DNA of 64,000 nt from Sphingobium sp. (GTDB lineage Bacteria > Pseudomonadota > Alphaproteobacteria > Sphingomonadales > Sphingomonadaceae): the NCBI GenBank assembly GCA_009360885.1, contig SPEL01000004.1, forward strand, positions 62,001 through 126,000. The letters run 5' to 3'. This document shows positions 1-64,000 of the stretch, piece after piece. Below the pieces are notes generated by a model, which was given only the letters and a program-made list of their open reading frames with translations, was not told where the DNA came from and ran no database searches. Numbering within the stretch: position 1 is the stretch's first letter; each line of letters opens with the position of its first letter. The position numbers and the translations under genes are program-made.

Positions 1-165
1 GGTGGATTTGAAATACGCCTCATTATAGTGGCGAGGCGCAGAGCGCATTTAAAATTCATAAACCGCACTGGAAACAGAGAGTTGCTAGTGCCCCTTATGA
101 ATTTGAAGTTCGTTCTATGCCTGCCCAATAATAAGACGAACTTCAGATTCGGGTCACTAGCTTTG
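1..165. repeat. Dispersed hairpin repeat, copy 1 (may start left of window)
   Basis: This segment is about 87% identical over its first 64 bases to 14089-14152, and its right part matches 53951-54022 in reverse orientation. It contains an imperfect palindrome with arms at 87-112 and 137-158 around a spacer of about 24 bases, with the ends reading AGTGCCCC and GGGTCACT. No transposase gene is attached. It behaves like a small non-autonomous element or an insertion-sequence remnant. The family name is not known to me. Confidence 0.7.
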
Positions 166-254
166 CGACCCAGATGCAGCTACGGGGCGATCCCGCTTTT
201 CCAGATGGATAGGGCGCGGACGTCCTACCAGAAATGGGCACAGAAAGCAGATTT

Positions 255-953
255 ATGAAGCGTTTCTATAAGGAAGTCAGCACTGTCGCGCTGGGTGATG
301 GTCATCATATCCACCTCGATGGCCGCCCAGTGCGTACCCCTGCGCGCATGGCGCTGGCCCTGCCTAACGCCGCTCTGGCCGAGGCCATTGCGCAAGAATG
401 GCGCGATCAGGGCGAGAAGATCGACCCGGCTTCTATGCCAATCACCGGCCTTGCCAATGCAGCAATTGACCAGATAGCGCCCAACCCCACGGCCTTTGCC
501 GAAACCATATCCGTTTATGGGGAAAGCGACCTTCTCTGTTATCGCGCCGACACGCCATCCGAACTTGTCGCCCATCAGGCAAAGACGTGGCAGCCTCTGC
601 TGGATTGGGCCAGTGCGCGCTATGATATTTCCTTCACGGTAACATCCGGCATCATCCATGTTGCCCAAAGCCCGGCCACATTAGCACGGCTGCGTGAAAT
701 AGTCGGCGCGCAGGATGCGTTCACCATGGCGGCGCTATCCCCTCTGGTCAGCCTTAGCGGGTCGCTGGTCATTAGCCTCGCGGTAATCGAAAACGCCTTT
801 GAACGCGATGCCTTATGGCAGGCCGCCGAACTGGATGAAATCTGGCAAGCGGCGCAATGGGGCGAGGATGATGAAGCCACCGCCCGCCGCGCAATAAGGG
901 AGGCGGAATTTCACCGCACCGCCCGGTTCGCTGATCTGGTACGGGGCCGATAG
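255..953 (+). CDS. ATP12-family F1-ATPase assembly chaperone
   Basis: The 232-residue protein matches the ATP12 family, which in mitochondria and alphaproteobacteria assists assembly of the F1 alpha subunit of ATP synthase in the matrix or cytoplasm. Family features seen are the N-terminal MKRFYKEV start, the LDGRPVRTPA strand near residue 25, the TGLANAAIDQI segment near residue 65, YGESDLLCYRAD near residue 90 and the C-terminal helical part with WGEDDEA. I chose the ATG at 255 because family members start with KRFYK; the in-frame ATG at 234 adds seven unrelated residues. No strong ribosome binding site is visible. It stands alone, downstream of a repeat copy and convergent with a peroxiredoxin gene. 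Confidence 0.93.
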   Translation: MKRFYKEVSTVALGDGHHIHLDGRPVRTPARMALALPNAALAEAIAQEWRDQGEKIDPASMPITGLANAAIDQIAPNPTAFAETISVYGESDLLCYRADTPSELVAHQAKTWQPLLDWASARYDISFTVTSGIIHVAQSPATLARLREIVGAQDAFTMAALSPLVSLSGSLVISLAVIENAFERDALWQAAELDEIWQAAQWGEDDEATARRAIREAEFHRTARFADLVRGR

Positions 954-988
954 GAAGGGGGACGAACCGCCCCCTCACACCCGGCGCC

Positions 989-1540
989 TTACTTCGCCTG
1001 CATCGCCTTCACAGCGGCCAGCGTATTCTGCACATGTTCTTTATAGCTGAGCGCACTATGCACATAGGCGATGCGCCCCGTCGGGGCGATGACATAGGAT
1101 GTGCGGTTGGTCATACCCGCCCGCAAGGGCATAGCAACATCAAAACCCTTGATAATGCCCGGCCCAGCAGAGGCCACCGCAAATTTATTCTGGCATTCCT
1201 CTACCGAGAATTTGATGAGAGTATCCACCGGGTCCGCCGACATGCCAATAACCGTTGCGCCCGCTTTCTTAAACTCATCAACGGCCTCGGCAAATTCATG
1301 GGCTTCTGCTGTGCAGCCGGGCGTGAAAGCCGCCGGGAAGAAATACAGCACCACCGGCCCGCGCTTTAGCTGATGCGAGAGGGTGAGGGTGAAGGGTTTA
1401 CCCGCCAGCGCGCCGCGAGTCGTAAAATCGGGCGCCACCGCCCCAACGGGCAGTGCACTGGTCGCCGCACGGGGCAGCATCACTGCCGCCGCAGCGCCAA
1501 TGATAGCCGCCGCCAATAGTCCCTTTTTCCAGCGTCCCAT
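989..1540 (-). CDS. Exported BCP/AhpC-TSA-like peroxiredoxin
   Basis: A 183-residue thioredoxin-fold peroxiredoxin that would reduce peroxides with thiols. Residues 1-30 form a signal peptide or membrane anchor (basic MGRWKK, then an Ala-rich stretch), so it likely acts in the periplasm. The peroxidatic Cys is C76 in FTPGCTAEA. The Cys five residues later, typical of BCP-type enzymes, is absent (His81 instead); C116 in EECQNKF is another candidate resolving Cys. An AAGGAG site lies upstream of the ATG at 1540. It is convergent with the ATP12 gene and divergent from hisG. Confidence 0.88.
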   Translation of the reverse strand: MGRWKKGLLAAAIIGAAAAVMLPRAATSALPVGAVAPDFTTRGALAGKPFTLTLSHQLKRGPVVLYFFPAAFTPGCTAEAHEFAEAVDEFKKAGATVIGMSADPVDTLIKFSVEECQNKFAVASAGPGIIKGFDVAMPLRAGMTNRTSYVIAPTGRIAYVHSALSYKEHVQNTLAAVKAMQAK

Positions 1541-1645
1541 GATTTCGCACTCCTTACCAGCCTTGGTGCGCCACCATATACCGCATCACCACGAAAATCG
1601 ACTCAGCTTGCCCTTTTTTCCGCAGAACAGTAAAGCGCGACGATC

Positions 1646-2311
1646 ATGACCAATCCGCTCATCATCGCCGTGCCCAAGGGGCGCATATTGGACGAAGCCC
1701 TGCCCCTCCTTGCCAAAGCAGGGATTGAGCCGGATGCAGAGTTTCACGACAAGAAAAGCCGCGCCCTTAAATTCGCCACCAATCACGCGAATGTGTCGAT
1801 TATCCGGGTGCGCGCCTTTGATGTGGCGACCTTCGTGGCGCATGGCGCAGCGCAGATCGGCATTGTCGGTTCCGACGTGATTGAAGAATTTGATTATTCC
1901 CAGATTTACGCGCCGGTTGACCTCAACATTGGTCATTGCCGCCTGTCGGTTGCCCAACCGGAAGATGCGCTAGCCGAAGATGAAAGCGCGATGAGCCATG
2001 TGCGCGTCGCGACCAAATATCCGCATCTGACCCGCCGCCATTATGAGGCACGGGGCATTCAGGCGGAATGCGTCAAACTCAATGGCGCGATGGAACTCGC
2101 CCCGTCACTGGGCCTCTCCCGGCGTATTGTTGATCTGGTGTCGTCCGGCGCGACGCTGAAGGCCAATGGCCTTGTGGAAACCAGCGTCATCATGCAGATC
2201 AGCGCACGGCTGATCGTCAACCGCGCAGCCCTGAAAATGCGCGCAGCCCAGTTGGTGCCGATGATTGAGGCCTTTCGGGCCGCGGTGGAGGTGAACGATG
2301 CAGCGGCTTGA
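1646..2311 (+). CDS. hisG: ATP phosphoribosyltransferase, short form
   Basis: HisG catalyses the first step of histidine synthesis, joining ATP and PRPP. The protein has 221 residues with the family start [18 protein letters not shown] and the PRPP-binding region [13 protein letters not shown] near residue 165. Its length is that of the short form, which lacks the C-terminal regulatory domain and works with HisZ; no hisZ lies in this window. The 3' end overlaps hisD by 14 bases, indicating coupled translation. Confidence 0.96.
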
Positions 2312-3593
2312 TTCGACCAGCCCCGATTTTGCGGCGGCCTTTGATGCGCTGGTCAATGACCGGCGCGAATCGGATGCTGACGTTACCAGCGCAGTGCAGG
2401 ATATTATCGCCCGCGTTCGCCGCGAAGGGGACGCCGCATTGCATGATCTGACTCTGCGCTTTGACCGGCACGACCTCAACGCCACCGGGTGGCGTGTGGG
2501 CGAGAACGAGATGCAGGCCGCCCTAAATGGCTTGCCCGCTGAGCTGCGCCATGCGCTGGAATTAGCGGCAGAGCGCATCACCGCCTATCATGCGAAACAG
2601 CGCCCAGAGGACCGGGATGAAGTTGACGCCGCTGGCGTGCGCCTCGGTGCGCGTTGGGGCGCGGTCGATGCCGCAGGCCTCTATGTGCCGGGTGGACGCG
2701 CCGCTTATCCGTCATCGGTGCTGATGAACGCCCTGCCCGCCAAGGTTGCGGGAGTGGAACGCATTGTTATCGTCACCCCGACACCCAATGGGGAAATGAA
2801 CCCGCTGGTGCTGGCGGCGGCGCGTCTGGCCGGTGTCACCGAAATGTGGCGCGTTGGCGGGGCACAGGCCATTGCAGCACTCGCTTATGGCACAGACACT
2901 ATCGCGCCGGTGGATGTAATTGTTGGCCCCGGCAATAGCTGGGTGGCGGAGGCCAAGCGTCAGGTTTATGGCGTTGTCGGCATTGATATGGTGGCCGGGC
3001 CATCGGAAATCGTCGTGGTGGCCGATGGGCAGAATGACCCGGAATGGACAGCGGCAGACCTCCTCAGCCAGTCAGAGCATGACCCGACGAGCCAATCCAT
3101 ATTGTTCACCGATGATGCCAGTTTTGCCCATGCTGTGGCGCAGGCAGTGGAAACACAAATTCCGCAGCTTGCAACGGCCCAGACCGCCCGTACAAGCTGG
3201 GACGCCAATGGCGCAATTATCGTTACACCAACGCTGGATGATGCCATGCCGCTGGTGGATCGTCTCGCGCCCGAACATCTGGAACTGGCGGTGGATGACC
3301 CGGATGCGCTGTTCGCGCAGGTCCGCCATGCTGGTTCGGTTTTTCTGGGCCGTATGACGCCGGAAGCCGTGGGCGATTATGTCGCTGGTCCCAACCATGT
3401 GTTGCCAACCGGGCGGCGAGCGCGTTTCTCATCCGGCCTTTCCGTGCTGGATTTCATGAAACGCACCAGCTTTCTGGCCCTCAATGAACAATCCATCAAG
3501 GCCGTTGGCCCTGCCGCCGTTGCCCTCGCCAAGGCAGAGGGGCTGCCCGCCCATGCTTCCTCCGTCGCGCGGCGGCTGGGGCTGAACAACTGA
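2298..3593 (+). CDS. hisD: Histidinol dehydrogenase
   Basis: A 431-residue zinc enzyme for the last two oxidations of histidine synthesis (histidinol to histidine, NAD-dependent). Family signatures are intact: [15 protein letters not shown] near residue 128, [17 protein letters not shown], the zinc and catalytic segment [13 protein letters not shown] near 255, [13 protein letters not shown] near 322 and [15 protein letters not shown] near 360. A GGAGGTG ribosome binding site sits inside the hisG end. It forms an operon with hisG and probably the DUF1993 and nusB genes downstream. Confidence 0.97.
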
Positions 3594-3611
3594 ATAAGAG
3601 GAGATACGACC

Positions 3612-4142
3612 ATGGCCATTTCCCTTTATGATGCGCTGGTTCCCAGTTGGATACAGATCGTCACCGCTGTGCGCGGCCTCCTCGACAAAGCAGAGACATA
3701 TTGCGCGGAACAAGGCATAGCCGAAGGCGACATCATCACCGCGCGTCTGGCCGATGATATGATGCCCTTTAACATGCAAATCCATTGGATCGCCCATCAT
3801 AGCATGGGTGCATTCAAGGGCGTGAAGGCTGGCCTGTTTCAGCCCACGGATACCCCACCCGCGCAGGACTTTGCCGGGTTGAAGGCAGAACTGGACGCCG
3901 CGCTGGAAGGCCTCGCCCAGATTACGCCCGACCATATGGAGTATTTCGAAGGCAGCACCGTGCGTTTCGTCGTGCCCGCTTATAATCTCGACATTGCATT
4001 CACGGCGGAAAATTTCCTGCTCTCTTTCTCTCAGCCCAATTTTTATTTCCATGCCACCACCGCCTATGACATTCTGCGCGGCAAGGGCATGGCCATCGGC
4101 AAGGTCGATTTCCTCGGCCCGCTGCGTATCAAGGCACAGTAA
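3612..4142 (+). CDS. DUF1993 family protein
   Basis: A 176-residue cytoplasmic protein resembling DUF1993, a family of unknown function. The N-terminus MAISLYDALVPSWIQIV and the C-terminal FSQPNFYFHATTAYDILR segment followed by GKVDFLG are typical. A good AGGAG site precedes the ATG. It lies 18 bases after hisD and 3 bases before nusB, so it is probably co-transcribed with both. No link to histidine synthesis or transcription is evident from its sequence. Confidence 0.85.
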   Translation: MAISLYDALVPSWIQIVTAVRGLLDKAETYCAEQGIAEGDIITARLADDMMPFNMQIHWIAHHSMGAFKGVKAGLFQPTDTPPAQDFAGLKAELDAALEGLAQITPDHMEYFEGSTVRFVVPAYNLDIAFTAENFLLSFSQPNFYFHATTAYDILRGKGMAIGKVDFLGPLRIKAQ

Positions 4143-4145
4143 ACT

Positions 4146-4592
4146 ATGAATGATCGCTCCCGTTCCCGCTCCGCCGCACGCCTCGCCGCTGTGCAGGCTT
4201 TATATCAGAAAGAGATGGAGGGAACGCCGCTGCCCCTGTTGCTGACGGAATTTCACAACCACCGCCTCGGTAAAACCATTGAGGAAGTCACCTATGCCGA
4301 TGCAGAGGTCAGCTTTTTCGATGATATTGTCGCAGGCGTCGATGCCCGGCGCGAAGAACTGGATGAGCGCATTAGTGCGCGCCTTTCCAATGGCTGGGCG
4401 CTCGACCGGCTGGACCGCCCTATGCGCCAGATATTGCGTGCTGGCACTTATGAACTGGTCGCGCGCATTGATGTGCCCACTGGCACCGTCATCAGCGAAT
4501 ATGTGGATGTCGCCAAGGCCTTTTATGAAAAGCGTGAGGCTGGCTTTGTAAATGGCCTGCTGGATGCCGTGGCAAAGGACGTGCGGGCCTGA
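4146..4592 (+). CDS. nusB: Transcription antitermination factor NusB
   Basis: This 148-residue helical RNA-binding protein pairs with NusE (S10) in rRNA antitermination. The start RSAARLAAVQALYQKEM, the central LDRLDRPMRQILRAGTYEL and the C-terminal ISEYVDVAKAFYEKREAGFVNGLLDAVAK are classic NusB. It lies directly after the DUF1993 gene and about 75 bases before thiL, an arrangement of nusB then thiL common in proteobacteria. Confidence 0.96.
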   Translation: MNDRSRSRSAARLAAVQALYQKEMEGTPLPLLLTEFHNHRLGKTIEEVTYADAEVSFFDDIVAGVDARREELDERISARLSNGWALDRLDRPMRQILRAGTYELVARIDVPTGTVISEYVDVAKAFYEKREAGFVNGLLDAVAKDVRA

Positions 4593-4666
4593 AGGAGCCT
4601 GCCGCTGCTTTACTGCTTGCGTAGCACCCAATCCGCAACTTGCATTTTGGGCACTAAGGCCAGACA

Positions 4667-5692
4667 ATGACAGCCATGAGTGACGAAGCCAGCTTCATTG
4701 CCCGAATGCGCGCCATCGCTACCCATTCAGCAGCGCGCGGGTTGATGGATGACGCCGCCATCCTGCCCCGGCCAGAAGGCGCGGTCGTCCTCACCCATGA
4801 CATGCTGGTGGAGGGGGTTCATTTCCTGCCTGATGACCCGGCAGAGAGCGTCGCGTGGAAATTGCTGGCGGTCAATCTCTCTGACCTCGCCGCCAAAGGG
4901 GCCAAACCTTTGGGCGTGCTGGTGGGCTATGGCCTTGGCAATATGGAGGGCCTTGGCAGCGACAGCGCATGGGACATGGGTTTCGCCGCAGGGCTAGGCA
5001 ACGCGCTTGCTCATTTCGACGTACCATTGCTGGGCGGGGATACGGTGCAAATGCCCGCCAATGCCCCACGAACATTAGGCCTCACCGCCATTGGCGCGGC
5101 CCCTGCAACCGGCTCGCCGGAGCGCAACGGAGCGCAGGCCGGCGATATGCTATTCGTCACAGGCACCATTGGGGATGCCGGGGCGGGGCTTGCGCTGCTG
5201 ACAGGGCAAGAAGGCGCGGACCTGCCACCTGCGGCAAAAGAGGCGCTGATTGCCGCCTATCGTCTGCCTCAGCCGCAAATGGCCTTGGGACAAGCCATAG
5301 CCCCTACTGTCACCGCGATGGCCGATATATCGGACGGGCTGTTGATCGACGCACAGCGCATCGCGCAGGCAAGCGGATGTACGATCCGGCTGAACCTTGA
5401 TGTTATGCCGCTTTCCTCCGCTTATATCGCCCTGCGCGGCAACAGCAGTTCCAGCCGCATTGCCGCCGCAACGGCAGGAGATGACTATCAACTGCTCTTC
5501 ACCGCCCCCGCGGAAAAGGCCGAAACCATAGCATCACTCATCAATGAACAAGGCGGAACCGTGCGGGCAATCGGACAATGCGCCACCGCCACCCCCCAAA
5601 GCCCGCAACTGGTCGTTGAGTATAAGGGCACGCCTGTCACCCTGCCCGCCCGGCTGGGTTTTGAACATGGCACCGCCGCCACGCCGAAATGA
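4667..5692 (+). CDS. thiL: Thiamine-monophosphate kinase
   Basis: ThiL phosphorylates thiamine monophosphate to the diphosphate cofactor. The 341-residue protein shows the PurM/ThiL-fold motifs: DDAAIL near residue 28, HDMLVEGVHF, WKLLAVNLSDLAAKGAKP near 64, LLGGDTVQ near 121, and MADISDGLLIDAQRIA near 218, with AGDDYQLLF near 271. The start may be the ATG at 4667 or the one at 4676; an AGG-rich site precedes the first. The C-terminus is short of strongly conserved sequence, as usual. Confidence 0.95.
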   Translation: MTAMSDEASFIARMRAIATHSAARGLMDDAAILPRPEGAVVLTHDMLVEGVHFLPDDPAESVAWKLLAVNLSDLAAKGAKPLGVLVGYGLGNMEGLGSDSAWDMGFAAGLGNALAHFDVPLLGGDTVQMPANAPRTLGLTAIGAAPATGSPERNGAQAGDMLFVTGTIGDAGAGLALLTGQEGADLPPAAKEALIAAYRLPQPQMALGQAIAPTVTAMADISDGLLIDAQRIAQASGCTIRLNLDVMPLSSAYIALRGNSSSSRIAAATAGDDYQLLFTAPAEKAETIASLINEQGGTVRAIGQCATATPQSPQLVVEYKGTPVTLPARLGFEHGTAATPK

Positions 5693-5885
5693 ACCATTAA
5701 ATTGGCTTGACGCGCCCCATGATAAGAATAGGTTCAGCCCATCTTCATTTTCAGGTCAGGATCGCGCCAATGGCCGGCAGGATACTGAAACAGGGCAGAA
5801 AAACCACAGCGCCTCTATTAGGACGCTGCATCATTCTGCCCGCCGCATCCCATGAAAACAAAGCAATAGTGAAAGGGAAGAGGAT

Positions 5886-8018
5886 ATGAGCATAACGCCA
5901 ATGATGCTGGCCCTTGGTTGTGGGCTGATTGCACTGATATACGGCGGGCTGACCAGCCGTCAGGTGCTGAATGCCCCCGCCGGGAATGAAGCCATGCAGC
6001 GCATTGCCGCCGCAATACAGGAGGGGGCTTCGGCTTATTTAGGGCGGCAATATCGCGCCATTGCCATTGTCGGCGTGGTTGTCGCCGTGCTGGTGCTGAT
6101 CTTTCTGGGGCTGACATCCACCATCGCCTTTACGCTGGGCGCGGTTCTCTCTGGCGCGGCGGGCTATACCGGCATGACCATATCTGTGCGCGCTAATGTA
6201 CGCACGGCAGAGGCCGCACGGCAATCGCTACAATCCGGCCTCACCGTCGCATTCCGGGCCGGGGCGGTCACAGGGATGCTGGTCGCGGGGCTGGCTTTGC
6301 TCGCCATCGCTTTGCTATTCTGGTATCTGACTGGCCCTGCGGACCTACCCCCCGATAACCGGATGGTGATTGACAGCCTGATTGCGCTGGCCTTTGGCGC
6401 GTCGCTCATCTCCATCTTCGCTCGGCTTGGCGGAGGCATCTTCACCAAGGCCGCCGATGTTGGCGCTGACCTTGTTGGCAAGGTCGAGGCAGGCATCCCC
6501 GAAGATGACCCGCGTAACCCCGCCGTCATCGCGGATAATGTGGGGGATAATGTCGGCGACTGCGCGGGCATGGCGGCGGACCTGTTTGAAACCTATGTGG
6601 TAACGATCGGCGCTACCATGGTGCTGATCGCGCTGCTGGTGAAAGGGGTTAGCGCAGCGGAGCTGACGCAGCTCATGTCCCTCCCCCTCGCCGTGGGTGG
6701 GGCGTGCATCATCACCTCGATCATCGGCACTTATATGGTGCGTCTGGGCAGCAAACAGTCCATCATGGGCGCGCTCTATAAGGGGTTCTGGACAACCGCC
6801 CTCCTCTCCATAATCGCCATATGGGCCGCAACGCAAATCACATTGGGCGACCTCAATGCCCGTTTCGGCACCGATCTCGATGGGCAAGGCGGCTATACCG
6901 GATGGGCGCTCTTTGCATCCATGATGGTGGGCCTTGGCGTCACAGGCCTCATCGTCTGGATCACCGAATATTATACCGGCACAGGCTACCGCCCGGTGCG
7001 CTCCATCGCCAAATCATCAGAAACCGGCCATGGCACCAATGTGATACAGGGCCTCGCCATCAGCATGGAGGCAACCGCGCTGCCGACATTGGTGATCTGC
7101 GTTGGTATCATCACCGCATGGCATTTCGCGGGCCTCATTGGCATTGCCTTTGCCGCAACGGCGATGCTGGCGCTCGCTGGCATGGTGGTGGCACTGGATG
7201 CCTATGGGCCGGTGACGGATAATGCGGGCGGCATTGCCGAAATGGCAGGGCTGGAGGAAGACGTCCGCACCCGCACCGACGCACTGGATGCTGTGGGCAA
7301 CACCACCAAGGCCGTCACCAAGGGCTATGCCATTGGCTCAGCAGGGCTGGCCGCGCTGGTATTGTTCGGCAGCTATAATGAGGATCTCAAATATTATAAC
7401 AGCGCGTTGGGGCTGGTGGAACCGCCAGATTTCAGTCTGTCCAACCCTTATGTGATTGTCGGGCTACTGCTCGGCGCGTTGCTGCCCTATCTCTTTGGGG
7501 CGATGGGGATGACCGCCGTGGGCCGCGCTGGCGGCGCAGTGGTAGAGGAAGTGCGCGAGCAATTCCGCAACAATCCCGACATTATGGCGGGAACGAGCAA
7601 GCCTGATTATGCCCGCACGGTGGACCTCGTCACCAAGGCCGCGATACAGGAAATGATCCTGCCCAGTCTGCTGCCCGTGCTGGCCCCGGTGGCAGTCTAT
7701 TTCGCCATATCGGCCATTGCCGGTTCCGCCAATGGCTTTGCCGCCTTGGGGGCGCTATTATTAGGTGTCATTGTTTCCGGCCTGTTTGTCGCGCTGTCGA
7801 TGACCAGCGGCGGCGGCGCTTGGGATAATGCCAAAAAATATATTGAGGACGGGCATCATGGTGGCAAAGGGTCAGAGGCGCATAAGGCCGCTGTTACCGG
7901 CGATACAGTGGGTGACCCCTATAAGGACACCGCCGGGCCAGCGATTAACCCAATGATAAAGATCACCAACATCGTGGCCTTGCTGCTGCTGGCGGCGCTG
8001 GCGCACGGGGTGGCCTAA
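5886..8018 (+). CDS. hppA: K+-independent H+-translocating membrane pyrophosphatase
   Basis: The 710-residue integral membrane pump couples pyrophosphate hydrolysis to proton export. About 16 hydrophobic segments are present. The substrate-binding loop [20 protein letters not shown] lies near residues 188-207, followed by the [18 protein letters not shown] repeat near 218-235. Residue 475 in GNTTKAV is Lys where potassium-dependent enzymes have Ala, so this should be the potassium-independent class. The start is supported by AAGGGAAGAGG upstream. A terminator-like hairpin follows at 8041. The gene appears to be its own unit. Confidence 0.97.
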
Positions 8019-8040
8019 AGCCGTACCGAAAAGGGTAAAT

Positions 8041-8070
8041 CGGCGGCCATAGGGTGGTCGCCGGTTTTCG
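8041..8070 (+). terminator. Rho-independent terminator after hppA
   Basis: A GC-rich hairpin with arms CGGCGGCCA (8041-8049) and TGGTCGCCG (8055-8063), one mismatch and a 5-base loop, is followed by GTTTTCGTT. It begins 22 bases after the hppA stop codon. Confidence 0.65.
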
Positions 8071-8146
8071 TTGTGCGATGATTTTTTAGCGACCTTTTGT
8101 TCTGACCAACTTTTGTTTTGAATGGCCCGCGCCTATAAGCTCTGCC

Positions 8147-9295
8147 ATGTCTCCTCTTCATCCTTATGCCCGCCAGATTGATGCGCTGGAAAAACGGGCG
8201 AGAGCCAGACGCCTCATCCCCCGCGCTGGCATAGATTTCTCCTCTAATGATTATCTAGCCTTGGCGCACAGCCCGGCCATCTCCTCGGCGCTGATGGAAG
8301 CGCTGGCACAGGGCGTTCCGGCGGGGTCTGGCGGATCACGTCTGCTGCGCGGTAACGCGCCGGAACATGAGGCGTTGGAGGAGCAGGCTGCGCGATTTTT
8401 CGGCAGTGAGGCAGCGCTTTACATGGCCAATGGCTTTGCGGCGAACCTCTCCATCCTCTCCACCCTGCCCCGTGCGGGTGACCTCATTATCGCGGATGAA
8501 CTCGCCCATGCCAGCATGATAGACGGCATTCGCCAATCAAAAGCGCAGGCCGTTTTCGTCACCCATAATGATGCGGTGGCGTTTGAGGACGCCATCACCG
8601 CATGGCGGACACAGGGTGGCACCGGAACGCCATGGATTGTCGCGGAAACGCTCTATTCAATGGACGGCGACATGGCCCCGGTGGATGATTTATTCGCCAT
8701 CGCAACACGCCATGACGGCTTTCTGCTGCTGGATGAAGCGCATGCGACCGGCGTTTTTGGCCCGGATGGCAAAGGATTGTCGACACATCTGGAAGGGGCG
8801 GAAAACCTCATCACCCTGCACACCTGCGGCAAGGGGCTGGGGGTGGAAGGGGCATTGGTCTGCGCACCCAAATTACTGACCCAAACCCTCATCAACAAGG
8901 CGCGGCCTTTTATCTTCTCCACCGCGCCGTCACCCCTGATGGCCGTGGCGGTAGGCGCAGCCCTCAACCAAATATCCGGCCCATCAGGCGATATGCTGCG
9001 CGATGAGCTGCGCGCCCTCGCCACCCATGCGGGCGAGGTCATTTGCGCGCCATTGGGCCTGCCTATGCCAGAAACCCAAATAATCCCCATCATCATTGGC
9101 GCGGATGCACGCACAATGGAGGTGGCCGCTGCATGCCAGAACGCGGGCTTTGACGTGCGCGGTGTGCGCCCGCCCACGGTGCCGCCCGGCACCAGCCGCC
9201 TGCGCCTCTCCATCACCCGCAACCTCACCAATGAAGATATAGACGCGCTGGCAGAGACACTATTGCCATCGTTGCGTGCAAAGGAAAGCCTGTGA
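8147..9295 (+). CDS. bioF: 8-amino-7-oxononanoate synthase
   Basis: A 382-residue PLP enzyme of biotin synthesis that condenses a pimeloyl thioester with alanine. Fold-type I features: the substrate segment SNDYLALA near residue 33, GSGGSRLLRGN near 60-70, LLLDEAHATGVFG near 193, and the PLP Lys at about K229 in HTCGKGLG. It is the first gene of bioF-bioD-bioA, overlapping bioD by 4 bases. No BirA operator could be identified by eye upstream. Confidence 0.95.
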   Translation: MSPLHPYARQIDALEKRARARRLIPRAGIDFSSNDYLALAHSPAISSALMEALAQGVPAGSGGSRLLRGNAPEHEALEEQAARFFGSEAALYMANGFAANLSILSTLPRAGDLIIADELAHASMIDGIRQSKAQAVFVTHNDAVAFEDAITAWRTQGGTGTPWIVAETLYSMDGDMAPVDDLFAIATRHDGFLLLDEAHATGVFGPDGKGLSTHLEGAENLITLHTCGKGLGVEGALVCAPKLLTQTLINKARPFIFSTAPSPLMAVAVGAALNQISGPSGDMLRDELRALATHAGEVICAPLGLPMPETQIIPIIIGADARTMEVAAACQNAGFDVRGVRPPTVPPGTSRLRLSITRNLTNEDIDALAETLLPSLRAKESL

Positions 9296-9933
9296 GCCGC
9301 GCCATCATCATCAGCGGAACCGATACTGACGCGGGGAAAACCGTTGTGGCTGCAGGGATCACCCTATGCCTTTCAGGGGCGCATTATTGGAAACCGGTGC
9401 AATCCGGCACCACGCCATCCACCGACACCGCAACAGTGAAGGCGCTAACCGGCCTCCCCGATGGTCGCTTTCTACCAGAGGCCTATTATCTACAGGAACC
9501 AGCCTCCCCTCATCTTTCCGCCCGAATGGAGGGTGTAGAGATCCTCGCAGACCGGCTAACCCTGCCCGATGTAGACGCGCCTGTGGTGGTGGAGGGCGCA
9601 GGCGGGCTAATGGTGCCACTCAGCGAGCATCTGCTGACGATTGACCTGTTCGCCCGCTGGGGACGCCCGGTACTTCTCGTCGCCCGAACCGGCCTTGGTA
9701 CTATCAACCATAGCCTGCTGAGCATAGAGGCCCTGCGCGCCCGCAACATACCCATAGGCGGCTTGATATTTTCTGGTGATCCGCATCCCGAAAATGAACG
9801 CATCATCCCGCATTTCGCCAATGTGCCGGTGCTGGGTCGCCTGCCCCGCCTCCCTTCCCTGACGCCCGATATTCTGCGCGCCGCAGTACAGGCGTATATA
9901 GATATGGCCGCGATAGAGGTCCTGACAGCATGA
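9292..9933 (+). CDS. bioD: Dethiobiotin synthetase
   Basis: BioD closes the ureido ring from 7,8-diaminopelargonic acid, CO2 and ATP. The 213-residue protein has the P-loop variant GTDTDAGKTVVAA at residues 9-21, YWKPVQSG near 36, and VVEGAGGLMVPL near 98. It starts with GTG at 9292 in a GTGA overlap with bioF and ends in an ATGA overlap with bioA, so the three genes are translationally coupled. Confidence 0.95.
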   Translation: MSRAIIISGTDTDAGKTVVAAGITLCLSGAHYWKPVQSGTTPSTDTATVKALTGLPDGRFLPEAYYLQEPASPHLSARMEGVEILADRLTLPDVDAPVVVEGAGGLMVPLSEHLLTIDLFARWGRPVLLVARTGLGTINHSLLSIEALRARNIPIGGLIFSGDPHPENERIIPHFANVPVLGRLPRLPSLTPDILRAAVQAYIDMAAIEVLTA

Positions 9934-11276
9934 CAGATAGCCGCATGACCGACACTTCCTCTCCTGTCTGGCACCCCTTCACGCAGCACGGCCTCAACGA
10001 AGCACAACCTCTGATAGATCGTGCCGATGGGGCGACTCTCACATGCCGTGATGGCAGTGAACTGATCGACGGGATATCGAGCTGGTGGGTCGTAACGCAC
10101 GGCCATTGCCACCCGCCGATTATCTCCGCCATTCGGGAACAAGCCGAGAAGCTCGATCAGGTCATTTTCGCGGGCTTTACCCATGAACCGGCAGAAAGAG
10201 TCGCAAAAGGCCTCATCCGCCTGACCGACCGGCATTTGCCGTCTCATGACCCGCTATCCCCCGATCCACTAACCCATGTGTTTTTCTCTGACAGCGGATC
10301 AACATCGGTCGAGGTCGCCCTCAAAATGGCGCTGGGCTACTGGCACCGCCATGCACGCGACCATGGGGGCAAGCCCCGCCATCGCATCATCGTGATGGAG
10401 CATAGCTATCATGGCGACACCATCGGCACCATGTCGGTGGGGGCAAGGGGCGTGTTCAATCAGGTCTATACGCCGCTGCTCTTTGATGTGACAACGATTC
10501 CCTACCCCGCTGCAGGGCGGGAACAAGCAATGCTCGATGCCTTGGAAGCCGCCTGCCGCGCCGCGCATGACCCCGCCGACAAACCCGCCGCGCTTATCGT
10601 CGAGCCTTTGATATTAGGCTCCGGCGGGATGCTGTTTTATTCCCCCGCGACATTGAAGGCGATGGCGCAGATTTGCGCCGCTTATGATGTTCTGTTCATC
10701 GCGGATGAAGTAATGACCGCATGGGGCCGCACCGGCACCCTTTTCGCATGCGAGCCAGCAGAGATCACGCCCGACATACTCTGCCTCTCCAAGGGGATGA
10801 CGGGGGGGAGCCTCCCGCTGGCCGCCACCCTCGCCCGGCGCAAAATATTCGACGCGCATGTCTCCGATGACCGCGCCGACATGTTTTTCCACTCCTCCAG
10901 CTTCACCGCCAACCCCATCGCCTGCGCCGCCGCCGCCGCCAATATCGCGATCTGGGAAAGCGAGGACATGCCCGCCCGCATCGCATCACGCGGCGCAGCG
11001 ATGCAGCAACATATTGACCGGCTCAGCACCCACAAGGCTTTTACCAATGCCCGGCGCATGGGGGCAATAGCCGCCATTGACCTCATCACCACCGGCGAGA
11101 ATGGCTATATGGCCGATGTTGCGCCAAAGCTCCGCGCCTTTTTTCTGGAACGCGGCCTCTTGCTGCGGCCCCTTGGTAACACCATATATGTGCTACCGCC
11201 TTATTGCATCAGCGACACACAGCTGAACCAAATATTCACCGCAATCGACGAAGCAGGACATCTCTTTGGTTCCTGA
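9930..11276 (+). CDS. bioA: Adenosylmethionine-8-amino-7-oxononanoate aminotransferase
   Basis: A 448-residue class III aminotransferase that makes 7,8-diaminopelargonate with S-adenosylmethionine as amino donor. Diagnostic features are VWHPFTQHG at the N-terminus, [60 protein letters not shown] and the PLP Lys in [13 protein letters not shown]. The start at 9930 overlaps the bioD stop; a second ATG five codons downstream is possible. bioB and bioC are not in the window. Confidence 0.95.
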
Positions 11277-11335
11277 TCTTCCCTTTTTGTGGATTTGGCG
11301 CTATGGCGGCGCGAATTTCAGGAAATCAGGATAAT

Positions 11336-11554
11336 ATGGCCAAAGAAGAACTGCTCGAAATGCGCGGAAGCGTTGTGGAATTGCTTCCCAATGCGATGTT
11401 CCGTGTCCGCCTTGAAAATGACCATGAAATTTTGGGTCATACCGCCGGTAAAATGCGCAAAAACCGCATTCGCGTGCTGGTAGGCGACGAAGTGCTTGTC
11501 GAACTTACCCCTTATGACCTTACCAAGGGTCGTATCACCTACCGCTTCAAATAA
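11336..11554 (+). CDS. infA: Translation initiation factor IF-1
   Basis: The 72-residue S1-fold (OB) protein matches IF-1 over its whole length: [19 protein letters not shown], then [22 protein letters not shown], then [21 protein letters not shown]. The ATG at 11336 with AGGAT just upstream gives the canonical length, so upstream in-frame ATGs are ignored. It lies 59 bases after bioA and 14 before maf. IF-1 binds the ribosomal A site during initiation. Confidence 0.97.
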
Positions 11555-11568
11555 GGCTGGCGCGCATT

Positions 11569-12156
11569 ATGTCGCGCCCGGATGGCATCCGCCTTATTCT
11601 TGCGTCCGCGTCGCCGCGCCGGGTTGATCTGCTGCGGCAGATCGGCGTGACGCCCGATGCCATTGACCCCGCCGATATTGACGAAAGCCCCCTGAAGGGT
11701 GAGCTGCCGCATGATTATGCCCTGCGCATGGCCGCAGAAAAGGCCGCAGCCGTTGCCCCGCGCCACAAAGGCGCGCTGGTGCTGGCGGGCGATACGGTGG
11801 TCGCCTGCGGGCGGCGTATTTTGCCCAAGGCAGAGGATGCGGAAACCGCGCGCAAATGCCTTGATCTGATATCAGGCAGACGACACCATGTGTTATCCGC
11901 CATCACCCTGATCGATGCGGACGGCAAGGCCCGGCACCGCCTGTCGGACAGCATCGTCACCTTCAAACGGCTGCACCCGGACGAAATCACCGCTTATATT
12001 GATAGCGGCGAATGGGAAGGCAAAGCAGGCGGCTATGCGATACAGGGCCGCGCCGCGGGCCTCATCCGTGCCCTCTCTGGCAGCCATAGCGGTGTTGTCG
12101 GCCTCCCTCTTTATGAAACACAGGCCTTGTTGAAGGCCGTAGGATTAGCATTATGA
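11569..12156 (+). CDS. maf: Maf-family nucleotide pyrophosphatase
   Basis: A 195-residue Maf/HAM1-fold house-cleaning enzyme that hydrolyses non-canonical or selected nucleoside triphosphates. The phosphate-binding ILASASPRRVDLLRQIG is at the N-terminus, LAGDTVVACG near residue 67 and the GGYAIQGRAAGLI segment near 152 are intact. It is followed by the RNase E/G-like gene in an ATGA overlap. infA-maf-RNase-yacG is a conserved alphaproteobacterial order. Confidence 0.95.
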   Translation: MSRPDGIRLILASASPRRVDLLRQIGVTPDAIDPADIDESPLKGELPHDYALRMAAEKAAAVAPRHKGALVLAGDTVVACGRRILPKAEDAETARKCLDLISGRRHHVLSAITLIDADGKARHRLSDSIVTFKRLHPDEITAYIDSGEWEGKAGGYAIQGRAAGLIRALSGSHSGVVGLPLYETQALLKAVGLAL

Positions 12157-13178
12157 ACCAGACGCAATGGCTTTACGAAGAAGGCATTGGTGAAAGCCGC
12201 GCTGCCCTTGTTGCCCATGGCCGCATCCTTGAGGCCTTGATTGAACGCGAGACAGACCATGTGCAGTCAGGGGCCGTAGCGCAGGGACGCCTCATTCATG
12301 TCCTCATCCCCAAAAAGCGCGGCATTGTGCGTCTGCTGTCGGGTGAGGAGGTTCTGCTGGAGCCCATTCCCCCGCGCCTGTCTGAAGGCGGCAATGTGCT
12401 GGTGGAAATAAGGCGTGAAGCATTGGGCGAGGCTGGCCTTGACGGCGAGCGCCGTGACAAGCTGGCCCTCGCCCGCGCCGCCGGGCCGGGGGTAAAGCCC
12501 CATGCTGGCCCCAGCCTGCTGCAACGTATTCGAGAAACCGGTATTCCTGTCCTCCCCTGTCCCGCGCATGAGGAAGACCATTTCGAGGACCATGGCTGGT
12601 CAGAACTGCTCGATTCGGCCATGCGCGGCGAAGTCGGCACAGAGGCGGCTGCGCTGCGGATATTCCCCACACCCGCCATGGTGCTGATTGATGTGGATGG
12701 CAGCCTGCCCCCGGCACAGCTTGGCCCCAAGGGCGCAAAACTGGCGGCACAGGCGATTCGCGCCATGAACCTCACCGGCTCCATCGGCATTGATCTGCCG
12801 ACGATGAACAACAAGGATGAGCGCGTCGTTGCAGCTGCGCAAATTGATAAAGTGCTGGAGCAGCCTTTTGAGCGCACCGCCGTCAATGGCTTTGGCTTTG
12901 TCCAGATCATCCGCAAGCGGGAACGCGCATCGCTTATCGAATTGCTGCGGGATGACCCGGTGCGTACTGCCGCCATGGCGCTGCTACGGCAGGCAGAGCG
13001 TTTTAACGGCGCGCACGGCACCGGCGGCGGCGCGGTGACATTGACCGCCAGCCCTGCGGTGGTTGATCTGCTGCGCAAGAATGAGGGCTGGACCAGCCTG
13101 CTAGAAAAGCGGCGCGGCGGTTCAGTGACGTTAAATGTCGATTCTAAGATGGCCATTGGTCAACATCATGTCGGTTAA
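12153..13178 (+). CDS. Short RNase E/G-like protein
   Basis: The 341-residue protein matches the RNase E/G family but is shorter than full RNase G (about 490 residues) and far shorter than RNase E. It has a degenerate S1-like N-terminus (residues 1-80) and the DNase I-like catalytic segment ATPAMVLIDVDGSLPP-like region at about 172-188, which carries the Asp of the metal site, with LTGSIGIDLPTM near 210 providing the second Asp. The zinc-link CPxC motif and C-terminal small domain are not evident. Whether it is an active endoribonuclease is unknown. It overlaps yacG. Confidence 0.88.
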   Translation: MNQTQWLYEEGIGESRAALVAHGRILEALIERETDHVQSGAVAQGRLIHVLIPKKRGIVRLLSGEEVLLEPIPPRLSEGGNVLVEIRREALGEAGLDGERRDKLALARAAGPGVKPHAGPSLLQRIRETGIPVLPCPAHEEDHFEDHGWSELLDSAMRGEVGTEAAALRIFPTPAMVLIDVDGSLPPAQLGPKGAKLAAQAIRAMNLTGSIGIDLPTMNNKDERVVAAAQIDKVLEQPFERTAVNGFGFVQIIRKRERASLIELLRDDPVRTAAMALLRQAERFNGAHGTGGGAVTLTASPAVVDLLRKNEGWTSLLEKRRGGSVTLNVDSKMAIGQHHVG

Positions 13179-13368
13179 GGCCAATAAGCCCTGCCCGCTT
13201 TGCAAAGCGCCAGTAGTGGCTGAATTTGCGCCTTTTTGCAGCCGTGGGTGCCGGGATCGGGACCTTCTGGGCTGGCTGGGCGAGGGCTATCGCATCGCCG
13301 GAAAATCGACAGAAGAAGACGAACTTCAAAAAAGCAGTGATTATGGACTAGACAGGGACCATATATGA
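13168..13368 (+). CDS. yacG: DNA gyrase inhibitor YacG-like zinc protein
   Basis: A 66-residue zinc-ribbon protein. Zinc ligands are the CPLC pair at residues 9-12 and the CSRGC pair near 25-29, followed by DRDLLGWLGEGYRI, the family pattern. The E. coli protein binds GyrB and inhibits gyrase. The ATG at 13168 overlaps the end of the RNase-like gene by 11 bases. Confidence 0.92.
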   Translation: MSVKANKPCPLCKAPVVAEFAPFCSRGCRDRDLLGWLGEGYRIAGKSTEEDELQKSSDYGLDRDHI

Positions 13369-13440
13369 TGCTTATAGCCCCGTCTCCAACAGGAAGCAGT
13401 TACACATAACTGCAACCGAAACCGGCCCAAACCGGATAGT

Positions 13441-13516
13441 GCCTGAGTAGCTCAGTTGGTAGAGCATGCGACTGAAAATCGCAGTGTCGGCGGTTCGATC
13501 CCGTCCTCAGGCACCA
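13441..13516 (+). tRNA. tRNA-Phe (GAA)
   Basis: A 76-base cloverleaf with encoded CCA. Acceptor arms GCCTGAG and CTCAGGC pair perfectly, the D-loop contains AGCTCAGTTGGTAGAGC, the anticodon stem TGCGA/TCGCA encloses CTGAAAA with anticodon GAA at 13474-13476, and the T-arm GGCGGTTCGATCCCGTC is standard. Confidence 0.98.
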
Positions 13517-14234
13517 CTTTTCTTCAAATATCGCCAGAGAAGAATTAGGGTGCAGGAACCCCGCTTTTCTGCGTCCTTTAACGGACGCTATTTCCAATCA
13601 CAGAGCCGGGAGACATTTTGTACCCACAGCTTTCAGAACATTCTGAAGGATTTCTCTGTGGGGGTATGCAGGCGGCACGGTGATGCGATGAGCAGCATGA
13701 TGGCAGTGATGGGCGCGTTCAGACGAACCCCAGCGCCTTCCGTTAGCCCTGCCAGTCAATGGGAAGGCCCGACATCTGCGCCAGCCGCTGACGATTAAGC
13801 CCCACCGGTTGTTGCCCGTTACAGCCGCCACGATATCCGGCGCGAGCGACGATATATGGAGTAGCACACCATAGCATAACCTGTATGCCACAAGACCATA
13901 CCTGTTAGAGGCTATCCCGATCAGCGGTGAGCGTAACCGCCGTTTCAGAGGTAGTTGGCACATTCGTGCGGCAGAAAGTCTTTCAAGGAGCGAACCGATG
14001 CGCCCCTCCATGTGGTGTCGGAGAAGCGCCCTGCGGCTTTGCTAAGCACGGGCTTAAACTTGGCCAAGACCCGCTCTAGGACGTTTGATTTGAAATACGC
14101 TTCATCGTAGCGGCGAGGCGCAGAGCATATTTCAAATTCACAAACCGCACTAGGAACATGGAGTTTCTAGCGCCCCTGATGAATCAGAGGTTCATTCAGC
14201 GCCTGCACCATATTGTAACGAGCTTCGGATCTGG
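13517..14234. other. Gene-poor interval with element debris
   Basis: No intact gene is visible. From left to right it holds a small hairpin (GCGTCC/GGACGC near 13570), a larger nested hairpin at 13621-13665, a decayed recombinase C-terminus at 13719-13870, about 210 bases I cannot assign, and the second hairpin repeat copy from 14083. It follows the tRNA-Phe gene directly, a usual site for integrated elements. Confidence 0.7.
13719..13870 (-). pseudogene. Recombinase C-terminal fragment, frameshifted
   Basis: On the minus strand one frame reads HISSLAPDIVAAVTGNNRWG; a +1 shift then reads LNRQRLAQMSGLPIDWQG, a stop, and RKALGFV. This matches the family ending in which an APDI-AAI helix is followed by LPIDW-QR-ALGF at the C-terminus of large serine recombinases. 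A frameshift and an internal stop show that it is dead. The N-terminal catalytic domain is absent. Confidence 0.65.
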
Positions 14235-14240
14235 TTACTG
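14083..14240. repeat. Dispersed hairpin repeat, copy 2
   Basis: Matches copy 1 from TTTGAAATACGC onward with about 87% identity over the first 64 bases, then more loosely. Palindrome arms lie at 14169-14194 and 14219-14239. Its right arm contains the TAA stop codon of the isochorismatase-family gene on the minus strand. Confidence 0.68.
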
Positions 14241-14882
14241 GAGCTTAGCCATCTCATCCAGCAAGGCAGGCGTATTCGTTACGCGGCAATAGCCTTTCGT
14301 CAGTTCCAGCGCCCATTCATGCCGTTCCGGCGTATAGGTGGCACAGGCATCTTCGGGCACGACCACCAGAAACCCCTTATCGCACGCATCTCTTACCGCC
14401 GAAATCACGCATTGGTCGGTCAACAACCCGACAATGACGAGGCGCGTAATGCCAAGATTGCGCAGCAGATATTCGATAATCGTCGAATTGAACACGCTCG
14501 ACGTTGTTTTGGGCAGGCGGATTTCGTCTCCTTGCGGCGCGATTTCTTCCAAAACCTGCGCCTCTTTCGATCCGCGAGCGACATTAATACCGCTTACCTT
14601 ATAATCCAGGCTACGATCGCGCCCGTCATCAGTCAGATTTTCAACGGTCGTAAAAATTACTTCCGCGCCCTTTGCCCGAAAAGCATCCTGTAGCGCACGG
14701 ATATTAGGCAGCATCACCTGCTCTATCCGATCCATATAATAGCGTTTTTCATCGGGCAGGCTATCCCGATCATAATCGGCAAGGTCGCCATATCCATAGC
14801 CCGCAACCTCATATTGCACATCCACAACCAGCAAGGCAGTGCTGCCTGCATCCGTAAGCGGAGCATCACGAAGAATTGTCAT
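14235..14882 (-). CDS. Isochorismatase-family cysteine hydrolase
   Basis: A 215-residue cytoplasmic hydrolase of the isochorismatase/nicotinamidase fold. The catalytic triad is visible: Asp in LLVVDVQ near residue 20, Lys in RLPKTTSSVF near 120, and Cys in LLTDQCVISAVRDA near 151. The start at ATG 14882 has GAGG five bases upstream and lies 7 bases after the glutamine-synthetase-like gene. The substrate is unknown; families include amide and imide hydrolases. It is the last gene of the eight-gene operon, and its stop lies within a repeat copy. Confidence 0.88.
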   Translation of the reverse strand: MTILRDAPLTDAGSTALLVVDVQYEVAGYGYGDLADYDRDSLPDEKRYYMDRIEQVMLPNIRALQDAFRAKGAEVIFTTVENLTDDGRDRSLDYKVSGINVARGSKEAQVLEEIAPQGDEIRLPKTTSSVFNSTIIEYLLRNLGITRLVIVGLLTDQCVISAVRDACDKGFLVVVPEDACATYTPERHEWALELTKGYCRVTNTPALLDEMAKLQ

Positions 14883-14889
14883 ATCATCC

Positions 14890-16218
14890 TCAATAAATGG
14901 CAGCATAGCGACGGCAAAGTTCATCAGCGTCCCACGCGGAACATAAATCTGCTTCATGCCGCTTGGCCAGTATCAGGGCTTCAACCAGCGACGCGCCCAG
15001 CGCTTCGCAAAGTAACGCATCCTTTTCCAGCCGATCCAGCGCCTCTGGCAGCGATTGCGGCAGCCTTTCCACCCCGGCCCTACGTAATTCCTCTTCCGGC
15101 AATTCTGATGGATCACTGTTGACGAGAGGAGGCATGCCCGCGTCAGTTCTGATGCCATCAAGCCCCGCCGCGAGCAGCCCGCCCAGCACGAGATAAGGAT
15201 TGGCCGTGGCATCGGCGGCCCTGTATTCCACATTAAACTGACGGGCGATGGAAGCAGGATCGCTGCCGACTACAGGACAGAGACGCAATGTAGCCTCGCG
15301 GTTGCGGTCCCCCATGCAGGTATAGGCCGAACTCCAGCGGTGCGGTTTCAGCCGTTCATAAGAAATAACGGATGACGCCGTCAGCGCGCATAATGCCGAC
15401 ATATGATTAACAATGCCCGCGCAAAAGGCCTGCCCTATTCTGCTCAGCCCCGCCTCTCCGGCAGAATCATATAACAGAGGGCGTCCTTCACCATCCCATA
15501 ATGACAGATGAACGTGAACCCCGCTGCCGACCCCGCCCGCATGGCGAAGCGGAGAGAAAGAGGCATGCCCGCCAGCCCGGTGGGCATAAGCGCGCACCAA
15601 TTCCCGCGATACCACCGCCCTGTCGGCGGATGTGACGCCAAAAGACGGTTTCATCGTCAGTTCAAACTGATTCTCCGCAAATTCTGCCAGCAGCATTTCC
15701 GGTTCCACCCCGGCCTGCTCCAGCAAAGTCATCAGGTTACTGCTAAACGGTTCATGTCGTACTGCGCGCTGATAAGAGAAACCGGGCGTGCCGCCATCCT
15801 CGCCGGGCAACGTCAACCAGAATTCCTGCTCAAAGGAAGCCATGACCCTTATCTTCATCGCGGCCAGCTCTTCGACCATTCTCCGCACAAAGCTACGGGC
15901 GCACAAGCCCATATCCTGTCCCTGCAGATCACTTATGTCACACAGGGCAAAGCGCAGCCTCGGTCCATCGGGCGTCAATGGCACATCTACCAGGGTTGCT
16001 TCGTCCGTCCTTAAACGGCAATCCCCATGCGATCCCCATGGGTTGGGCGATGCAATCGTATCAAATGGCGATATGATCTGGTTGACCGGCACCCAGCCGA
16101 CCCCTGATTTTAACCCTTCATTCGCCAGTGCCCATGCCCCTCGTCCGCGCGTAATTCCGGCCAGATCGGTCACCAGATAATGGGTCAGTATGGAAGAAGG
16201 GGATGACGGATGAGGCAT
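14890..16218 (-). CDS. Glutamine synthetase family ligase (PuuA/GlnA3-like)
   Basis: A 442-residue ATP-dependent ligase related to glutamine synthetase and gamma-glutamylpolyamine synthetase. The C-terminal catalytic domain shows the glutamate-binding ASFEQEFWL near residue 133, the ATP/metal segment GSGVHVHLSLWDGEGRPL near 237, and NREATLRL near 314 with its substrate Arg. An N-terminal beta-grasp part is present (residues 1-95). Lacking the GlnB adenylylation-site context, it is more likely to glutamylate an amine than to assimilate ammonia, but that is inference. The start at 16218 has GGAG upstream. A 153-base gap separates it from the M20 gene. Confidence 0.87.
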   Translation of the reverse strand: MPHPSSPSSILTHYLVTDLAGITRGRGAWALANEGLKSGVGWVPVNQIISPFDTIASPNPWGSHGDCRLRTDEATLVDVPLTPDGPRLRFALCDISDLQGQDMGLCARSFVRRMVEELAAMKIRVMASFEQEFWLTLPGEDGGTPGFSYQRAVRHEPFSSNLMTLLEQAGVEPEMLLAEFAENQFELTMKPSFGVTSADRAVVSRELVRAYAHRAGGHASFSPLRHAGGVGSGVHVHLSLWDGEGRPLLYDSAGEAGLSRIGQAFCAGIVNHMSALCALTASSVISYERLKPHRWSSAYTCMGDRNREATLRLCPVVGSDPASIARQFNVEYRAADATANPYLVLGGLLAAGLDGIRTDAGMPPLVNSDPSELPEEELRRAGVERLPQSLPEALDRLEKDALLCEALGASLVEALILAKRHEADLCSAWDADELCRRYAAIY

Positions 16219-16365
16219 GGAGAAACTCCGGTACGGCAAAGATGGTTTCATATCATACAATACAACCATTATTGGCAATAATGAAATGAAATATACTAAA
16301 AACTAGCTGATGGTCCATATCCTCCGCACCTCAGCATCAGGATAGAGACCACAACACTTCGTTAT

Positions 16366-16381
16366 CTAGGGTCAGGACCTA
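16366..16381. repeat. TAGGGTCAGGACC motif copy
   Basis: CTAGGGTCAGGACCTA; near-identical short sequences occur at 33312, 35121, 39147, 41871, 53758 and 62230. The TGA stop of the M20 gene at 16372-16374 lies inside it. Confidence 0.65.
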
Positions 16382-17637
16382 TGCAATACGGGAGCAGCCT
16401 GCGCCAGTCGGCATAATAGCAGCGCGGAAAGGCGGGACCGTTCAACAAGGCTGGAAACGATGAGATACTCATCTGCGGAATGGATTGAACCGCCCCGCAC
16501 GCCCATGGTGTCAACCACCGGCACACCACAGGCCGCAATATTATTGCCATCGCACACACCGCCAGTGTCCCGCCAGCCTATTTCCTGCCCAAGGCTACGC
16601 CCACACTGCTGCACCAATTCGTACAATGCCTGTGCCCGTGCATCCATCGGCTTAGGCGGACGAGCGAACCCGCCATGTACATGAATGGCAACATCCCTTT
16701 GCCGCGCAACATCCGCTATTATCATATCGAGTGCTGCCTGCGCCTCTTCCTGATCCCGCGGCGTGGCCGGGCGCATATTAACGCGCACGATGGCATGGTC
16801 AGGCACCACATTATTTGGCCCACCACCGTCAATGCGGGCGGGATTGACCGAAAGGCCGGGTCGGACCAGTTCGGTGAGGCGCAGCGTCAAATCCGCCGCA
16901 GCAACGACGGCATTGCGCCCATCTTGCGGGTTACGGCCAGCATGCGCACTACGCCCGGTAATAATGATGGAAAAATTACCGCTTCCCGGCCTTGCCCCCG
17001 CCAGGGTGCCATCGGGAAGTGCGGATGGTTCATAGGTCAATGCTGCATATTTCCCCTGCGCCGCCCGCTTCAGCAAAGCGGCGGACCCGGGCGATGCAAT
17101 TTCTTCATCACTATTCAGAACGACCTGATACCCCAGCCTTTCACACCCTTCATAGCGTTCAAAGGCGCTTAGCGCCGCCAGCATAACCGCGATGCCGCCC
17201 TTCATATCCGCGACACCGGGGCCGTTCAGCACGTCATCATTCAACCAGCGGCAGGATTGAAAATCACTATCCTTTGCAAACACCGTATCCATATGGCCAG
17301 TCAGCAAAATCTGCACAGGGGCTTCGGGACGCACCGTCAACAGCAGGTTGTCGCCATAGGTTTCCGCCTTCTGCGCACCGGATACATCAACCGATGAACC
17401 AATATCAGCAGGCAGCCGCCGCACCTCCCCCGGAAGGAAGGACAATGCATCAGCAAGCATATCCGCCATATGCGAAAGACCGGCAAGGTTGCGTGATCCG
17501 CTGTTAATCGCCGACCACGCAAGCACCCGGTCAAGCATACCAGCTCCCTCGACATGATCCAGCACGGACTGATAGCGCGTCACATCATCCATGCCGGGCA
17601 GATCAGTGCCAGAGAGGAAGGCAGGCTTTTCCCTCAT
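16372..17637 (-). CDS. M20 family metallo-deacylase, candidate succinyl-amino-acid desuccinylase
   Basis: A 421-residue two-zinc M20 enzyme related to CPG2/DapE/ArgE. Metal ligands are intact: LTGHMDTVF (His, Asp) near residue 115, GPGVADMKGG (bridging Asp) near 140, SDEEIASPG (catalytic Glu pair) near 176, and the C-terminal His in SIHSADEY near 386; the dimerisation domain with TGRSAHAGRNPQDGRNA is present. It overlaps astD by ATGA. An AstE is missing, so desuccinylation of the pathway product is a reasonable role (inference). The last residues HRS and the stop are encoded by a repeat motif. Confidence 0.85.
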   Translation of the reverse strand: MREKPAFLSGTDLPGMDDVTRYQSVLDHVEGAGMLDRVLAWSAINSGSRNLAGLSHMADMLADALSFLPGEVRRLPADIGSSVDVSGAQKAETYGDNLLLTVRPEAPVQILLTGHMDTVFAKDSDFQSCRWLNDDVLNGPGVADMKGGIAVMLAALSAFERYEGCERLGYQVVLNSDEEIASPGSAALLKRAAQGKYAALTYEPSALPDGTLAGARPGSGNFSIIITGRSAHAGRNPQDGRNAVVAAADLTLRLTELVRPGLSVNPARIDGGGPNNVVPDHAIVRVNMRPATPRDQEEAQAALDMIIADVARQRDVAIHVHGGFARPPKPMDARAQALYELVQQCGRSLGQEIGWRDTGGVCDGNNIAACGVPVVDTMGVRGGSIHSADEYLIVSSLVERSRLSALLLCRLAQAAPVLHRS

Positions 17638-19043
17638 GGCAGACCCGGTATCGCCAATGCCTCAACCTTTGACGTTTCAAAGCTGGCAGCCGGAAAAGCA
17701 CAATAATCAGCCGCATAATAAGCGCTGGGACGATGATTGCCGGATTCACCCAGCCCGCCAAAAGGCATGGCGGAAGCAGCCCCGGTAGTCGGGCGGTTCC
17801 AATTAATGACACCGGCCCGTACCAGCGCAGAAAACCGTCTCCACAACGCCTCATCCGTAGAAATAAGGCCAGCAGACAGGCCGAATTTCGTGGCATTTGC
17901 CGCATCAATCGCTGCATCAAATCCGGCGACGCGGCGCACCTGGAGAATGGGCGCAAAGATTTCGGTATCAGGGACCTCTACCCCCGTCACATCCAGAATG
18001 ACCGGGGCCATGAATGCCGCTCTGCGATCCGAAAGATCCGCTTCGGCCAGCACTATATGCGCCCCCTTGGCGATCAGCGCCTGCACCGCTTCGCGTGCAT
18101 CATTGGCTGCGCGATCAGAAATCAGCGGCCCCAAAAAGGCGTCCCCGCCTTCATCCCACGCAGCAATCGGCAAACGCCGGGTGAGGGCCACAATGGCATT
18201 CACCATCGCATCGCCCTGCGCCCCTTCCGGCACGATCAGCCGCCGGGCGCAGGAACATCGTTGCCCCGTAGTAATAAAGGAGGAATGCACGACCAGCGAT
18301 GCAATGGCATCATTATCGCCATCCCATGCAACAAGCGGATTATTGCCGCCCAACTCCAGCGCGACAATCACTTCCGGCCGGTCTGCGAAAATCTTGCGAA
18401 AATGCGACCCTGCTCCGGCGGAACCCGTGAACAGCAGTCCATCTATATCGCCCGCGAGCAACGCCGCGCCTGTTTCACGCCCGCCCTGCACAAGGGTCAG
18501 CACATCATCGGGCAATCCAGCCTTTGCCCATGCCCGCACCATATATTCCCCCACAGCCGGGGTTTCTTCTGACGGTTTGAACACCACCACATTGCCTGCC
18601 AGCAACGCCGGGATGATATGACCGTTCGGCAAGTGACCGGGGAAATTATAGGGGCCAAGAACAGCCATCACACCATGCGGGCGATGACGCAGGATGGATT
18701 TACCAAACGGCATATCCTGTTCCTGATAGCCCGCCCGTTCCGCCTGAGCGCGGATCGACACGTCAACCTTGGCGACCATCGAACCGACTTCTCCACGCGC
18801 TTCCCAAAGCAGCTTGCCGGTTTCGCGGGCGATCAGGCTGGCGAATTCTTCCGTGCCTTCCTTCAGCACCTCGGCATAACGGCGGGCAATGGCGATACGA
18901 TATTCCAGCGGAGTTAGCGCCCATGCCGGAAAAGCAGCGCGCGCACGCGTTAATGCATTAGCGCAGGCATCTGCATTGTGCGCGTCCCCTTCCCAGACGA
19001 TAGCGCCGGTTGCCGGATCAATAGACTGGAACATGTTTGTCAT
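17634..19043 (-). CDS. astD: AstD-like N-succinylglutamate-5-semialdehyde dehydrogenase
   Basis: A 469-residue NAD(P)-dependent aldehyde dehydrogenase. Key motifs are GPYNFPGHLPNGHIIPAL near residue 130, FTGSAGAGSHF near 205, the catalytic Glu in ALELGGNNPLVAW near 240 and catalytic Cys in TTGQRCSCARRL near 275. The start at ATG 19043 shares four bases with the astA stop, a better choice than the ATG two codons upstream. In the AST pathway it oxidises the succinylated semialdehyde. Here its substrate may be the glutamate or the aminoadipate semialdehyde homologue. Confidence 0.93.
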   Translation of the reverse strand: MTNMFQSIDPATGAIVWEGDAHNADACANALTRARAAFPAWALTPLEYRIAIARRYAEVLKEGTEEFASLIARETGKLLWEARGEVGSMVAKVDVSIRAQAERAGYQEQDMPFGKSILRHRPHGVMAVLGPYNFPGHLPNGHIIPALLAGNVVVFKPSEETPAVGEYMVRAWAKAGLPDDVLTLVQGGRETGAALLAGDIDGLLFTGSAGAGSHFRKIFADRPEVIVALELGGNNPLVAWDGDNDAIASLVVHSSFITTGQRCSCARRLIVPEGAQGDAMVNAIVALTRRLPIAAWDEGGDAFLGPLISDRAANDAREAVQALIAKGAHIVLAEADLSDRRAAFMAPVILDVTGVEVPDTEIFAPILQVRRVAGFDAAIDAANATKFGLSAGLISTDEALWRRFSALVRAGVINWNRPTTGAASAMPFGGLGESGNHRPSAYYAADYCAFPAASFETSKVEALAIPGLP

Positions 19044-20068
19044 ATGCACACCTGAACTTCTGCGCCTGTATCAACGCCCAATATCGCTGCCCCTGCGGCA
19101 GGCAACACAACTGTTCCACCATCAATCACAACCGGCATTCTGGCCGCCCGAAAGGCCGCAATATATGGCGTCGACACCAATGCCTGCTGCGCCCCAGCCG
19201 GTTGCGCATCCCCTTGCGGCGCATCATCTGCGATACGCACAGAAAAGCGCCTAGTTTCGCGGACCGTGCGAATATCATCGCGGCGGCAGGTCATCGTAGG
19301 CCCTCCGTCGAATATATCGACAAGGCCAGACCGGCTAAAGCCTTCCCGTTCCAGCATAGTGAGCGCAGCCATGCCATGGCGATGCACCTTGCCAATCGCT
19401 TCTCTTGCTGCGGCATCGACCAGTTGCAAATATATGGGATGGCGCGGCGCGAGATCAGGGATAAACTGCCCGTCGGTGGATGTAATCATCCGATCTGCCT
19501 CTTCAAAAGGAAGGCGGAAAAATTTACTGGAAATCCCTTCCCAGAAGGGGCTGTTGTCGGCCTCATCAAACCAGCCGCGCAATTCCGACATGATGCTATC
19601 ACAGAATCGTTCTTTTTCCGCACCGATCAGCATATAGCGCGACCGGGCAAGCAGCGACCCCGCCCCGCTCTGCCGCTTGCCGGGGCGCAGGAACAATGAT
19701 CCAACCTCGGAACAGCTTCCGCATTCATTCACCAGCACCAGCACATTATGGTCAAACCGCGTTTGCGTCGCGGATGAATATTGCGACAATGTCATGACGC
19801 GAAAGGAATAATGGGGACGGCTGATCCCCACCCCGCCTTTTACGCTGGCGACACCTTCTATCTGGCCGGTTTCACTGTTTTCCAGCATCACCGTATACCA
19901 TGCGGCACGGTCATCGACCTGCCCCAGAAAGCTGGCTTCCGACAGTTCCAGCCTGTCGGTCAGTGTCGGGCGATCTTCCGGCAGGCTGGTAAACCCCCTG
20001 CCGGAAAGATAAGCCAGATCCATCAGCGCATCTATATCGGCAAGGCCTGCCGGACGCACGAACAGCAT
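19040..20068 (-). CDS. astA: AstA-like amino-acid N-succinyltransferase
   Basis: A 342-residue protein of the arginine/ornithine N-succinyltransferase family, which transfers succinyl from succinyl-CoA to the alpha-amino group. Family segments: MLFVRPAGLADIDALMDLA, the ASVKGGVGISRPHYSFR part near residue 75, EVGSLFLRPGKR near 121 (CoA site), SKFFRLPFEEADRM near 181, and the C-terminal barrel. Its start overlaps the end of the AstC-like gene by one base (TGATG). Specificity for arginine, ornithine or lysine cannot be read from the sequence. No astB is present. Confidence 0.92.
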   Translation of the reverse strand: MLFVRPAGLADIDALMDLAYLSGRGFTSLPEDRPTLTDRLELSEASFLGQVDDRAAWYTVMLENSETGQIEGVASVKGGVGISRPHYSFRVMTLSQYSSATQTRFDHNVLVLVNECGSCSEVGSLFLRPGKRQSGAGSLLARSRYMLIGAEKERFCDSIMSELRGWFDEADNSPFWEGISSKFFRLPFEEADRMITSTDGQFIPDLAPRHPIYLQLVDAAAREAIGKVHRHGMAALTMLEREGFSRSGLVDIFDGGPTMTCRRDDIRTVRETRRFSVRIADDAPQGDAQPAGAQQALVSTPYIAAFRAARMPVVIDGGTVVLPAAGAAILGVDTGAEVQVCI

Positions 20069-21264
20069 CAGGCGGCCTGTGCGATGGCTTCACGCGTCGC
20101 AGCGAAGCTGGCGTCCAGCCTCCTGATGGCTTCCTCTGCCTCCTGTGCCGTCATGTTGAGCGGAGGAAGCATACGGATACAATTCTCTCCCCCGCCCGCG
20201 ACAAGCAAACCATATTCGCGCGCAGTTGCCATCATTTCGCGGTTATTAGGGATCAGCTGTACGCCAACCAGCAAACCTTTGCCGCGCACATCAACCGCAA
20301 TGTCGGGATAGCGTTCAACCAGCGCCTGCAACCCGGCCCGCAACTGCTCACCAATTGCCAGTACATTGGCGAGCGTTTCGGGCTTCGCAATTTCATCAAA
20401 TGCAGCGATACCAACCGCCATAGCAAGCGGATTGCCACCAAATGTAGACCCATGGGTGCCGAACACCATGCCTTCTGCAACCTTTTCCGTCGCGAGGCAG
20501 GCCCCTACCGGAAAACCACTGCCCAGCGCCTTTGCAACCGCCATAATATCAGGGGCAAGACCATCGAACCACTGATGCGCGAACAGCTTGCCCGTGCGCC
20601 CCATGCCGCTTTGCACTTCATCGAAAATAAGCAGCGTGCCGGTTTCATCACATAGCGCGCGAACCTCCCGCAGCCATTCCTCACTCAGCGCACGAGCACC
20701 GCCTTCCCCCTGCACCGGCTCAACAATGACAGCCGCTGCTGTCGGCTGACGAATAGCGGCGCGGATAGCGTCCATATCATCTATTTTAAGCTGCGTATAA
20801 CCGGGCAGGCGCGGGCCAAAGCCTTCAAGATAGGATGGATTACCCGACGCATTGACCGCAGCATAAGTGCGGCCATGAAACGACCCGGCGAACCCGATAA
20901 TGTCGATCCGTTCCGGCGCGCCATTGGTGTAATGGTACCGACGTGCGGTCTTCAGCGCACATTCAATCGCTTCCGATCCGCTATTGCCGAAGAACACCAC
21001 ATCAGCAAAGCTGTTTGACACCAGCCGATGGGCCAGTTCTTCCTGCTCAGGAATACGGAATATGTTGGAAACATGCCATAGCTTCTTAGCCTGCGCGATC
21101 AGCGCCTCCACCAGCACCGGGTTAGCATGCCCCAATGCATTGGTCGCGATACCAGCCACGCAATCCAAATAGGTCTTTCCATCGCGGGAATGCAGCCAGA
21201 CACCTTCGCCCCGTTCCACTTCCACCGGCGCACGATTATACACCGCCATCAATTCGCTGAGCAT
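20068..21264 (-). CDS. astC: Class III aminotransferase, AstC/ArgD-like
   Basis: A 398-residue PLP enzyme of the acetylornithine/succinylornithine aminotransferase group. Motifs seen are GIATNALGHANP, FGNSGSEAIECALKTAR near residue 95, GSFHGRTYAAV, EPVQGEGG near 184, LIFDEVQSGMGRTG near 215, and the PLP Lys in AVAKALGSGFPVG near 245. It removes the terminal amino group of ornithine-type substrates, often of acylated lysine as well. It sits 3 bases after the flavoprotein gene. I use the symbol for context with astA and astD; argD is an alternative. Confidence 0.88.
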   Translation of the reverse strand: MLSELMAVYNRAPVEVERGEGVWLHSRDGKTYLDCVAGIATNALGHANPVLVEALIAQAKKLWHVSNIFRIPEQEELAHRLVSNSFADVVFFGNSGSEAIECALKTARRYHYTNGAPERIDIIGFAGSFHGRTYAAVNASGNPSYLEGFGPRLPGYTQLKIDDMDAIRAAIRQPTAAAVIVEPVQGEGGARALSEEWLREVRALCDETGTLLIFDEVQSGMGRTGKLFAHQWFDGLAPDIMAVAKALGSGFPVGACLATEKVAEGMVFGTHGSTFGGNPLAMAVGIAAFDEIAKPETLANVLAIGEQLRAGLQALVERYPDIAVDVRGKGLLVGVQLIPNNREMMATAREYGLLVAGGGENCIRMLPPLNMTAQEAEEAIRRLDASFAATREAIAQAA

Positions 21265-21267
21265 GAC

Positions 21268-22692
21268 TTACTCCTCCATCAATCCGAAACTTACCCGGCC
21301 CGACGCCACCGGCGCCATGTTTTTTTCTATTCTTCCTGCCAAAGCCTGAATGGCCTCCGGCACATATTTTCTGTAATAAGCGATGTTACGCGGGCCGATG
21401 CCATGTTCGGCGCTGAAACTACCGCCATAGTCCTGTACCACGGCATCGAAAACAATATGTCTCGCCGCTTCAACAGCCGCGAAGTCTGGCACGCCCTGCG
21501 CTATGTCCCAAACCAGATTATAATGCAGGCCACCATCGCCAATATGGCCAAAATCATGGGGAACAAAACCGGGGGCATCGCGCGAGATACGGTCCGCCAG
21601 ATCATCGCGGAACCGCATCACGTCGCCGCGCCGCATCGCTATGTCACACCCGACGACATACCCCTTTGCGCGCAGTCCTTCGGGAACCGCGTGACGGATG
21701 GCCCACAGCCCGTCATGCTGATCGGTCGCCACATCCAGCACAGGGGCGCCTTCGCCTTCCATCATCGGCCCCAGCACAGCAGCAAGCCGGTCTTCCATCA
21801 TGCTTTCGTCAAACGCCCCGCCCGCAGAAAGCTCAATCAACACCGCATAAGGCGGAATTTCAGCAAAAGGCATGCGCAGCCCCGGCACATGGGCAAAAGC
21901 TGCTATCATCGCAATCTGGCTCATGCCTTCATAAGCGGATAGCCATGCCCCCAGGGCCTTTTCCATATCGAGGAGCAGGGGCAGAGCCTTATGCGGATCG
22001 TTAAGCGCCACAAGGGCTGTCATCCGCGCATCCGGCAGACGCTGCAACGCGACAGTCACACGGGTAATGATGCCCGTTGTTCCGCCCGCACCGACGAGAA
22101 GCTGCTTCAGGTCCAGCCCGACATTATTCTTCCAGAGCGGCCCGCCAAGGCTGAGGCAGGTGCCATCAGCATTAGCGCGCACCATATCCATCGCCATCAG
22201 GTTCGACCGGACATCCCCATATCGCAAAAGGCGCGCTCCGCCGGTATTCGCCGCGACCATGCCACCAATTGTCGGGTCCGCCCCCAGATCAATCGGAAAG
22301 AACAGACCATGCTCTGCCGCCGCCGCATTGAGCACCGATAAACGAACCCCGGCATCAACCGTGGCGGTGCGATTAACGGGGTCAATTTCGATATACCGCG
22401 TCAACCGGTCAAGGCTGAGGAGAACATCTTCACCGCCTTCGCCCGCGACACCCCCAGCGACAAGGCCAGTCGCGCCCCCCTGCGGTACAATACGGACATC
22501 ATGATCCGCTGCCCAGCGAACCAGAGCAGAAATGGCCTGCGCACTGTCCGGGCGCACAACAGCCAACGGAACGCCGCCCGCCGCCCCGCGCCCGTCATGA
22601 CGATATCCCGCCATGTCCTGCTCTTCTGTCAGGACATAGGATTCACCGATAAGGGCACGCAACGAGTGTTGCAGTTCATTCTTCTCAGCCAT
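21268..22692 (-). CDS. FAD-linked oxidase, D-2-hydroxyglutarate dehydrogenase-like
   Basis: A 474-residue flavoprotein of the VAO/PCMH GlcD group. The FAD domain shows VRIVPQGGATGLVAGGV near residue 65, PIDLGADPTIGGMVAANTGG near 132, and AGGTTGIITRV; the substrate domain shows the metal-binding FGHIGDGGLHYN near 387 and SAEHGIG near 427. The family oxidises D-2-hydroxy acids such as D-2-hydroxyglutarate and D-lactate. The neighbouring hglS gene, whose family produces D-2-hydroxyglutarate, strongly supports that substrate. It lies 9 bases after hglS. Confidence 0.88.
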   Translation of the reverse strand: MAEKNELQHSLRALIGESYVLTEEQDMAGYRHDGRGAAGGVPLAVVRPDSAQAISALVRWAADHDVRIVPQGGATGLVAGGVAGEGGEDVLLSLDRLTRYIEIDPVNRTATVDAGVRLSVLNAAAAEHGLFFPIDLGADPTIGGMVAANTGGARLLRYGDVRSNLMAMDMVRANADGTCLSLGGPLWKNNVGLDLKQLLVGAGGTTGIITRVTVALQRLPDARMTALVALNDPHKALPLLLDMEKALGAWLSAYEGMSQIAMIAAFAHVPGLRMPFAEIPPYAVLIELSAGGAFDESMMEDRLAAVLGPMMEGEGAPVLDVATDQHDGLWAIRHAVPEGLRAKGYVVGCDIAMRRGDVMRFRDDLADRISRDAPGFVPHDFGHIGDGGLHYNLVWDIAQGVPDFAAVEAARHIVFDAVVQDYGGSFSAEHGIGPRNIAYYRKYVPEAIQALAGRIEKNMAPVASGRVSFGLMEE

Positions 22693-22701
22693 GGCCTCTC
22701 G

Positions 22702-23730
22702 TCATTTCGTCATATGGAAAATGGCAGTTGCGTTGCCGCTATCGAAAGAAAGGTCCAGTTGGCCAGTATCAGGGTCGCGATCACGGCTGATGAATTCATG
22801 AAATGACCCCGGCACGGCCATAACCTTGTCCGGCCCACCTTCAACGCCGAAAACGCGTTCTACCATCGCGGCGCGATAGGCCGTCTGGCGCACCCTGCCG
22901 TTGCGGGAAAATTCCACCTTATCCTTGATCGGGCGGCCCAACTTCTTTTGTTCTTCCGCCAGCGCGACAACATCGGCCACGCGATCGGTTGCATGATTGA
23001 ACGCATTGCCTTCGGTGGCAATCCATGCCGCTTCGCCAGATGATTTCTTCAGTATTTCATAATCGGCCAGCATGGGCCGGTCATGCTGACGCTCAAACGC
23101 GCTGATGACGACAGGCAGTGCCCGCACCGCTGCATCAAAATCCACCTGCCCATCCTTTGCAAAGCGCGCCAGCACCGCTTTTGTTTCATCATCAAGCGGG
23201 TCTTTCGAAGCCCCGAATACGCGCTGCGCAGCATCAGCAAATTCATCATCGAACTGATCGACATGCAGTTCGCTAACGAAAAATTGCGGGATGGTTTCAG
23301 GAAAATCCTTATGCCGATAGGCGCGCCCCGTCATCTTCAGCGCAGGCAATGGATACAGCGCCGCATCTTCATAGCCCAACGGCTCCAGCAAGCGGCGAAA
23401 CGCCTTTTCCCCGCGCGGCAGGGCACCGGTATCGCCCTGCGGCATCGCAATGCTACGAATGGCACCATGGTCAAACTGTATCCGACCACCCTGCTTTTCA
23501 ACATCTTCGACATAGGCTTTCGCTTCGGGCACGCGGCCCAATATGTCGGTAAAAAGCACGATGTTCAGAGCCGCCGCAAATTGTGCGCGGCCAACCCCAG
23601 GAGCGAGAACGGCATCCTGCGGCATCATCGGTTCCAGCAGATGATTAAACCATTGCACCTGCTTTTCATCACGGACAGATGCAACCAGAGCATGTATGAC
23701 GTTTTCATTCTCATTCATCATGACAACCAA
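22702..23730 (-). CDS. hglS: 2-oxoadipate dioxygenase/decarboxylase-like protein (DUF1338, HglS family)
   Basis: A 342-residue DUF1338 protein. Members characterised in Pseudomonas putida convert 2-oxoadipate with oxygen to D-2-hydroxyglutarate and CO2, an Fe(II)-dependent late step of lysine breakdown. Metal and substrate residues are in place: His88 and Arg92 in QFDHGAIRSIA, a His in EGNAFNHATDRV near residue 245, and Glu in SFHEFISRD near 314. The start may be the first ATG or one of two ATGs a few codons on. It is the first gene of the eight-gene operon and divergent from a LysR gene. Confidence 0.9.
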   Translation of the reverse strand: MVVMMNENENVIHALVASVRDEKQVQWFNHLLEPMMPQDAVLAPGVGRAQFAAALNIVLFTDILGRVPEAKAYVEDVEKQGGRIQFDHGAIRSIAMPQGDTGALPRGEKAFRRLLEPLGYEDAALYPLPALKMTGRAYRHKDFPETIPQFFVSELHVDQFDDEFADAAQRVFGASKDPLDDETKAVLARFAKDGQVDFDAAVRALPVVISAFERQHDRPMLADYEILKKSSGEAAWIATEGNAFNHATDRVADVVALAEEQKKLGRPIKDKVEFSRNGRVRQTAYRAAMVERVFGVEGGPDKVMAVPGSFHEFISRDRDPDTGQLDLSFDSGNATAIFHMTK

Positions 23731-23817
23731 CCATCAAATATTTCCATTTCATTGAATATGCAGGCATATAAAGAATATTCCAAACGAATAACCCGCATCA
23801 ATATATGAGGAAATGGA
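23731..23817. promoter_or_regulatory. Divergent promoter region with candidate LysR operator
   Basis: The 87-base AT-rich gap between hglS and the LysR gene contains the palindrome ATATGCAGGCATAT at 23756-23769 and GAATATTC at 23773-23780. Both fit a LysR-type site in a shared control region. The GAGGAAATGG before the LysR ATG is its ribosome binding site. Promoter boxes are not assigned. Confidence 0.45.
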
Positions 23818-24726
23818 ATGAAGGACACGCGTCAGCTACTCCCCCCCATGGCCGCGCTGAACAGCTTTGCGGCCGCCGTGCGCTATGGCAGCTTTTCCGC
23901 AGCGGGAGAACATATCGGCCTGACGCAAAGCGCAGTCAGCCGCCAGATTGCGGTTCTGGAAGAGTGGTTGCAAAATAGCCTGTTTGATCGCCATGGCCGC
24001 CGGGTTGAATTGAACGAAACGGGCAAAGCCTATGCGGAGCAGATACGCCCGGCACTTGACCAGATACGGTCTGCCACCGAACGGGTCATCAACAAGACCT
24101 CTCGCCGTGATCTTTCCATCGCGACCCTGCCCAGCTTTGGAATGCGCTGGCTGGCCCCGCGCCTGCCCGACCTGACCGCCAGACACCCCGACATGACGGT
24201 CAATTTCGCGGCGCGCTCTTTCCCCTTCAATCTGCGCGACGAAGGATTTGACGCCGCCATTCATTTTGGCCAGCCTGACTGGCCGAATGCGTCGCATCTT
24301 TTCCTGTTTCGGGAGAAAGCGGTAGCCGTCTGCTCCCCCGCATGGCTGGCGAAACATCCTCTGAAATCCCCGCATGATCTGATCGACAAGCCGCTGCTGT
24401 TTCAAAGCTCTCGCCTGACCGCATGGGATCGCTGGTTTGCCCATTGCGGCGTAAAGGATATTCCCCAGCTCCGTGGCCCTATGTTCGAACATTTTCTGAT
24501 GCTGGCCCAAGCCGCCGCCGCAGGAGCCGGAGTAGCCCTTATCCCCCGCTTTCTGATTGATCCGGAAATAGACAATGGCTCTCTTGTAATGCCGTTTGAC
24601 CATTCTCTGGAAAATGAAGATGCTTATTATCTTGTCCGACGTGTGGATTGGGAAACGGATTCTGCCCTCATTCAGTTTAGTCAGTGGCTGCAGGACCAGA
24701 TCGCCGCTCCCTCCCCATCGACATGA
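23818..24726 (+). CDS. LysR-family regulator (GcvA-like)
   Basis: A 302-residue LysR regulator. The winged helix covers residues 8-65 (LNSFAAAVRYGSFSAAGEHIGLTQSAVSRQIAVLEE, here split by its turn) and the effector domain follows from about 95. The MRWLAPRLPDLTARHPD and the GVALIPRFLID segments are typical of the GcvA/AmpR subgroup. Divergent placement suggests that it controls the hglS-ast operon in response to a pathway intermediate. Confidence 0.9.
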   Translation: MKDTRQLLPPMAALNSFAAAVRYGSFSAAGEHIGLTQSAVSRQIAVLEEWLQNSLFDRHGRRVELNETGKAYAEQIRPALDQIRSATERVINKTSRRDLSIATLPSFGMRWLAPRLPDLTARHPDMTVNFAARSFPFNLRDEGFDAAIHFGQPDWPNASHLFLFREKAVAVCSPAWLAKHPLKSPHDLIDKPLLFQSSRLTAWDRWFAHCGVKDIPQLRGPMFEHFLMLAQAAAAGAGVALIPRFLIDPEIDNGSLVMPFDHSLENEDAYYLVRRVDWETDSALIQFSQWLQDQIAAPSPST

Positions 24727-24743
24727 ACGCACCCCGCATAGTT

Positions 24744-26066
24744 TCATGCCGCGCGATCACCCGCCCGAAACCCTGACAAAAACACCAGCGCCGCCATGGC
24801 TATCCCCGTAGCGAAAGACCACAGGGGATTGGCGATGATGCACGCAAGCAGCAACACCAGCGATGATAATAATGCCAGCCCTGATACAATGATACCGCCC
24901 GGCGTCCTGAACGGGCGCTCATGCTCCGGTTCACTGCGGCGCAGCCGGATATGCGCTGCCGCCATAAACACATAGGAAATCATCGCCGCAAACACCATCG
25001 CGACAAAAACGCCTTCGGCTTCACCGGTCATAGCTATAATCATTGCGACCAGCGCGGGGATAAGAATAGCGCGAACAGGAACCTGCCTGCTATCCGTGCG
25101 GGCAAGAGAAGCGGGCAACCAGCCAGATCTGGCCAAGGCGAAAGCCTGCCGCGAAAAGGCATAGATCGCTGAAAACATGCAGGCACCAAGACCAACCAGC
25201 GCGGCTATGCTGACCACCCACATCACCGGCCCACCAATACCGACGGCATGCAATGCGGCGGGCAACGGATCATTCTGGCCAACAAGGCTGCTGACGCCCG
25301 CACCACCCGGCCCCGCAAGCAACAATATAATCGCCAACCCCAACAATATGGCGACCGCCGCGATCATCGCGCGGGGCAATATCTTTCTGGGGTCTTCCAC
25401 CTCCTCTGCCGCCATTGCTATCCCTTCAACGGCGAGGAAAAAGGCAGTCGCAAAGGGCATAGCGGCCCATATACCCAGCCAGCCATAAGGCAATAAAACC
25501 GAACCGCCCGAACCAGCCGCCATATCGAAAAGATTGCGCACGGAAAAATGCGGGGCCATCGCAATCCCAAACACAATGATACCAGCCGCCGCAACACTGG
25601 TTAGCGCGAACACCGTACCGATTGCTTCCTTCGCCCCGCGCAGATGAATGGCCGTCGGTATAACGAAGGTAAGAATGATGATAGCCCAGCCACCCAATCC
25701 AGTCAGGCTCTTGAAATAAGCGTCGATGAAGATCGCAACAACAGATGCCGCCGCGCCATATTCAATCATGATCGCATATCCCGTCAGCCGCCCTGCCAGC
25801 GGCCCGAATGCCCGATGGGCGAACAGCGCCCCTCCGCCGGCATCAGGCAGCATACTGGACAGTTCTGCCAATGTCAGAATAAGCGCTACCCAGATAAGCG
25901 CGGCCAGCAAAACGGCAATTACCATTCCGCCCCAGCCCGCTCTGGCAAGGCCGAAATTCCATGCTGAAAAATCACCGCCGATCACATAGGAAACGCCCAG
26001 CCCCGCCAGCATGAGCCAGCCAGTCCTGCTCCGCCGTAACGCCCCTTGCTCCGGTGCATCCATCAT
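24744..26066 (-). CDS. APC-family amino acid/amine permease
   Basis: A 440-residue inner-membrane transporter with about 12 hydrophobic segments. The N-terminal LGVSYVIGGDFSAWNFGLARAGWGG-like region and the EEVEDPRKILPRAMI segment near residue 227 are typical of the ethanolamine/amino acid branch of the APC superfamily. Its ATG overlaps the stop of the upstream M20 amidohydrolase (ATGATGG), so the two are coupled. It probably imports the product or substrate of the M20 enzymes. It is convergent with the LysR gene. Confidence 0.88.
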   Translation of the reverse strand: MMDAPEQGALRRSRTGWLMLAGLGVSYVIGGDFSAWNFGLARAGWGGMVIAVLLAALIWVALILTLAELSSMLPDAGGGALFAHRAFGPLAGRLTGYAIMIEYGAAASVVAIFIDAYFKSLTGLGGWAIIILTFVIPTAIHLRGAKEAIGTVFALTSVAAAGIIVFGIAMAPHFSVRNLFDMAAGSGGSVLLPYGWLGIWAAMPFATAFFLAVEGIAMAAEEVEDPRKILPRAMIAAVAILLGLAIILLLAGPGGAGVSSLVGQNDPLPAALHAVGIGGPVMWVVSIAALVGLGACMFSAIYAFSRQAFALARSGWLPASLARTDSRQVPVRAILIPALVAMIIAMTGEAEGVFVAMVFAAMISYVFMAAAHIRLRRSEPEHERPFRTPGGIIVSGLALLSSLVLLLACIIANPLWSFATGIAMAALVFLSGFRAGDRAA

Positions 26067-27403
26067 TGGACAGAAGCCGGTTTTGTGCCATCCTGATGCT
26101 GATTGAGATACTCAACCGCCAGACCGGAAAGCGCGCGGACACCATATTTCAGGGCATTTTCATCCACCATGAAAAGCGGAGAATGATTTTTGGGAATAGT
26201 TTCCAGATCGGCGTCAGGTGATGCCACGCCCATATGGAAAAAAACGCCCGGCACCTTTTTCGCGAACCATGCAAAATCTTCCGATCCGGTGCCCAGCGGC
26301 GCCAGCTTTACATTATCGGCACCGAATACCGAACCAAGCGGCCCCTTCGCCCATTCATAGAGCGCCGGATCATTCGCATTAACCGGATAGCCTTTGACCA
26401 GTTCAACTCTGGCCGTAGCACCAACCGTTGCCGCCGCCGCTTCTGCCGTGGATTTGATATAGCTAAAGGCCTCATCGCGCAGCGCCTCGTTATAGGTGCT
26501 TATGGCCCCTTCCATCTTCACTTCGTCCGGGATAATCCCTGCACGTTCACCGCCATGGATGCTGCCGATGGTGAAAACCAACGGATATTCTGTGGTATTG
26601 ATCCGGCGGCTGATAACAGTTTGCAGCGCGGTGACGACCGCCCCCGCCCCCACAATCGGGTCAATACCAGTCCATGGTGAGGAACCGTGGGTTTGCCGCC
26701 CCTGCACCGTGATATTCACCGTATCGTAACTGGCCTGAAGCGGGCCGGGGCGCGCCATCATTTCACCGACATGCAGGCGGCTACTGACATGCAGACCGAA
26801 AATCGCATCGACTGGAGCCATTGTCAGCGCCCCTTCTGCGATCATGCGCGCCGCGCCATCACGATCTTCGCCCCAGCCGGTTTCTTCGGCAGGCTGAAAA
26901 ATCAGGGTAACACTACCCGGCAAATCCGCCTGCATCGACGCGAGAACCTTTGCCACGCCCAGCAAGATGGCGACATGGGCATCATGACCACAACCATGCA
27001 TCACCGGCACTTCTTTGCCTTCCCAGACCCCCATATCGGTCGAAGCGAACGGCAGACCTGTCTGCTCCTTGATGGGCAAGCCATCCATATCGGCCCTCAG
27101 CGCCACGCCCCCCTTACCGGGACGCCCGCCTTTTAACGTCGCCACAACACCCGTATCGGCGACGCCAGTGCGCACAGTATAGCCCAGCTTACGCAATACA
27201 GATGCGACAAGCGCCGATGTCCTGACTTCCTGAAAGGCCAGTTCAGGATGCTGATGTATCTGCCGACGCCATCCTATCACGTCCTTTTCAGCCTTATCAG
27301 CCGCACTATCAATGCGGGCCTGCATGTCTGTCTGGGCGTGAACAGGGGCAATGGAACCTGCCATCGCAATGGCCATGGCCACACAGGCCGATTTGAAATA
27401 CAT
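26063..27403 (-). CDS. Exported M20D amidohydrolase (hippurate/N-acyl amino acid hydrolase)
   Basis: A 446-residue enzyme with a signal peptide (residues 1-24, MYFKSACV..., ending APVHAQ), so it acts in the periplasm. The M20D metal ligands are seen in MHGCGHDAHVAI, FQPAEETGWGED, GLHVSS and, at the end, KNHSPLF. The start at 27403 has GGAG six bases upstream; the ORF extends further 5' but without a signal sequence. It should release amino acids from N-acyl or amide conjugates. It couples to the APC permease downstream. Confidence 0.9.
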   Translation of the reverse strand: MYFKSACVAMAIAMAGSIAPVHAQTDMQARIDSAADKAEKDVIGWRRQIHQHPELAFQEVRTSALVASVLRKLGYTVRTGVADTGVVATLKGGRPGKGGVALRADMDGLPIKEQTGLPFASTDMGVWEGKEVPVMHGCGHDAHVAILLGVAKVLASMQADLPGSVTLIFQPAEETGWGEDRDGAARMIAEGALTMAPVDAIFGLHVSSRLHVGEMMARPGPLQASYDTVNITVQGRQTHGSSPWTGIDPIVGAGAVVTALQTVISRRINTTEYPLVFTIGSIHGGERAGIIPDEVKMEGAISTYNEALRDEAFSYIKSTAEAAAATVGATARVELVKGYPVNANDPALYEWAKGPLGSVFGADNVKLAPLGTGSEDFAWFAKKVPGVFFHMGVASPDADLETIPKNHSPLFMVDENALKYGVRALSGLAVEYLNQHQDGTKPASVQ

Positions 27404-27492
27404 GCAATTCTCCACCTGATAACTACACCCGGAATCCGGCGCCGAAATCCGCCCCAGAAGCCGTGACCAGAGCAACGCCCGGCCCATTATCC

Positions 27493-28695
27493 TCATGCTG
27501 CCGGGGCAAGAAACCGCTCAGCAAGGGACACCCAATAGCGAATTCCAACCGGAATCACCGCATCGTTGAAATCATAATGAGGGTTATGTAGCTGACATGG
27601 CATAGCTGTGCCTTCCTGCGCGGTTCCCAGCAAGATGTAGCACCCCGGAACCTCACGCAACATGAACGCGAAATCTTCTGCCGCCATGGCAGGCTGCATG
27701 TCATCGACAACCCCATTATCCCCGGCAATGGTGCGTGCCACCTCCGCCGCGAAACGAGTTGCCTGCCCGTCATTTTGAACAACAGGATAGCCTCTTTCGA
27801 AACGATAATCATAGCTCGCGCCAACTGCCTCGGCACGATAGCGAACGATCTGTTCCAGACCTTTTTCAAAGGCATCCCGCACCGCATCATTGAGGGTATA
27901 GAGTGTCCCGCGAACCACGGCTTCGTCCGGCGTCACATGCACGCTCTGCCGGTCCTTCGGATTGCCGCACTGAAACTGCGTGATCGACAAGATGACCGGT
28001 TCCGCCGGATTAAGATAACGGGCTTTATACGCATGCATTTCCTGCACGATATTCGCCGCCGTCAATAAAGGATCGGCCACACCAAATTGCGCCGCCGGGT
28101 GAGAAAAGCAGCTTTTCACCCGAAATTCGAACGTATCAATGGATGCAAGCATCGGGCCGGGCCGCACCATGAAATGCCCTTCGGGAATATTCGGAAAATT
28201 ATGAAGCCCAAATATGGCGTCCACCGGAAATTGCTCAAACAGACCATCCTGTATCATGGCATGGCCACCACAATGCTCATCCCCGGTTTCTTCAGCCGGT
28301 TGGAAAATGAAATGAACCTTGCCGTCGAACTCGCCTTTCTCGGCAAGATAGCGCGCCGCACCCAGCAACATAGCGCTATGCCCGTCATGACCACAGGCAT
28401 GCATCTTTCCGTCTATCCGTGAACGATAATCAACGTCATTTTCTTCCTGAATGAACAGCGCGTCCATATCCGCCCGCAGGCCAATGGCCTTCTCTCCCAC
28501 GCCGCGTTTCAATGTACCGACGACACCGGTTCCGCCAAGGCCACGATGTACTTCCAGCCCAAATTCCAGCAGCTTCGCTGCGATAAAATCCGCCGTTGCG
28601 GTTTCTTCGAAAGCGGTTTCAGGATGGGCATGAATATGACGACGCCACTGCCGCGCATCATCAGATATACCATTAATCACCGTCATATCGTTCAT
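27493..28695 (-). CDS. Cytoplasmic M20D amidohydrolase
   Basis: A 400-residue paralogue of the downstream M20D gene without a signal peptide. Ligand motifs are MHACGHDGHSAML, FQPAEETGDEHCGG, FGLHNFPN, and the C-terminal NPHYDFND. The ATG at 28695 is preceded by GAGG at proper spacing. Hydrolysis of N-acylated amino acids, indole amides or hippurate-like substrates is the family's range; specificity is not evident. Together with the exported copy it suggests use of the same conjugate on both sides of the membrane. Confidence 0.9.
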   Translation of the reverse strand: MNDMTVINGISDDARQWRRHIHAHPETAFEETATADFIAAKLLEFGLEVHRGLGGTGVVGTLKRGVGEKAIGLRADMDALFIQEENDVDYRSRIDGKMHACGHDGHSAMLLGAARYLAEKGEFDGKVHFIFQPAEETGDEHCGGHAMIQDGLFEQFPVDAIFGLHNFPNIPEGHFMVRPGPMLASIDTFEFRVKSCFSHPAAQFGVADPLLTAANIVQEMHAYKARYLNPAEPVILSITQFQCGNPKDRQSVHVTPDEAVVRGTLYTLNDAVRDAFEKGLEQIVRYRAEAVGASYDYRFERGYPVVQNDGQATRFAAEVARTIAGDNGVVDDMQPAMAAEDFAFMLREVPGCYILLGTAQEGTAMPCQLHNPHYDFNDAVIPVGIRYWVSLAERFLAPAA

Positions 28696-28757
28696 GGTCA
28701 TTCCTCGCGTTGCCCGGCGCATTGTCAGGCCAGCCCCCTTGATAGTACAAGCTGAGA

Positions 28758-28795
28758 TGAAAAAGCCGCCCATCGTCGAACGGGCGGCTTTTGTA
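28758..28795 (-). terminator. Rho-independent terminator after TonB receptor gene
   Basis: A perfect hairpin with arms AAAAGCCGCCC and GGGCGGCTTTT around a 10-base loop, followed on the minus strand by CTTTTTC. It lies just past the receptor gene ending at 28806 and before the M20D start at 28695, so the M20D genes need readthrough or their own promoter. Confidence 0.85.
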
Positions 28796-28805
28796 CCTTA
28801 TCGGA

Positions 28806-31139
28806 TCAGAAACGATACCCCACGGATACACCGAGCCGCTGCGGCGCATCTACGCGATCATGCCAGTAATTAGCGACCGGCTGTACCTGGAAAGACCTCC
28901 AGCGGGAGAGGACGATATATTCATCCGTCACATTCTGGATATATCCGCGGATTGTCCAGTTTGCATTTTCCCAGCCAAGCGAGAGATCAAGACGATCCCA
29001 ACCCGGCAGCGGATAGACCGGGTCGCTGGATGTCGCGCCAGATCCAACTGTCGTCGAACCAACGTGACGGAAATTGGCACCCAGCACGATATCGCCACTG
29101 CCCAACGGCACGCGATAATCCGCCGAAAGATAATAGGTCCATTCCGGTACATAAGGGAATGCATCGCCGGATTTGTTGACCTGATCTTCCACTGTGACGA
29201 CACCGTCACCATTGCGATCACCCGGTGAAATCAAATAATCCTTATACCGCGCACGGGTATAAGCAACATTACCACTTAGCGTCAGCCTGCTGGTTGGGCG
29301 CAAGGTCGCTTCGAGTTCGAAACCATCGACCTTGCTGCTCGACGCATTGTTAATTGTGGTTGCGACGAAATTGCCTCTTATCACCGAGGATTGCAGTTGC
29401 TGATCCTTGATGTCGATGTGGTAGGCTGCAAGATTAAAGCTCAGCAGCCGATCAAACAACGAACCCTTCAGGCCGATTTCATAGTTGGTGGTGGTTTCCG
29501 GGTCGATCGGCACCACATCCGACGGCTCCACCGGTGCGACCTGAAAACTGCCGCCCTTGAAACCACGCGACACCGTCGCATAAGTCGTAAGGTCCGGTGT
29601 AATCTTGTAGCGCAGCGATGCCGACGGCGAGAAATTCTCGAACCCCTTGGAATTATTAACCGGGGTTACAAAATCCGGCCATCCATAATCAAGGCTCGAC
29701 AAAATACTGGTGATGATACCGTTAGGCGCGAACTCAAACCGCTCAAGGGCAGAGACCTTCACCTTTTCATAGGAATAGCGCGCACCCACCGTTAGTTCGA
29801 CCTTCGGCGTCAGTTCATAGCTGACCTGACCAAAACCCGCCACGCCATCACGCTTCAGGATGGCAAGCTGCTGATTCCAGAGACCATCATAAGAGCTTTG
29901 CGGAGCAGCCCCGGATAGAGCGTCCATATTAGAAAAATTATACCAACGGCTATTATATTGATAATCATGGAAACCATAGAGGCCGGCCAGCCACTGTAAC
30001 GGGCCCGTCGTATCCGATTGCAAGCGCAGTTCCAGCGACCCACTCTTCTGGGTCCGGTCAAAATCATGGTAATTGTTTACGCGCCCCCGCGTCCCGTCGA
30101 AATCGAACGGTGCGGAACTATCCGCATACTCATAACCGGCAATGAAACTCAACTTCATCGTGTTGAAAGACTTCTCGGCATTCAGGGCAAAGCCATAATT
30201 TTCCGCTGTGTTCTGAAATGCCTGATCGCCATCAACTGTGTAACAACGGCAACTGGATAATGGCCCTGGGGCCTGATCCACCCCCTTGAAACTGGAATAA
30301 TGACCGGTCAGGTTGAATTCCAGATCTTCGGCCGGAAGATAGCGCAACCCTCCGCGAGCAGAAATATCGCGCTGCCCATCCGCCGATTTTATATTGGTGT
30401 TCTTGGCGTTATACTCCTGTTCAAGGTTACGGCCGGGCCAGAACGGGTTTTCGCCCAGTACCGCCGCTCCCTTTTGCTTCACGAAATAATCAGAATGACT
30501 AAGGCTCACGGCAAGCGACCCGAAAAGCTTGTCTCTGATGATAGGCCCGCTGATGGATGCGTTCGCCTTAGCTGTATCGAACGATTCATAAGCAAAGCTG
30601 ACGCGCCCACGCACTTCATTATCAGGGCGACGTAAAACGATATTAACCGCACCGCCTTCGGTATTGCGGCCAAAAAGCGTACCTTGTGGTCCTTTAAGGA
30701 CTTCGACTCGCTCTACATCCAGCAAATCGGAATCAAAACTAAGCGCGGGGGAATACACACCATCGATAAAGGTAGCGGTTGAAGGCTCCAACTGGGAGTT
30801 TGCACCAATCCCGCGAATGACGATCTGACGGAAATCACGGGCAGGAGAAAGACCATTTCCGGTGACAGCGAGACCCGGAGTAACACCGATAGTCTGCTCT
30901 ATGGTGCTGGCGCCAAGCCTTTCCAGTTCCCCCGCATTGAAGGCAGAAATAGAAACAGGAACATCCTGCACGCTTTCAGCCCTTTTACGAGCCGTTACTA
31001 GAATGACGCCGTCATCACTATCCGCACTGGCGCCAGACACCTGCGCCTGCGCACCCGACGATAGTGCAAGGCTAGCCACCATCGCGCACAATGCGCTTCC
31101 GCTTCCCATACTTCTCTTATGACGATTCCGATATTTCAT
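28806..31139 (-). CDS. TonB-dependent outer-membrane receptor
   Basis: A 777-residue receptor. A signal peptide covers residues 1-32 (ending SSGAQAQ). The plug domain contains VPVSISAFNAGELERLG and VEVLKGPQGTLFGRNTEGGAVN near 120-140, and the barrel ends in an aromatic residue (RLGVSVGYRF). A TonB box may be at DDGVILVTARK near residue 42. There is no STN domain. Substrate unknown; the adjacent amidohydrolases and N-formylglutamate amidohydrolase suggest an organic nitrogen compound. Confidence 0.92.
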   Translation of the reverse strand: MKYRNRHKRSMGSGSALCAMVASLALSSGAQAQVSGASADSDDGVILVTARKRAESVQDVPVSISAFNAGELERLGASTIEQTIGVTPGLAVTGNGLSPARDFRQIVIRGIGANSQLEPSTATFIDGVYSPALSFDSDLLDVERVEVLKGPQGTLFGRNTEGGAVNIVLRRPDNEVRGRVSFAYESFDTAKANASISGPIIRDKLFGSLAVSLSHSDYFVKQKGAAVLGENPFWPGRNLEQEYNAKNTNIKSADGQRDISARGGLRYLPAEDLEFNLTGHYSSFKGVDQAPGPLSSCRCYTVDGDQAFQNTAENYGFALNAEKSFNTMKLSFIAGYEYADSSAPFDFDGTRGRVNNYHDFDRTQKSGSLELRLQSDTTGPLQWLAGLYGFHDYQYNSRWYNFSNMDALSGAAPQSSYDGLWNQQLAILKRDGVAGFGQVSYELTPKVELTVGARYSYEKVKVSALERFEFAPNGIITSILSSLDYGWPDFVTPVNNSKGFENFSPSASLRYKITPDLTTYATVSRGFKGGSFQVAPVEPSDVVPIDPETTTNYEIGLKGSLFDRLLSFNLAAYHIDIKDQQLQSSVIRGNFVATTINNASSSKVDGFELEATLRPTSRLTLSGNVAYTRARYKDYLISPGDRNGDGVVTVEDQVNKSGDAFPYVPEWTYYLSADYRVPLGSGDIVLGANFRHVGSTTVGSGATSSDPVYPLPGWDRLDLSLGWENANWTIRGYIQNVTDEYIVLSRWRSFQVQPVANYWHDRVDAPQRLGVSVGYRF

Positions 31140-31485
31140 GAACGCAGACCCCTTTTTGTCCTGAGTAGCAATGCCCCACGAACGTCTTCTTTTGTTATGA
31201 TTCTTTCACATGAATGAAACACATATTATATATGTGCCGTCAATAGCAATATTGACACATTTGTTATATTTCCTCCATAGCATGAGCCCGGAAGGGGATT
31301 TTCCCGACTCCGGCACAGGAAGAAGACAGAAAATTCCGGGCTGACACAGATAGAATTTTATAAATGCTACACAGTATAGGGTGACAAACCGTCGCCGCTC
31401 AAATCGTCACCCGGACGTTCGAAACGGCAGGGCACGGCACATGAGCGGACCGCATCGTCACCCGCGATGAAGGAAAAATAACACA
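31140..31485. promoter_or_regulatory. Divergent control region with two adjacent palindromes
   Basis: No gene is seen in this gap of about 346 bases between the divergent receptor and N-formylglutamate amidohydrolase genes. It is AT-rich and holds CACATATTATATATGTG at 31221-31237 (7-base arms) and GTCAATAGCAATATTGAC at 31240-31257 (7-base arms), back to back. They are candidate operators, perhaps for the RpiR protein encoded at 32461. Confidence 0.5.
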
Positions 31486-32352
31486 ATGGCCTGCTCCCCT
31501 TCGGTGCTGCTTTCGCCCGATGAACCCCTGCCTTATCTGGTTACGGAAGGGGACAATTTATCCTTCCTTGTGATCTGCGATCATGCAGGCGCGCGCATCC
31601 CTGAGTCTCTAGGAGAATTGGGGATGCAGGAAAATGACAGGCTCGATCATATTGGCTGGGACATAGGCGCGGCATGGGTTGCCCGCAGAATAGCCAAACT
31701 GTTCAACGCCCCACTGGTAGAAGGCGTTTATTCACGGCTGGTCATAGACTGCAATCGCTATCCCGACGCCGGACCAGCCATGCCCGCCAGCAGCGACCGG
31801 CGCACCATTCCCGGCAATCAGGCCCTGACAGATGAACAGCGCGCCGCCCGTATAGATGAGATATTCCTGCCCTATCACGCCATGATAGCAGCCCGGATTG
31901 ACAAAGCACGTAATGCAGGAATTTCTCCGGTTCTCATTTCCATTCACAGCTGCACAGCATCAATGGGCGGCATTCACCGGCCATGGGAAATCGGGGTTGG
32001 ATGGTTACGAGATCAGCGCATATCGAAACCCCTTATCGAACATTTGAAAGCAAGGGGAGATGTCGTCGTCGGAGACAACGAACCTTATGGCATAGATTTG
32101 GGAATAGATTTCAGCACCCCTGAACATGCGATGGCGCAGGGGCTTGCCCACATGCAGATAGAATTTCGTCAGGATCTTCTGAGTAATCAGACACGGGCAG
32201 AGCATTGGGCCGATATTTTTGCCGAAGCCGTTCTTGCCATCCGCGATGACGACAATTGGCATAATGAGGAAAAGCACCTCAATGCTCAGGACGGCGTATA
32301 TGGCTATGAAAACTGGCTTTCCCGTCACCAGAACATCCCTCTGAAAGCCTGA
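31486..32352 (+). CDS. N-formylglutamate amidohydrolase family protein
   Basis: A 288-residue protein of the N-formylglutamate amidohydrolase family, which releases formate and glutamate in one histidine breakdown route. Visible family segments are FLVICDHAGARIPESL near residue 27, HIGWDIGA near 54, SRLVIDCNRYP near 83, the likely metal-binding HSCTASM near 154, and DNEPYGIDLGID near 197. No hut genes flank it, so the substrate may be a different N-acyl amino acid. The ATG at 31486 follows AAGGAAAAATA. Confidence 0.88.
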   Translation: MACSPSVLLSPDEPLPYLVTEGDNLSFLVICDHAGARIPESLGELGMQENDRLDHIGWDIGAAWVARRIAKLFNAPLVEGVYSRLVIDCNRYPDAGPAMPASSDRRTIPGNQALTDEQRAARIDEIFLPYHAMIAARIDKARNAGISPVLISIHSCTASMGGIHRPWEIGVGWLRDQRISKPLIEHLKARGDVVVGDNEPYGIDLGIDFSTPEHAMAQGLAHMQIEFRQDLLSNQTRAEHWADIFAEAVLAIRDDDNWHNEEKHLNAQDGVYGYENWLSRHQNIPLKA

Positions 32353-32460
32353 AACACTCGCCTCCGTCCGATAATGACACGACAATAGTAGAATTTTCGG
32401 AATAAATGTTTCATCCTGCTGCCAAATATGCTGCGGCAGAACATGGCTTTTGGAGAAAAA

Positions 32461-33315
32461 ATGATAAATCTGGCGGACCGGATAAAACAACATGCCGGGC
32501 AATTCACACCAGCAGAACAAAGAATCGCAGAAATTCTTTTCTCGACTAATATGCTTGCTGGTCTGGAAACCGTCGCGAAACTGGGGGAAAAGGCTCGTGT
32601 CAGCGGGCCGACTGTGCTTCGCTTTGCTTCCAAGCTGGGGTTTGAAAACTTTCCCGAAATGCAGGCCTATCTGCGGCAGGACATAGAAAACCGGCTGGCC
32701 TCCCCCCTCGACATGTATCAACGGCAAAGCGGAGGGGATAAAGGCACCACTTTATGCGCGGAAGCCGCCGATATTTTTTCGGAAGGCATCCAGCGCAGCT
32801 TTGATCGTATCGACATCCCCACTCTCAACCGGGTTGCCGCCCTTCTTGCGGATGGTTCCCGGGCGGTTTATGTCATAGGCGGGCGCTTCACGCACCATCT
32901 CGCTGAAATTCTGTGGGGCCACCTTCATCAATTGCGCCCTCGTGCCTATGCCCTTCGTGGCGGCGTCGTTTCCCCCCGCGACCATCTTGTTGACATAGGA
33001 CGGCGAGACATACTGATCGTATTCGACATCAGGCGATATCAGGAAGACATTATAGAACTTGCAGAATTCGCCAAGCTCCGCCGCGCGACCCTTATTCTGA
33101 TTACCGATCCGCTACTTTCCCCCATAGCGAGGATCGCCAACCATGTTATCACCTGTGATCTGGATGCCCCCTCCCCCTACGACTCTCTGGTTCCGTGCAT
33201 GGCGGTTGTAGAGCTGCTGATTGCCGCAATCACGCGTCAGGCCAGTGAAAATGGGCGGCAGCGCATCGTTGAAATCGAACAGATCAGACATTTCGGCGAA
33301 CAGAACAAATCCTAG
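32461..33315 (+). CDS. RpiR-family regulator with SIS domain
   Basis: A 284-residue regulator. The N-terminal RpiR helix-turn-helix covers residues 1-75 (TPAEQRIAEIL..., SGPTVLRFASKLGF) and a SIS sugar-phosphate-type binding domain follows (RAVYVIGGRFTHHLAEIL near 135, DILIVFDIRRY near 188). The ATG at 32461 has GGAG six bases upstream. It lies 108 bases after the N-formylglutamate amidohydrolase gene and may control it. The TAG stop falls inside the palindromic motif at 33312. Confidence 0.9.
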   Translation: MINLADRIKQHAGQFTPAEQRIAEILFSTNMLAGLETVAKLGEKARVSGPTVLRFASKLGFENFPEMQAYLRQDIENRLASPLDMYQRQSGGDKGTTLCAEAADIFSEGIQRSFDRIDIPTLNRVAALLADGSRAVYVIGGRFTHHLAEILWGHLHQLRPRAYALRGGVVSPRDHLVDIGRRDILIVFDIRRYQEDIIELAEFAKLRRATLILITDPLLSPIARIANHVITCDLDAPSPYDSLVPCMAVVELLIAAITRQASENGRQRIVEIEQIRHFGEQNKS

Positions 33316-33329
33316 GGTCCTGACCCTAG
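33312..33329. repeat. TAGGGTC motif copy, near-perfect palindrome
   Basis: CTAGGGTCCTGACCCTAG, with 8-base arms around CT. The TAG stop of the RpiR gene is the second to fourth base of the motif. The roughly 230 bases that follow, up to 33558, show no gene. Confidence 0.65.
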
Positions 33330-33558
33330 CAAAATTTTCGATTAACGCAGCAACCTGTAAGGTCACAAGCGCCGGAATTACACAAAACCTCCATATGTGC
33401 AGGCCCGGTCGCAGGCGGCTGCCTGCATGGGGGTTTTCAGGCTCCGTACCAGATCAAACCATCAGTCCATCCATACTCCGTCAATTAATATAAAGCGCAG
33501 TGGACAAATTAAGCCAAAGCCCAACGGACCAAACCAAATGTCTATGGGCATTTCCTGC

Positions 33559-34854
33559 TTATGCTGATGTCTGACCCGGTAAGTGAACGCGCATGACCGC
33601 CACCCCGGACCCCACCAAAACCAGCGCGAGAAGCGATAACGCACCAAACCCGCCGATCCAGCTATCGTTTATTTCATGCAAATGTCCTACCATGATCGGC
33701 CCCAACGAGGCGAGGCTATAGCCTATACCCTGAACCGCTGTTGATATTCGGCGGTTGTCATCCAGATCCACCGCATGCTGCATAATCAGCATGAAAGCGA
33801 CAACGAATATCCCCCCTTGCGCAATACCACCTAACAAAGACCATAATGGCCATTGAGCAGGGGCAATCAACATCCACAACGGCGTTAACATCCAGAATAA
33901 CCCCATAACGATCAATTGGACGCCCGGCGAATAATGACGTGCGATCACCGGCACACCCAGCGCCCCGATCAGTGATAATATCTGGAAACTGGACGCCACG
34001 ATTCCGGCCTGTGTAGCGCTCATGCCGTTTGCTTCAATGAGGTAACTGGGCAACCAGGCGGTAATGGCATAATAAATGAAGAGATGTACGGCAAAGACAG
34101 CAGATAATATCCAGACAATTGGCCTACGCCATAATACCCCCGTCCCAGCATTATCTTTTTCATCAGGATGTGTAATAAGGCTGTCCTTAGCTACAGCATC
34201 AGAAGTTGGATCAGCACCATGCGCGTTACTGTTGGGGTGCCGGTCTGCCCATAGCCATAAGAACATCGCCGCCACCGCCAGCGCAGCCCAGCTAGCCAGA
34301 GCGAAACGCCATCCCACTAGCTCTGCAAGCGGCGCTGTGAATACACCGGTCAGCATAGTTCCTACATTCAATGCCGCAGTGTAGATGCCCGTCACCATAT
34401 GAATCTGGCGAGAGAAATCGCGCGCAATAATCATCAGACTAGCGATATTACCGATGGCCAGCGCCATGCCGATCAGCAAAGTGCCGGCAAACATACCCAT
34501 GCTTCCCGAATAGGGCCGCACCAACAAGCCAATAGCCGCCCCGCCCAGTGCAAGACAGACTGAAAACCGCAGGCCCATACCCGCAATCAGCATGGAAACC
34601 AGCGGCGTCAGCAACCCGAAACACAATACAGGGATGCTTGTCAGCAATCCCGACAATGTGGCGTTCAGGCCCAGATCAGCACGAATATGACCGATTACCG
34701 GCGGAATAGCCGTAAGCGGGCTTCGCAAATTAAATGCCAAAGCAATTAAAGCGATGAGGATCAACCACCCATGCTGCCCCATATGGCCAGACGCCTTATC
34801 ACCACTTCCATGCTTGCGTTGTTCAATAGCATGGGGATGCTGATTATGATCCAT
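33559..34854 (-). CDS. CynX/NimT-family MFS transporter
   Basis: A 431-residue inner-membrane transporter with 12 predicted segments and a His/charged N-terminal tail of about 28 residues. The first segment contains AFNLRSPLTAIPPVIG, the family signature of the CynX branch (cyanate/nitroimidazole-type anion transporters). A polar loop of about 45 residues joins the two halves. It is convergent with the RpiR gene. Its substrate is not evident. Confidence 0.88.
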   Translation of the reverse strand: MDHNQHPHAIEQRKHGSGDKASGHMGQHGWLILIALIALAFNLRSPLTAIPPVIGHIRADLGLNATLSGLLTSIPVLCFGLLTPLVSMLIAGMGLRFSVCLALGGAAIGLLVRPYSGSMGMFAGTLLIGMALAIGNIASLMIIARDFSRQIHMVTGIYTAALNVGTMLTGVFTAPLAELVGWRFALASWAALAVAAMFLWLWADRHPNSNAHGADPTSDAVAKDSLITHPDEKDNAGTGVLWRRPIVWILSAVFAVHLFIYYAITAWLPSYLIEANGMSATQAGIVASSFQILSLIGALGVPVIARHYSPGVQLIVMGLFWMLTPLWMLIAPAQWPLWSLLGGIAQGGIFVVAFMLIMQHAVDLDDNRRISTAVQGIGYSLASLGPIMVGHLHEINDSWIGGFGALSLLALVLVGSGVAVMRVHLPGQTSA

Positions 34855-35144
34855 AGACAGAAAAGACCCTAAAAATTCGCAACGATCCTAAGACCTGTCA
34901 GACAAGAATTGGTGCGCTGCGCCTAACACCATCGGGATAATGCATAAATTGCAAATCAGGGCACAGCAGCAGCCCCTGAAACAACTGCTCCCGAATAAAG
35001 CTCCGCCACATGTTCGCCATGCTAAACAGCGCGCCCCCTCTATCCCCCCCCTTACGGATATGCTGCGACACATGATTGCGGCATATGCTGCAGGATATGC
35101 ACGCCGAATAAGGGGAACCCTTAGGGTCAGGACCCAGGCAAACT
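34855..35144. other. Intergenic region without recognised gene
   Basis: About 290 bases between the CynX-type gene and the flavin reductase. Short open frames on the minus strand have no recognisable family and include several stops. A repeat motif copy, TTAGGGTCAGGACCCAGG, lies at 35121-35138, six bases past the flavin reductase stop codon. Confidence 0.55.
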
Positions 35145-35636
35145 CTATAATAAAAGGCCACGAAATTGGCCCGCATGGTACACAAGCGGCTTTGCAGCAG
35201 GATCACTATCCAGATAACGAACATGCCCAACAAGAAGGACATGATCCCCGGCCTCAACCTGTTGTACGATATCCGCCACAAGGATGGCTGCCGCTGCGCG
35301 CAGAACCGGTAGCCCATGCTGCTCCCGAAACAGATTCGTCAACGCCTCGTTCGGACGCCCTGCAAAATGCAATGCATGGTCGTGCATGGTGTCCGAGAGG
35401 ATATTGACAGCATACCGCCCCGAAACCAGCACCTTGGGCAATAGCCTTGATCGGCTATTGACGGAAATGCAAATGAGAGGGGGAGTGAGGGAAACCGACA
35501 TGAACGCACTGACTGTCATGCCGTGATCCCCTTCTGGCGTGCGAGTCGTGATGACGGTAACGCCGGTGGCGAAGCGGCCACAGCAATCGCGTAGAGAACG
35601 TCCGTCAATCGTATCGGGGAAGGCAATGTCAGGCAT
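35145..35636 (-). CDS. NAD(P)H:flavin reductase (HpaC/RutF type)
   Basis: A 163-residue split-barrel flavin reductase that would supply reduced FMN or FAD to a partner oxygenase. Motifs: FATGVTVITTRT near residue 22, GMTVSAFMSVSLTPPLICISV near 39-58 (flavin binding; conserved Ser/Thr), FAVNIL-like YAVNILS near 75 and the C-terminal YHAGQFRGL. It lies 92 bases downstream of mesD on the same strand. In this setting it may feed reduced flavin to MesX (inference). Confidence 0.88.
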   Translation of the reverse strand: MPDIAFPDTIDGRSLRDCCGRFATGVTVITTRTPEGDHGMTVSAFMSVSLTPPLICISVNSRSRLLPKVLVSGRYAVNILSDTMHDHALHFAGRPNEALTNLFREQHGLPVLRAAAAILVADIVQQVEAGDHVLLVGHVRYLDSDPAAKPLVYHAGQFRGLLL

Positions 35637-35728
35637 GAGGATGCTTCACTGTTGAGAAATAGTGCTGCCATCAGTCCCGGTCTGCAGCGATCAAAGACCT
35701 AGCAAACCGGAACCCGACGGAAAATGCC

Positions 35729-36760
35729 TTACGCGGCATCAAGTTCCTTACGGACGATCTCTGCGCCAGCAGCAAGGGCCCGGAGCTTCCCTCTGGCGAC
35801 AGTGCGCGATAGCGGAGCCATCCCGCAGTTCGTGCAAGGATAGAGCTTGTCAGCATCCACGAACTGCAGAGCCTTGCGCAAGGTGTCGGCGACCTCCTCA
35901 GGCGTCTCAATCGCATCGTTTGCCACATCAATGGCTCCGATCATGACCTTCTTACCGCGAACAAGTTCGATCAGGTCCATCGGAACATGGGAATTCTGGC
36001 ATTCCAGCGAAATCAGGCCAATGCCCGATGCCTGCAGTCTGGGAAACGTCCGTTCATATTGTCGCCATTCCGACCCGAGGGTCTTTTTCCAGTCAGTATT
36101 GGCCTTAATTCCATAGCCGTAACAGATGTGGACTGCGGCTTCGCATTGGAGGCCCTCTATCGCCCGTTCGAGAGCCGCGATGCCCCAGTCGTTCACCTCG
36201 TCGAAGAACACATTGAATGCAGGTTCGTCGAACTGGATGATGTCTACGCCAGCCGCTTCGAGTTCTCTGGCCTCTTCGTTGAGGATCGTGGCAAATTCCC
36301 AGGCGAGCTTTTCACGGCTGTTATAATGGGCGTCATAAAGGGTGTCGATCATTGTCATCGGCCCCGGCAAAGCCCATTTAATGGGGCGGTTTGTCTGCTC
36401 ACGCAGGAATTTAGCATCCTCGACGAAAACCGGTTTTTCGCGCGCCACAGCACCAACGACGGTTGGCACGCTCGCCTCATAACGGTTGCGGATGGTAACC
36501 GTCTGACGCTTCTCAAAATCGACACCGGTGAGATGCTCAATGAAGGTCGTCACAAAGTGCTGACGCGTCTGCTCGCCGTCACTGACGATGTCGATACCAG
36601 CGCTCTGCTGTTCGACCAGCGCGACCCGTAGCGCATCCCGCTTGGCCTCGGCAAGTTCCGCGCCGTCGATTTTCCACGGCGACCAGAGTGTTTCAGGTTC
36701 AGCCAGCCAGAATGGCTTGGGAAGGCTGCCGGCAGTCAAAGTAGGAAGGAGCTTGTTCAT
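35729..36760 (-). CDS. mesD: Core methionine synthase (MesD-type MetE C-terminal domain)
   Basis: A 343-residue protein equal to the C-terminal catalytic domain of cobalamin-independent methionine synthase, lacking the N-terminal folate-binding half. The zinc ligands are present: His211 and Cys213 in AVHICYGYG, Glu253 in SLECQNSH, and Cys312 in TNCGMAPLSR. The homocysteine site segments ISDGEQ-like VSDGEQTRQ near 59 and QFDEPAF near 176 are also intact. The start at ATG 36760 follows the mesX stop by 17 bases. Stand-alone core enzymes next to DUF1852 are the MesD class, reported to need MesX and oxygen. I infer that class from the pairing. Confidence 0.9.
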   Translation of the reverse strand: MNKLLPTLTAGSLPKPFWLAEPETLWSPWKIDGAELAEAKRDALRVALVEQQSAGIDIVSDGEQTRQHFVTTFIEHLTGVDFEKRQTVTIRNRYEASVPTVVGAVAREKPVFVEDAKFLREQTNRPIKWALPGPMTMIDTLYDAHYNSREKLAWEFATILNEEARELEAAGVDIIQFDEPAFNVFFDEVNDWGIAALERAIEGLQCEAAVHICYGYGIKANTDWKKTLGSEWRQYERTFPRLQASGIGLISLECQNSHVPMDLIELVRGKKVMIGAIDVANDAIETPEEVADTLRKALQFVDADKLYPCTNCGMAPLSRTVARGKLRALAAGAEIVRKELDAA

Positions 36761-36777
36761 AAAAAACTCGTCTCGGT

Positions 36778-37758
36778 TCAAAGGGCGTATTGGGCGGACC
36801 ACTGATCGAAGAAAGACCGGTGCGGTTTGATGAAATGCTCGTCGGTAAAACGCCCCTGTTCCGTCGCCAGACGGGCCCGTTCCTCACGGTCATAGACGAC
36901 CCGCGTGTTCGAATAATCCCCGTGCTTCAAGCTTGGCTTGAAGCATTGGCCAGCCACCGAATTGGCATTATATATCTCAGGACGATAAATCTTCTGGAAC
37001 GTTTCCATCGTGCTGATCGTACCGATGAGTTCCAGATTAGTGTAATCGTTGAGAATATCTCCGCAGAAATAGAATGCCAGCGGCGCTGTGCTTTTGGGCG
37101 GCATGAAATAGCGCACCTGCATCCCCATCTTCTGGAAATATCGTTCGGTCAGGGACGATTCGTCCACCTCATATTCAACCCCCAGAACAGGATGCTGGTT
37201 CGCCGTGCGGTGATAGACCTTGTTCTCTGAGACGCTGAGACAGATGACCGGAGGTTTTCCGAACTGCTGCGTGAAGGCGGCCGATGTTATAAGCGCGTTA
37301 AAGATTTTTGCGTGCAGTTCGCCAAAGTCACGCGGCACGCCGAAACTCGCGCGATCCTTGTTATACTCTGGCAGCAGGATGCTAAAATCATAGTCGCGCA
37401 CATAGGACGAGAAGCTGTTTCCCACGAGACCATCAATGCACATGTCAGTCTTTCGATCGATGATCGTCGGCTTGAGGACTTCGATCATCGGGAAGGCCTC
37501 GTTTTCGCCCTTAATGTGCAGTTCGGCGGAAATGATATCGAGTTCGACGGCGTAACGATCACTCGCGGGATTATCCCAAGATGCAAGGTCGTTGAAGCGA
37601 TTGTCGACCATCCGTAAGGCGTTGCGCAGATTCTTCTGGCGCCATTCGCCGCGCGCCAGATTGGCGAAATTTGTGGTGAGCCGGGTGCCGTTCGCTGGCG
37701 AGTAATCCTCGTCGAACCGTGTTCGCTTGATCGTGAAGGTAAAATTGCTGGTCGTCAT
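36778..37758 (-). CDS. mesX: DUF1852 protein, MesX partner of MesD
   Basis: A 326-residue cytoplasmic protein of DUF1852. It starts with MTTSNFTFTIKRTRFDEDY and has no recognised fold motif by eye. DUF1852 genes sit beside core MetE genes and were named mesX when shown to be required for methionine synthesis by MesD. The methyl donor and the chemistry were unresolved as far as I know. It is 17 bases upstream of mesD and 245 bases downstream of metR, with a MetR-box-like site in that gap. Confidence 0.88.
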   Translation of the reverse strand: MTTSNFTFTIKRTRFDEDYSPANGTRLTTNFANLARGEWRQKNLRNALRMVDNRFNDLASWDNPASDRYAVELDIISAELHIKGENEAFPMIEVLKPTIIDRKTDMCIDGLVGNSFSSYVRDYDFSILLPEYNKDRASFGVPRDFGELHAKIFNALITSAAFTQQFGKPPVICLSVSENKVYHRTANQHPVLGVEYEVDESSLTERYFQKMGMQVRYFMPPKSTAPLAFYFCGDILNDYTNLELIGTISTMETFQKIYRPEIYNANSVAGQCFKPSLKHGDYSNTRVVYDREERARLATEQGRFTDEHFIKPHRSFFDQWSAQYAL

Positions 37759-37885
37759 GAGCAGATGTCCGGTTGTTCATTCGGGGCATCGCGCTATTCG
37801 CTGCATGCGGCAGAGCAATGTGCGCGTGACACTTCTAATTCCATCAACCGAACATGATTTCAAATGACATTAATTTAAAGGAATA

Positions 37886-37898
37886 TGACTTTCTGTCA
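37886..37898. promoter_or_regulatory. Candidate MetR box upstream of mesX
   Basis: TGACTTTCTGTCA, a TGA-centred 13-base palindrome. The MetR consensus known from enterobacteria is TGAA-N5-TTCA; this site differs at one base in each half. It lies about 128 bases upstream of the mesX start. A related site lies upstream of metR at 38883. Confidence 0.45.
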
Positions 37899-38003
37899 TA
37901 ATATAATGATCCGGATATGAAAAAAACGGATACGCAAGTTCCTACCCGTTTGAATGGAAGGCATACTGCGCGAGGGGGCCTCTTTCGGCCCGGCATGGGC
38001 AGT

Positions 38004-38876
38004 TCAGACCTGAACGGTCGCAGCCAGATGCATGAACCCATCCAGATAATCGGGGACTTCCCCCGTGCGATACCCCAGATGGATGGACTTAAAGATACCC
38101 GCGCCGATCCGCAGTCCCTTCACGCCCCGGACCTCATGCAAGAGCCAATTTGGGGTTGCACTGACGGCGCGACCCGATGCCACCAGCCTTAACATCAGAT
38201 CAGTCGTCTCAACGGTACGGTGACGCAGCGGCTGAGCATTGGCGGGGACAAGGAATCGAGTATAAATATCCAGCCTCTCACGAGGGACAGGATAGGTGAT
38301 AAGGGTCTCACTCGCCAAATCCGCTGGCTCGACCCGTAGCTTTTGCGTCAGGGGATGGGCGTCCCCTACCGCGAGGACGAGCTCATAATCAAAGACAGGC
38401 CTATATTCGAGCCCCGGACGCTCTGCAGGATCGGGCGTCACGAGAATGTCAATCTCATGCCCCAGAAGAGCCGCCAATCCGCCGAACTGGAAGGCCGTTG
38501 TCACATCCAATTCAACATCTGGCCATTGGGCGAGAAAAGGGTCCACCACTCGCATCAACCAATCCTGGCAGGGGTGGCATTCCATACCGACCCGGATCGC
38601 CCCCCGTCGGCCGCGCGCGTAATCCTCCAGCACGGATGCACCATGTTCAAGCGACGGCAGCACCCGCATAGCCAAGCCCAGAAGATAGTCCCCTGCGAGT
38701 GTGAAGCGTAGCTTATGTCCCTCTCGTTCCCACAATTTTACACCGTATCGGTCCTCAAACCGGCGGATGGCATGGCTGACCGCTGATTGGGTGAGACACA
38801 ATTGTTCCGCAGCCTGAGTCAAGCTGCCGGTCCGGTCAATTTCACGCAGTATGATTAAGGGTTGCAGATCAATCAT
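38004..38876 (-). CDS. metR: MetR-like LysR-family regulator
   Basis: A 290-residue regulator. The helix-turn-helix covers residues 1-60 (SLTQAAEQLCLTQSAVSHAIRRFE part), and the effector domain shows the MetR signature VGMECHPCQDWLMR near residue 95 (E. coli MetR has IAIECHSCIQWL) and YPVPRERLDIYTRFLVPA near 205. MetR responds to homocysteine and activates methionine genes. The ATG at 38876 fits the family start; the frame extends upstream without similarity. Same strand as mesX, mesD and the flavin reductase. Confidence 0.88.
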   Translation of the reverse strand: MIDLQPLIILREIDRTGSLTQAAEQLCLTQSAVSHAIRRFEDRYGVKLWEREGHKLRFTLAGDYLLGLAMRVLPSLEHGASVLEDYARGRRGAIRVGMECHPCQDWLMRVVDPFLAQWPDVELDVTTAFQFGGLAALLGHEIDILVTPDPAERPGLEYRPVFDYELVLAVGDAHPLTQKLRVEPADLASETLITYPVPRERLDIYTRFLVPANAQPLRHRTVETTDLMLRLVASGRAVSATPNWLLHEVRGVKGLRIGAGIFKSIHLGYRTGEVPDYLDGFMHLAATVQV

Positions 38877-39224
38877 TGAGCATGAATCTTTGTCATATTC
38901 ATATTCAATAGTCCAGATTCTATCGTGTCTTGAGGGCCTTGCCATGAGGGGTGAACTGCGCCTTCCACCAGCTACCACGAGATATGCATCATCTCTGCAC
39001 AATAAGGCTCATGCGAATGACCAGACCGGGATATTTCCGGGCCGAACACTATACGGATATGCCCTATGAGGTAAAATGTCGGATGTTCGGCAGATGTCAG
39101 TGAAAAACACGATATTGAGACGACAGCGATTGTACAATGATAGCGGTCTTAGGGTCAGTACCCATTAATTCCGTAACCGTGACTTGAGGCGGATTAGTTC
39201 ATGACACGGGGCAAGTACAAGAAA
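38877..39224. other. Intergenic region with metR control site and repeat copy
   Basis: About 348 bases without a gene. Next to metR lies TGAATCTTTGTCA at 38883-38895, a MetR-box-like site (TGAA-N5-GTCA), suggesting autoregulation. At 39147-39170 is a copy of the dispersed motif, reading CTTAGGGTCAGTACCC then ATTAATTC, extending loosely to about 39210 with similarity to 62230. Confidence 0.55.
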
Positions 39225-40151
39225 TCAGGCCATGTTCCCAGCATTCACATCGGCTAAACCGCCCTCAACCCTGAATAAATTATCGGCCATAAAATCCACA
39301 AATACACGAATTTTGGGCGACAGATAACGGCTCGTTGGCCACAGAACACGGAATACACCCGCTTCTGCAGCAAAGTCATCGAGTAGCGAGACGAGCTTGC
39401 CTTGTTCTATCTGCGATGCCACCGCAAAATGCGGCAGACACGTCACCCCAAAGCTATTCTCGGCAAGATGAATCAGCGGCTCAATTGTGCTGGCTATCGT
39501 CATTATCGGCAGCGCGACACGCAGGTCTTTGCCGTCTCTTGATAACGGCCAAGGTTCTAATTTGCCCGAATTGGCATATCTGTGATGCATACAATGATGC
39601 TGCAATAAATCTTCGGGATATTGCGGTGTCCCTGCTACTTTCAGATAGGCAGGCGAGGCTACTATTCTGTATCTGAAGGAACCCAGCTTACGGTTCATCA
39701 ACCGGGTATCACGCACATCTCCCGTCCGGATGACGGCATCAAAACCTTCTTCTATTACGTCAACCAGACGATCGGTAAAATCAAGATCGAGCCTGATTTC
39801 GGGATAGGCTTTCATGAAGGCCGATATCGCTGGCATCAGCAACATACCCGTAATTGGAAAACTCACGCGTAACAGGCCACTCGGCTTGCTGTGCGATCTG
39901 GATAGCTGCGCCTGCGCTGCATCGAGTTCGGCCAATATACGCCGACACGTATCGAGGAAGAAACTTCCCTCCTCCGTCAACGTCATGCTGCGCGTCGAAC
40001 GATGGAAAAGGCGTACCCCCATTTCCTTCTCAAGACGAGCGATAGCCTTGCCCACCGCCGAACTTGATAGGCCCAATCGCTGAGATGCCGCAACGAAGCT
40101 GCCACCTTCAGCCGTTTGAACGAAGATTTCCAGTGTACCCAGCTTATCCAT
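39225..40151 (-). CDS. LysR-family regulator
   Basis: A 308-residue LysR regulator of the CrgA/DmlR-like group. The DNA-binding domain is at residues 1-60 (SFVAASQRLGLSSSAVGKAI part; then LFHRSTRSMTLTEEG). The effector domain contains DVIEEGFDAVIRTGDVRD near 130 and SFGVTCLPHFAV near 233. It is divergent from the ABM-fold and MFS genes and probably represses or activates them. Confidence 0.9.
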   Translation of the reverse strand: MDKLGTLEIFVQTAEGGSFVAASQRLGLSSSAVGKAIARLEKEMGVRLFHRSTRSMTLTEEGSFFLDTCRRILAELDAAQAQLSRSHSKPSGLLRVSFPITGMLLMPAISAFMKAYPEIRLDLDFTDRLVDVIEEGFDAVIRTGDVRDTRLMNRKLGSFRYRIVASPAYLKVAGTPQYPEDLLQHHCMHHRYANSGKLEPWPLSRDGKDLRVALPIMTIASTIEPLIHLAENSFGVTCLPHFAVASQIEQGKLVSLLDDFAAEAGVFRVLWPTSRYLSPKIRVFVDFMADNLFRVEGGLADVNAGNMA

Positions 40152-40274
40152 ACAACCCTATTCAGGAATATTCTTCCGTTCTCATCGGAATACCAGACTA
40201 TTTATCGCTTATTATGGAGCCGATATCCAGCATGGCACGACAATCAATGCAGATTTTCAGAAAAAGGAAATTCA

Positions 40275-40631
40275 ATGGATAGCGTGCCGATTGCGGGATT
40301 TTCTATTGCGCCACAGCCAACCATCTTCATCGTCAACGTCATTCATGCTCATCCCGGCAAGCAGGATGAAGCATTTCAGATCATTCAGGATGTCGTCCAT
40401 TATGTAGCAGAGAAAAAGGTGGGATTTCTCTGGAGCAATCTGGCCAAAAGCACAGACGGGCTGACCGTAGTCAATATTGAAGCGATACAGGGCGCGAACA
40501 ACGTAGACGAGTTCTTCTCTGATCCGGTTTTTGTTGAAAAATTCCGAAGGCTCGATGCCGTTTCAACCAGCGAATTTCATACGTACAGCGTTAGCGATCT
40601 GGTTCTGCCTAAAACCGGGCAGGAAGGTTAA
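40275..40631 (+). CDS. Small ABM-fold protein (putative quinol monooxygenase)
   Basis: A 118-residue protein with the dimeric alpha-beta barrel pattern of the antibiotic biosynthesis monooxygenase family: FIVNVIHAHPGKQDEAFQII near residue 18, VVNIEAIQGANNVDEFFSDP near 66-85, and a final beta strand. The start at ATG 40275 has AGGAAA upstream. It is 5 bases before the MFS gene. Such proteins act on small quinones or as detoxification enzymes, but the function here is unknown. Confidence 0.78.
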   Translation: MDSVPIAGFSIAPQPTIFIVNVIHAHPGKQDEAFQIIQDVVHYVAEKKVGFLWSNLAKSTDGLTVVNIEAIQGANNVDEFFSDPVFVEKFRRLDAVSTSEFHTYSVSDLVLPKTGQEG

Positions 40632-40636
40632 CCACC

Positions 40637-41839
40637 ATGGCCTGCTCTACCTCCGCTAAACACATGGCCCGCAAAGAATCAGACGGCCCCCAGTTGCCGA
40701 TGGCGGCCTTGCTTGCCCTTGCTATGGCTGGTTTCATCACTATCCTGACAGAAGCCCTGCCAGCCGGGCTCCTCCCGCAAATGAGCGCGGATCTTGGTGT
40801 CAGCCCCTCTGCTATTGGCCAGTTGGTCACGGTCTATGCCATAGGTTCGCTGGTCGCAGCTATTCCGCTTACCGCTGCTACTCAGCATTTCCGTCGTAAA
40901 CCGCTTCTCCTTTGCGCGATTGCGGGTTTTGCGATTGTAAACATGCTAACCGCTGTCACGGAAAGCTTGGCTATCATGCTGCTGGCGCGATTTTTTGCGG
41001 GTGTTTCAGCAGGCCTGCTTTGGGCGATGATAGCCGGATATGCGGCGCGCATGGTCACAGATCAGCTCAAAGGGCGTGCTATCACGATTGCAATGATCGG
41101 CACGCCGCTAGCATTATCGCTTGGTATCCCCGCAGGGACATTAATCGGATCAGCGATCGGCTGGCGAAGCACGTTCGCGGCTATGACTATCCTGACTTTG
41201 GCTCTGATAGTCTGGATATGGAGGGCCGTACCCGATTATCCGGGTGCTACGATCAGTGGGCGGGCATCCATCAGGGGTACGCTGGCAATCGGCGGGATTA
41301 AACCGATATTGATGGTGACTTTTCTCTTCGTTCTGGCGCACAATATCCTCTACACCTACATTGCCCCGCTCGTTGTTCCCGCAGGATTAACCCGGAAACT
41401 GGACTTCGTTCTGCTGGCCTTTGGACTGGCTGCAATAGCAGGGATTGCCGGTGTCGGATATCTGATCGGTCGATGGTTACGGGGGCTTATACTGACCAGC
41501 ATCATGGTGTTCGCAGGCGCGGCATTGATGCTTGGCATCGGGGGGACAGTGCAGGAAGTATTCTGGCTGGCAATCGGCGTGTGGGGATTGGCCTTTGGCG
41601 GCGCGGCGACCCTATTCCAGACAGCGGCAGCAAGCCTGTCAGGGCAGGCTTCGGATGTGGCGCAGTCCATGATCGTTACTGTCTGGAATCTGGCCATTGC
41701 AGGTGGCGGGATTGTCGGTGGATTGCTGCTGGAGCATTCTGGCATAAAATGGCTGCCATGGGCGGTTTTAGCAGTTTTGCTGATCGCTTATACTATCGCA
41801 TTGCTGGCAAAAAATAGTAGGCTCCAGCCAGCCGCATGA
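40637..41839 (+). CDS. MFS efflux transporter (DHA1, AraJ/NepI-like)
   Basis: A 400-residue transporter with 12 hydrophobic segments. The first contains FITILTEALPAGLLPQMSAD, the second GQLVTVYAIGSLVAAIPLT, typical of sugar or drug efflux DHA1 members. AGGAAGG lies before the ATG. It is co-transcribed with the ABM-fold gene, and with the divergent LysR gene forms a common regulator-exporter unit for a small toxic compound. Confidence 0.9.
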   Translation: MACSTSAKHMARKESDGPQLPMAALLALAMAGFITILTEALPAGLLPQMSADLGVSPSAIGQLVTVYAIGSLVAAIPLTAATQHFRRKPLLLCAIAGFAIVNMLTAVTESLAIMLLARFFAGVSAGLLWAMIAGYAARMVTDQLKGRAITIAMIGTPLALSLGIPAGTLIGSAIGWRSTFAAMTILTLALIVWIWRAVPDYPGATISGRASIRGTLAIGGIKPILMVTFLFVLAHNILYTYIAPLVVPAGLTRKLDFVLLAFGLAAIAGIAGVGYLIGRWLRGLILTSIMVFAGAALMLGIGGTVQEVFWLAIGVWGLAFGGAATLFQTAAASLSGQASDVAQSMIVTVWNLAIAGGGIVGGLLLEHSGIKWLPWAVLAVLLIAYTIALLAKNSRLQPAA

Positions 41840-41870
41840 GAATGTTGATGCCCGCTTCCGTTTCCAGAGC

Positions 41871-41890
41871 CTTAGGATCAGGGCTTAATG
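41871..41890. repeat. TAGGGTC motif copy, diverged
   Basis: CTTAGGATCAGGGCTTAATG, 31 bases after the MFS stop codon. Confidence 0.5.
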
Positions 41891-41910
41891 ATCGACCGAG
41901 CCTCCGTCGC

Positions 41911-43404
41911 TTATAGCTTAGGAGCCAACGCCCGGAATGCCTGTGCCAGCCTAATGACTGCCACCTCCATTTCGGCGGTCGTAAAGGCGGCAAAGCCCAG
42001 TAAAAAGCCGGACTTCATCGGCTGGGTGGCGTGCAGCGCAGAAAGCCCCATGAGGTCAACACCTACCCGCCGCGCGGCATCAACGGCGACGCGTTCCTCT
42101 ATATCGCATATGAGGATGCAGGGCATCTGAAGGCCGCCCACCGGCACGCGCGGTTCAACAAAATCTGACAGATGCGTGCGCACCAGAGCCGCCAGAGCCT
42201 CAAGCCGCTGCGCATAATGGCCGCGCATCATCCGCACATAGGCACCAAAATGCCCATTCTCCATGAACCGGGCGAGAGTAAGCTGGCTGATCGTCGCAGT
42301 ATGCCCGTCGAGCAATGTACGTGCGACGGTCATCGGCTTCACCAGTTGCGGGGGCAGCACGACATAGCCGATCCGCAGGCCCGGAAAGAGAGATTTGGTG
42401 AAGGTTCCAATATAAATGGTGCGATCATTACGATCGAGGCCCTGCACGCAGGCGGTCGGCTTGCCAGCATAATGAAACTCGCTGTCATAATCATCCTCGA
42501 TAATCCATGCCTGATGGCGAGCCGCCCAGTCGATCAGGGCCAAGCGGCGATCAAGCGTTAGCGTCGCGCCGGTCGGGAATTGATGCGAGGGCGTCAGCGA
42601 AATCGCCTTGGCCGGTCGGGGGGCATTGAGAACATGCTCCACCTTGATACCCTGCCGATCAACACAGACAGGCACGCAATCAAGCCCCGCCGCCTCAAAC
42701 GCCTTACGCGCGCCATGATAGACCGGGTCCTCCACAAATATGCGGTCGCCCGGATCAAGCAGCATATTGGCGCAGAGCGTCATCGCTTGCTGCGAGCTGG
42801 TCAGCACCAGCACACGATCAGCCGTTGCCCGTGCGCCGCGTTCCAGATTGACATAATCGGCAATCGCGCGGCACAGCGGCTCCGCACCCTGCGGGTCCCC
42901 CGGCAACAATGCATCTGTGCCAACATCCTTTAGCACTTGTCGTTCGAGACGTTCCCAAAGCTGGAGCGGAAACATCCGCGTTTCTGGTATACCCTGAGTG
43001 AACGGACGAAAGCCGGTTGACCCGCGCACACCCCCACTCTGGAGCATCGCCGCGCCGCGCTTGCTGAGATTGGGCGCCTGATTGCGTAGCAGGGTTTCGC
43101 GGGCCAAGTGCCGCTGGCCCGGCAGGAACTCCGGCATCTCCGCCACGAAGCTGCCACTGCCAACTTTACGTTCGATGAACCCTTCGGCATGAAGCTGAGC
43201 ATAAGCAGCCTCAACCGTATCCCGCGAGACCGAGAGCGAACGCGCCAGCGCCCGCGATGCAGGAAGCGCCCGCCCAGCGCCGAGCGCGCCATCAAGAATC
43301 AATTGTCGGATCGCCCGCTGAATACGGGCGTGGAGGGGCATAGCGCTATGCGCCGGATGCGCCATCCACGCCTTTACGGATTCCAACTGAGCATGCTTGA
43401 ACAA
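41911..43404 (-). CDS. MocR/PdxR-family regulator (GntR helix-turn-helix fused to aminotransferase domain)
   Basis: A 497-residue fusion. Residues 20-95 form a GntR-type winged helix (LPASRALARSLSVSRDTVEA), followed by a fold-type I aminotransferase domain with YHGARKAFEAAGLD, IIEDDYDSEFHYAGKP and the PLP Lys in IGTFTKSLFPGLRIGY near residue 332. Such regulators sense PLP or amino compounds. No divergent vitamin B6 gene is seen. The broken GNAT gene lies upstream on the same strand. Confidence 0.9.
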   Translation of the reverse strand: MFKHAQLESVKAWMAHPAHSAMPLHARIQRAIRQLILDGALGAGRALPASRALARSLSVSRDTVEAAYAQLHAEGFIERKVGSGSFVAEMPEFLPGQRHLARETLLRNQAPNLSKRGAAMLQSGGVRGSTGFRPFTQGIPETRMFPLQLWERLERQVLKDVGTDALLPGDPQGAEPLCRAIADYVNLERGARATADRVLVLTSSQQAMTLCANMLLDPGDRIFVEDPVYHGARKAFEAAGLDCVPVCVDRQGIKVEHVLNAPRPAKAISLTPSHQFPTGATLTLDRRLALIDWAARHQAWIIEDDYDSEFHYAGKPTACVQGLDRNDRTIYIGTFTKSLFPGLRIGYVVLPPQLVKPMTVARTLLDGHTATISQLTLARFMENGHFGAYVRMMRGHYAQRLEALAALVRTHLSDFVEPRVPVGGLQMPCILICDIEERVAVDAARRVGVDLMGLSALHATQPMKSGFLLGFAAFTTAEMEVAVIRLAQAFRALAPKL

Positions 43405-43473
43405 ATGGCCTGCGCTTTCGTCAGTAATGATTAAGATTAATCAGACCAATGTGAGGGCCACTGTCAACGGCAA

Positions 43474-43941
43474 TTACTTCTGCTTCTCCCCGGTGGGTAT
43501 GTGCCGATATTCAATAAAGCCCGATCGTGTCGCGATGTGATTATATAGACATTGCGCCCTGCTGTTGCTCTCATGCGTGTGCCAGTAAACGCGCGCGCAT
43601 TCCATTTCATGGGCCGTGCTATAGATTTGCTCAATCAGCTTACGGCCAACGCCGCCGCCTCTCTGGTCTGGATTGACGAACAAATCCTCAAGATAGCAAT
43701 AATCATCTGTGGCCCATGTTGAACGGTGGCGGATATAATGGACAAGACCGACCGCTTTGGTGCCATCCCATGCGAGGAAACCACCCATTGGCTCTTACGG
43801 ATCAAGCAGGCGTGACCAGATCACTTCCTTCACGCTCTCGTCGATAATGGTTTCATAAAAACACAAATAGTCGTTCCACAGGGCCAGCCATTGATCGTGA
43901 TCTTCCCACCGCAGGGGAATGATAGTAAGCGTATCGTCCAA
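43474..43941 (-). pseudogene. GNAT acetyltransferase gene with in-frame stop
   Basis: The minus-strand frame from about TTG 43941 reads DDTLTIIPLRWEDHDQWLAL, then NDYLCFYETIIDESVKEVIW, SRLLDP, a TAA stop, and EPMGGFLAWDG in the same frame. The rest follows with the acetyl-CoA motif RGGGVGRKLIEQI and the end SGFIEYRH. Both halves match one continuous small GNAT family in which RLLDP is followed directly by EPM. A single nonsense codon interrupts it. GGAAGG precedes the TTG. The downstream part could in principle restart at ATG 43788 but lacks the first fold elements. Confidence 0.8.
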
Positions 43942-44200
43942 GATTGAATCCTTCCGGTATGATGCGTTCTTCCACCCCCATTAGCGGGGTGACCATTTGC
44001 GCATTACGCCGGGATATGCCTGATAGGCCCCTCCATTTTATGGGCAATGAGCAGACCAATTATCGTACAGAATATCCTATCGAGCGAAAACCGGGTGGAG
44101 CCAGCCCATCGCTCCCCACTACAAAATGGTTTGGATTGTCCGCCCAAGCCGGGCCGGTTAGCTTTCATTGCCCAACTCGAAAATCGGCACCATGCAATGC
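43942..44200. other. Intergenic region, no recognised feature
   Basis: About 259 bases between the broken GNAT gene and the cyclophilin gene. I see no gene. The short hairpin CCCCCATTAGCGGGG near 43976 and mixed open frames without family resemblance are all that stands out. Confidence 0.5.
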
Positions 44201-44890
44201 TTAAAATAAAGCAGGGCAGGCCGCCCGCAAAGCAGGCTGATCCTTGTCCTTCATTTTCAGGCGAATGGCCGATATTTTCACCGGCATCTTCAGCTTTTCT
44301 TCATAGGCTTCGGCGTGATAAATTTTCCGCACAACATCCATTCCGCGATCGACCTGCCCAAACACCGCAAAGCCCTGCCCATCGGGATTACGCCGCCCCC
44401 CATAGTCCATCTCAGGGGAATTATGCACCACGATTGAGAAGCTGGATGTTGCCGTATCCGGCCCCCAGCGCGCCATGGAAAGAGCGCCCGCCCGATGCGT
44501 CAGATGTGTCTCGCTGGTCCTTTCCAGCATGATTGGCCCATAAACATTGGTTTCTTCACCGTCACGGGCCTCCATCTGGATCACATCAATCGGTACAGCA
44601 TTGCCAGCAAAAACATCGTGACGGACGGTCCTGAAAAACTGCCCGCCATCATAATAGCCACCAGCGACATAACGGAGGAAGTTGCAAACGCTGATGGGCG
44701 CAACAGACAAATGCAACCGTGCTTCAATGACGCCATAGCTGGTTTCTATGCGCACCTGTGGCTCCGCCGCATGGGCCATAGCAACGCCGCCGCCAGCCAT
44801 AGGGCAACAGGACACTGCCGCAATGCCTGCCACGCGCTTAAGGAAATGTTGCCCCTGACGCACCCACAGCAAAGCGCCTCTTCCTGCCAT
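44201..44890 (-). CDS. Exported peptidyl-prolyl cis-trans isomerase, cyclophilin type
   Basis: A 229-residue periplasmic cyclophilin. A signal peptide covers about residues 1-42 (ending AMAHA-AEP). The domain shows IETSYGVIEARLHLSVAPIS, YYDGGQFFRTVRHD near 80, the segment ALSMARWGPDTATSSFSIVV near 135-155 and GFAVFGQVDRGMDVV near 175. The usual QGGD segment is replaced by IDVIQMEARDGEE. The start at 44890 gives a plausible signal sequence and lies 16 bases after the M1 peptidase stop, so it is likely in that operon. Confidence 0.85.
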   Translation of the reverse strand: MAGRGALLWVRQGQHFLKRVAGIAAVSCCPMAGGGVAMAHAAEPQVRIETSYGVIEARLHLSVAPISVCNFLRYVAGGYYDGGQFFRTVRHDVFAGNAVPIDVIQMEARDGEETNVYGPIMLERTSETHLTHRAGALSMARWGPDTATSSFSIVVHNSPEMDYGGRRNPDGQGFAVFGQVDRGMDVVRKIYHAEAYEEKLKMPVKISAIRLKMKDKDQPALRAACPALF

Positions 44891-44906
44891 CACCGAATCC
44901 CTGTCA

Positions 44907-46664
44907 TCACCGACGACGGCCCTTATCAGGCTGGGTTGCCAGCCATGCCTGATAACGGTCAATCGCATCTGACTGGCGCAATATCTTTGCATGGGGGTCC
45001 AGCACCACTGCGGCGGCGGCAGGCACCGCCATAGTGCCGGTTCCATCCGCCATCGGCACTGTGGTTTCCTTGCCATCCACCCGCACATCCACCGGCATGG
45101 GGAAAGGCAGATTATCCGGCGTCACCCAGCTCAGTTTCAGCACATCGCCTTCTCTGTGGCTTTCCAGACGCGGCACCGCAGCCTGATACAGATAGATATT
45201 GAAGAACCAGTCATAATTCTTCCCCGTCACCTGATTGACGGTTTCCATAAAGCCTTTGCTGGTGCCAAATTGCGGCTGAAAATTACCCGGCTTTGGATCA
45301 GGCCGACCATAAGTGACGCGGCGAATAACCTCGAAAAAGGCGGTATCACCGATCAAGTTCCGCAAGCTGTGCATCACCCAGCTACCCTTGGTGTATATAT
45401 CACCACGCGGGCCGGTGGGGTCAGCATACACCCATTTTTCTGACCGTTCTGCGCCGCTCACCAATGGCTTTTCATTCTTAATAGAGGCCCGCTGCGCCTT
45501 TAGCAGCGACAGAAAATCCATATCTCCATTCAGATATTCGCCCAACAAGGGCTGCATATAAGAGCCAATCCCCTCATGCAGCCACAGGTCATCATAATTG
45601 GCATTCGATAGCTGATTAGCGAACCATTCATGGCTGAACTCGTGATGCATCAACGGATCAAAGCCATAGATCGTCTTGGTATAATCGATGCTATACCCAT
45701 TGAGTGTCTGGTTTTCGAGGCCCGAAAAAGGCACCCTTATCACGCCCATTTTCCCATCCGCCCATGGGTAAGGCCCAATGCGTGCTTCGAAAAATTCCAG
45801 TGCTATCGGGAACTCCCGAAATAATTCTGCGGCTTTCTGTTCTTCGCCGGGCAGATAGTAAAAGCGCATCGGAATGATATTGCCGAAACGGCTCTTATAA
45901 TCGCCCTCCATCACCTTATAAGGGCCAACATTGAGGACGATGCCATAGGTATGGGGGCTGCGCGCCCGCCAATTCCATGTTGTCCATTGGCCATCCTTGC
46001 TGTCGGTCTGGCCCATGAACCGGCCATTACCCGGTGCCATCAACCCTTTCGGCACGGTATAATGTTCATCCACCCATGCCGCCTTACGGGTAGGATGGTC
46101 GATACAGGGGAAGAGCATGTCACACCCACCACCCCATAAAGACGTATCAATCCATGGGTCGCCAGCGGGCGTCTTCATCCATGTGGTGCCGCCTTCCCAT
46201 GGCGGCCTTTTGGCGATGGGCGGCGTGCCAGAATAGACGATGCGCACCTTATGGACGGCATCTTTCGCCCATGCTTTGTTTAACCGGACACGCAATTGCC
46301 CATCGGGGTTGGTATAATCGCTGGCAGGAACCTTGCGGCCATCAAGATAAATGCCAGCGACCGTGAATTTCGGGTAGAAATCCAGAATGAGCACCGGAAT
46401 GGAGGCCGTCGCACGCAGGGTCAGTACTGCATCGCCTTCTATGCTTTGTTCATCAGGAAACGCTTTGAGAGACAGGTCGAGATGCTCGAAGGACAATGCC
46501 ATTTGCTCGGCGGGGCGCACCCCGCCTTGCTGACGCGTCAATTCGCTGATCTCAACCGCTCCGGCCTTTGCCATAGGGGGGGTGGCCGCCCCTCCTTGTG
46601 CGAGGGCAGGCACAGCTATGCCAAAACATAATGCCGCACCTGTAAGCCACCTGTTCACCCCCAT
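44907..46664 (-). CDS. Exported M1-family metallopeptidase
   Basis: A 585-residue zinc aminopeptidase with a signal peptide (residues 1-22, ending PALAQ). The active site is intact: HHEFSHEWFANQLS near residue 342 (HExxH) and LWLHEGIGSYM about 18 residues later (third ligand Glu). The GxMEN-like segment is FSGLENQTLNGY near 312. The C-terminal part is shorter than in PepN. It should trim N-terminal residues from peptides in the periplasm. It lies 55 bases after the large TonB receptor gene and just before the cyclophilin gene. Confidence 0.92.
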   Translation of the reverse strand: MGVNRWLTGAALCFGIAVPALAQGGAATPPMAKAGAVEISELTRQQGGVRPAEQMALSFEHLDLSLKAFPDEQSIEGDAVLTLRATASIPVLILDFYPKFTVAGIYLDGRKVPASDYTNPDGQLRVRLNKAWAKDAVHKVRIVYSGTPPIAKRPPWEGGTTWMKTPAGDPWIDTSLWGGGCDMLFPCIDHPTRKAAWVDEHYTVPKGLMAPGNGRFMGQTDSKDGQWTTWNWRARSPHTYGIVLNVGPYKVMEGDYKSRFGNIIPMRFYYLPGEEQKAAELFREFPIALEFFEARIGPYPWADGKMGVIRVPFSGLENQTLNGYSIDYTKTIYGFDPLMHHEFSHEWFANQLSNANYDDLWLHEGIGSYMQPLLGEYLNGDMDFLSLLKAQRASIKNEKPLVSGAERSEKWVYADPTGPRGDIYTKGSWVMHSLRNLIGDTAFFEVIRRVTYGRPDPKPGNFQPQFGTSKGFMETVNQVTGKNYDWFFNIYLYQAAVPRLESHREGDVLKLSWVTPDNLPFPMPVDVRVDGKETTVPMADGTGTMAVPAAAAVVLDPHAKILRQSDAIDRYQAWLATQPDKGRRR

Positions 46665-46719
46665 GGGTTGCTCCTTTTCATTACATCAATAATCTGTTCA
46701 GGACGGAAGCCCGCCCGGA

Positions 46720-49401
46720 TCAGAAGCCCTTTTCAACCCGTAGCGAGAAATAGCGCCCGCGGGAGTTGAAGGTCATGGAGTCAAAGCCATTTTGATAATT
46801 GCCTTCGAGGAAAGGCGGCATCCGGTCAGTCAGATTTTCTACCGCGAGGGTGAATTTCATCTTTTCATCCTCAAGGTTGTAGACCAGTGCCAGATCATGC
46901 TGGAGATAGGATTTGGCGCGTGGATAAGCGCCATCGGTCATGAACGATGCCAAATTCGTGACCGGCCCGACATAACGCGCTGCATAAGACGCAGAGAAAC
47001 CACCCAGCGCCCATGTTACCCGGCCATTGCCCCGCCAATGCGCGAGGGTCCCCAAATTGGTCGTATAGCTGTCAATCTGCTCAATCGGGGCAGTGCTGGC
47101 CGACAGTGGCAACTTATAGCTGTCCATATAAGTTACATCCGCACGGAAATTGAGCGAACCCCAGGATGCTTTGGGGGTGGTATATTCCGCCCCGAAATCA
47201 ATCCCCTTAATCGTCAGGCTCAGCAAATTGTCACGCAGCGCAGACAATTCCAGAATTGAATTGTCGGGATTACGGGTCACGTTATTTTCAAACCCAAGGC
47301 CCGCTGCATTCTGCGCCAGAATGAAGTTGGCATCCGCCGTGCCGATGATGTTGCTCTTCTTGATCCTGTAGAAATCAACCGTCAACGCGAGGCGGGGCAC
47401 GAAAGAAGGCGTCCAGACTGCGCCGACTGTCAGGTTCTTCGCCTTTTCAGGCTTCAGGTCAGGGTTGGCACCGCTAACCACAAAGGCACCCGTGGTGGTC
47501 GGGGAACGCATGCCATGACACCCCGGATAAGAGGCATAGGCATCCGTTTGGCACGGATCCACAACCGGGCGATAGCCCCGCGTTTGCGAGCTATTTGCCT
47601 CGGTGAAGGTGGGCGCACGGAAGCCTGTGCCCCATGACCCACGCAGCAACAAGTCACGATAAGGCCGCCACTTAATGCCCAGTTTTGGATTTGTCGTGTT
47701 ACCAAATTGGTTATAATGAGAGAAACGAACCGCCCCCTCTACATCCAGACTATAGAAGAAAGGAACATCCTTCAGAACAGGAATGGATGTTTCCGCATAC
47801 ACTTCGCTCACCTTACGCGTCGGCGGGGAGAAGGGAAGCTGCTGCGTATCATAATCAGGGGCATTGTCCTGCGTCTGAGAGAAGCTTTCGGTGCGATATT
47901 CACCGCCCAAGGCGATGTTCACATCCCCGGCAGGCAGGGCAAACAAAGTACCCGAAATATTGCCCACAAAGGACTTCATTTCAGCACTGATATCGCGCCA
48001 GTTATCCGCCGACACAGCATTAATCATTTCCTGCGTGATGGTGCCCGCCGGACCAAACAGGTTAATGGGTATGCAGGTTGGATCGCTGTTGCAATCATCG
48101 CTCGCCGCATGGGCAATACGCGCACGGACGATACCGCGCCCCAGATCAGACTTTTGATCGAGCTTCTGGTAATTACCCGACACATCCCAGCGCCAGTTGC
48201 TGCCGATTTCACCTTCCAGACCCGCAACGATACGATAGGTTTTGGAATCGACATTATTAAGGCGTGCCGCACCCGACCCTTGCTCGATGATGGTGCGATA
48301 GACCGTCAGCTCCGACCCGAAAGGGTTGTAGATGTTATTGGCACCCACGGTAAGGTTGCCGTCAAAATAATTGGGCGCAAGGAAAGCTGCAGATTTACGG
48401 CGGCTATAGGACGCTTCCACAAAGGCCTTAACGGATGAGGAAAGCTCTTGCTCCCCCGTTAGATAGGCGTTGAACTGTTTGATTTTGGCAGCACTGGATT
48501 CATAATCCCAATAGTTGATGCCATCATTCCCCACCCCATCGGCAGGCGTGAATACATCCGGGAAGAGCGCCTCACGATAGTTGGAGAACAGCGTGGGATC
48601 GCTGGCTCCTTCTTTCAATATATAGAGCTTGCTCGGGTCTGCGCCCGGCGCAGTGATACCACGGAAAGCAGAAGAAGAAATCGGCGCAGAGTCGCGGAAG
48701 TTACGCCCGCCCAGCGCTCGCCAGTCCGCGTCACGGCTGACAGGGCGATCACTAATGACATTGCCGCCAGCCTGACGATAGCTGGCATTGAATACAAAAC
48801 CGCCGGTCTCATATTTCTTGCCGAATGTGCCGCTGAGTTCACGGTTAGGCAGATCACCCCGGCTGGTAATGCCATAGCCCGCCTTCAGCAGCAGACCATC
48901 ATAGGATTTGCGGGTGATGATATTGACCACGCCTGCAATCGCATCAGAGCCGTAAACAGCAGACGCACCATCTTGCAGCACTTCCATGCGTTCAACCGCT
49001 TCGAACGGAACACTGTTGAGGTCAACTGTGCCGCCTGCCGTATTCGGCAAAACCCGGCGACCATTGATAAGGACGAGAGTGTTCACGGCGCTCAGCCCGC
49101 GTAAGGCCACATTGGCCGAGCCGTCATTGCCACGACCTGCGCTGTCGGATGCAGATGCCGATGCGACGGGAAGGTCACGGAGCAATTCACCGACGCTCTG
49201 CGCGCCTGTGGCGTCAATTTCCGTGCGATCAAGCACGGTTACAGGTGCAGCCGCCGTCAAATCCGTACTGGGCAGACGCGACCCGGTAACGATGATAGTA
49301 TTATCGCCGCCTTCGGACGTACCCTGCGCATGGGCCTGCGCGCTCCATATCATGGGCGCGCTTGCCGTAAGCAACAGAATCCTTCTGGTTACTTTCTTCA
49401 T
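46720..49401 (-). CDS. Large TonB-dependent receptor
   Basis: An 893-residue outer-membrane receptor of the oar-like/peptide or glycan type. Signal peptide residues 1-26 (ending AQAHAQ). TonB box candidate DNTIIVTGSRLP near 33. The plug shows APVTVLDRTEIDATGAQSVG, DLPVASAS and VLQDGASAVYGSDAIAGVVN near 135, and the C-terminus RYFSLRVEKGF ends in Phe. The start at 49401 is supported by the signal peptide and AAGGA. Its operon partners M1 peptidase and cyclophilin point to peptide uptake. Confidence 0.92.
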   Translation of the reverse strand: MKKVTRRILLLTASAPMIWSAQAHAQGTSEGGDNTIIVTGSRLPSTDLTAAAPVTVLDRTEIDATGAQSVGELLRDLPVASASASDSAGRGNDGSANVALRGLSAVNTLVLINGRRVLPNTAGGTVDLNSVPFEAVERMEVLQDGASAVYGSDAIAGVVNIITRKSYDGLLLKAGYGITSRGDLPNRELSGTFGKKYETGGFVFNASYRQAGGNVISDRPVSRDADWRALGGRNFRDSAPISSSAFRGITAPGADPSKLYILKEGASDPTLFSNYREALFPDVFTPADGVGNDGINYWDYESSAAKIKQFNAYLTGEQELSSSVKAFVEASYSRRKSAAFLAPNYFDGNLTVGANNIYNPFGSELTVYRTIIEQGSGAARLNNVDSKTYRIVAGLEGEIGSNWRWDVSGNYQKLDQKSDLGRGIVRARIAHAASDDCNSDPTCIPINLFGPAGTITQEMINAVSADNWRDISAEMKSFVGNISGTLFALPAGDVNIALGGEYRTESFSQTQDNAPDYDTQQLPFSPPTRKVSEVYAETSIPVLKDVPFFYSLDVEGAVRFSHYNQFGNTTNPKLGIKWRPYRDLLLRGSWGTGFRAPTFTEANSSQTRGYRPVVDPCQTDAYASYPGCHGMRSPTTTGAFVVSGANPDLKPEKAKNLTVGAVWTPSFVPRLALTVDFYRIKKSNIIGTADANFILAQNAAGLGFENNVTRNPDNSILELSALRDNLLSLTIKGIDFGAEYTTPKASWGSLNFRADVTYMDSYKLPLSASTAPIEQIDSYTTNLGTLAHWRGNGRVTWALGGFSASYAARYVGPVTNLASFMTDGAYPRAKSYLQHDLALVYNLEDEKMKFTLAVENLTDRMPPFLEGNYQNGFDSMTFNSRGRYFSLRVEKGF

Positions 49402-49466
49402 ATCCTTATTCCCCCTGGCTCTGTGTTGATGTCCTTCCTGCTGACGCACAGATTTTTATATATTAT

Positions 49467-49481
49467 GTTATTTTTTATAAC
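49467..49481. promoter_or_regulatory. AT-rich palindrome upstream of TonB receptor gene
   Basis: GTTATTTTTTATAAC, 5-base arms, 66 bases before the receptor start and within the AT-rich gap 49402-49666 that must hold its promoter. Candidate operator only. Confidence 0.3.
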
Positions 49482-49666
49482 GTATACTTTTTACATCAAC
49501 TGTCAAGCGATACAGGCATGAAAGCATTATGTATTATGCCGTGGATGACAGACGGAAAATTTCACCAATACCGTCATATATCCATTTATAATCAATATAT
49601 TATCTTATAATAGTCGCTGCATCACGCTTCGCCATCATCCATCACTTACCATGTACAGAGATCATC

Positions 49667-51349
49667 TCATTTCTCTGCCGTCACCCCATCCGGCACCAAT
49701 TCTGTTTCCAGCAACGTCATCGGTATCATGCCCGCATCATTAAAACGGGCCATGAATTCCTTCAGCACAAAGGGCTTTCCAGACTTAAAGCGGCTCTGCC
49801 CATAATCGGCCAGCAAACGGTCCAGCAGGATTTTGCCGGTAACAGAGCTGGTGCCATAGCCCGGTTGCCGCAAATACAGCAGCTGTTCAAAGGCCGTCAG
49901 ATCATCACTGGCCCCGGCCCAGCCGCGCGGCGTCCATTCGCTATGGAATCGCCCCGCCTGCTCCAGCGTAAAATCATTCGATTGCACATAAAGCGATGCC
50001 AAACCGCGGGCCGCCCGATTGGCCAGCATGATCCACACCAGTTCCCGCGCACGCGGATTGTCATTATATAGCCCGGCATGCATCAGCACCTCTTCGAAGG
50101 CCGTTGCAAAGCCTTCGGAGCGACTCACCCATATATTGGAAAGGGATGGATCACGCCGGATCAGGCTGGCATGGGGTTCTGCCCGCATCCGCGACAGATC
50201 AATCCAATGATAATCATGGCTGAGTAACAGCATTAGTTCCCTATGGGTGACATGCGCGAAGAACAGGCGTTTATCTTCGGGAACGAAGCCACCTAATTGC
50301 GGCTCGATAGATTGACGGAGATAGGGTTTATCGGGGATGATTTCCTGCCCCACCAGAAAATCGACAAACTTGTCCAACCGCTGCCGGGCCATATGGTCAT
50401 AAGCCGCAGCATCCTTCACCGGTTCCAGCACGGGTAGGTTCCGGTTATTATGCTCCTCCAGCAGCAGGGACGCCTGCGCCCGTTCCAGTTCCCGCCGCAG
50501 CAACGTCACCTCATCCTGCCAGCTATAAGGCACCAGCAGAACATTATTGAGATACCAGCTATAATTATCCTTGCCCACGCCCGATGGTCCGGTCTTGGCG
50601 GGGGCCTCGGCCTTTACCCATGCAACAAAGGCCTCACTGGCGGCGCGCGCCTTGGCAATGGCATCACGCAATGGCTTGCCCGCATTGGTCATATCCGCCT
50701 TGCGCTTGCCATCGAGCGAGCTAAGCGTCAGCGTGCCCTGTTCCAACTGAGACAGGGCACGGACCTGCCCTTCTAATTCCCGCACGCTCAGCCGCCATAG
50801 ATCGGCCGCATTGGCATCCTTCAAATTCACCCGTGCCTGATCGAGAAAAGCCGGAATAGCGCCGATTTGCCGCGTCAGCTTTGCCTGATCCGCCGCAGAA
50901 AGCGGAAAGGCATAGGAATAAAGCTGAATTTCCGGGTAAGAGGCCGGGGCCTCGCGCGACGGCACATCGGTCTGATTAGGCCAGATGCTGATATAAAATG
51001 CCGGGTCCCGTGCCCAGGGACGCAACACACGCAGGTTGAAATCAAGACCATTCATCTCGGCCTTAATAAGCCGATAATCCGTCACCTGCTCAACCGGCCA
51101 GCCTTGCACATCAATAGCATCCAGCCGTTGCCGCCAACGGGGCAGTTCTACTGCCTTATGCTGCATCGCGGCAGCGCTATAATCCGGCACATCCTTGTGC
51201 AGCACAGGCCGCTCAAACGCGCGCCATGCCTGAAACAAATCCTCCAGCGCCCCATAGCCAAGGGAAGCCTCAGTCGCTTGCGCGGCGACCGGCCCCAACG
51301 GCATTGTCGTCAGTGCAAACGCATATACCCATTTCCAGCAAGCAACCAT
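49667..51349 (-). CDS. Exported DUF885 family protein
   Basis: A 560-residue protein with a signal peptide (residues 1-24, ending GPVAAQ) matching DUF885, a family of putative metallopeptidases. The conserved SEGFATAFEEVLMHAGLY segment near residue 415 corresponds to the family EGWA motif. The HExxGHH-type zinc motif that usually precedes it is not present as such; the corresponding part reads THRELMLLLSHDYHW. It may be a divergent or inactive member. It lies 21 bases after the S9 peptidase gene and is probably in its operon. Confidence 0.83.
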   Translation of the reverse strand: MVACWKWVYAFALTTMPLGPVAAQATEASLGYGALEDLFQAWRAFERPVLHKDVPDYSAAAMQHKAVELPRWRQRLDAIDVQGWPVEQVTDYRLIKAEMNGLDFNLRVLRPWARDPAFYISIWPNQTDVPSREAPASYPEIQLYSYAFPLSAADQAKLTRQIGAIPAFLDQARVNLKDANAADLWRLSVRELEGQVRALSQLEQGTLTLSSLDGKRKADMTNAGKPLRDAIAKARAASEAFVAWVKAEAPAKTGPSGVGKDNYSWYLNNVLLVPYSWQDEVTLLRRELERAQASLLLEEHNNRNLPVLEPVKDAAAYDHMARQRLDKFVDFLVGQEIIPDKPYLRQSIEPQLGGFVPEDKRLFFAHVTHRELMLLLSHDYHWIDLSRMRAEPHASLIRRDPSLSNIWVSRSEGFATAFEEVLMHAGLYNDNPRARELVWIMLANRAARGLASLYVQSNDFTLEQAGRFHSEWTPRGWAGASDDLTAFEQLLYLRQPGYGTSSVTGKILLDRLLADYGQSRFKSGKPFVLKEFMARFNDAGMIPMTLLETELVPDGVTAEK

Positions 51350-51370
51350 ATTCCCCCCTTATGCCCCTGC

Positions 51371-53689
51371 TTATTTCCCCGAAACTCCCCCGGAAGAACT
51401 GTTCAGCGGCAAATGGTCATGAAGATAATCGGTGATCGTCGTAAAAAGATGGAGGCGCGTCCCCGGTTTTTCACTGATGCCATGCCCTCTTCCGGGGTAA
51501 GACATCATTGAAAAACGCTTATTGAACGCAATCAGCCGATCCACCAATTGTTCAGCATTTTGATAATGGACATTATCATCGCCGGTGCCATGGACGATCA
51601 GCAAATCGCCCTTCAAATTCTGGGCAAAGTTGATCGGTGACCCCTTGAAATAGCCATCGGCATTATCATCAGGCAGCCCCATATAGCGTTCCTGATAAAT
51701 GGCATTGTACAGCAGTTGATCCGCCGGACCTGCAACCGCGATCCCCATCCGGTAGAGATCGGGATAACGGAACATCGCGTTCATCGTCATCGCGCCACCA
51801 CCGCTCCAGCCCCAGACGCCAATGCGCGCCGGGTCGATATAAGGCCGCGCTGCCATCATAGAGCGGAGCGCGCCCGCCTGATCCGCCGAAGCCAGCAGAC
51901 CGATTTGCCGATAAACGCTCTTGCGCCATGCCCGCCCACGCGGGGACGCGGCCCCCCGGCTGTCAATGCTCGTCACCAGATAGCCTTGTTGCGCCAGCAT
52001 CAGGTGCCAGAGATACCGATCCCCACCCCAGCGATCTGCCACAGTCTGGCCCGCTGGTTCAGAATAAACATAGACCAGCATTGGATATTTCTTCGCCGGG
52101 TCAAATGCGGGAGGCTTTATCATCCACGCATCCAGCATGGTCCCGTCACCTGCATCGACCTGAAAAAATTCTGCCTTATTGCGCGCAACGCTGTTCAAGA
52201 AGCGATGCATTGCCTGATTTCCAGTAATGATGCGGGCAGATTTATGATCGGGCAGGCTGACCAGATCCGTCACTGTCGGTGTATCAAAGCGCGAAAAGCT
52301 GTGAAATGCCCATTTCCCGCCCGGCGCAATATCATAATCATGGGTACCGGGCGCATTTTCCGGGGTCAGCCTTTCCATGCGAGGTGCGCCGGACAGGCTC
52401 GCCCTATATAGGTAGCGCTGCGTCACATTATCAGGCGAGGCACTATAGCTGACGGTGCCTGACGCCGGGTCGATATTCTGAACGCTGACGACATCAAAAT
52501 CGCCTGGCGTGCGCAAATCCATGCGCCCGTCCTCACGCGATACGACATAGAGATGCCACCACCCATCGCGCTCACTCAGCCATGTAAAGGCGCGCCCTCC
52601 ATCCAGCCATTGCGGGTCTTCGTTGATGTTGACCCACGCTCTATCTTCATCCGCAAAAAGCAAACGAACGGAACCATCTGCGGCCTTCCCCAACAGAACC
52701 TCATTGCGGTTTTGCAGGCGGTTTTCATGCTGAATCAAGACCTCGTCCGATCCTCCGGCCCAGCTCATGCGCGGCGTGTAATGCTGGCGCGGGTCGCCCT
52801 GCACCGCAAACCATGTCGTGTTGCCACCGGTTGCGGAGATCACGCCCACTTTGACGGCGGAAATAGTGGTTCCAACCTTGGGATAGCGCTGCGGAATGAC
52901 GCGGGAATAGACGCCGTCGGTGTTGGAAATCATCGAAAATGTGCCAACGCCATTAGTGTCAAACCGCCAATAGGCGATGCGTGATGAATCCGGGCTCCAT
53001 GCAAAGGCCTTGCCCAGACCGAATTCTTCCTCATAGGCGACGTCGCTGCGGCCATTGAGGATCATGTCGGAACCATCCGCCGTCAACTGAACCGGCGCTC
53101 CGCCCGCAACCCCCTCAACAAACAGATTGTTCGCCCGGACATAGGCAATTTGCTTTCCATCAGGCGAAAATTCCGCATAGATCAGGCTATCGGATGATGG
53201 CTGACCGGCGGAAAGCTGGCGCAGCCCGCCTTTTTTCAAATCCAGCAGCCAATATTCCCCTAACGGATTATTGCGCCGCGCCATATCCGCCCGCACATAG
53301 AGCATGAGGTGGTTATGGTCCGGCGACCATATATAATCGGTGATTTTCAGAGGAGTAGCGCCTCCCTGAGGCACCATTTTCTGCGCATCTACTAATATGC
53401 TGCGTTTGCCGGACCGCGCATCATAACGCACAATATCAAACCCGTCGGCAAGGCGGGGGGATTTTTCGATGAGCGTATAGGCATCCCCTTCCCCCATCCA
53501 TTTACTGACAGGGTTCGCCTCCATTTTGACGGCCCCGGCACCATAAATGGCCTCCAGCGACAAGGCTTGGCCAGCGGCAATGGCATCGGTCGCGCTATTC
53601 GCCTCTTGAGGCGCTGCAAAAGCCTGAGAAAGTGACAAAGGGGCGCACATCAGCCCCAAAGATGTCACTGCAAGAGTTATGCCGCGCAT
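51371..53689 (-). CDS. Exported dipeptidyl peptidase IV-like S9 peptidase
   Basis: A 772-residue serine peptidase. Signal peptide residues 1-25 (ending SQAFA). An N-terminal beta-propeller (about 60-500) includes the double-Glu site DVAYEEEFGLGKAFAWSPD near 222, which in DPP4 binds the substrate N-terminus. The alpha/beta hydrolase domain has the nucleophile in GVWGWSGGGAM near 625, Asp in HGTGDDNVHYQ near 704 and His in PGRGHGI at about 736. It removes X-Pro-type dipeptides. GGGAGGG lies just before the ATG. Confidence 0.95.
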   Translation of the reverse strand: MRGITLAVTSLGLMCAPLSLSQAFAAPQEANSATDAIAAGQALSLEAIYGAGAVKMEANPVSKWMGEGDAYTLIEKSPRLADGFDIVRYDARSGKRSILVDAQKMVPQGGATPLKITDYIWSPDHNHLMLYVRADMARRNNPLGEYWLLDLKKGGLRQLSAGQPSSDSLIYAEFSPDGKQIAYVRANNLFVEGVAGGAPVQLTADGSDMILNGRSDVAYEEEFGLGKAFAWSPDSSRIAYWRFDTNGVGTFSMISNTDGVYSRVIPQRYPKVGTTISAVKVGVISATGGNTTWFAVQGDPRQHYTPRMSWAGGSDEVLIQHENRLQNRNEVLLGKAADGSVRLLFADEDRAWVNINEDPQWLDGGRAFTWLSERDGWWHLYVVSREDGRMDLRTPGDFDVVSVQNIDPASGTVSYSASPDNVTQRYLYRASLSGAPRMERLTPENAPGTHDYDIAPGGKWAFHSFSRFDTPTVTDLVSLPDHKSARIITGNQAMHRFLNSVARNKAEFFQVDAGDGTMLDAWMIKPPAFDPAKKYPMLVYVYSEPAGQTVADRWGGDRYLWHLMLAQQGYLVTSIDSRGAASPRGRAWRKSVYRQIGLLASADQAGALRSMMAARPYIDPARIGVWGWSGGGAMTMNAMFRYPDLYRMGIAVAGPADQLLYNAIYQERYMGLPDDNADGYFKGSPINFAQNLKGDLLIVHGTGDDNVHYQNAEQLVDRLIAFNKRFSMMSYPGRGHGISEKPGTRLHLFTTITDYLHDHLPLNSSSGGVSGK

Positions 53690-54073
53690 TCGCCCTCCCG
53701 AAGAATAATCGTATATTATATTCTTCTATACAAGGCTAATGTCAACTGCCTGTTGCACTAAGGTCAGGGCCACTTAATTGCGTGGGCCTTGATGGCTCGT
53801 TTGCAAAATGAAATGCGAAGAAAAGCGCATAATATGGGGCCTGCACCCCGGACACATTCTGTTACGGTGCGATTCGGTTGCAAACCGCTACCCATAGGCC
53901 AGACCAGGTTGCCTCAAGTCACAGTCACGAAATTCAATAGCTTAGACCCTAGTGACCCGAATCTGAAGTTCGACTTATTATTGAGCAAGCGTGCAGCGAA
54001 CTTCAGTTTCATCCGGGTCACTATTAACTTTATGATTCTATTGTAGTTTATGGATATGAAATACGCACCGCAC
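53690..54073. other. Intergenic region with operator-like palindrome and two repeat copies
   Basis: No gene is seen. Next to the S9 gene is the palindrome with arms GAAGAATA (53700-53707) and TATTCTTC (53719-53726), overlapping the likely promoter. At 53758-53781 starts a copy of the TAGGGTC family, followed by a GGGGCCTGCACCCC hairpin near 53836. From 53951 comes the third hairpin repeat copy. The two families lie adjacent here, about 320 bases in all. Confidence 0.6.
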
Positions 54074-54076
54074 TTA
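53951..54076. repeat. Dispersed hairpin repeat, copy 3 (inverted relative to copies 1 and 2)
   Basis: Arms at 53951-53972 (AGTGACCCGAATCTGAAGTT, then CG) and 53997-54022 pair to form a long hairpin. The left arm is identical in complement to 137-158 apart from the spacer. The end reads TATGAAATACGCACCGCACTT, matching the outer end of the other copies. The TAA stop of the amidohydrolase gene (54074-54076) is at its edge. Confidence 0.68.
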
Positions 54077-55585
54077 GCCTGTGAAACGGATGCTATCCGC
54101 ATCACGGAAAATACGGCGTTGCCGCTCTTCCATTTGCGCCTTCATCACTGGCCAGTTGACGCCAATCATTTTGCCGTCACGTTTAACCTGTTTCCCGGCA
54201 ATCCATGTCGCATCAATATCATGCTGATATGCAAAGTTCAGCACCCTATCCGCAAGGCTGCCAGAGGGCGGGAAGCCAAAGCGATCTGTCCTTAGCATCA
54301 ACAAATCGGCCCGCTTGCCAACTTCCACACTGCCTATCTGGTCATCCATGCGAATGGCTTTTGCTCCTAAGCTGGTCGCAAAAGAGAGGATGTCGGCAGA
54401 TTCCAGAGTGCGAACAATCGCAGCATTGGTTGCGCCCTTATGCAACCCCCAAAGGGCGGCGCGGCAATGCTCGAAAAAATCCCATGTGAGAGCCAGAGGC
54501 ACATCAATTCCAATGCCTACTGGCACCCCGGCTTTCATAGCACGGCCATGGACCGAGGGCGAAGCATAAGGGAATTCTCCCATGACTGATGACGCAATAT
54601 GCCCACCACTATCACGAAGATAACCGAGTTCCGCATCTGTCAGGTCATTGCCATGGGAAATATGATAATCCGGGCCTAGCAAATCTGCTTTGGCAAGATC
54701 GGTGATGACACGATATTCATGGGGCAGCGCCATCCCCTCATCACCCGCACGACCAGCGACATGCTGCGTCATCAGGCGGGCGCCAAGGCGGCGACCAAGA
54801 ACAATTTCCTGACGGATGGATTCGACGGTCCGGGGAGCAAATTCGATATGCCCCAGTGCCACCCCAAATTGTAATGGATCCGTGCTGGATGAAAAATATT
54901 TATCCCTTATGACTGCGGCATGCGCGAGGTGCCACTCATCCGGCTCTTTGTATATTTCATGCGATGCCTGCGCGGTTGAGATCGTATCCCCCGCACCATA
55001 GCTGGGTGTGTGGCCCGTCTGATAACAGAAAAAGCCCCCAATGCCGCTATCTTTCAGGCCTTTGGCGGCGGCGTCACCCTTTTCCGGCGAATGGATCACA
55101 TGGGCATGATCGACGATGGAGGTGACACCATTATCAATCGCCGACAGACCGCCGATCAACTGGGCGAAATATAAATCCTCTGGCGTATAGACCACGCCCA
55201 TCGCCATATTATTGTAACGCAGATAGTCTCTGTAATTCTTTGATGATTTCACCAGTCTGGCCGCCAATATGGTTTCCCACACATGGCGGTGCCCGTCTAT
55301 CATGCCGGGCATGATGATTTTCCCATCGCCGGGAATGATCTCGGCGCTGCCTGCTGTAATGTTTTTCGCTATTGCTACGATACGGCCATCGCGGATGAGG
55401 ATGTCCGTTTCATATAATTCTTCCTTATTTGCATTCATCGTGAGGATGCTGGCGTTACGGATCAAATAAGCCTGTGGCGGCTTCACCTTGGCGGCGACCT
55501 TGGCAGGCAGAATGGCCGAGGCGGTTGTTACAACTGCGGCGGCGGCCCCTAAGCGCAGAAACTCTTTCCGATTCAGTGTCATCAT
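54074..55585 (-). CDS. Exported amidohydrolase-superfamily deaminase/hydrolase (TRZ/ATZ-like)
   Basis: A 503-residue metal-dependent hydrolase. An N-terminal signal resembling a Tat signal with an RK pair (NRKEFLRLGAAAAV) covers about 32 residues. The first metal motif is IDGHRHVWE near 97, further His ligands are in SIVDHAHVIH near 157, MTQHVAG near 273 and HISHGNDLTD near 312, and the Asp in GIGIDVPLA near 362. The C-terminal composite domain is intact. Related enzymes deaminate or dechlorinate N-heterocycles such as cytosine or triazines; the substrate here is unknown. It follows two TonB receptor genes on the same strand. Confidence 0.88.
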   Translation of the reverse strand: MMTLNRKEFLRLGAAAAVVTTASAILPAKVAAKVKPPQAYLIRNASILTMNANKEELYETDILIRDGRIVAIAKNITAGSAEIIPGDGKIIMPGMIDGHRHVWETILAARLVKSSKNYRDYLRYNNMAMGVVYTPEDLYFAQLIGGLSAIDNGVTSIVDHAHVIHSPEKGDAAAKGLKDSGIGGFFCYQTGHTPSYGAGDTISTAQASHEIYKEPDEWHLAHAAVIRDKYFSSSTDPLQFGVALGHIEFAPRTVESIRQEIVLGRRLGARLMTQHVAGRAGDEGMALPHEYRVITDLAKADLLGPDYHISHGNDLTDAELGYLRDSGGHIASSVMGEFPYASPSVHGRAMKAGVPVGIGIDVPLALTWDFFEHCRAALWGLHKGATNAAIVRTLESADILSFATSLGAKAIRMDDQIGSVEVGKRADLLMLRTDRFGFPPSGSLADRVLNFAYQHDIDATWIAGKQVKRDGKMIGVNWPVMKAQMEERQRRIFRDADSIRFTG

Positions 55586-55596
55586 CTGTTCCCTGT

Positions 55597-55631
55597 AAAT
55601 TTAGGGAGAGGAAGTGTGGGCTCCCTCTCCC
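55597..55631 (-). terminator. Hairpin between TonB receptor and amidohydrolase genes
   Basis: On the minus strand GGGAGAGG (55631-55624) pairs with CCTCTCCC (55611-55604), followed by TAAATTT. It lies between the receptor stop and the amidohydrolase start and would attenuate or end transcription. Confidence 0.5.
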
Positions 55632-55643
55632 CTTGGTTCAGTT

Positions 55644-57893
55644 TCAGAAAGCCGTGCGCAGGTTAACGCCAACTGTGCGCGGCGTTACGCTAATCGTCGC
55701 CTGCTCTGTGCCCAGTGAAGATGTCACCCGTAATTTGCCGGCGGAATCGAACATATTCTGAACAAACAAATATATCCCTGTACGGCCCCTTTCGATGCCG
55801 CCACGGAAATTAAATGTCGCATAATTTCCTTGTTTTTCCTGATAGGTATTGGTCGGGCGGAACTCAGAATAGCTACTGCCGACATAATTCCCATCGACAT
55901 GGAGCAGCCCGCTAAGATCAGTGCCTATCGCCCAGTTATAATCCGCCGATCCGGATACGGTAACCTCCGGCTCAAACGGAATACGATCCCCTTTTCTGCC
56001 CGCAGCAGATGCCAGATCATTAATCTGGTCTTCCTTCAGCTTCGCAGTCAGATAATTCGCCGCAAGAGTGAGGTTAAGCCCGCGCATCGGACGAACCGTG
56101 CTGGACATTTCTATACCTTTAATGCGCGCCGACCCGATATTGGTGATGAACTGAAAGGCTCCATTGGCCGTTCGGGCCGTTGTTTGCATATCAGACCAGT
56201 CAATCATATAGGTCGCGACATCAAATGTAACACGCCCACCCGCCAGCGCCGTCTTTACCCCGGCTTCATAGCTCCATAATTTATCCGCCTGATAAGCAAC
56301 CAGTTCAGCAGGCAGACCCGGCACGTTATTGGCACCACCCGGGCGCATACCCTGACTAGCCTGTGCATAAAGCATCAGACCTTTTTGGGGTTCATAGCTA
56401 ATGTTGAACTTGGCAATCGTACCGGATGCATCGCTATTAAAATTAGCTTCCGGCCCGGCGACCGACCCATTTAGATAATTGGTTTGGGTAACATGCGTTT
56501 TTGTCGTCTTTTCATATTTATAGTAGCGCAGCCCTGCCGTCAGGCTCAGCCCCGGTAAGGCATTCCATGTACCTTCACCAAAGGCTGCTTTCTGGTTCAG
56601 GGTGGTAGCGATTAGACGCTGTCCCAGATAGACCAGCGGTGTCATGGCATCCCCGGTTGCCGCATCGACCCGCACAACCGCACTGTCGCTGGAATCCTTG
56701 CGGTCTTCCAGAAAGCCACCAACTGTCCATTCCACCGGCCCGGTGCTGCCTGACAAGCGCAGTTCATGCACCCATACTGTCATATCAGAGGGCTGGCGGT
56801 TAATGGCAGGCAATAATGCATTGGCATAATTGGCATAGGCTTCGCGCTGGCTAGTCGAACAGGCCGCACTTTGCCCGAAATAAAGGGAGCAATAATTCCC
56901 ATTTTGCGCGAATATCAGGCCGCTTCTGGTGGTATCGAGGTTCCTCGTTACATCCCATTTATAATAAGAGGACGTCCCGGTAAGGGATGCAAAGCCCATG
57001 TCCCATTTCAATGTGGCATTCACCAGATCGAGCTTATTGGGGAAATACAGACGGGCATATCCGTTGCTCTTATACTGACCGGCTTCCGGATACCATGTGG
57101 CCCCGTCTTCAAATGTCTGATCCTGATGGATATAGGTGGCGTTAACGGATATGTCTTCGCTGGGGGTCAGGCCAAGCATGAACCGTCCTCCCCAGTTCTT
57201 AGTCTTATTTATATCCGACATGCCCAGACGCACATTATCGACATAGCCGGGGCGATTTTCCTTATAAAGGACCGCGCGCACCGCCATCAAATTCTCAATA
57301 ACGGGAACGTTAATCATCCCCTTGGTCCAAAAGCCTGTTGAACCGCCCTTTATGCTCGAAACCTGCCCGTCAAAGGCGCCTTCCATCTTCGTGCTGTCGG
57401 GCTTGTTAAACAGAATACGCACCGTTCCGCCCATGGAACTGGAACCATAAAGCGTCCCCTGCGGGCCACGCAGCACCTCAACGCGCGTCACGTCGAACAG
57501 GTTAAGATCTGGCGAATTGAGGCTGGGGTCCGTTCCCGCTGTTGTCGGACCGGTTACAGGTGTTTCATCATAATATAGGCCTACCGTAGCCTCACCAGAT
57601 CCATTGATGCCGCGTATAGTGATGCGGCGCTGACCGGTTGCCCCTTCCGTTAGCTGAAGCCCCGGCACCGCCCGAATATAATCTGCAATGCCTGATGCAC
57701 CAAGGCGGGATATGTCTTCGCCTGATAACACAGCGATACTGAGCGGTGTTTCCTGAAGGGTGGTTTCACGCTTTAACGCGGTCACCACAATTCCCTCAAT
57801 CTGTTCTGAATCAGTTTGCTGCGCCTGCACACCCCCTGCTGCAAACGCATAGCTGAGCGCGGACATAGCGCACATCCATTTCATCATGTTCAT
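55644..57893 (-). CDS. TonB-dependent receptor, paralogue of the STN receptor
   Basis: A 749-residue receptor with a signal peptide (residues 1-24, ending GGVQAQ) and no STN domain. Its plug segments GQRRITIRGINGSGEATVGL, YYDETPVTGPT and VEVLRGPQGTLYGSSSMGG match the upstream receptor closely (QQRLSLRGLQGAGENMVGYY, FDEIPISGP, GPQGTLYGAGSVGG), so the two arose by duplication. The ATG at 57893 follows GGGGGT and gives a proper signal sequence. It lies between the STN receptor and the amidohydrolase genes. Substrate unknown. Confidence 0.92.
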   Translation of the reverse strand: MNMMKWMCAMSALSYAFAAGGVQAQQTDSEQIEGIVVTALKRETTLQETPLSIAVLSGEDISRLGASGIADYIRAVPGLQLTEGATGQRRITIRGINGSGEATVGLYYDETPVTGPTTAGTDPSLNSPDLNLFDVTRVEVLRGPQGTLYGSSSMGGTVRILFNKPDSTKMEGAFDGQVSSIKGGSTGFWTKGMINVPVIENLMAVRAVLYKENRPGYVDNVRLGMSDINKTKNWGGRFMLGLTPSEDISVNATYIHQDQTFEDGATWYPEAGQYKSNGYARLYFPNKLDLVNATLKWDMGFASLTGTSSYYKWDVTRNLDTTRSGLIFAQNGNYCSLYFGQSAACSTSQREAYANYANALLPAINRQPSDMTVWVHELRLSGSTGPVEWTVGGFLEDRKDSSDSAVVRVDAATGDAMTPLVYLGQRLIATTLNQKAAFGEGTWNALPGLSLTAGLRYYKYEKTTKTHVTQTNYLNGSVAGPEANFNSDASGTIAKFNISYEPQKGLMLYAQASQGMRPGGANNVPGLPAELVAYQADKLWSYEAGVKTALAGGRVTFDVATYMIDWSDMQTTARTANGAFQFITNIGSARIKGIEMSSTVRPMRGLNLTLAANYLTAKLKEDQINDLASAAGRKGDRIPFEPEVTVSGSADYNWAIGTDLSGLLHVDGNYVGSSYSEFRPTNTYQEKQGNYATFNFRGGIERGRTGIYLFVQNMFDSAGKLRVTSSLGTEQATISVTPRTVGVNLRTAF

Positions 57894-58097
57894 ACCCCCG
57901 TTTATCTCTTTCGCACCTCCTTCCAGACCAATCCCCCCTCCATCTCTCTCGCTCCATGCCTGACAGGCGCAGAACCCCGTCCTCTGGACGGGCTGCACCC
58001 GCACAAAGTTGCATTGAAACTGCTGAAATGATTTATGTTCTTAATAAGGGGGGACGACAGGAAACGCGTTTACCCCACCCCATCAGTAATAAAAATG

Positions 58098-60632
58098 TCA
58101 GAAACGACGCTGAAGCATCACGGTGAAGGTGCGCGGGGGAATCCAGTGGGTCAGACGCTCCACCTCAACAAAGCTTTCCACATAATCCGTGCCCTTTATA
58201 TTCATCAGATTATCAATCTGTGCTACGACGCGCCAATTGTTGCGCCGCAAATCCATACCCAGACCGATGCGGGTAAAATCACCCATTTCTTCATAATAAG
58301 GGCTTTTAGGGTTAGGCTCTGACCGGGATCGGCCACGATATTCCACCGACGCAGAAAGGGCAGCGCTGACACCGCCTATTTCCATCGCATAGCGCATTCT
58401 CACCTGCCCCCCGACAGAAGGAATATAGGGCAATCTATCCCCCTTGCGCCCCGGTGCGATAGCCACATTGGCGGGCTGGTCATCGCTATATTTTGCATCC
58501 AGCACAGAAAGATTGGCCGCCATCGCCCACCGGCTGCCCCATGCCCATTCCACATCCGCCTCGATACCGCGAATGGTTGAATCCCCCCCATTCAGCACGA
58601 ACACATAGCCCGGTATTCTGGTCGCGATCTGCATGTTGCGCCATTGGGTTTGGAACATCGCGACGCTGCCATTCAGCCGGTCATCTGCCATGGCAAGCCT
58701 CGCGCCTAGTTCATGCGACCTGACGGTATCTGGCGCGAATTCAACCAATGCTGCATCCAGCGACGGAATTGTATTGACCCCACCCGGCCTGAACCCTGTC
58801 GCTTCCGTTGCATATAAAACGAGGGATGGCGTTACCTGATACGCGACGTTCGCCTTACCAACAAAGCCGGCAGCATGGGTGGAACGATTAACCGGCGGCC
58901 CCATAATCATATTCGTCAACATGCTGGTCATCTGTACTTCGCTGCTCGAATATTTTTTATAGGCGTACCGCCTGCCGCCAATAGTGAAGGTGATGTCGGC
59001 GCCCATCTTCCAGTTAAGCTCCCCAAAAACAGCGCCCTGTCTTGTGCCCATGGAGATTGCGCGGGAGGACACGGGAAACGACATCGGAGGCACCTGCCCC
59101 GTTCCCGCGTCTACCGGATAAGCGGTGCTGACACTGGCATCATCACGATTTTCGGAAAAAACACCGACCGTCCAACCCAGCGCAGCCCCAGCAGCAGAAC
59201 TGAGGCGGGCTTCGTATATTTGCGCCCGCACTTCCATTGGCTGAATGTTCACAGCGGGCAATTGCCGGATCACTTCTGCGCGATAATCGGCCTTTTCTGC
59301 TTCCGTGCATGGGTTACTGAAAAACAGCACACAATTATGGGCCGCAGGAAGATTGGCCTCTACCCCTCTGGTAATATCGCGAAATCGCGTTGATCGCCAC
59401 CGATAGCGCCCTGCGACCAAAGTGGCGTTTACCGGCCCGGGACTCCACTTCACGGTGATACTACCCAGCAGAAAATCATTAGGAAAAGGCAAGCGTTCGG
59501 CATAGTCAGTTCTGCGTACACCCAGCGCCGCAAACCCTAATGAAGTGTCATAAATGTGCTGATCCTGATAGGCCAACACAGCATCCAATGAGAGATTTTC
59601 ATTGGCACTATATGTCACGCTGGCTCGCAACCCCTGTGTCCGGCTCTCATCAATAGTATCGCGGCGCAGGCGAATATTATCCACGGCCCCCGGCAGCTTC
59701 TCTGCATAGCCCGCCAGCCGAATACCCAACTGCCCGTTGACCGCGGAAAGGTTAGAAACCGCACCGACACGCGCACCGGGCATTCCCTCTGCACTATATA
59801 TCATCGCCAATTCGGCAAAAGCGTAGGATCGGCCCGTATCTGGCTTGGCGGGTAGCAAGCGTATCGTACCCCCGACAGAGCCAGCCCCATATAATGTGCC
59901 CTGCGGGCCACGCAGTACTTCCACCCGGCTCATGTCAAACCAGCGCAAATCCGGTGTCATCGCGCTCACGTCTGATGTGGCACTATTAGGGCCGGAAATA
60001 GGGATTTCGTCAAAATAATAACCCACCATATTTTCACCAGCCCCCTGAAGCCCGCGAAGAGAGAGGCGCTGCTGCCCCGTCCCGGTAAAGATAAGCTGGA
60101 GCCCGCCAATGCGGCCAATTGCATCCCCCAGACCATAAGGGGATAAAGCGCTAAGGCCATCATCCTGAACGACGATGAAAGACTCCGCTAAGCCACCCTT
60201 TAATTCAGGGCGCTTTCTGGCCGTCACAATCACTTGCTCGGTTGCATCGGCTGCGTCCTGTCGCCAGCCACTTACAGGCGGATCAACAACCACATCATGC
60301 TGTCGGCTGGCGCGGATTAAAAAAGAAGACGGCCCTATCACTATCAGTTCCAGTGATGCATTCCGGCGGATCATCAAACTTAGCGCCGCCTGCACCGGCA
60401 TCTTGCCCCGAACTGCGGGCGACATTGTATTCGCAACCGTTGCAGGCAGGAAAAGCACGGATGCGCCGCTTTGCCGAATAGCCTCCCTCAGCGCATTTTG
60501 TAATGCCTGCGCCTCAATATCGAATTTAACCTGTCGCCCTGGCGGATTGGCACTGGCGGGCGACGTGAAAATCATAAAAGAAATGACCAGCCCAAAACAT
60601 ATGCAACCCAAATGACCACATATTTTGCGCAA
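58098..60632 (-). CDS. FecA-type TonB-dependent transducer with STN domain
   Basis: An 844-residue receptor. Signal peptide residues 1-28 (ending SPASA). Residues 33-110 form an STN signalling domain (VKFDIEAQALQNALREAIRQ; VQAALSLMIRRNASLELI), then a TonB-box-like EQVIVTARK near 134, the plug with VEVLRGPQGTLYGAGSVGG near 245, and the barrel ending in TVMLQRRF. The STN domain passes a signal to FecR, encoded just upstream. It lies 9 bases after the FecR gene, forming FecI-FecR-receptor. Confidence 0.94.
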   Translation of the reverse strand: MRKICGHLGCICFGLVISFMIFTSPASANPPGRQVKFDIEAQALQNALREAIRQSGASVLFLPATVANTMSPAVRGKMPVQAALSLMIRRNASLELIVIGPSSFLIRASRQHDVVVDPPVSGWRQDAADATEQVIVTARKRPELKGGLAESFIVVQDDGLSALSPYGLGDAIGRIGGLQLIFTGTGQQRLSLRGLQGAGENMVGYYFDEIPISGPNSATSDVSAMTPDLRWFDMSRVEVLRGPQGTLYGAGSVGGTIRLLPAKPDTGRSYAFAELAMIYSAEGMPGARVGAVSNLSAVNGQLGIRLAGYAEKLPGAVDNIRLRRDTIDESRTQGLRASVTYSANENLSLDAVLAYQDQHIYDTSLGFAALGVRRTDYAERLPFPNDFLLGSITVKWSPGPVNATLVAGRYRWRSTRFRDITRGVEANLPAAHNCVLFFSNPCTEAEKADYRAEVIRQLPAVNIQPMEVRAQIYEARLSSAAGAALGWTVGVFSENRDDASVSTAYPVDAGTGQVPPMSFPVSSRAISMGTRQGAVFGELNWKMGADITFTIGGRRYAYKKYSSSEVQMTSMLTNMIMGPPVNRSTHAAGFVGKANVAYQVTPSLVLYATEATGFRPGGVNTIPSLDAALVEFAPDTVRSHELGARLAMADDRLNGSVAMFQTQWRNMQIATRIPGYVFVLNGGDSTIRGIEADVEWAWGSRWAMAANLSVLDAKYSDDQPANVAIAPGRKGDRLPYIPSVGGQVRMRYAMEIGGVSAALSASVEYRGRSRSEPNPKSPYYEEMGDFTRIGLGMDLRRNNWRVVAQIDNLMNIKGTDYVESFVEVERLTHWIPPRTFTVMLQRRF

Positions 60633-60641
60633 TGACGTTCC

Positions 60642-61565
60642 TTATTCCTGTATCTGCCCGCCAGCCTTCAGCAGGATGATGTCCCCCTGCTGTGTGGCTG
60701 TTATAGGAAGAAGCCGCGTGACAGTATTTGCAAATGCGACATTCTCCCCCGCAGCGAATGACCCAGATAGCACGGAATTTTTGACATCCTTTGCCGGTAC
60801 CAACCGAATGCGGCTATATCGGTTCATCTCGCGGCATGCCGTTTCAAGAGTTTCCCCGTCAAATAAAAGAAGCCCATCGCGCCATGCCAGCATCGCGGCA
60901 AGATTGGGGCGGTCAACCCGGCCATCAGGGGTCAGGCGATCATTTGCCACCAGCGTTCGGGAAACACCATCATGAATGACCTGCGCTTCACCGCTTGCAA
61001 TAAAGATCGTAACCCCATTGTGGTCATCCAGCCGGACTTCCAGCGCAGCATTCGAAACCAAAATATCAGATGCCGCGGCTTTTATCTTAAAGGGCTTCGC
61101 CGCATCGCTGATTTCACAGAAAACCCGGCCACGCTGCAATGTGAAACCCGCACCCAATAACCAGTTCAGGCGAAGGCTACTGTCAGTATCCAGCAAAGCC
61201 TTAGCGCCTTGCCCAATGTCTATCTGACGCCGTTCACCAATCTCTGTTGTTCTGATGCTCGCATAGGCCTGCTGCCACGTTGCCGTACCCGCAATTATTA
61301 CCCCGCCACCAGCCACACCGGCCAGAACAGCGCGGCGACTGAGCCCTGTTTTCACCGGAGACGGATCATAATGTTCGACCAGCTGGGGGCTATATTCAAA
61401 CAACATGGTCGCTGTTTCAAAAGCCCGCGCATGTGCATCTGAGGCCGCCACCCAAGCCCTGAATGCTTTATGGTCATCCTCCGTGCAGTCATCCGCCCGT
61501 AATCGGGCAAGCCACACGGCAGCTTCTATCCCAGCCTGATCTGAAAGGTCCAGCACGCCTACCAC
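60642..61565 (-). CDS. fecR: FecR-family anti-sigma/sensor protein
   Basis: A 307-residue inner-membrane regulator. Residues 10-70 form the cytoplasmic sigma-binding part with the conserved AAVWLARL and FRAWVAASDAHARAFE. A membrane segment with twin Arg, LSRRAVLAGVAGGGVIIAG, is near 75-93. The periplasmic FecR domain follows (TEIGERRQIDIGQGAKALLDTDSSL split, FTLQRGRVFCEIS, FIASGEAQVI), with a C-terminal STN-like part. It starts with GTG at 61565, overlapping the FecI gene by 7 bases. Confidence 0.93.
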   Translation of the reverse strand: MVGVLDLSDQAGIEAAVWLARLRADDCTEDDHKAFRAWVAASDAHARAFETATMLFEYSPQLVEHYDPSPVKTGLSRRAVLAGVAGGGVIIAGTATWQQAYASIRTTEIGERRQIDIGQGAKALLDTDSSLRLNWLLGAGFTLQRGRVFCEISDAAKPFKIKAAASDILVSNAALEVRLDDHNGVTIFIASGEAQVIHDGVSRTLVANDRLTPDGRVDRPNLAAMLAWRDGLLLFDGETLETACREMNRYSRIRLVPAKDVKNSVLSGSFAAGENVAFANTVTRLLPITATQQGDIILLKAGGQIQE

Positions 61566-62158
61566 TCTTTCGTCCAGCTTGTCAGGAACATCGTGGCCCG
61601 CGCCATATGCTTCTCCACCGCACTTTGGGAGATACCCAGTCTGACAGCAATTTCCCGATATCGCAGCCCCTCCAGTCGGTGGAGCAAGAACACCTCCCGT
61701 GTGCGGGGTGGCATGGCCTTAATGCCCTCACGCGCGCGTTGCAAACGTAACTGACTAATCAGCGCCTCATCCTGCAACGGATAATTATCTGCTATGCTGT
61801 TGTATAAATCATCCGGCGTGAATGAAATATTCTGCCTTTGCCGCAGTTCAGCCCGGTGCTGGTCAACATCAATGTTAGTCGCCGCGCGAATAAGAAAACC
61901 CTCGGCATCATGTACCTGATTTTTCTGCTGATAGCGTTGAAGCCGCAGATACGCCTCCTGAAGGGCGTCTTCAGGATCCATTCGGCCTTTCAGGCGCCGA
62001 CCCAGCCGCCCCGCCAGCCTTTTCCATGTTGGCCGATCAATGGTCAATTTGCATCCATTCACGGCTGTTCCGCGAATATCTGCAGAAAATTGAAGGTGAG
62101 ATGAAAGACAACAAAAGAGCGCCCCTGACTTCGATATGAAGATCAAGCCCTTCGTCAT
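61559..62158 (-). CDS. fecI: FecI-family ECF sigma factor
   Basis: The 199-residue frame contains a sigma-70 region 2 (GRMDPEDALQEAYLRLQRY, then FLIRAATNIDVDQHRAE) and region 4 (MPPRTREVFLLHRLEGLRYR followed by EIAVRLGISQSAVEKHMARA). About 35 N-terminal residues before TIDRPTWKRL are not conserved, so the true start may be internal, perhaps a GTG near residue 33. It would drive transcription of the receptor genes downstream when released by FecR. Confidence 0.9.
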   Translation of the reverse strand: MTKGLIFISKSGALFCCLSSHLQFSADIRGTAVNGCKLTIDRPTWKRLAGRLGRRLKGRMDPEDALQEAYLRLQRYQQKNQVHDAEGFLIRAATNIDVDQHRAELRQRQNISFTPDDLYNSIADNYPLQDEALISQLRLQRAREGIKAMPPRTREVFLLHRLEGLRYREIAVRLGISQSAVEKHMARATMFLTSWTKEW

Positions 62159-62476
62159 CCCCCCTTTGTGACAGTTATGATACAGAGAGAGATGCGTATA
62201 GCAAGTGCCATATTATCGGCGAGCATGTGTAGGGTCTGTACCCATTAATTTCATGAACCGTGATGGCCGGTTTGTGGGATGAAATGCAAGGATGTAACGA
62301 GCATGCCATGCCGAGGGCATGGCAAAGCGCAGGCACGCGCCCAATGCGGGGTTTACCCCCCGGATAAGCGCTTTGACACCGCAGTTTACCTGCCACCACT
62401 GTAACAACAAAAATAAGAACGCCGCCCCGTGTCGTCAGGGTAATAGCTCATGGATAAGAGGTAATCGGCCCTGCCA
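62159..62476. other. Intergenic region with longest TAGGGTC-family copy
   Basis: About 318 bases without a gene. The repeat copy starts at 62230 (TAGGGTCTGTACCC, ATTAATTTCATGAACC, then a GATGGCCGGTTTGTGGGATG part) and runs to about 62390, with the hairpins GCCATGCCGAGGGCATGGC at 62305-62323 and GGGGTTTACCCCC near 62348. It shares this order with 53758 onward and, for its first 40 bases, with 39147 onward, so it looks like the end of an insertion element whose transposase is gone. Confidence 0.6.
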
Positions 62477-64000
62477 TCAAGCCGCAAGGGCGATCCTGTT
62501 CCTTCCGGAATTTTTTGCACCATAAAGTGCCTGATCCGCCTGACTGAATAGCTCACGCGCCCTGAGATGACCATCAATCTGTTTTATGCCGACACTCACC
62601 GTCATCGAAATCCGGCTGCCGCCGATGGCAATGATCGTCGATGTGGCAAGCTGATGCCGAATACGCTCGCAAATCGTCGCGGCTTCCTTAGCGTCGGCAT
62701 TATATAAAATCACGGCAAACTCCTCGCCCCCCAGACGAGCCGCAATATCTTCACCACGGGTGCAGGATTTCAATATCTCAGCAAAATGGGTGAGGGCCAG
62801 ATCCCCGCTGGGATGACCATAATGGTCATTCACCGCTTTGAAATGATCGAGATCGAAAATGGCGAGACATGCGGGCGCCCGTTCGGCCGTGACGATGGCA
62901 TTTTCAAGGGCCAGATCAAACACCCGGCGATTGACGAGTCCGGTCAGAGGATCGGTGTTAGCACGCAGTTCCAGTTCTACGGCATGCTGATGACGTTCGG
63001 TCACGTCACGCACAACATACACCACACCAGTAACCATAGCGTCTTCGCCTATAATGGCTCTGGCATGGGCCTCAAACCAGCGTGAAGGTTGCCGAACACC
63101 TGCGGTCTGCCATTCTATGGAGAATATCTCGTGGGGTGACACAATGGCAGCAGCATGGGCAGTCATCACTCTGTGCCTGTCATTCTCATGCACCAGTGTT
63201 TCGAACTGCATCCCTTTCAGTTCTTCAGGCGCGGCCACGTCATAGCGCCGAACAGCAGGCGATACATAGTGGATAATGCCATCAAGGCTCAACCGGATGA
63301 TGACATCACTGCTATGGTCAAGGATCAGCCGATTAAGCGCCTCAGCCGTACGCAGCCGTTCATATATACGCCGCCTCGCCTTCAACTCTCCGGCTGTAGG
63401 CAATATGACCAGCACAACAGTCGCAAAATAGAGCTGAAGAACCTGAAGACGGACACCCATACCGCCGGGCACAAGGATTGTCGGGCCAACACCACTGAGC
63501 GAAAATATGCTGGCAACCGCAATGAGGATAACAATCGAAGTCACCGCCCCGAAACGCCCCAGACGCAGCGTAGCCAACATCATTGGTAGGAAAGGCGCGG
63601 CAAGAAGCGGTATCCGGCTTTGTCCAAAGGTTATAATACAAACAGCCAGCACAAAGGCCATGATCGCTACAGTTTCCAGCGCCTTGCTACGGCTGACAGC
63701 ATAGGACCATCGTTTCAGATGCCCTCCCAACAGGAAAATCATAGGCGGGCCAAAAGCAATCATCCCAACAGCATGCGCCGTGAACCAATCCCGCCAGGTA
63801 GCCAGATAGGGCGTGCCCGCCACAAGGTTGACAAACAACGCACCGACCGTCGCAAATATCGCAGGCACTGCAACGCCTGCGATGAGGGTGAACCAGAAGA
63901 TTTCTATGGACGAGCCAAATTGCCCAAATCGCGGGAAAGTCCGCCTGACACACCATGCCGCGACATAGGCCTCCGCCACATTGGCGAGGGCAAGGGGGAC
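62477..64000 (-). CDS. MASE1-PAS-GGDEF diguanylate cyclase, cut by the window edge
   Basis: The N-terminus lies outside the window; at least 507 residues are visible. A MASE1-type membrane sensor comes first (LANVAEAYVAA, then several hydrophobic segments to about residue 220), then a PAS domain (ILDHSSDVIIRLSLDGIIHY; FEAHARAIIGE) and a GGDEF domain with active-site GGEEF in ARLGGEEFAVIL. RGED, five residues before it, is the inhibitory I-site pattern RxxD. It should synthesise cyclic di-GMP. No EAL domain follows. Confidence 0.93.
   Translation of the reverse strand, partial: VPLALANVAEAYVAAWCVRRTFPRFGQFGSSIEIFWFTLIAGVAVPAIFATVGALFVNLVAGTPYLATWRDWFTAHAVGMIAFGPPMIFLLGGHLKRWSYAVSRSKALETVAIMAFVLAVCIITFGQSRIPLLAAPFLPMMLATLRLGRFGAVTSIVILIAVASIFSLSGVGPTILVPGGMGVRLQVLQLYFATVVLVILPTAGELKARRRIYERLRTAEALNRLILDHSSDVIIRLSLDGIIHYVSPAVRRYDVAAPEELKGMQFETLVHENDRHRVMTAHAAAIVSPHEIFSIEWQTAGVRQPSRWFEAHARAIIGEDAMVTGVVYVVRDVTERHQHAVELELRANTDPLTGLVNRRVFDLALENAIVTAERAPACLAIFDLDHFKAVNDHYGHPSGDLALTHFAEILKSCTRGEDIAARLGGEEFAVILYNADAKEAATICERIRHQLATSTIIAIGGSRISMTVSVGIKQIDGHLRARELFSQADQALYGAKNSGRNRIALAA

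Follow-up and report, generated by a model that had tools for sequence, protein, structure and literature searches.

Organization of the locus

The DNA analysed here (the window) is a 64,000-nucleotide stretch of a contig from Sphingobium sp. (SPEL01000004.1), whose assembly is 79.6% complete. The features of interest are the following:

22702..23730, minus strand: HglS (2-oxoadipate dioxygenase/decarboxylase), short form (TTG start, with an ATG 9 bases further on)
21268..22692, minus strand: FAD-linked dehydrogenase, likely D-2-hydroxyglutarate dehydrogenase (FAD_binding_4 and FAD-oxidase_C)
20068..21264, minus strand: AstC/ArgD-type aminotransferase, dedicated catabolic copy (above the TIGR00707 cut-off)
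19040..20068, minus strand: N-succinyltransferase of the AstA family, from a separate clade, with lysine as the proposed substrate (PF04958; clade tree)
17634..19049, minus strand: AstD, proposed N2-succinyl-2-aminoadipate semialdehyde dehydrogenase (TIGR03240; co-occurrence with HglS)
16372..17637, minus strand: M20 deacylase, proposed desuccinylase (above the NF005602 cut-off)
14890..16278, minus strand: glutamine-synthetase-like ligase, accessory, outside the core (Gln-synt_C)
14235..14957, minus strand: isochorismatase-fold hydrolase, accessory, outside the core (PF00857)
23818..24726, plus strand: LysR-type regulator, divergent (ORF listing of the window)
23781..23807, minus strand: putative LysR operator site with the dyad CATN(6)ATG and a T-rich half (matrix and pattern match)

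An initial annotation had described an eight-gene operon, in which six genes on one strand, with overlaps or gaps under 10 bases, are followed by the ligase and the hydrolase. By the ORF coordinates this spacing holds for the six genes from hglS to the M20 gene, whose successive junctions are gaps of 9 and 3 bases and overlaps of 1, 10 and 4 bases. The ligase ORF, counted from its first TTG start, begins at least 93 bases past the M20 stop codon, and its end is overlapped by the hydrolase ORF. The eight-gene arrangement was rejected because in three relatives (L059, L060 and L061) the ligase and hydrolase genes adjoin the M20 gene on the opposite strand; they are a separate two-gene unit outside the six-gene core operon. 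The ligase scored below the cut-off of the gamma-glutamylputrescine synthetase model (best PDB match 4hpp), and the hydrolase had weak PDB matches only.

Enzyme families encoded by the operon

In the family profile search the window HglS scored 85.2 bits with PF07063 (cut-off 25). Residues H88, R92, H246 and E312 were invariant in an alignment of seven short forms, and the HHE metal triad and the 2-oxoadipate-binding arginine were recognized by motif and by alignment with short and long forms. These motifs were kept across 132 HglS copies. The best PDB match was an uncharacterised protein (3iuz, E 3e-92), and 6w1k, 'Hydroxyglutarate synthase', was matched with E 2e-5. For the FAD-linked enzyme the top match was a 'putative oxidoreductase' (3pm9, E 4e-56) and the best characterised one D-2-hydroxyglutarate dehydrogenase (6lpn, E 4e-48), which is the likely identity of the protein.

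The aminotransferase exceeded the cut-off of the AstC/ArgD model TIGR00707 (431 vs. 410) and fell below that of the narrower AstC model TIGR03246 (379 vs. 610). The genome contains a second ArgD-like gene, 51% identical to the operon copy, which directly precedes an ORF reading, as judged from its translation, as ornithine carbamoyltransferase; for this reason a role of the operon gene as the biosynthetic argD was rejected. AstD scored 659 bits with TIGR03240 (cut-off 579). A relative of AstD (at the 48-50% level) lies approximately 8 kb downstream in Sphingobium, surrounded by unrelated genes. The M20 protein was above the NF005602 cut-off (574 vs. 357), its best PDB match was carboxypeptidase G2 (E 1e-31), and its relatives adjoin AstA-AstB in canonical loci. 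AstE (PF04952) was found in none of 99 genomes of the order, the window's own 79.6% complete genome included, with a positive E. coli control.

A separate AstA clade

The window AstA, single-copy in its own assembly (79.6% complete), belongs to PF04958 (366 bits, cut-off 29.4) and to the AstA/AOST subfamily TIGR03243 (358 vs. 284), but stays below the arginine AstA equivalog TIGR03244 (288 vs. 391). In the tree it falls within a separate clade of 24 rows (support 100/99), 23 of which are linked to HglS and only one of which has AstB nearby. Forty-two candidate specificity positions, defined from the sequences, distinguish the clade (24 rows) from canonical AstA (26 rows) at 80% on both sides, for example positions 28, 86, 103 and 249 of the window protein. 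No AstA relatives were found in viral contigs.

The genome search for astB and astE called for by the initial annotation detected neither in the window's own genome (79.6% complete). The lineage as a whole does have AstB: three relatives (G371, G328 and G179) carry, besides the window-type AstA, a separate canonical M20-AstA-AstB locus elsewhere, and AstB is also present at 12 of the 21 HglS loci having AstA, which implies dual arginine and lysine use.

Linkage of HglS to ast genes

HglS was counted as linked when AstA, or else AstC or AstD at 60% identity or more, was found no more than 8 kb away, in a set of 396 Sphingomonadales genomes sampled independently of HglS presence. All counts and P values are raw, kinship among the genomes being ignored. 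HglS was found in 39 genomes and was ast-linked in 26 of them; AstA itself was near HglS in 21, and 13 HglS genes had no ast linkage. Both of the two very different HglS forms were linked (short, 16/21; long, 10/18). At two loci (L049 and L050) the long form takes the place of the short one beside AstC-AstA-AstD, and at L157 the order is AstC-AstD-canonical AstA-long HglS. Genomes with an AstD at least 63% identical contained HglS in 24 of 27 cases, compared with 15 of 369 others, this line having been chosen after the gap beneath it was seen (next best 59%); the three genomes with a close AstD and no HglS were G290, G146 and G156.

Piperideine-6-carboxylate dehydrogenase (NF050084) was present in 5 of the 39 HglS genomes, and none was detected at E 1e-150 in the window's own genome (79.6% complete). 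Within the window's family only 2 of 36 HglS genomes had one above the cut-off, whereas outside the family the gene lies within 6 kb of HglS at 11 of 18 loci. Elsewhere this dehydrogenase occupies the position next to HglS that AstD holds here. Four clusters (L063, L064, L066 and L067) combine AstC, AstD and a piperideine-6-carboxylate dehydrogenase-like gene and are devoid of AstA.

Regulation

Among loci fetched by the short HglS (a set comprising 80 of the 138 confirmed relatives, whose counts are not frequencies), a LysR relative lay within 8 kb of HglS in 54 of the 75 named loci having at least 6 kb downstream. The putative operator was the best matrix site in the window (score 23.4, the window copy being part of the training set) and also matched the pattern. 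It lies ahead of the operon and is common to L157 and L075, which represent differently assembled versions of the operon, and was not seen at a score of 10 or more in the dual loci L012, L017, L128, L132 and L165. A degenerate form of the pattern gave 15 matches in eight genomes, versus 2 for a reversed control; it recovered the known HglS or AstC site in G000, G263, G312, G249 and G183 and missed it in G371, G334 and G262. The remaining ten matches are unannotated candidate sites. The divergent LysR protein probably controls the operon.

Discussion

We consider it probable, judging from the gene families and their context, that this is a dedicated lysine catabolic operon using arginine succinyltransferase chemistry on a substrate one carbon longer. 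The substrates, above all lysine for AstA, we infer as follows. AstA would transfer the succinyl group of succinyl-CoA to the alpha-amine of L-lysine, AstC would remove the epsilon-amine, AstD would oxidise N2-succinyl-2-aminoadipate semialdehyde, and the M20 enzyme would release succinate and 2-aminoadipate. After conversion of the latter to 2-oxoadipate by some aminotransferase, HglS with O2 would form D-2-hydroxyglutarate, which the FAD enzyme would oxidise to 2-oxoglutarate. The succinyl cap would prevent the semialdehyde from cyclising to piperideine-6-carboxylate. The operon itself has no alpha-aminotransferase, and no 2-aminoadipate transaminase was found. This route, already suggested by the initial annotation, finds good support in the comparison of genomes, namely in the repeated HglS-ast linkage, the separate AstA clade and the exchange of AstD for piperideine-6-carboxylate dehydrogenase.

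Members of the AstA, AstC and AstD families have known roles with arginine and ornithine, and AstB also occurs at HglS loci with AstA (12/21); the operon could encode an ornithine (or arginine) succinyltransferase pathway lacking AstB, with HglS and the dehydrogenase linked for an unrelated reason. We regard this as quite unlikely, for the HglS substrate, 2-oxoadipate (PMC7286885), is no intermediate of such a pathway, the short and long HglS forms are both linked, and AstA, in a clade of its own, scores below the equivalog cut-off. The 13 of 39 HglS genes without ast linkage would fit a very improbable arrangement in which HglS and its dehydrogenase complete a conventional lysine pathway whose earlier genes lie elsewhere, while the Ast genes belong to the shared regulon but act on a different amino acid; against it, in the window's family 34 of the 36 genomes with HglS have no piperideine-6-carboxylate dehydrogenase above the cut-off, this enzyme being the one source of 2-aminoadipate that the search covered.

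The same chemistry might also start from another compound yielding 2-aminoadipate (e.g. homoarginine where AstB is present, or acylated lysine) or use an acyl group other than succinyl. The acceptor and donor of AstA are not readable from sequence, and operons with both AstB and HglS exist, but lysine is the common compound requiring exactly these steps, almost no cluster with an AstA of the window's clade has AstB, and succinyl-CoA is, to our knowledge, the only donor known for the AstA family; such variants appear unlikely.

The proposed lysine route shares with the AST pathway (E. coli astCADBE) an operon that unites the AstA, AstC and AstD families and the sequence of succinyl capping, transamination, oxidation and desuccinylation. 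It differs in that no AstB was detected in the genome of the window (79.6% complete) and that 23 of the 24 rows of its AstA clade have none nearby, in having M20 where E. coli has AstE, in the addition of HglS and the D-2-hydroxyglutarate dehydrogenase-like enzyme, and in an AstA below the arginine equivalog score. Plants, and P. putida in its D-lysine route, degrade lysine with 2-oxoadipate, HglS and D-2-hydroxyglutarate at the end (PMC7286885). HglS and the step to 2-oxoglutarate are common to these and the window, but there the intermediates leading to 2-aminoadipate are unacylated. HglS is accompanied by piperideine-6-carboxylate dehydrogenase in other alphaproteobacteria, and by AstC, AstA, AstD and M20 in the window. 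ArgD-type aminotransferases and M20 deacylases also act on N-acylated diamino acids in the acylated diaminopimelate and LysW-type pathways of lysine biosynthesis; these systems run in the biosynthetic direction and lack AstA, AstD and HglS. Lysine breakdown through a succinyl cap and HglS was not found in the literature searched, in agreement with the initial annotation, which knew of no established pathway of this kind, and the succinylated lysine breakdown operon is probably new.

It seems fairly likely that sphingomonads evolved a separate lysine pathway via N2-succinylated intermediates with a lysine-specialised AstA paralog, while other members share one Ast set for arginine and lysine, in which AstB would indicate the arginine branch and HglS the one for lysine. 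If so, one more route would join the known ways of lysine breakdown, the supply of HglS in sphingomonads without piperideine-6-carboxylate dehydrogenase would be explained, and naming AstA and AstD genes as arginine catabolism would probably be wrong where HglS is close by and AstB is lacking. The two AstA clades provide a ready set for finding the determinants of arginine versus lysine use, and the arginine AST enzymes would represent a reusable module.

Organization of the operon

The initial annotation had described an operon of eight genes. This was borne out for six of them, whose ORFs lie at most 9 bases apart or overlap by up to 10, but not for the ligase and hydrolase genes, which lie at least 93 bases beyond the M20 stop. 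With families assigned by profiles, the arrangement is as follows:

23730 down to 16372, minus strand, in this order: short-form HglS, FAD-linked dehydrogenase, AstC/ArgD-type aminotransferase, AstA, AstD, M20 deacylase
Beyond the M20 stop: glutamine-synthetase-like ligase, then isochorismatase-fold hydrolase
From 23818, divergent from the operon: LysR-type gene
24744-31139, minus strand, upstream of LysR: APC-type permease, two M20-type amidohydrolase and TonB-receptor-like ORFs (named by sequence reading)

No close relatives of the 24744-31139 ORFs were observed around the other HglS loci examined. Beside the hydrolase and ligase of L059 (17348-20981, minus strand) are two further genes, one for an RpiR-type regulator carrying a SIS domain and one resembling N-formylglutamate amidohydrolase; this group is perhaps a separate gamma-glutamyl pathway. 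The window's own assembly comprises 2.93 Mb and is 79.6% complete.

Enzymes of the proposed route

The family to which HglS belongs, PF07063, is named 2-oxoadipate dioxygenase/decarboxylase, and the short and long forms of HglS score very differently on it (75-104 versus 471-538 bits). In PMC7286885 the metal ligands of HglS are His70, His226 and Glu294, Arg74 binds the far carboxylate, and of seven 2-oxoacids only 2-oxoadipate was a substrate. The window HglS has matching motifs (H88, R92, H246, E312), as judged from the motifs themselves and the sphingomonad long forms; metal-ligand and arginine motifs were present in every one of the 132 HglS sequences examined, of which 107 were short and 25 long, with some retrieved twice. 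The best characterized PDB match of the FAD enzyme was D-2-hydroxyglutarate dehydrogenase (6lpn).

A search for astE had been proposed with the initial annotation. The M20 enzyme would be the natural desuccinylase of the pathway, because a search of 99 genomes from the order, the window's own included, turned up no AstE, with the E. coli control detected. In L070 and L168, two loci of one organism, M20 immediately follows HglS. The AstC of the operon is a dedicated copy; ArgD-type enzymes accept N-succinyl-diaminopimelate intermediates. No alpha-aminotransferase was found in the operon; one lies within 6 kb of HglS in six loci of other alphaproteobacteria.

The AstA clade

An AstA tree was built from 72 rows (71 sphingomonad and E. 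coli), which are no random sample, since selection centred on HglS loci and the top AstA hits. The window AstA falls in a 24-row clade with 100/99 support, on a tree for which the program warns of long branches. HglS was within 10 kb in 23 of these rows, the remaining one being L052 (genome G343), on whose contig a long HglS lies some 133 kb away. AstB was within 6 kb in a single clade row, L075, where it stands beside a second, canonical AstA. Among HglS-free rows of the tree AstB was this close in 26 of 28, and M20 accompanied AstA and AstB in each of the six canonical loci without HglS that were read at length (L054, L055, L057, L058, L181, L182). The tree requires at least four changes of the HglS-link label.

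Counting matches irrespective of identity, AstA was detected in 351 of the 396 Sphingomonadales genomes; at 58% identity or more it was present in seven, all with HglS (hypergeometric 5e-8, kinship ignored). An eighth genome, G183, has HglS and an AstA placed in the clade by the tree alone, on a long branch.

Linkage of HglS to Ast genes

HglS was present in 39 of the 396 genomes. Linkage meant that AstA, or AstC/AstD of at least 60% identity, lay no more than 8 kb from HglS, and all 39 neighbourhoods were scored (G273 by hand). By this measure 26 were Ast-linked (short HglS 16/21, long HglS 10/18); AstA itself was that close in 21, of which 12 also had AstB. Locus L157 runs AstC, AstD, canonical AstA, long HglS. 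In loci L049 and L050 a long HglS lies beside an AstC-AstA-AstD cluster whose relatives carry the short form. At this exchange of long for short form, a further LysR gene, with 37% identity to the one in the window, diverges from the long HglS (L049:11983-12930, L050:12720-13667). In L014 the gene immediately after AstD of the HglS-Ast cluster (13572-15185) encodes a protein with a TIR domain and a Thoeris ThsB-like match.

AstD at 63% or more occurred in 27 of the 396 genomes, and HglS in 24 of these versus 15 of the 369 others (Fisher p 4e-25, kinship ignored). In HglS loci outside the window's family, a relative of piperideine-6-carboxylate dehydrogenase (60% or more) was within 6 kb of HglS in 11 of 18 (8/15 from the class scan, in which the short contig L153, with no HglS match on re-search, counts as a miss, and 3/3 of another family, f5). 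AstA, or AstC/AstD at 60%, appeared at none of these 18 loci. Four sampled dehydrogenases exceeded the NF050084 cut-off, three of them from the HglS-near group and one from Caulobacter segnis (L124). Among the 39 HglS genomes, five had a gene above this cut-off: all three from f5, in which it lies near HglS, and two of the 36 from the window's family. The co-occurrence with AstD and the dehydrogenase counts indicate that the acylated enzyme set probably occupies the place held elsewhere by the enzyme for the free semialdehyde. Two observations run counter to this: in L063, L064, L066 and L067 a piperideine-6-carboxylate dehydrogenase-like gene accompanies AstC and AstD with no AstA present, and one stands beside HglS in L138. 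The four clusters also hold HglS and a GlcD-like gene (L063: about 10001-17000).

A putative LysR operator

The LysR/HglS intergenic region contains a conserved putative site with the consensus CATCAACAGATGA, followed about 7 bases on by CCATTTT. In a matrix scan the window copy (23781-23807, score 23.4) was the best in 64 kb. Putative sites were also found 5' of AstC in L049 (22.9), L050 (21.1) and L157 (33.0), and 5' of HglS in L075 (26.9); since the matrix was trained on LysR/HglS intergenic regions, a few wrong picks included, only those in L157, L075 and L050 are independent. At a score of 10 no site was detected in canonical loci L054, L055, L058, L181 and L182 (two weak ones in L057), nor in L012, L017, L128, L132 and L165, dual loci holding HglS, AstA and AstB (weak ones in L016 and L163). 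Judging from the sites not seen in dual loci, dual operons seem to be under different regulation.

HglS genes without Ast linkage

Among the 13 unlinked HglS genes, those of genomes G004, G018 and G076 are of the piperideine-6-carboxylate type, and G269 has an HglS-M20 arrangement. Four Sphingobium genomes (G188, G223, G248, G338) have a PurU-like gene within about 115 bases after HglS and, upstream, the same Sel1/SPOR gene as in the LysR-HglS-AstD-PurU layout; by these neighbours, their loci look like that layout lacking LysR and AstD. The remaining genomes, G211, G210, G250, G309 and G343, fit none of these layouts. A PurU-like gene (ACT and formyltransferase domains) directly follows HglS in several Sphingobium loci, with these pairs:

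L096:9980-11992, short form
L100:10001-11958, short form
L158:9701-12363, long form

Interpretation

The initial annotation's reading of the operon, a succinylated route of lysine breakdown, is the best interpretation and quite probable. The proposed route is a variation on an established type of pathway. No succinylated lysine pathway was met in titles and abstract openings among the matches listed, most subscription papers lying outside the searched literature, and there a lysine route of this kind appears not to have been described; the comparison included parts of the GapMind paper (PMC9007349) and of the Phaeobacter lysine paper (PMC5653290). The proposed lysine route is directly testable.
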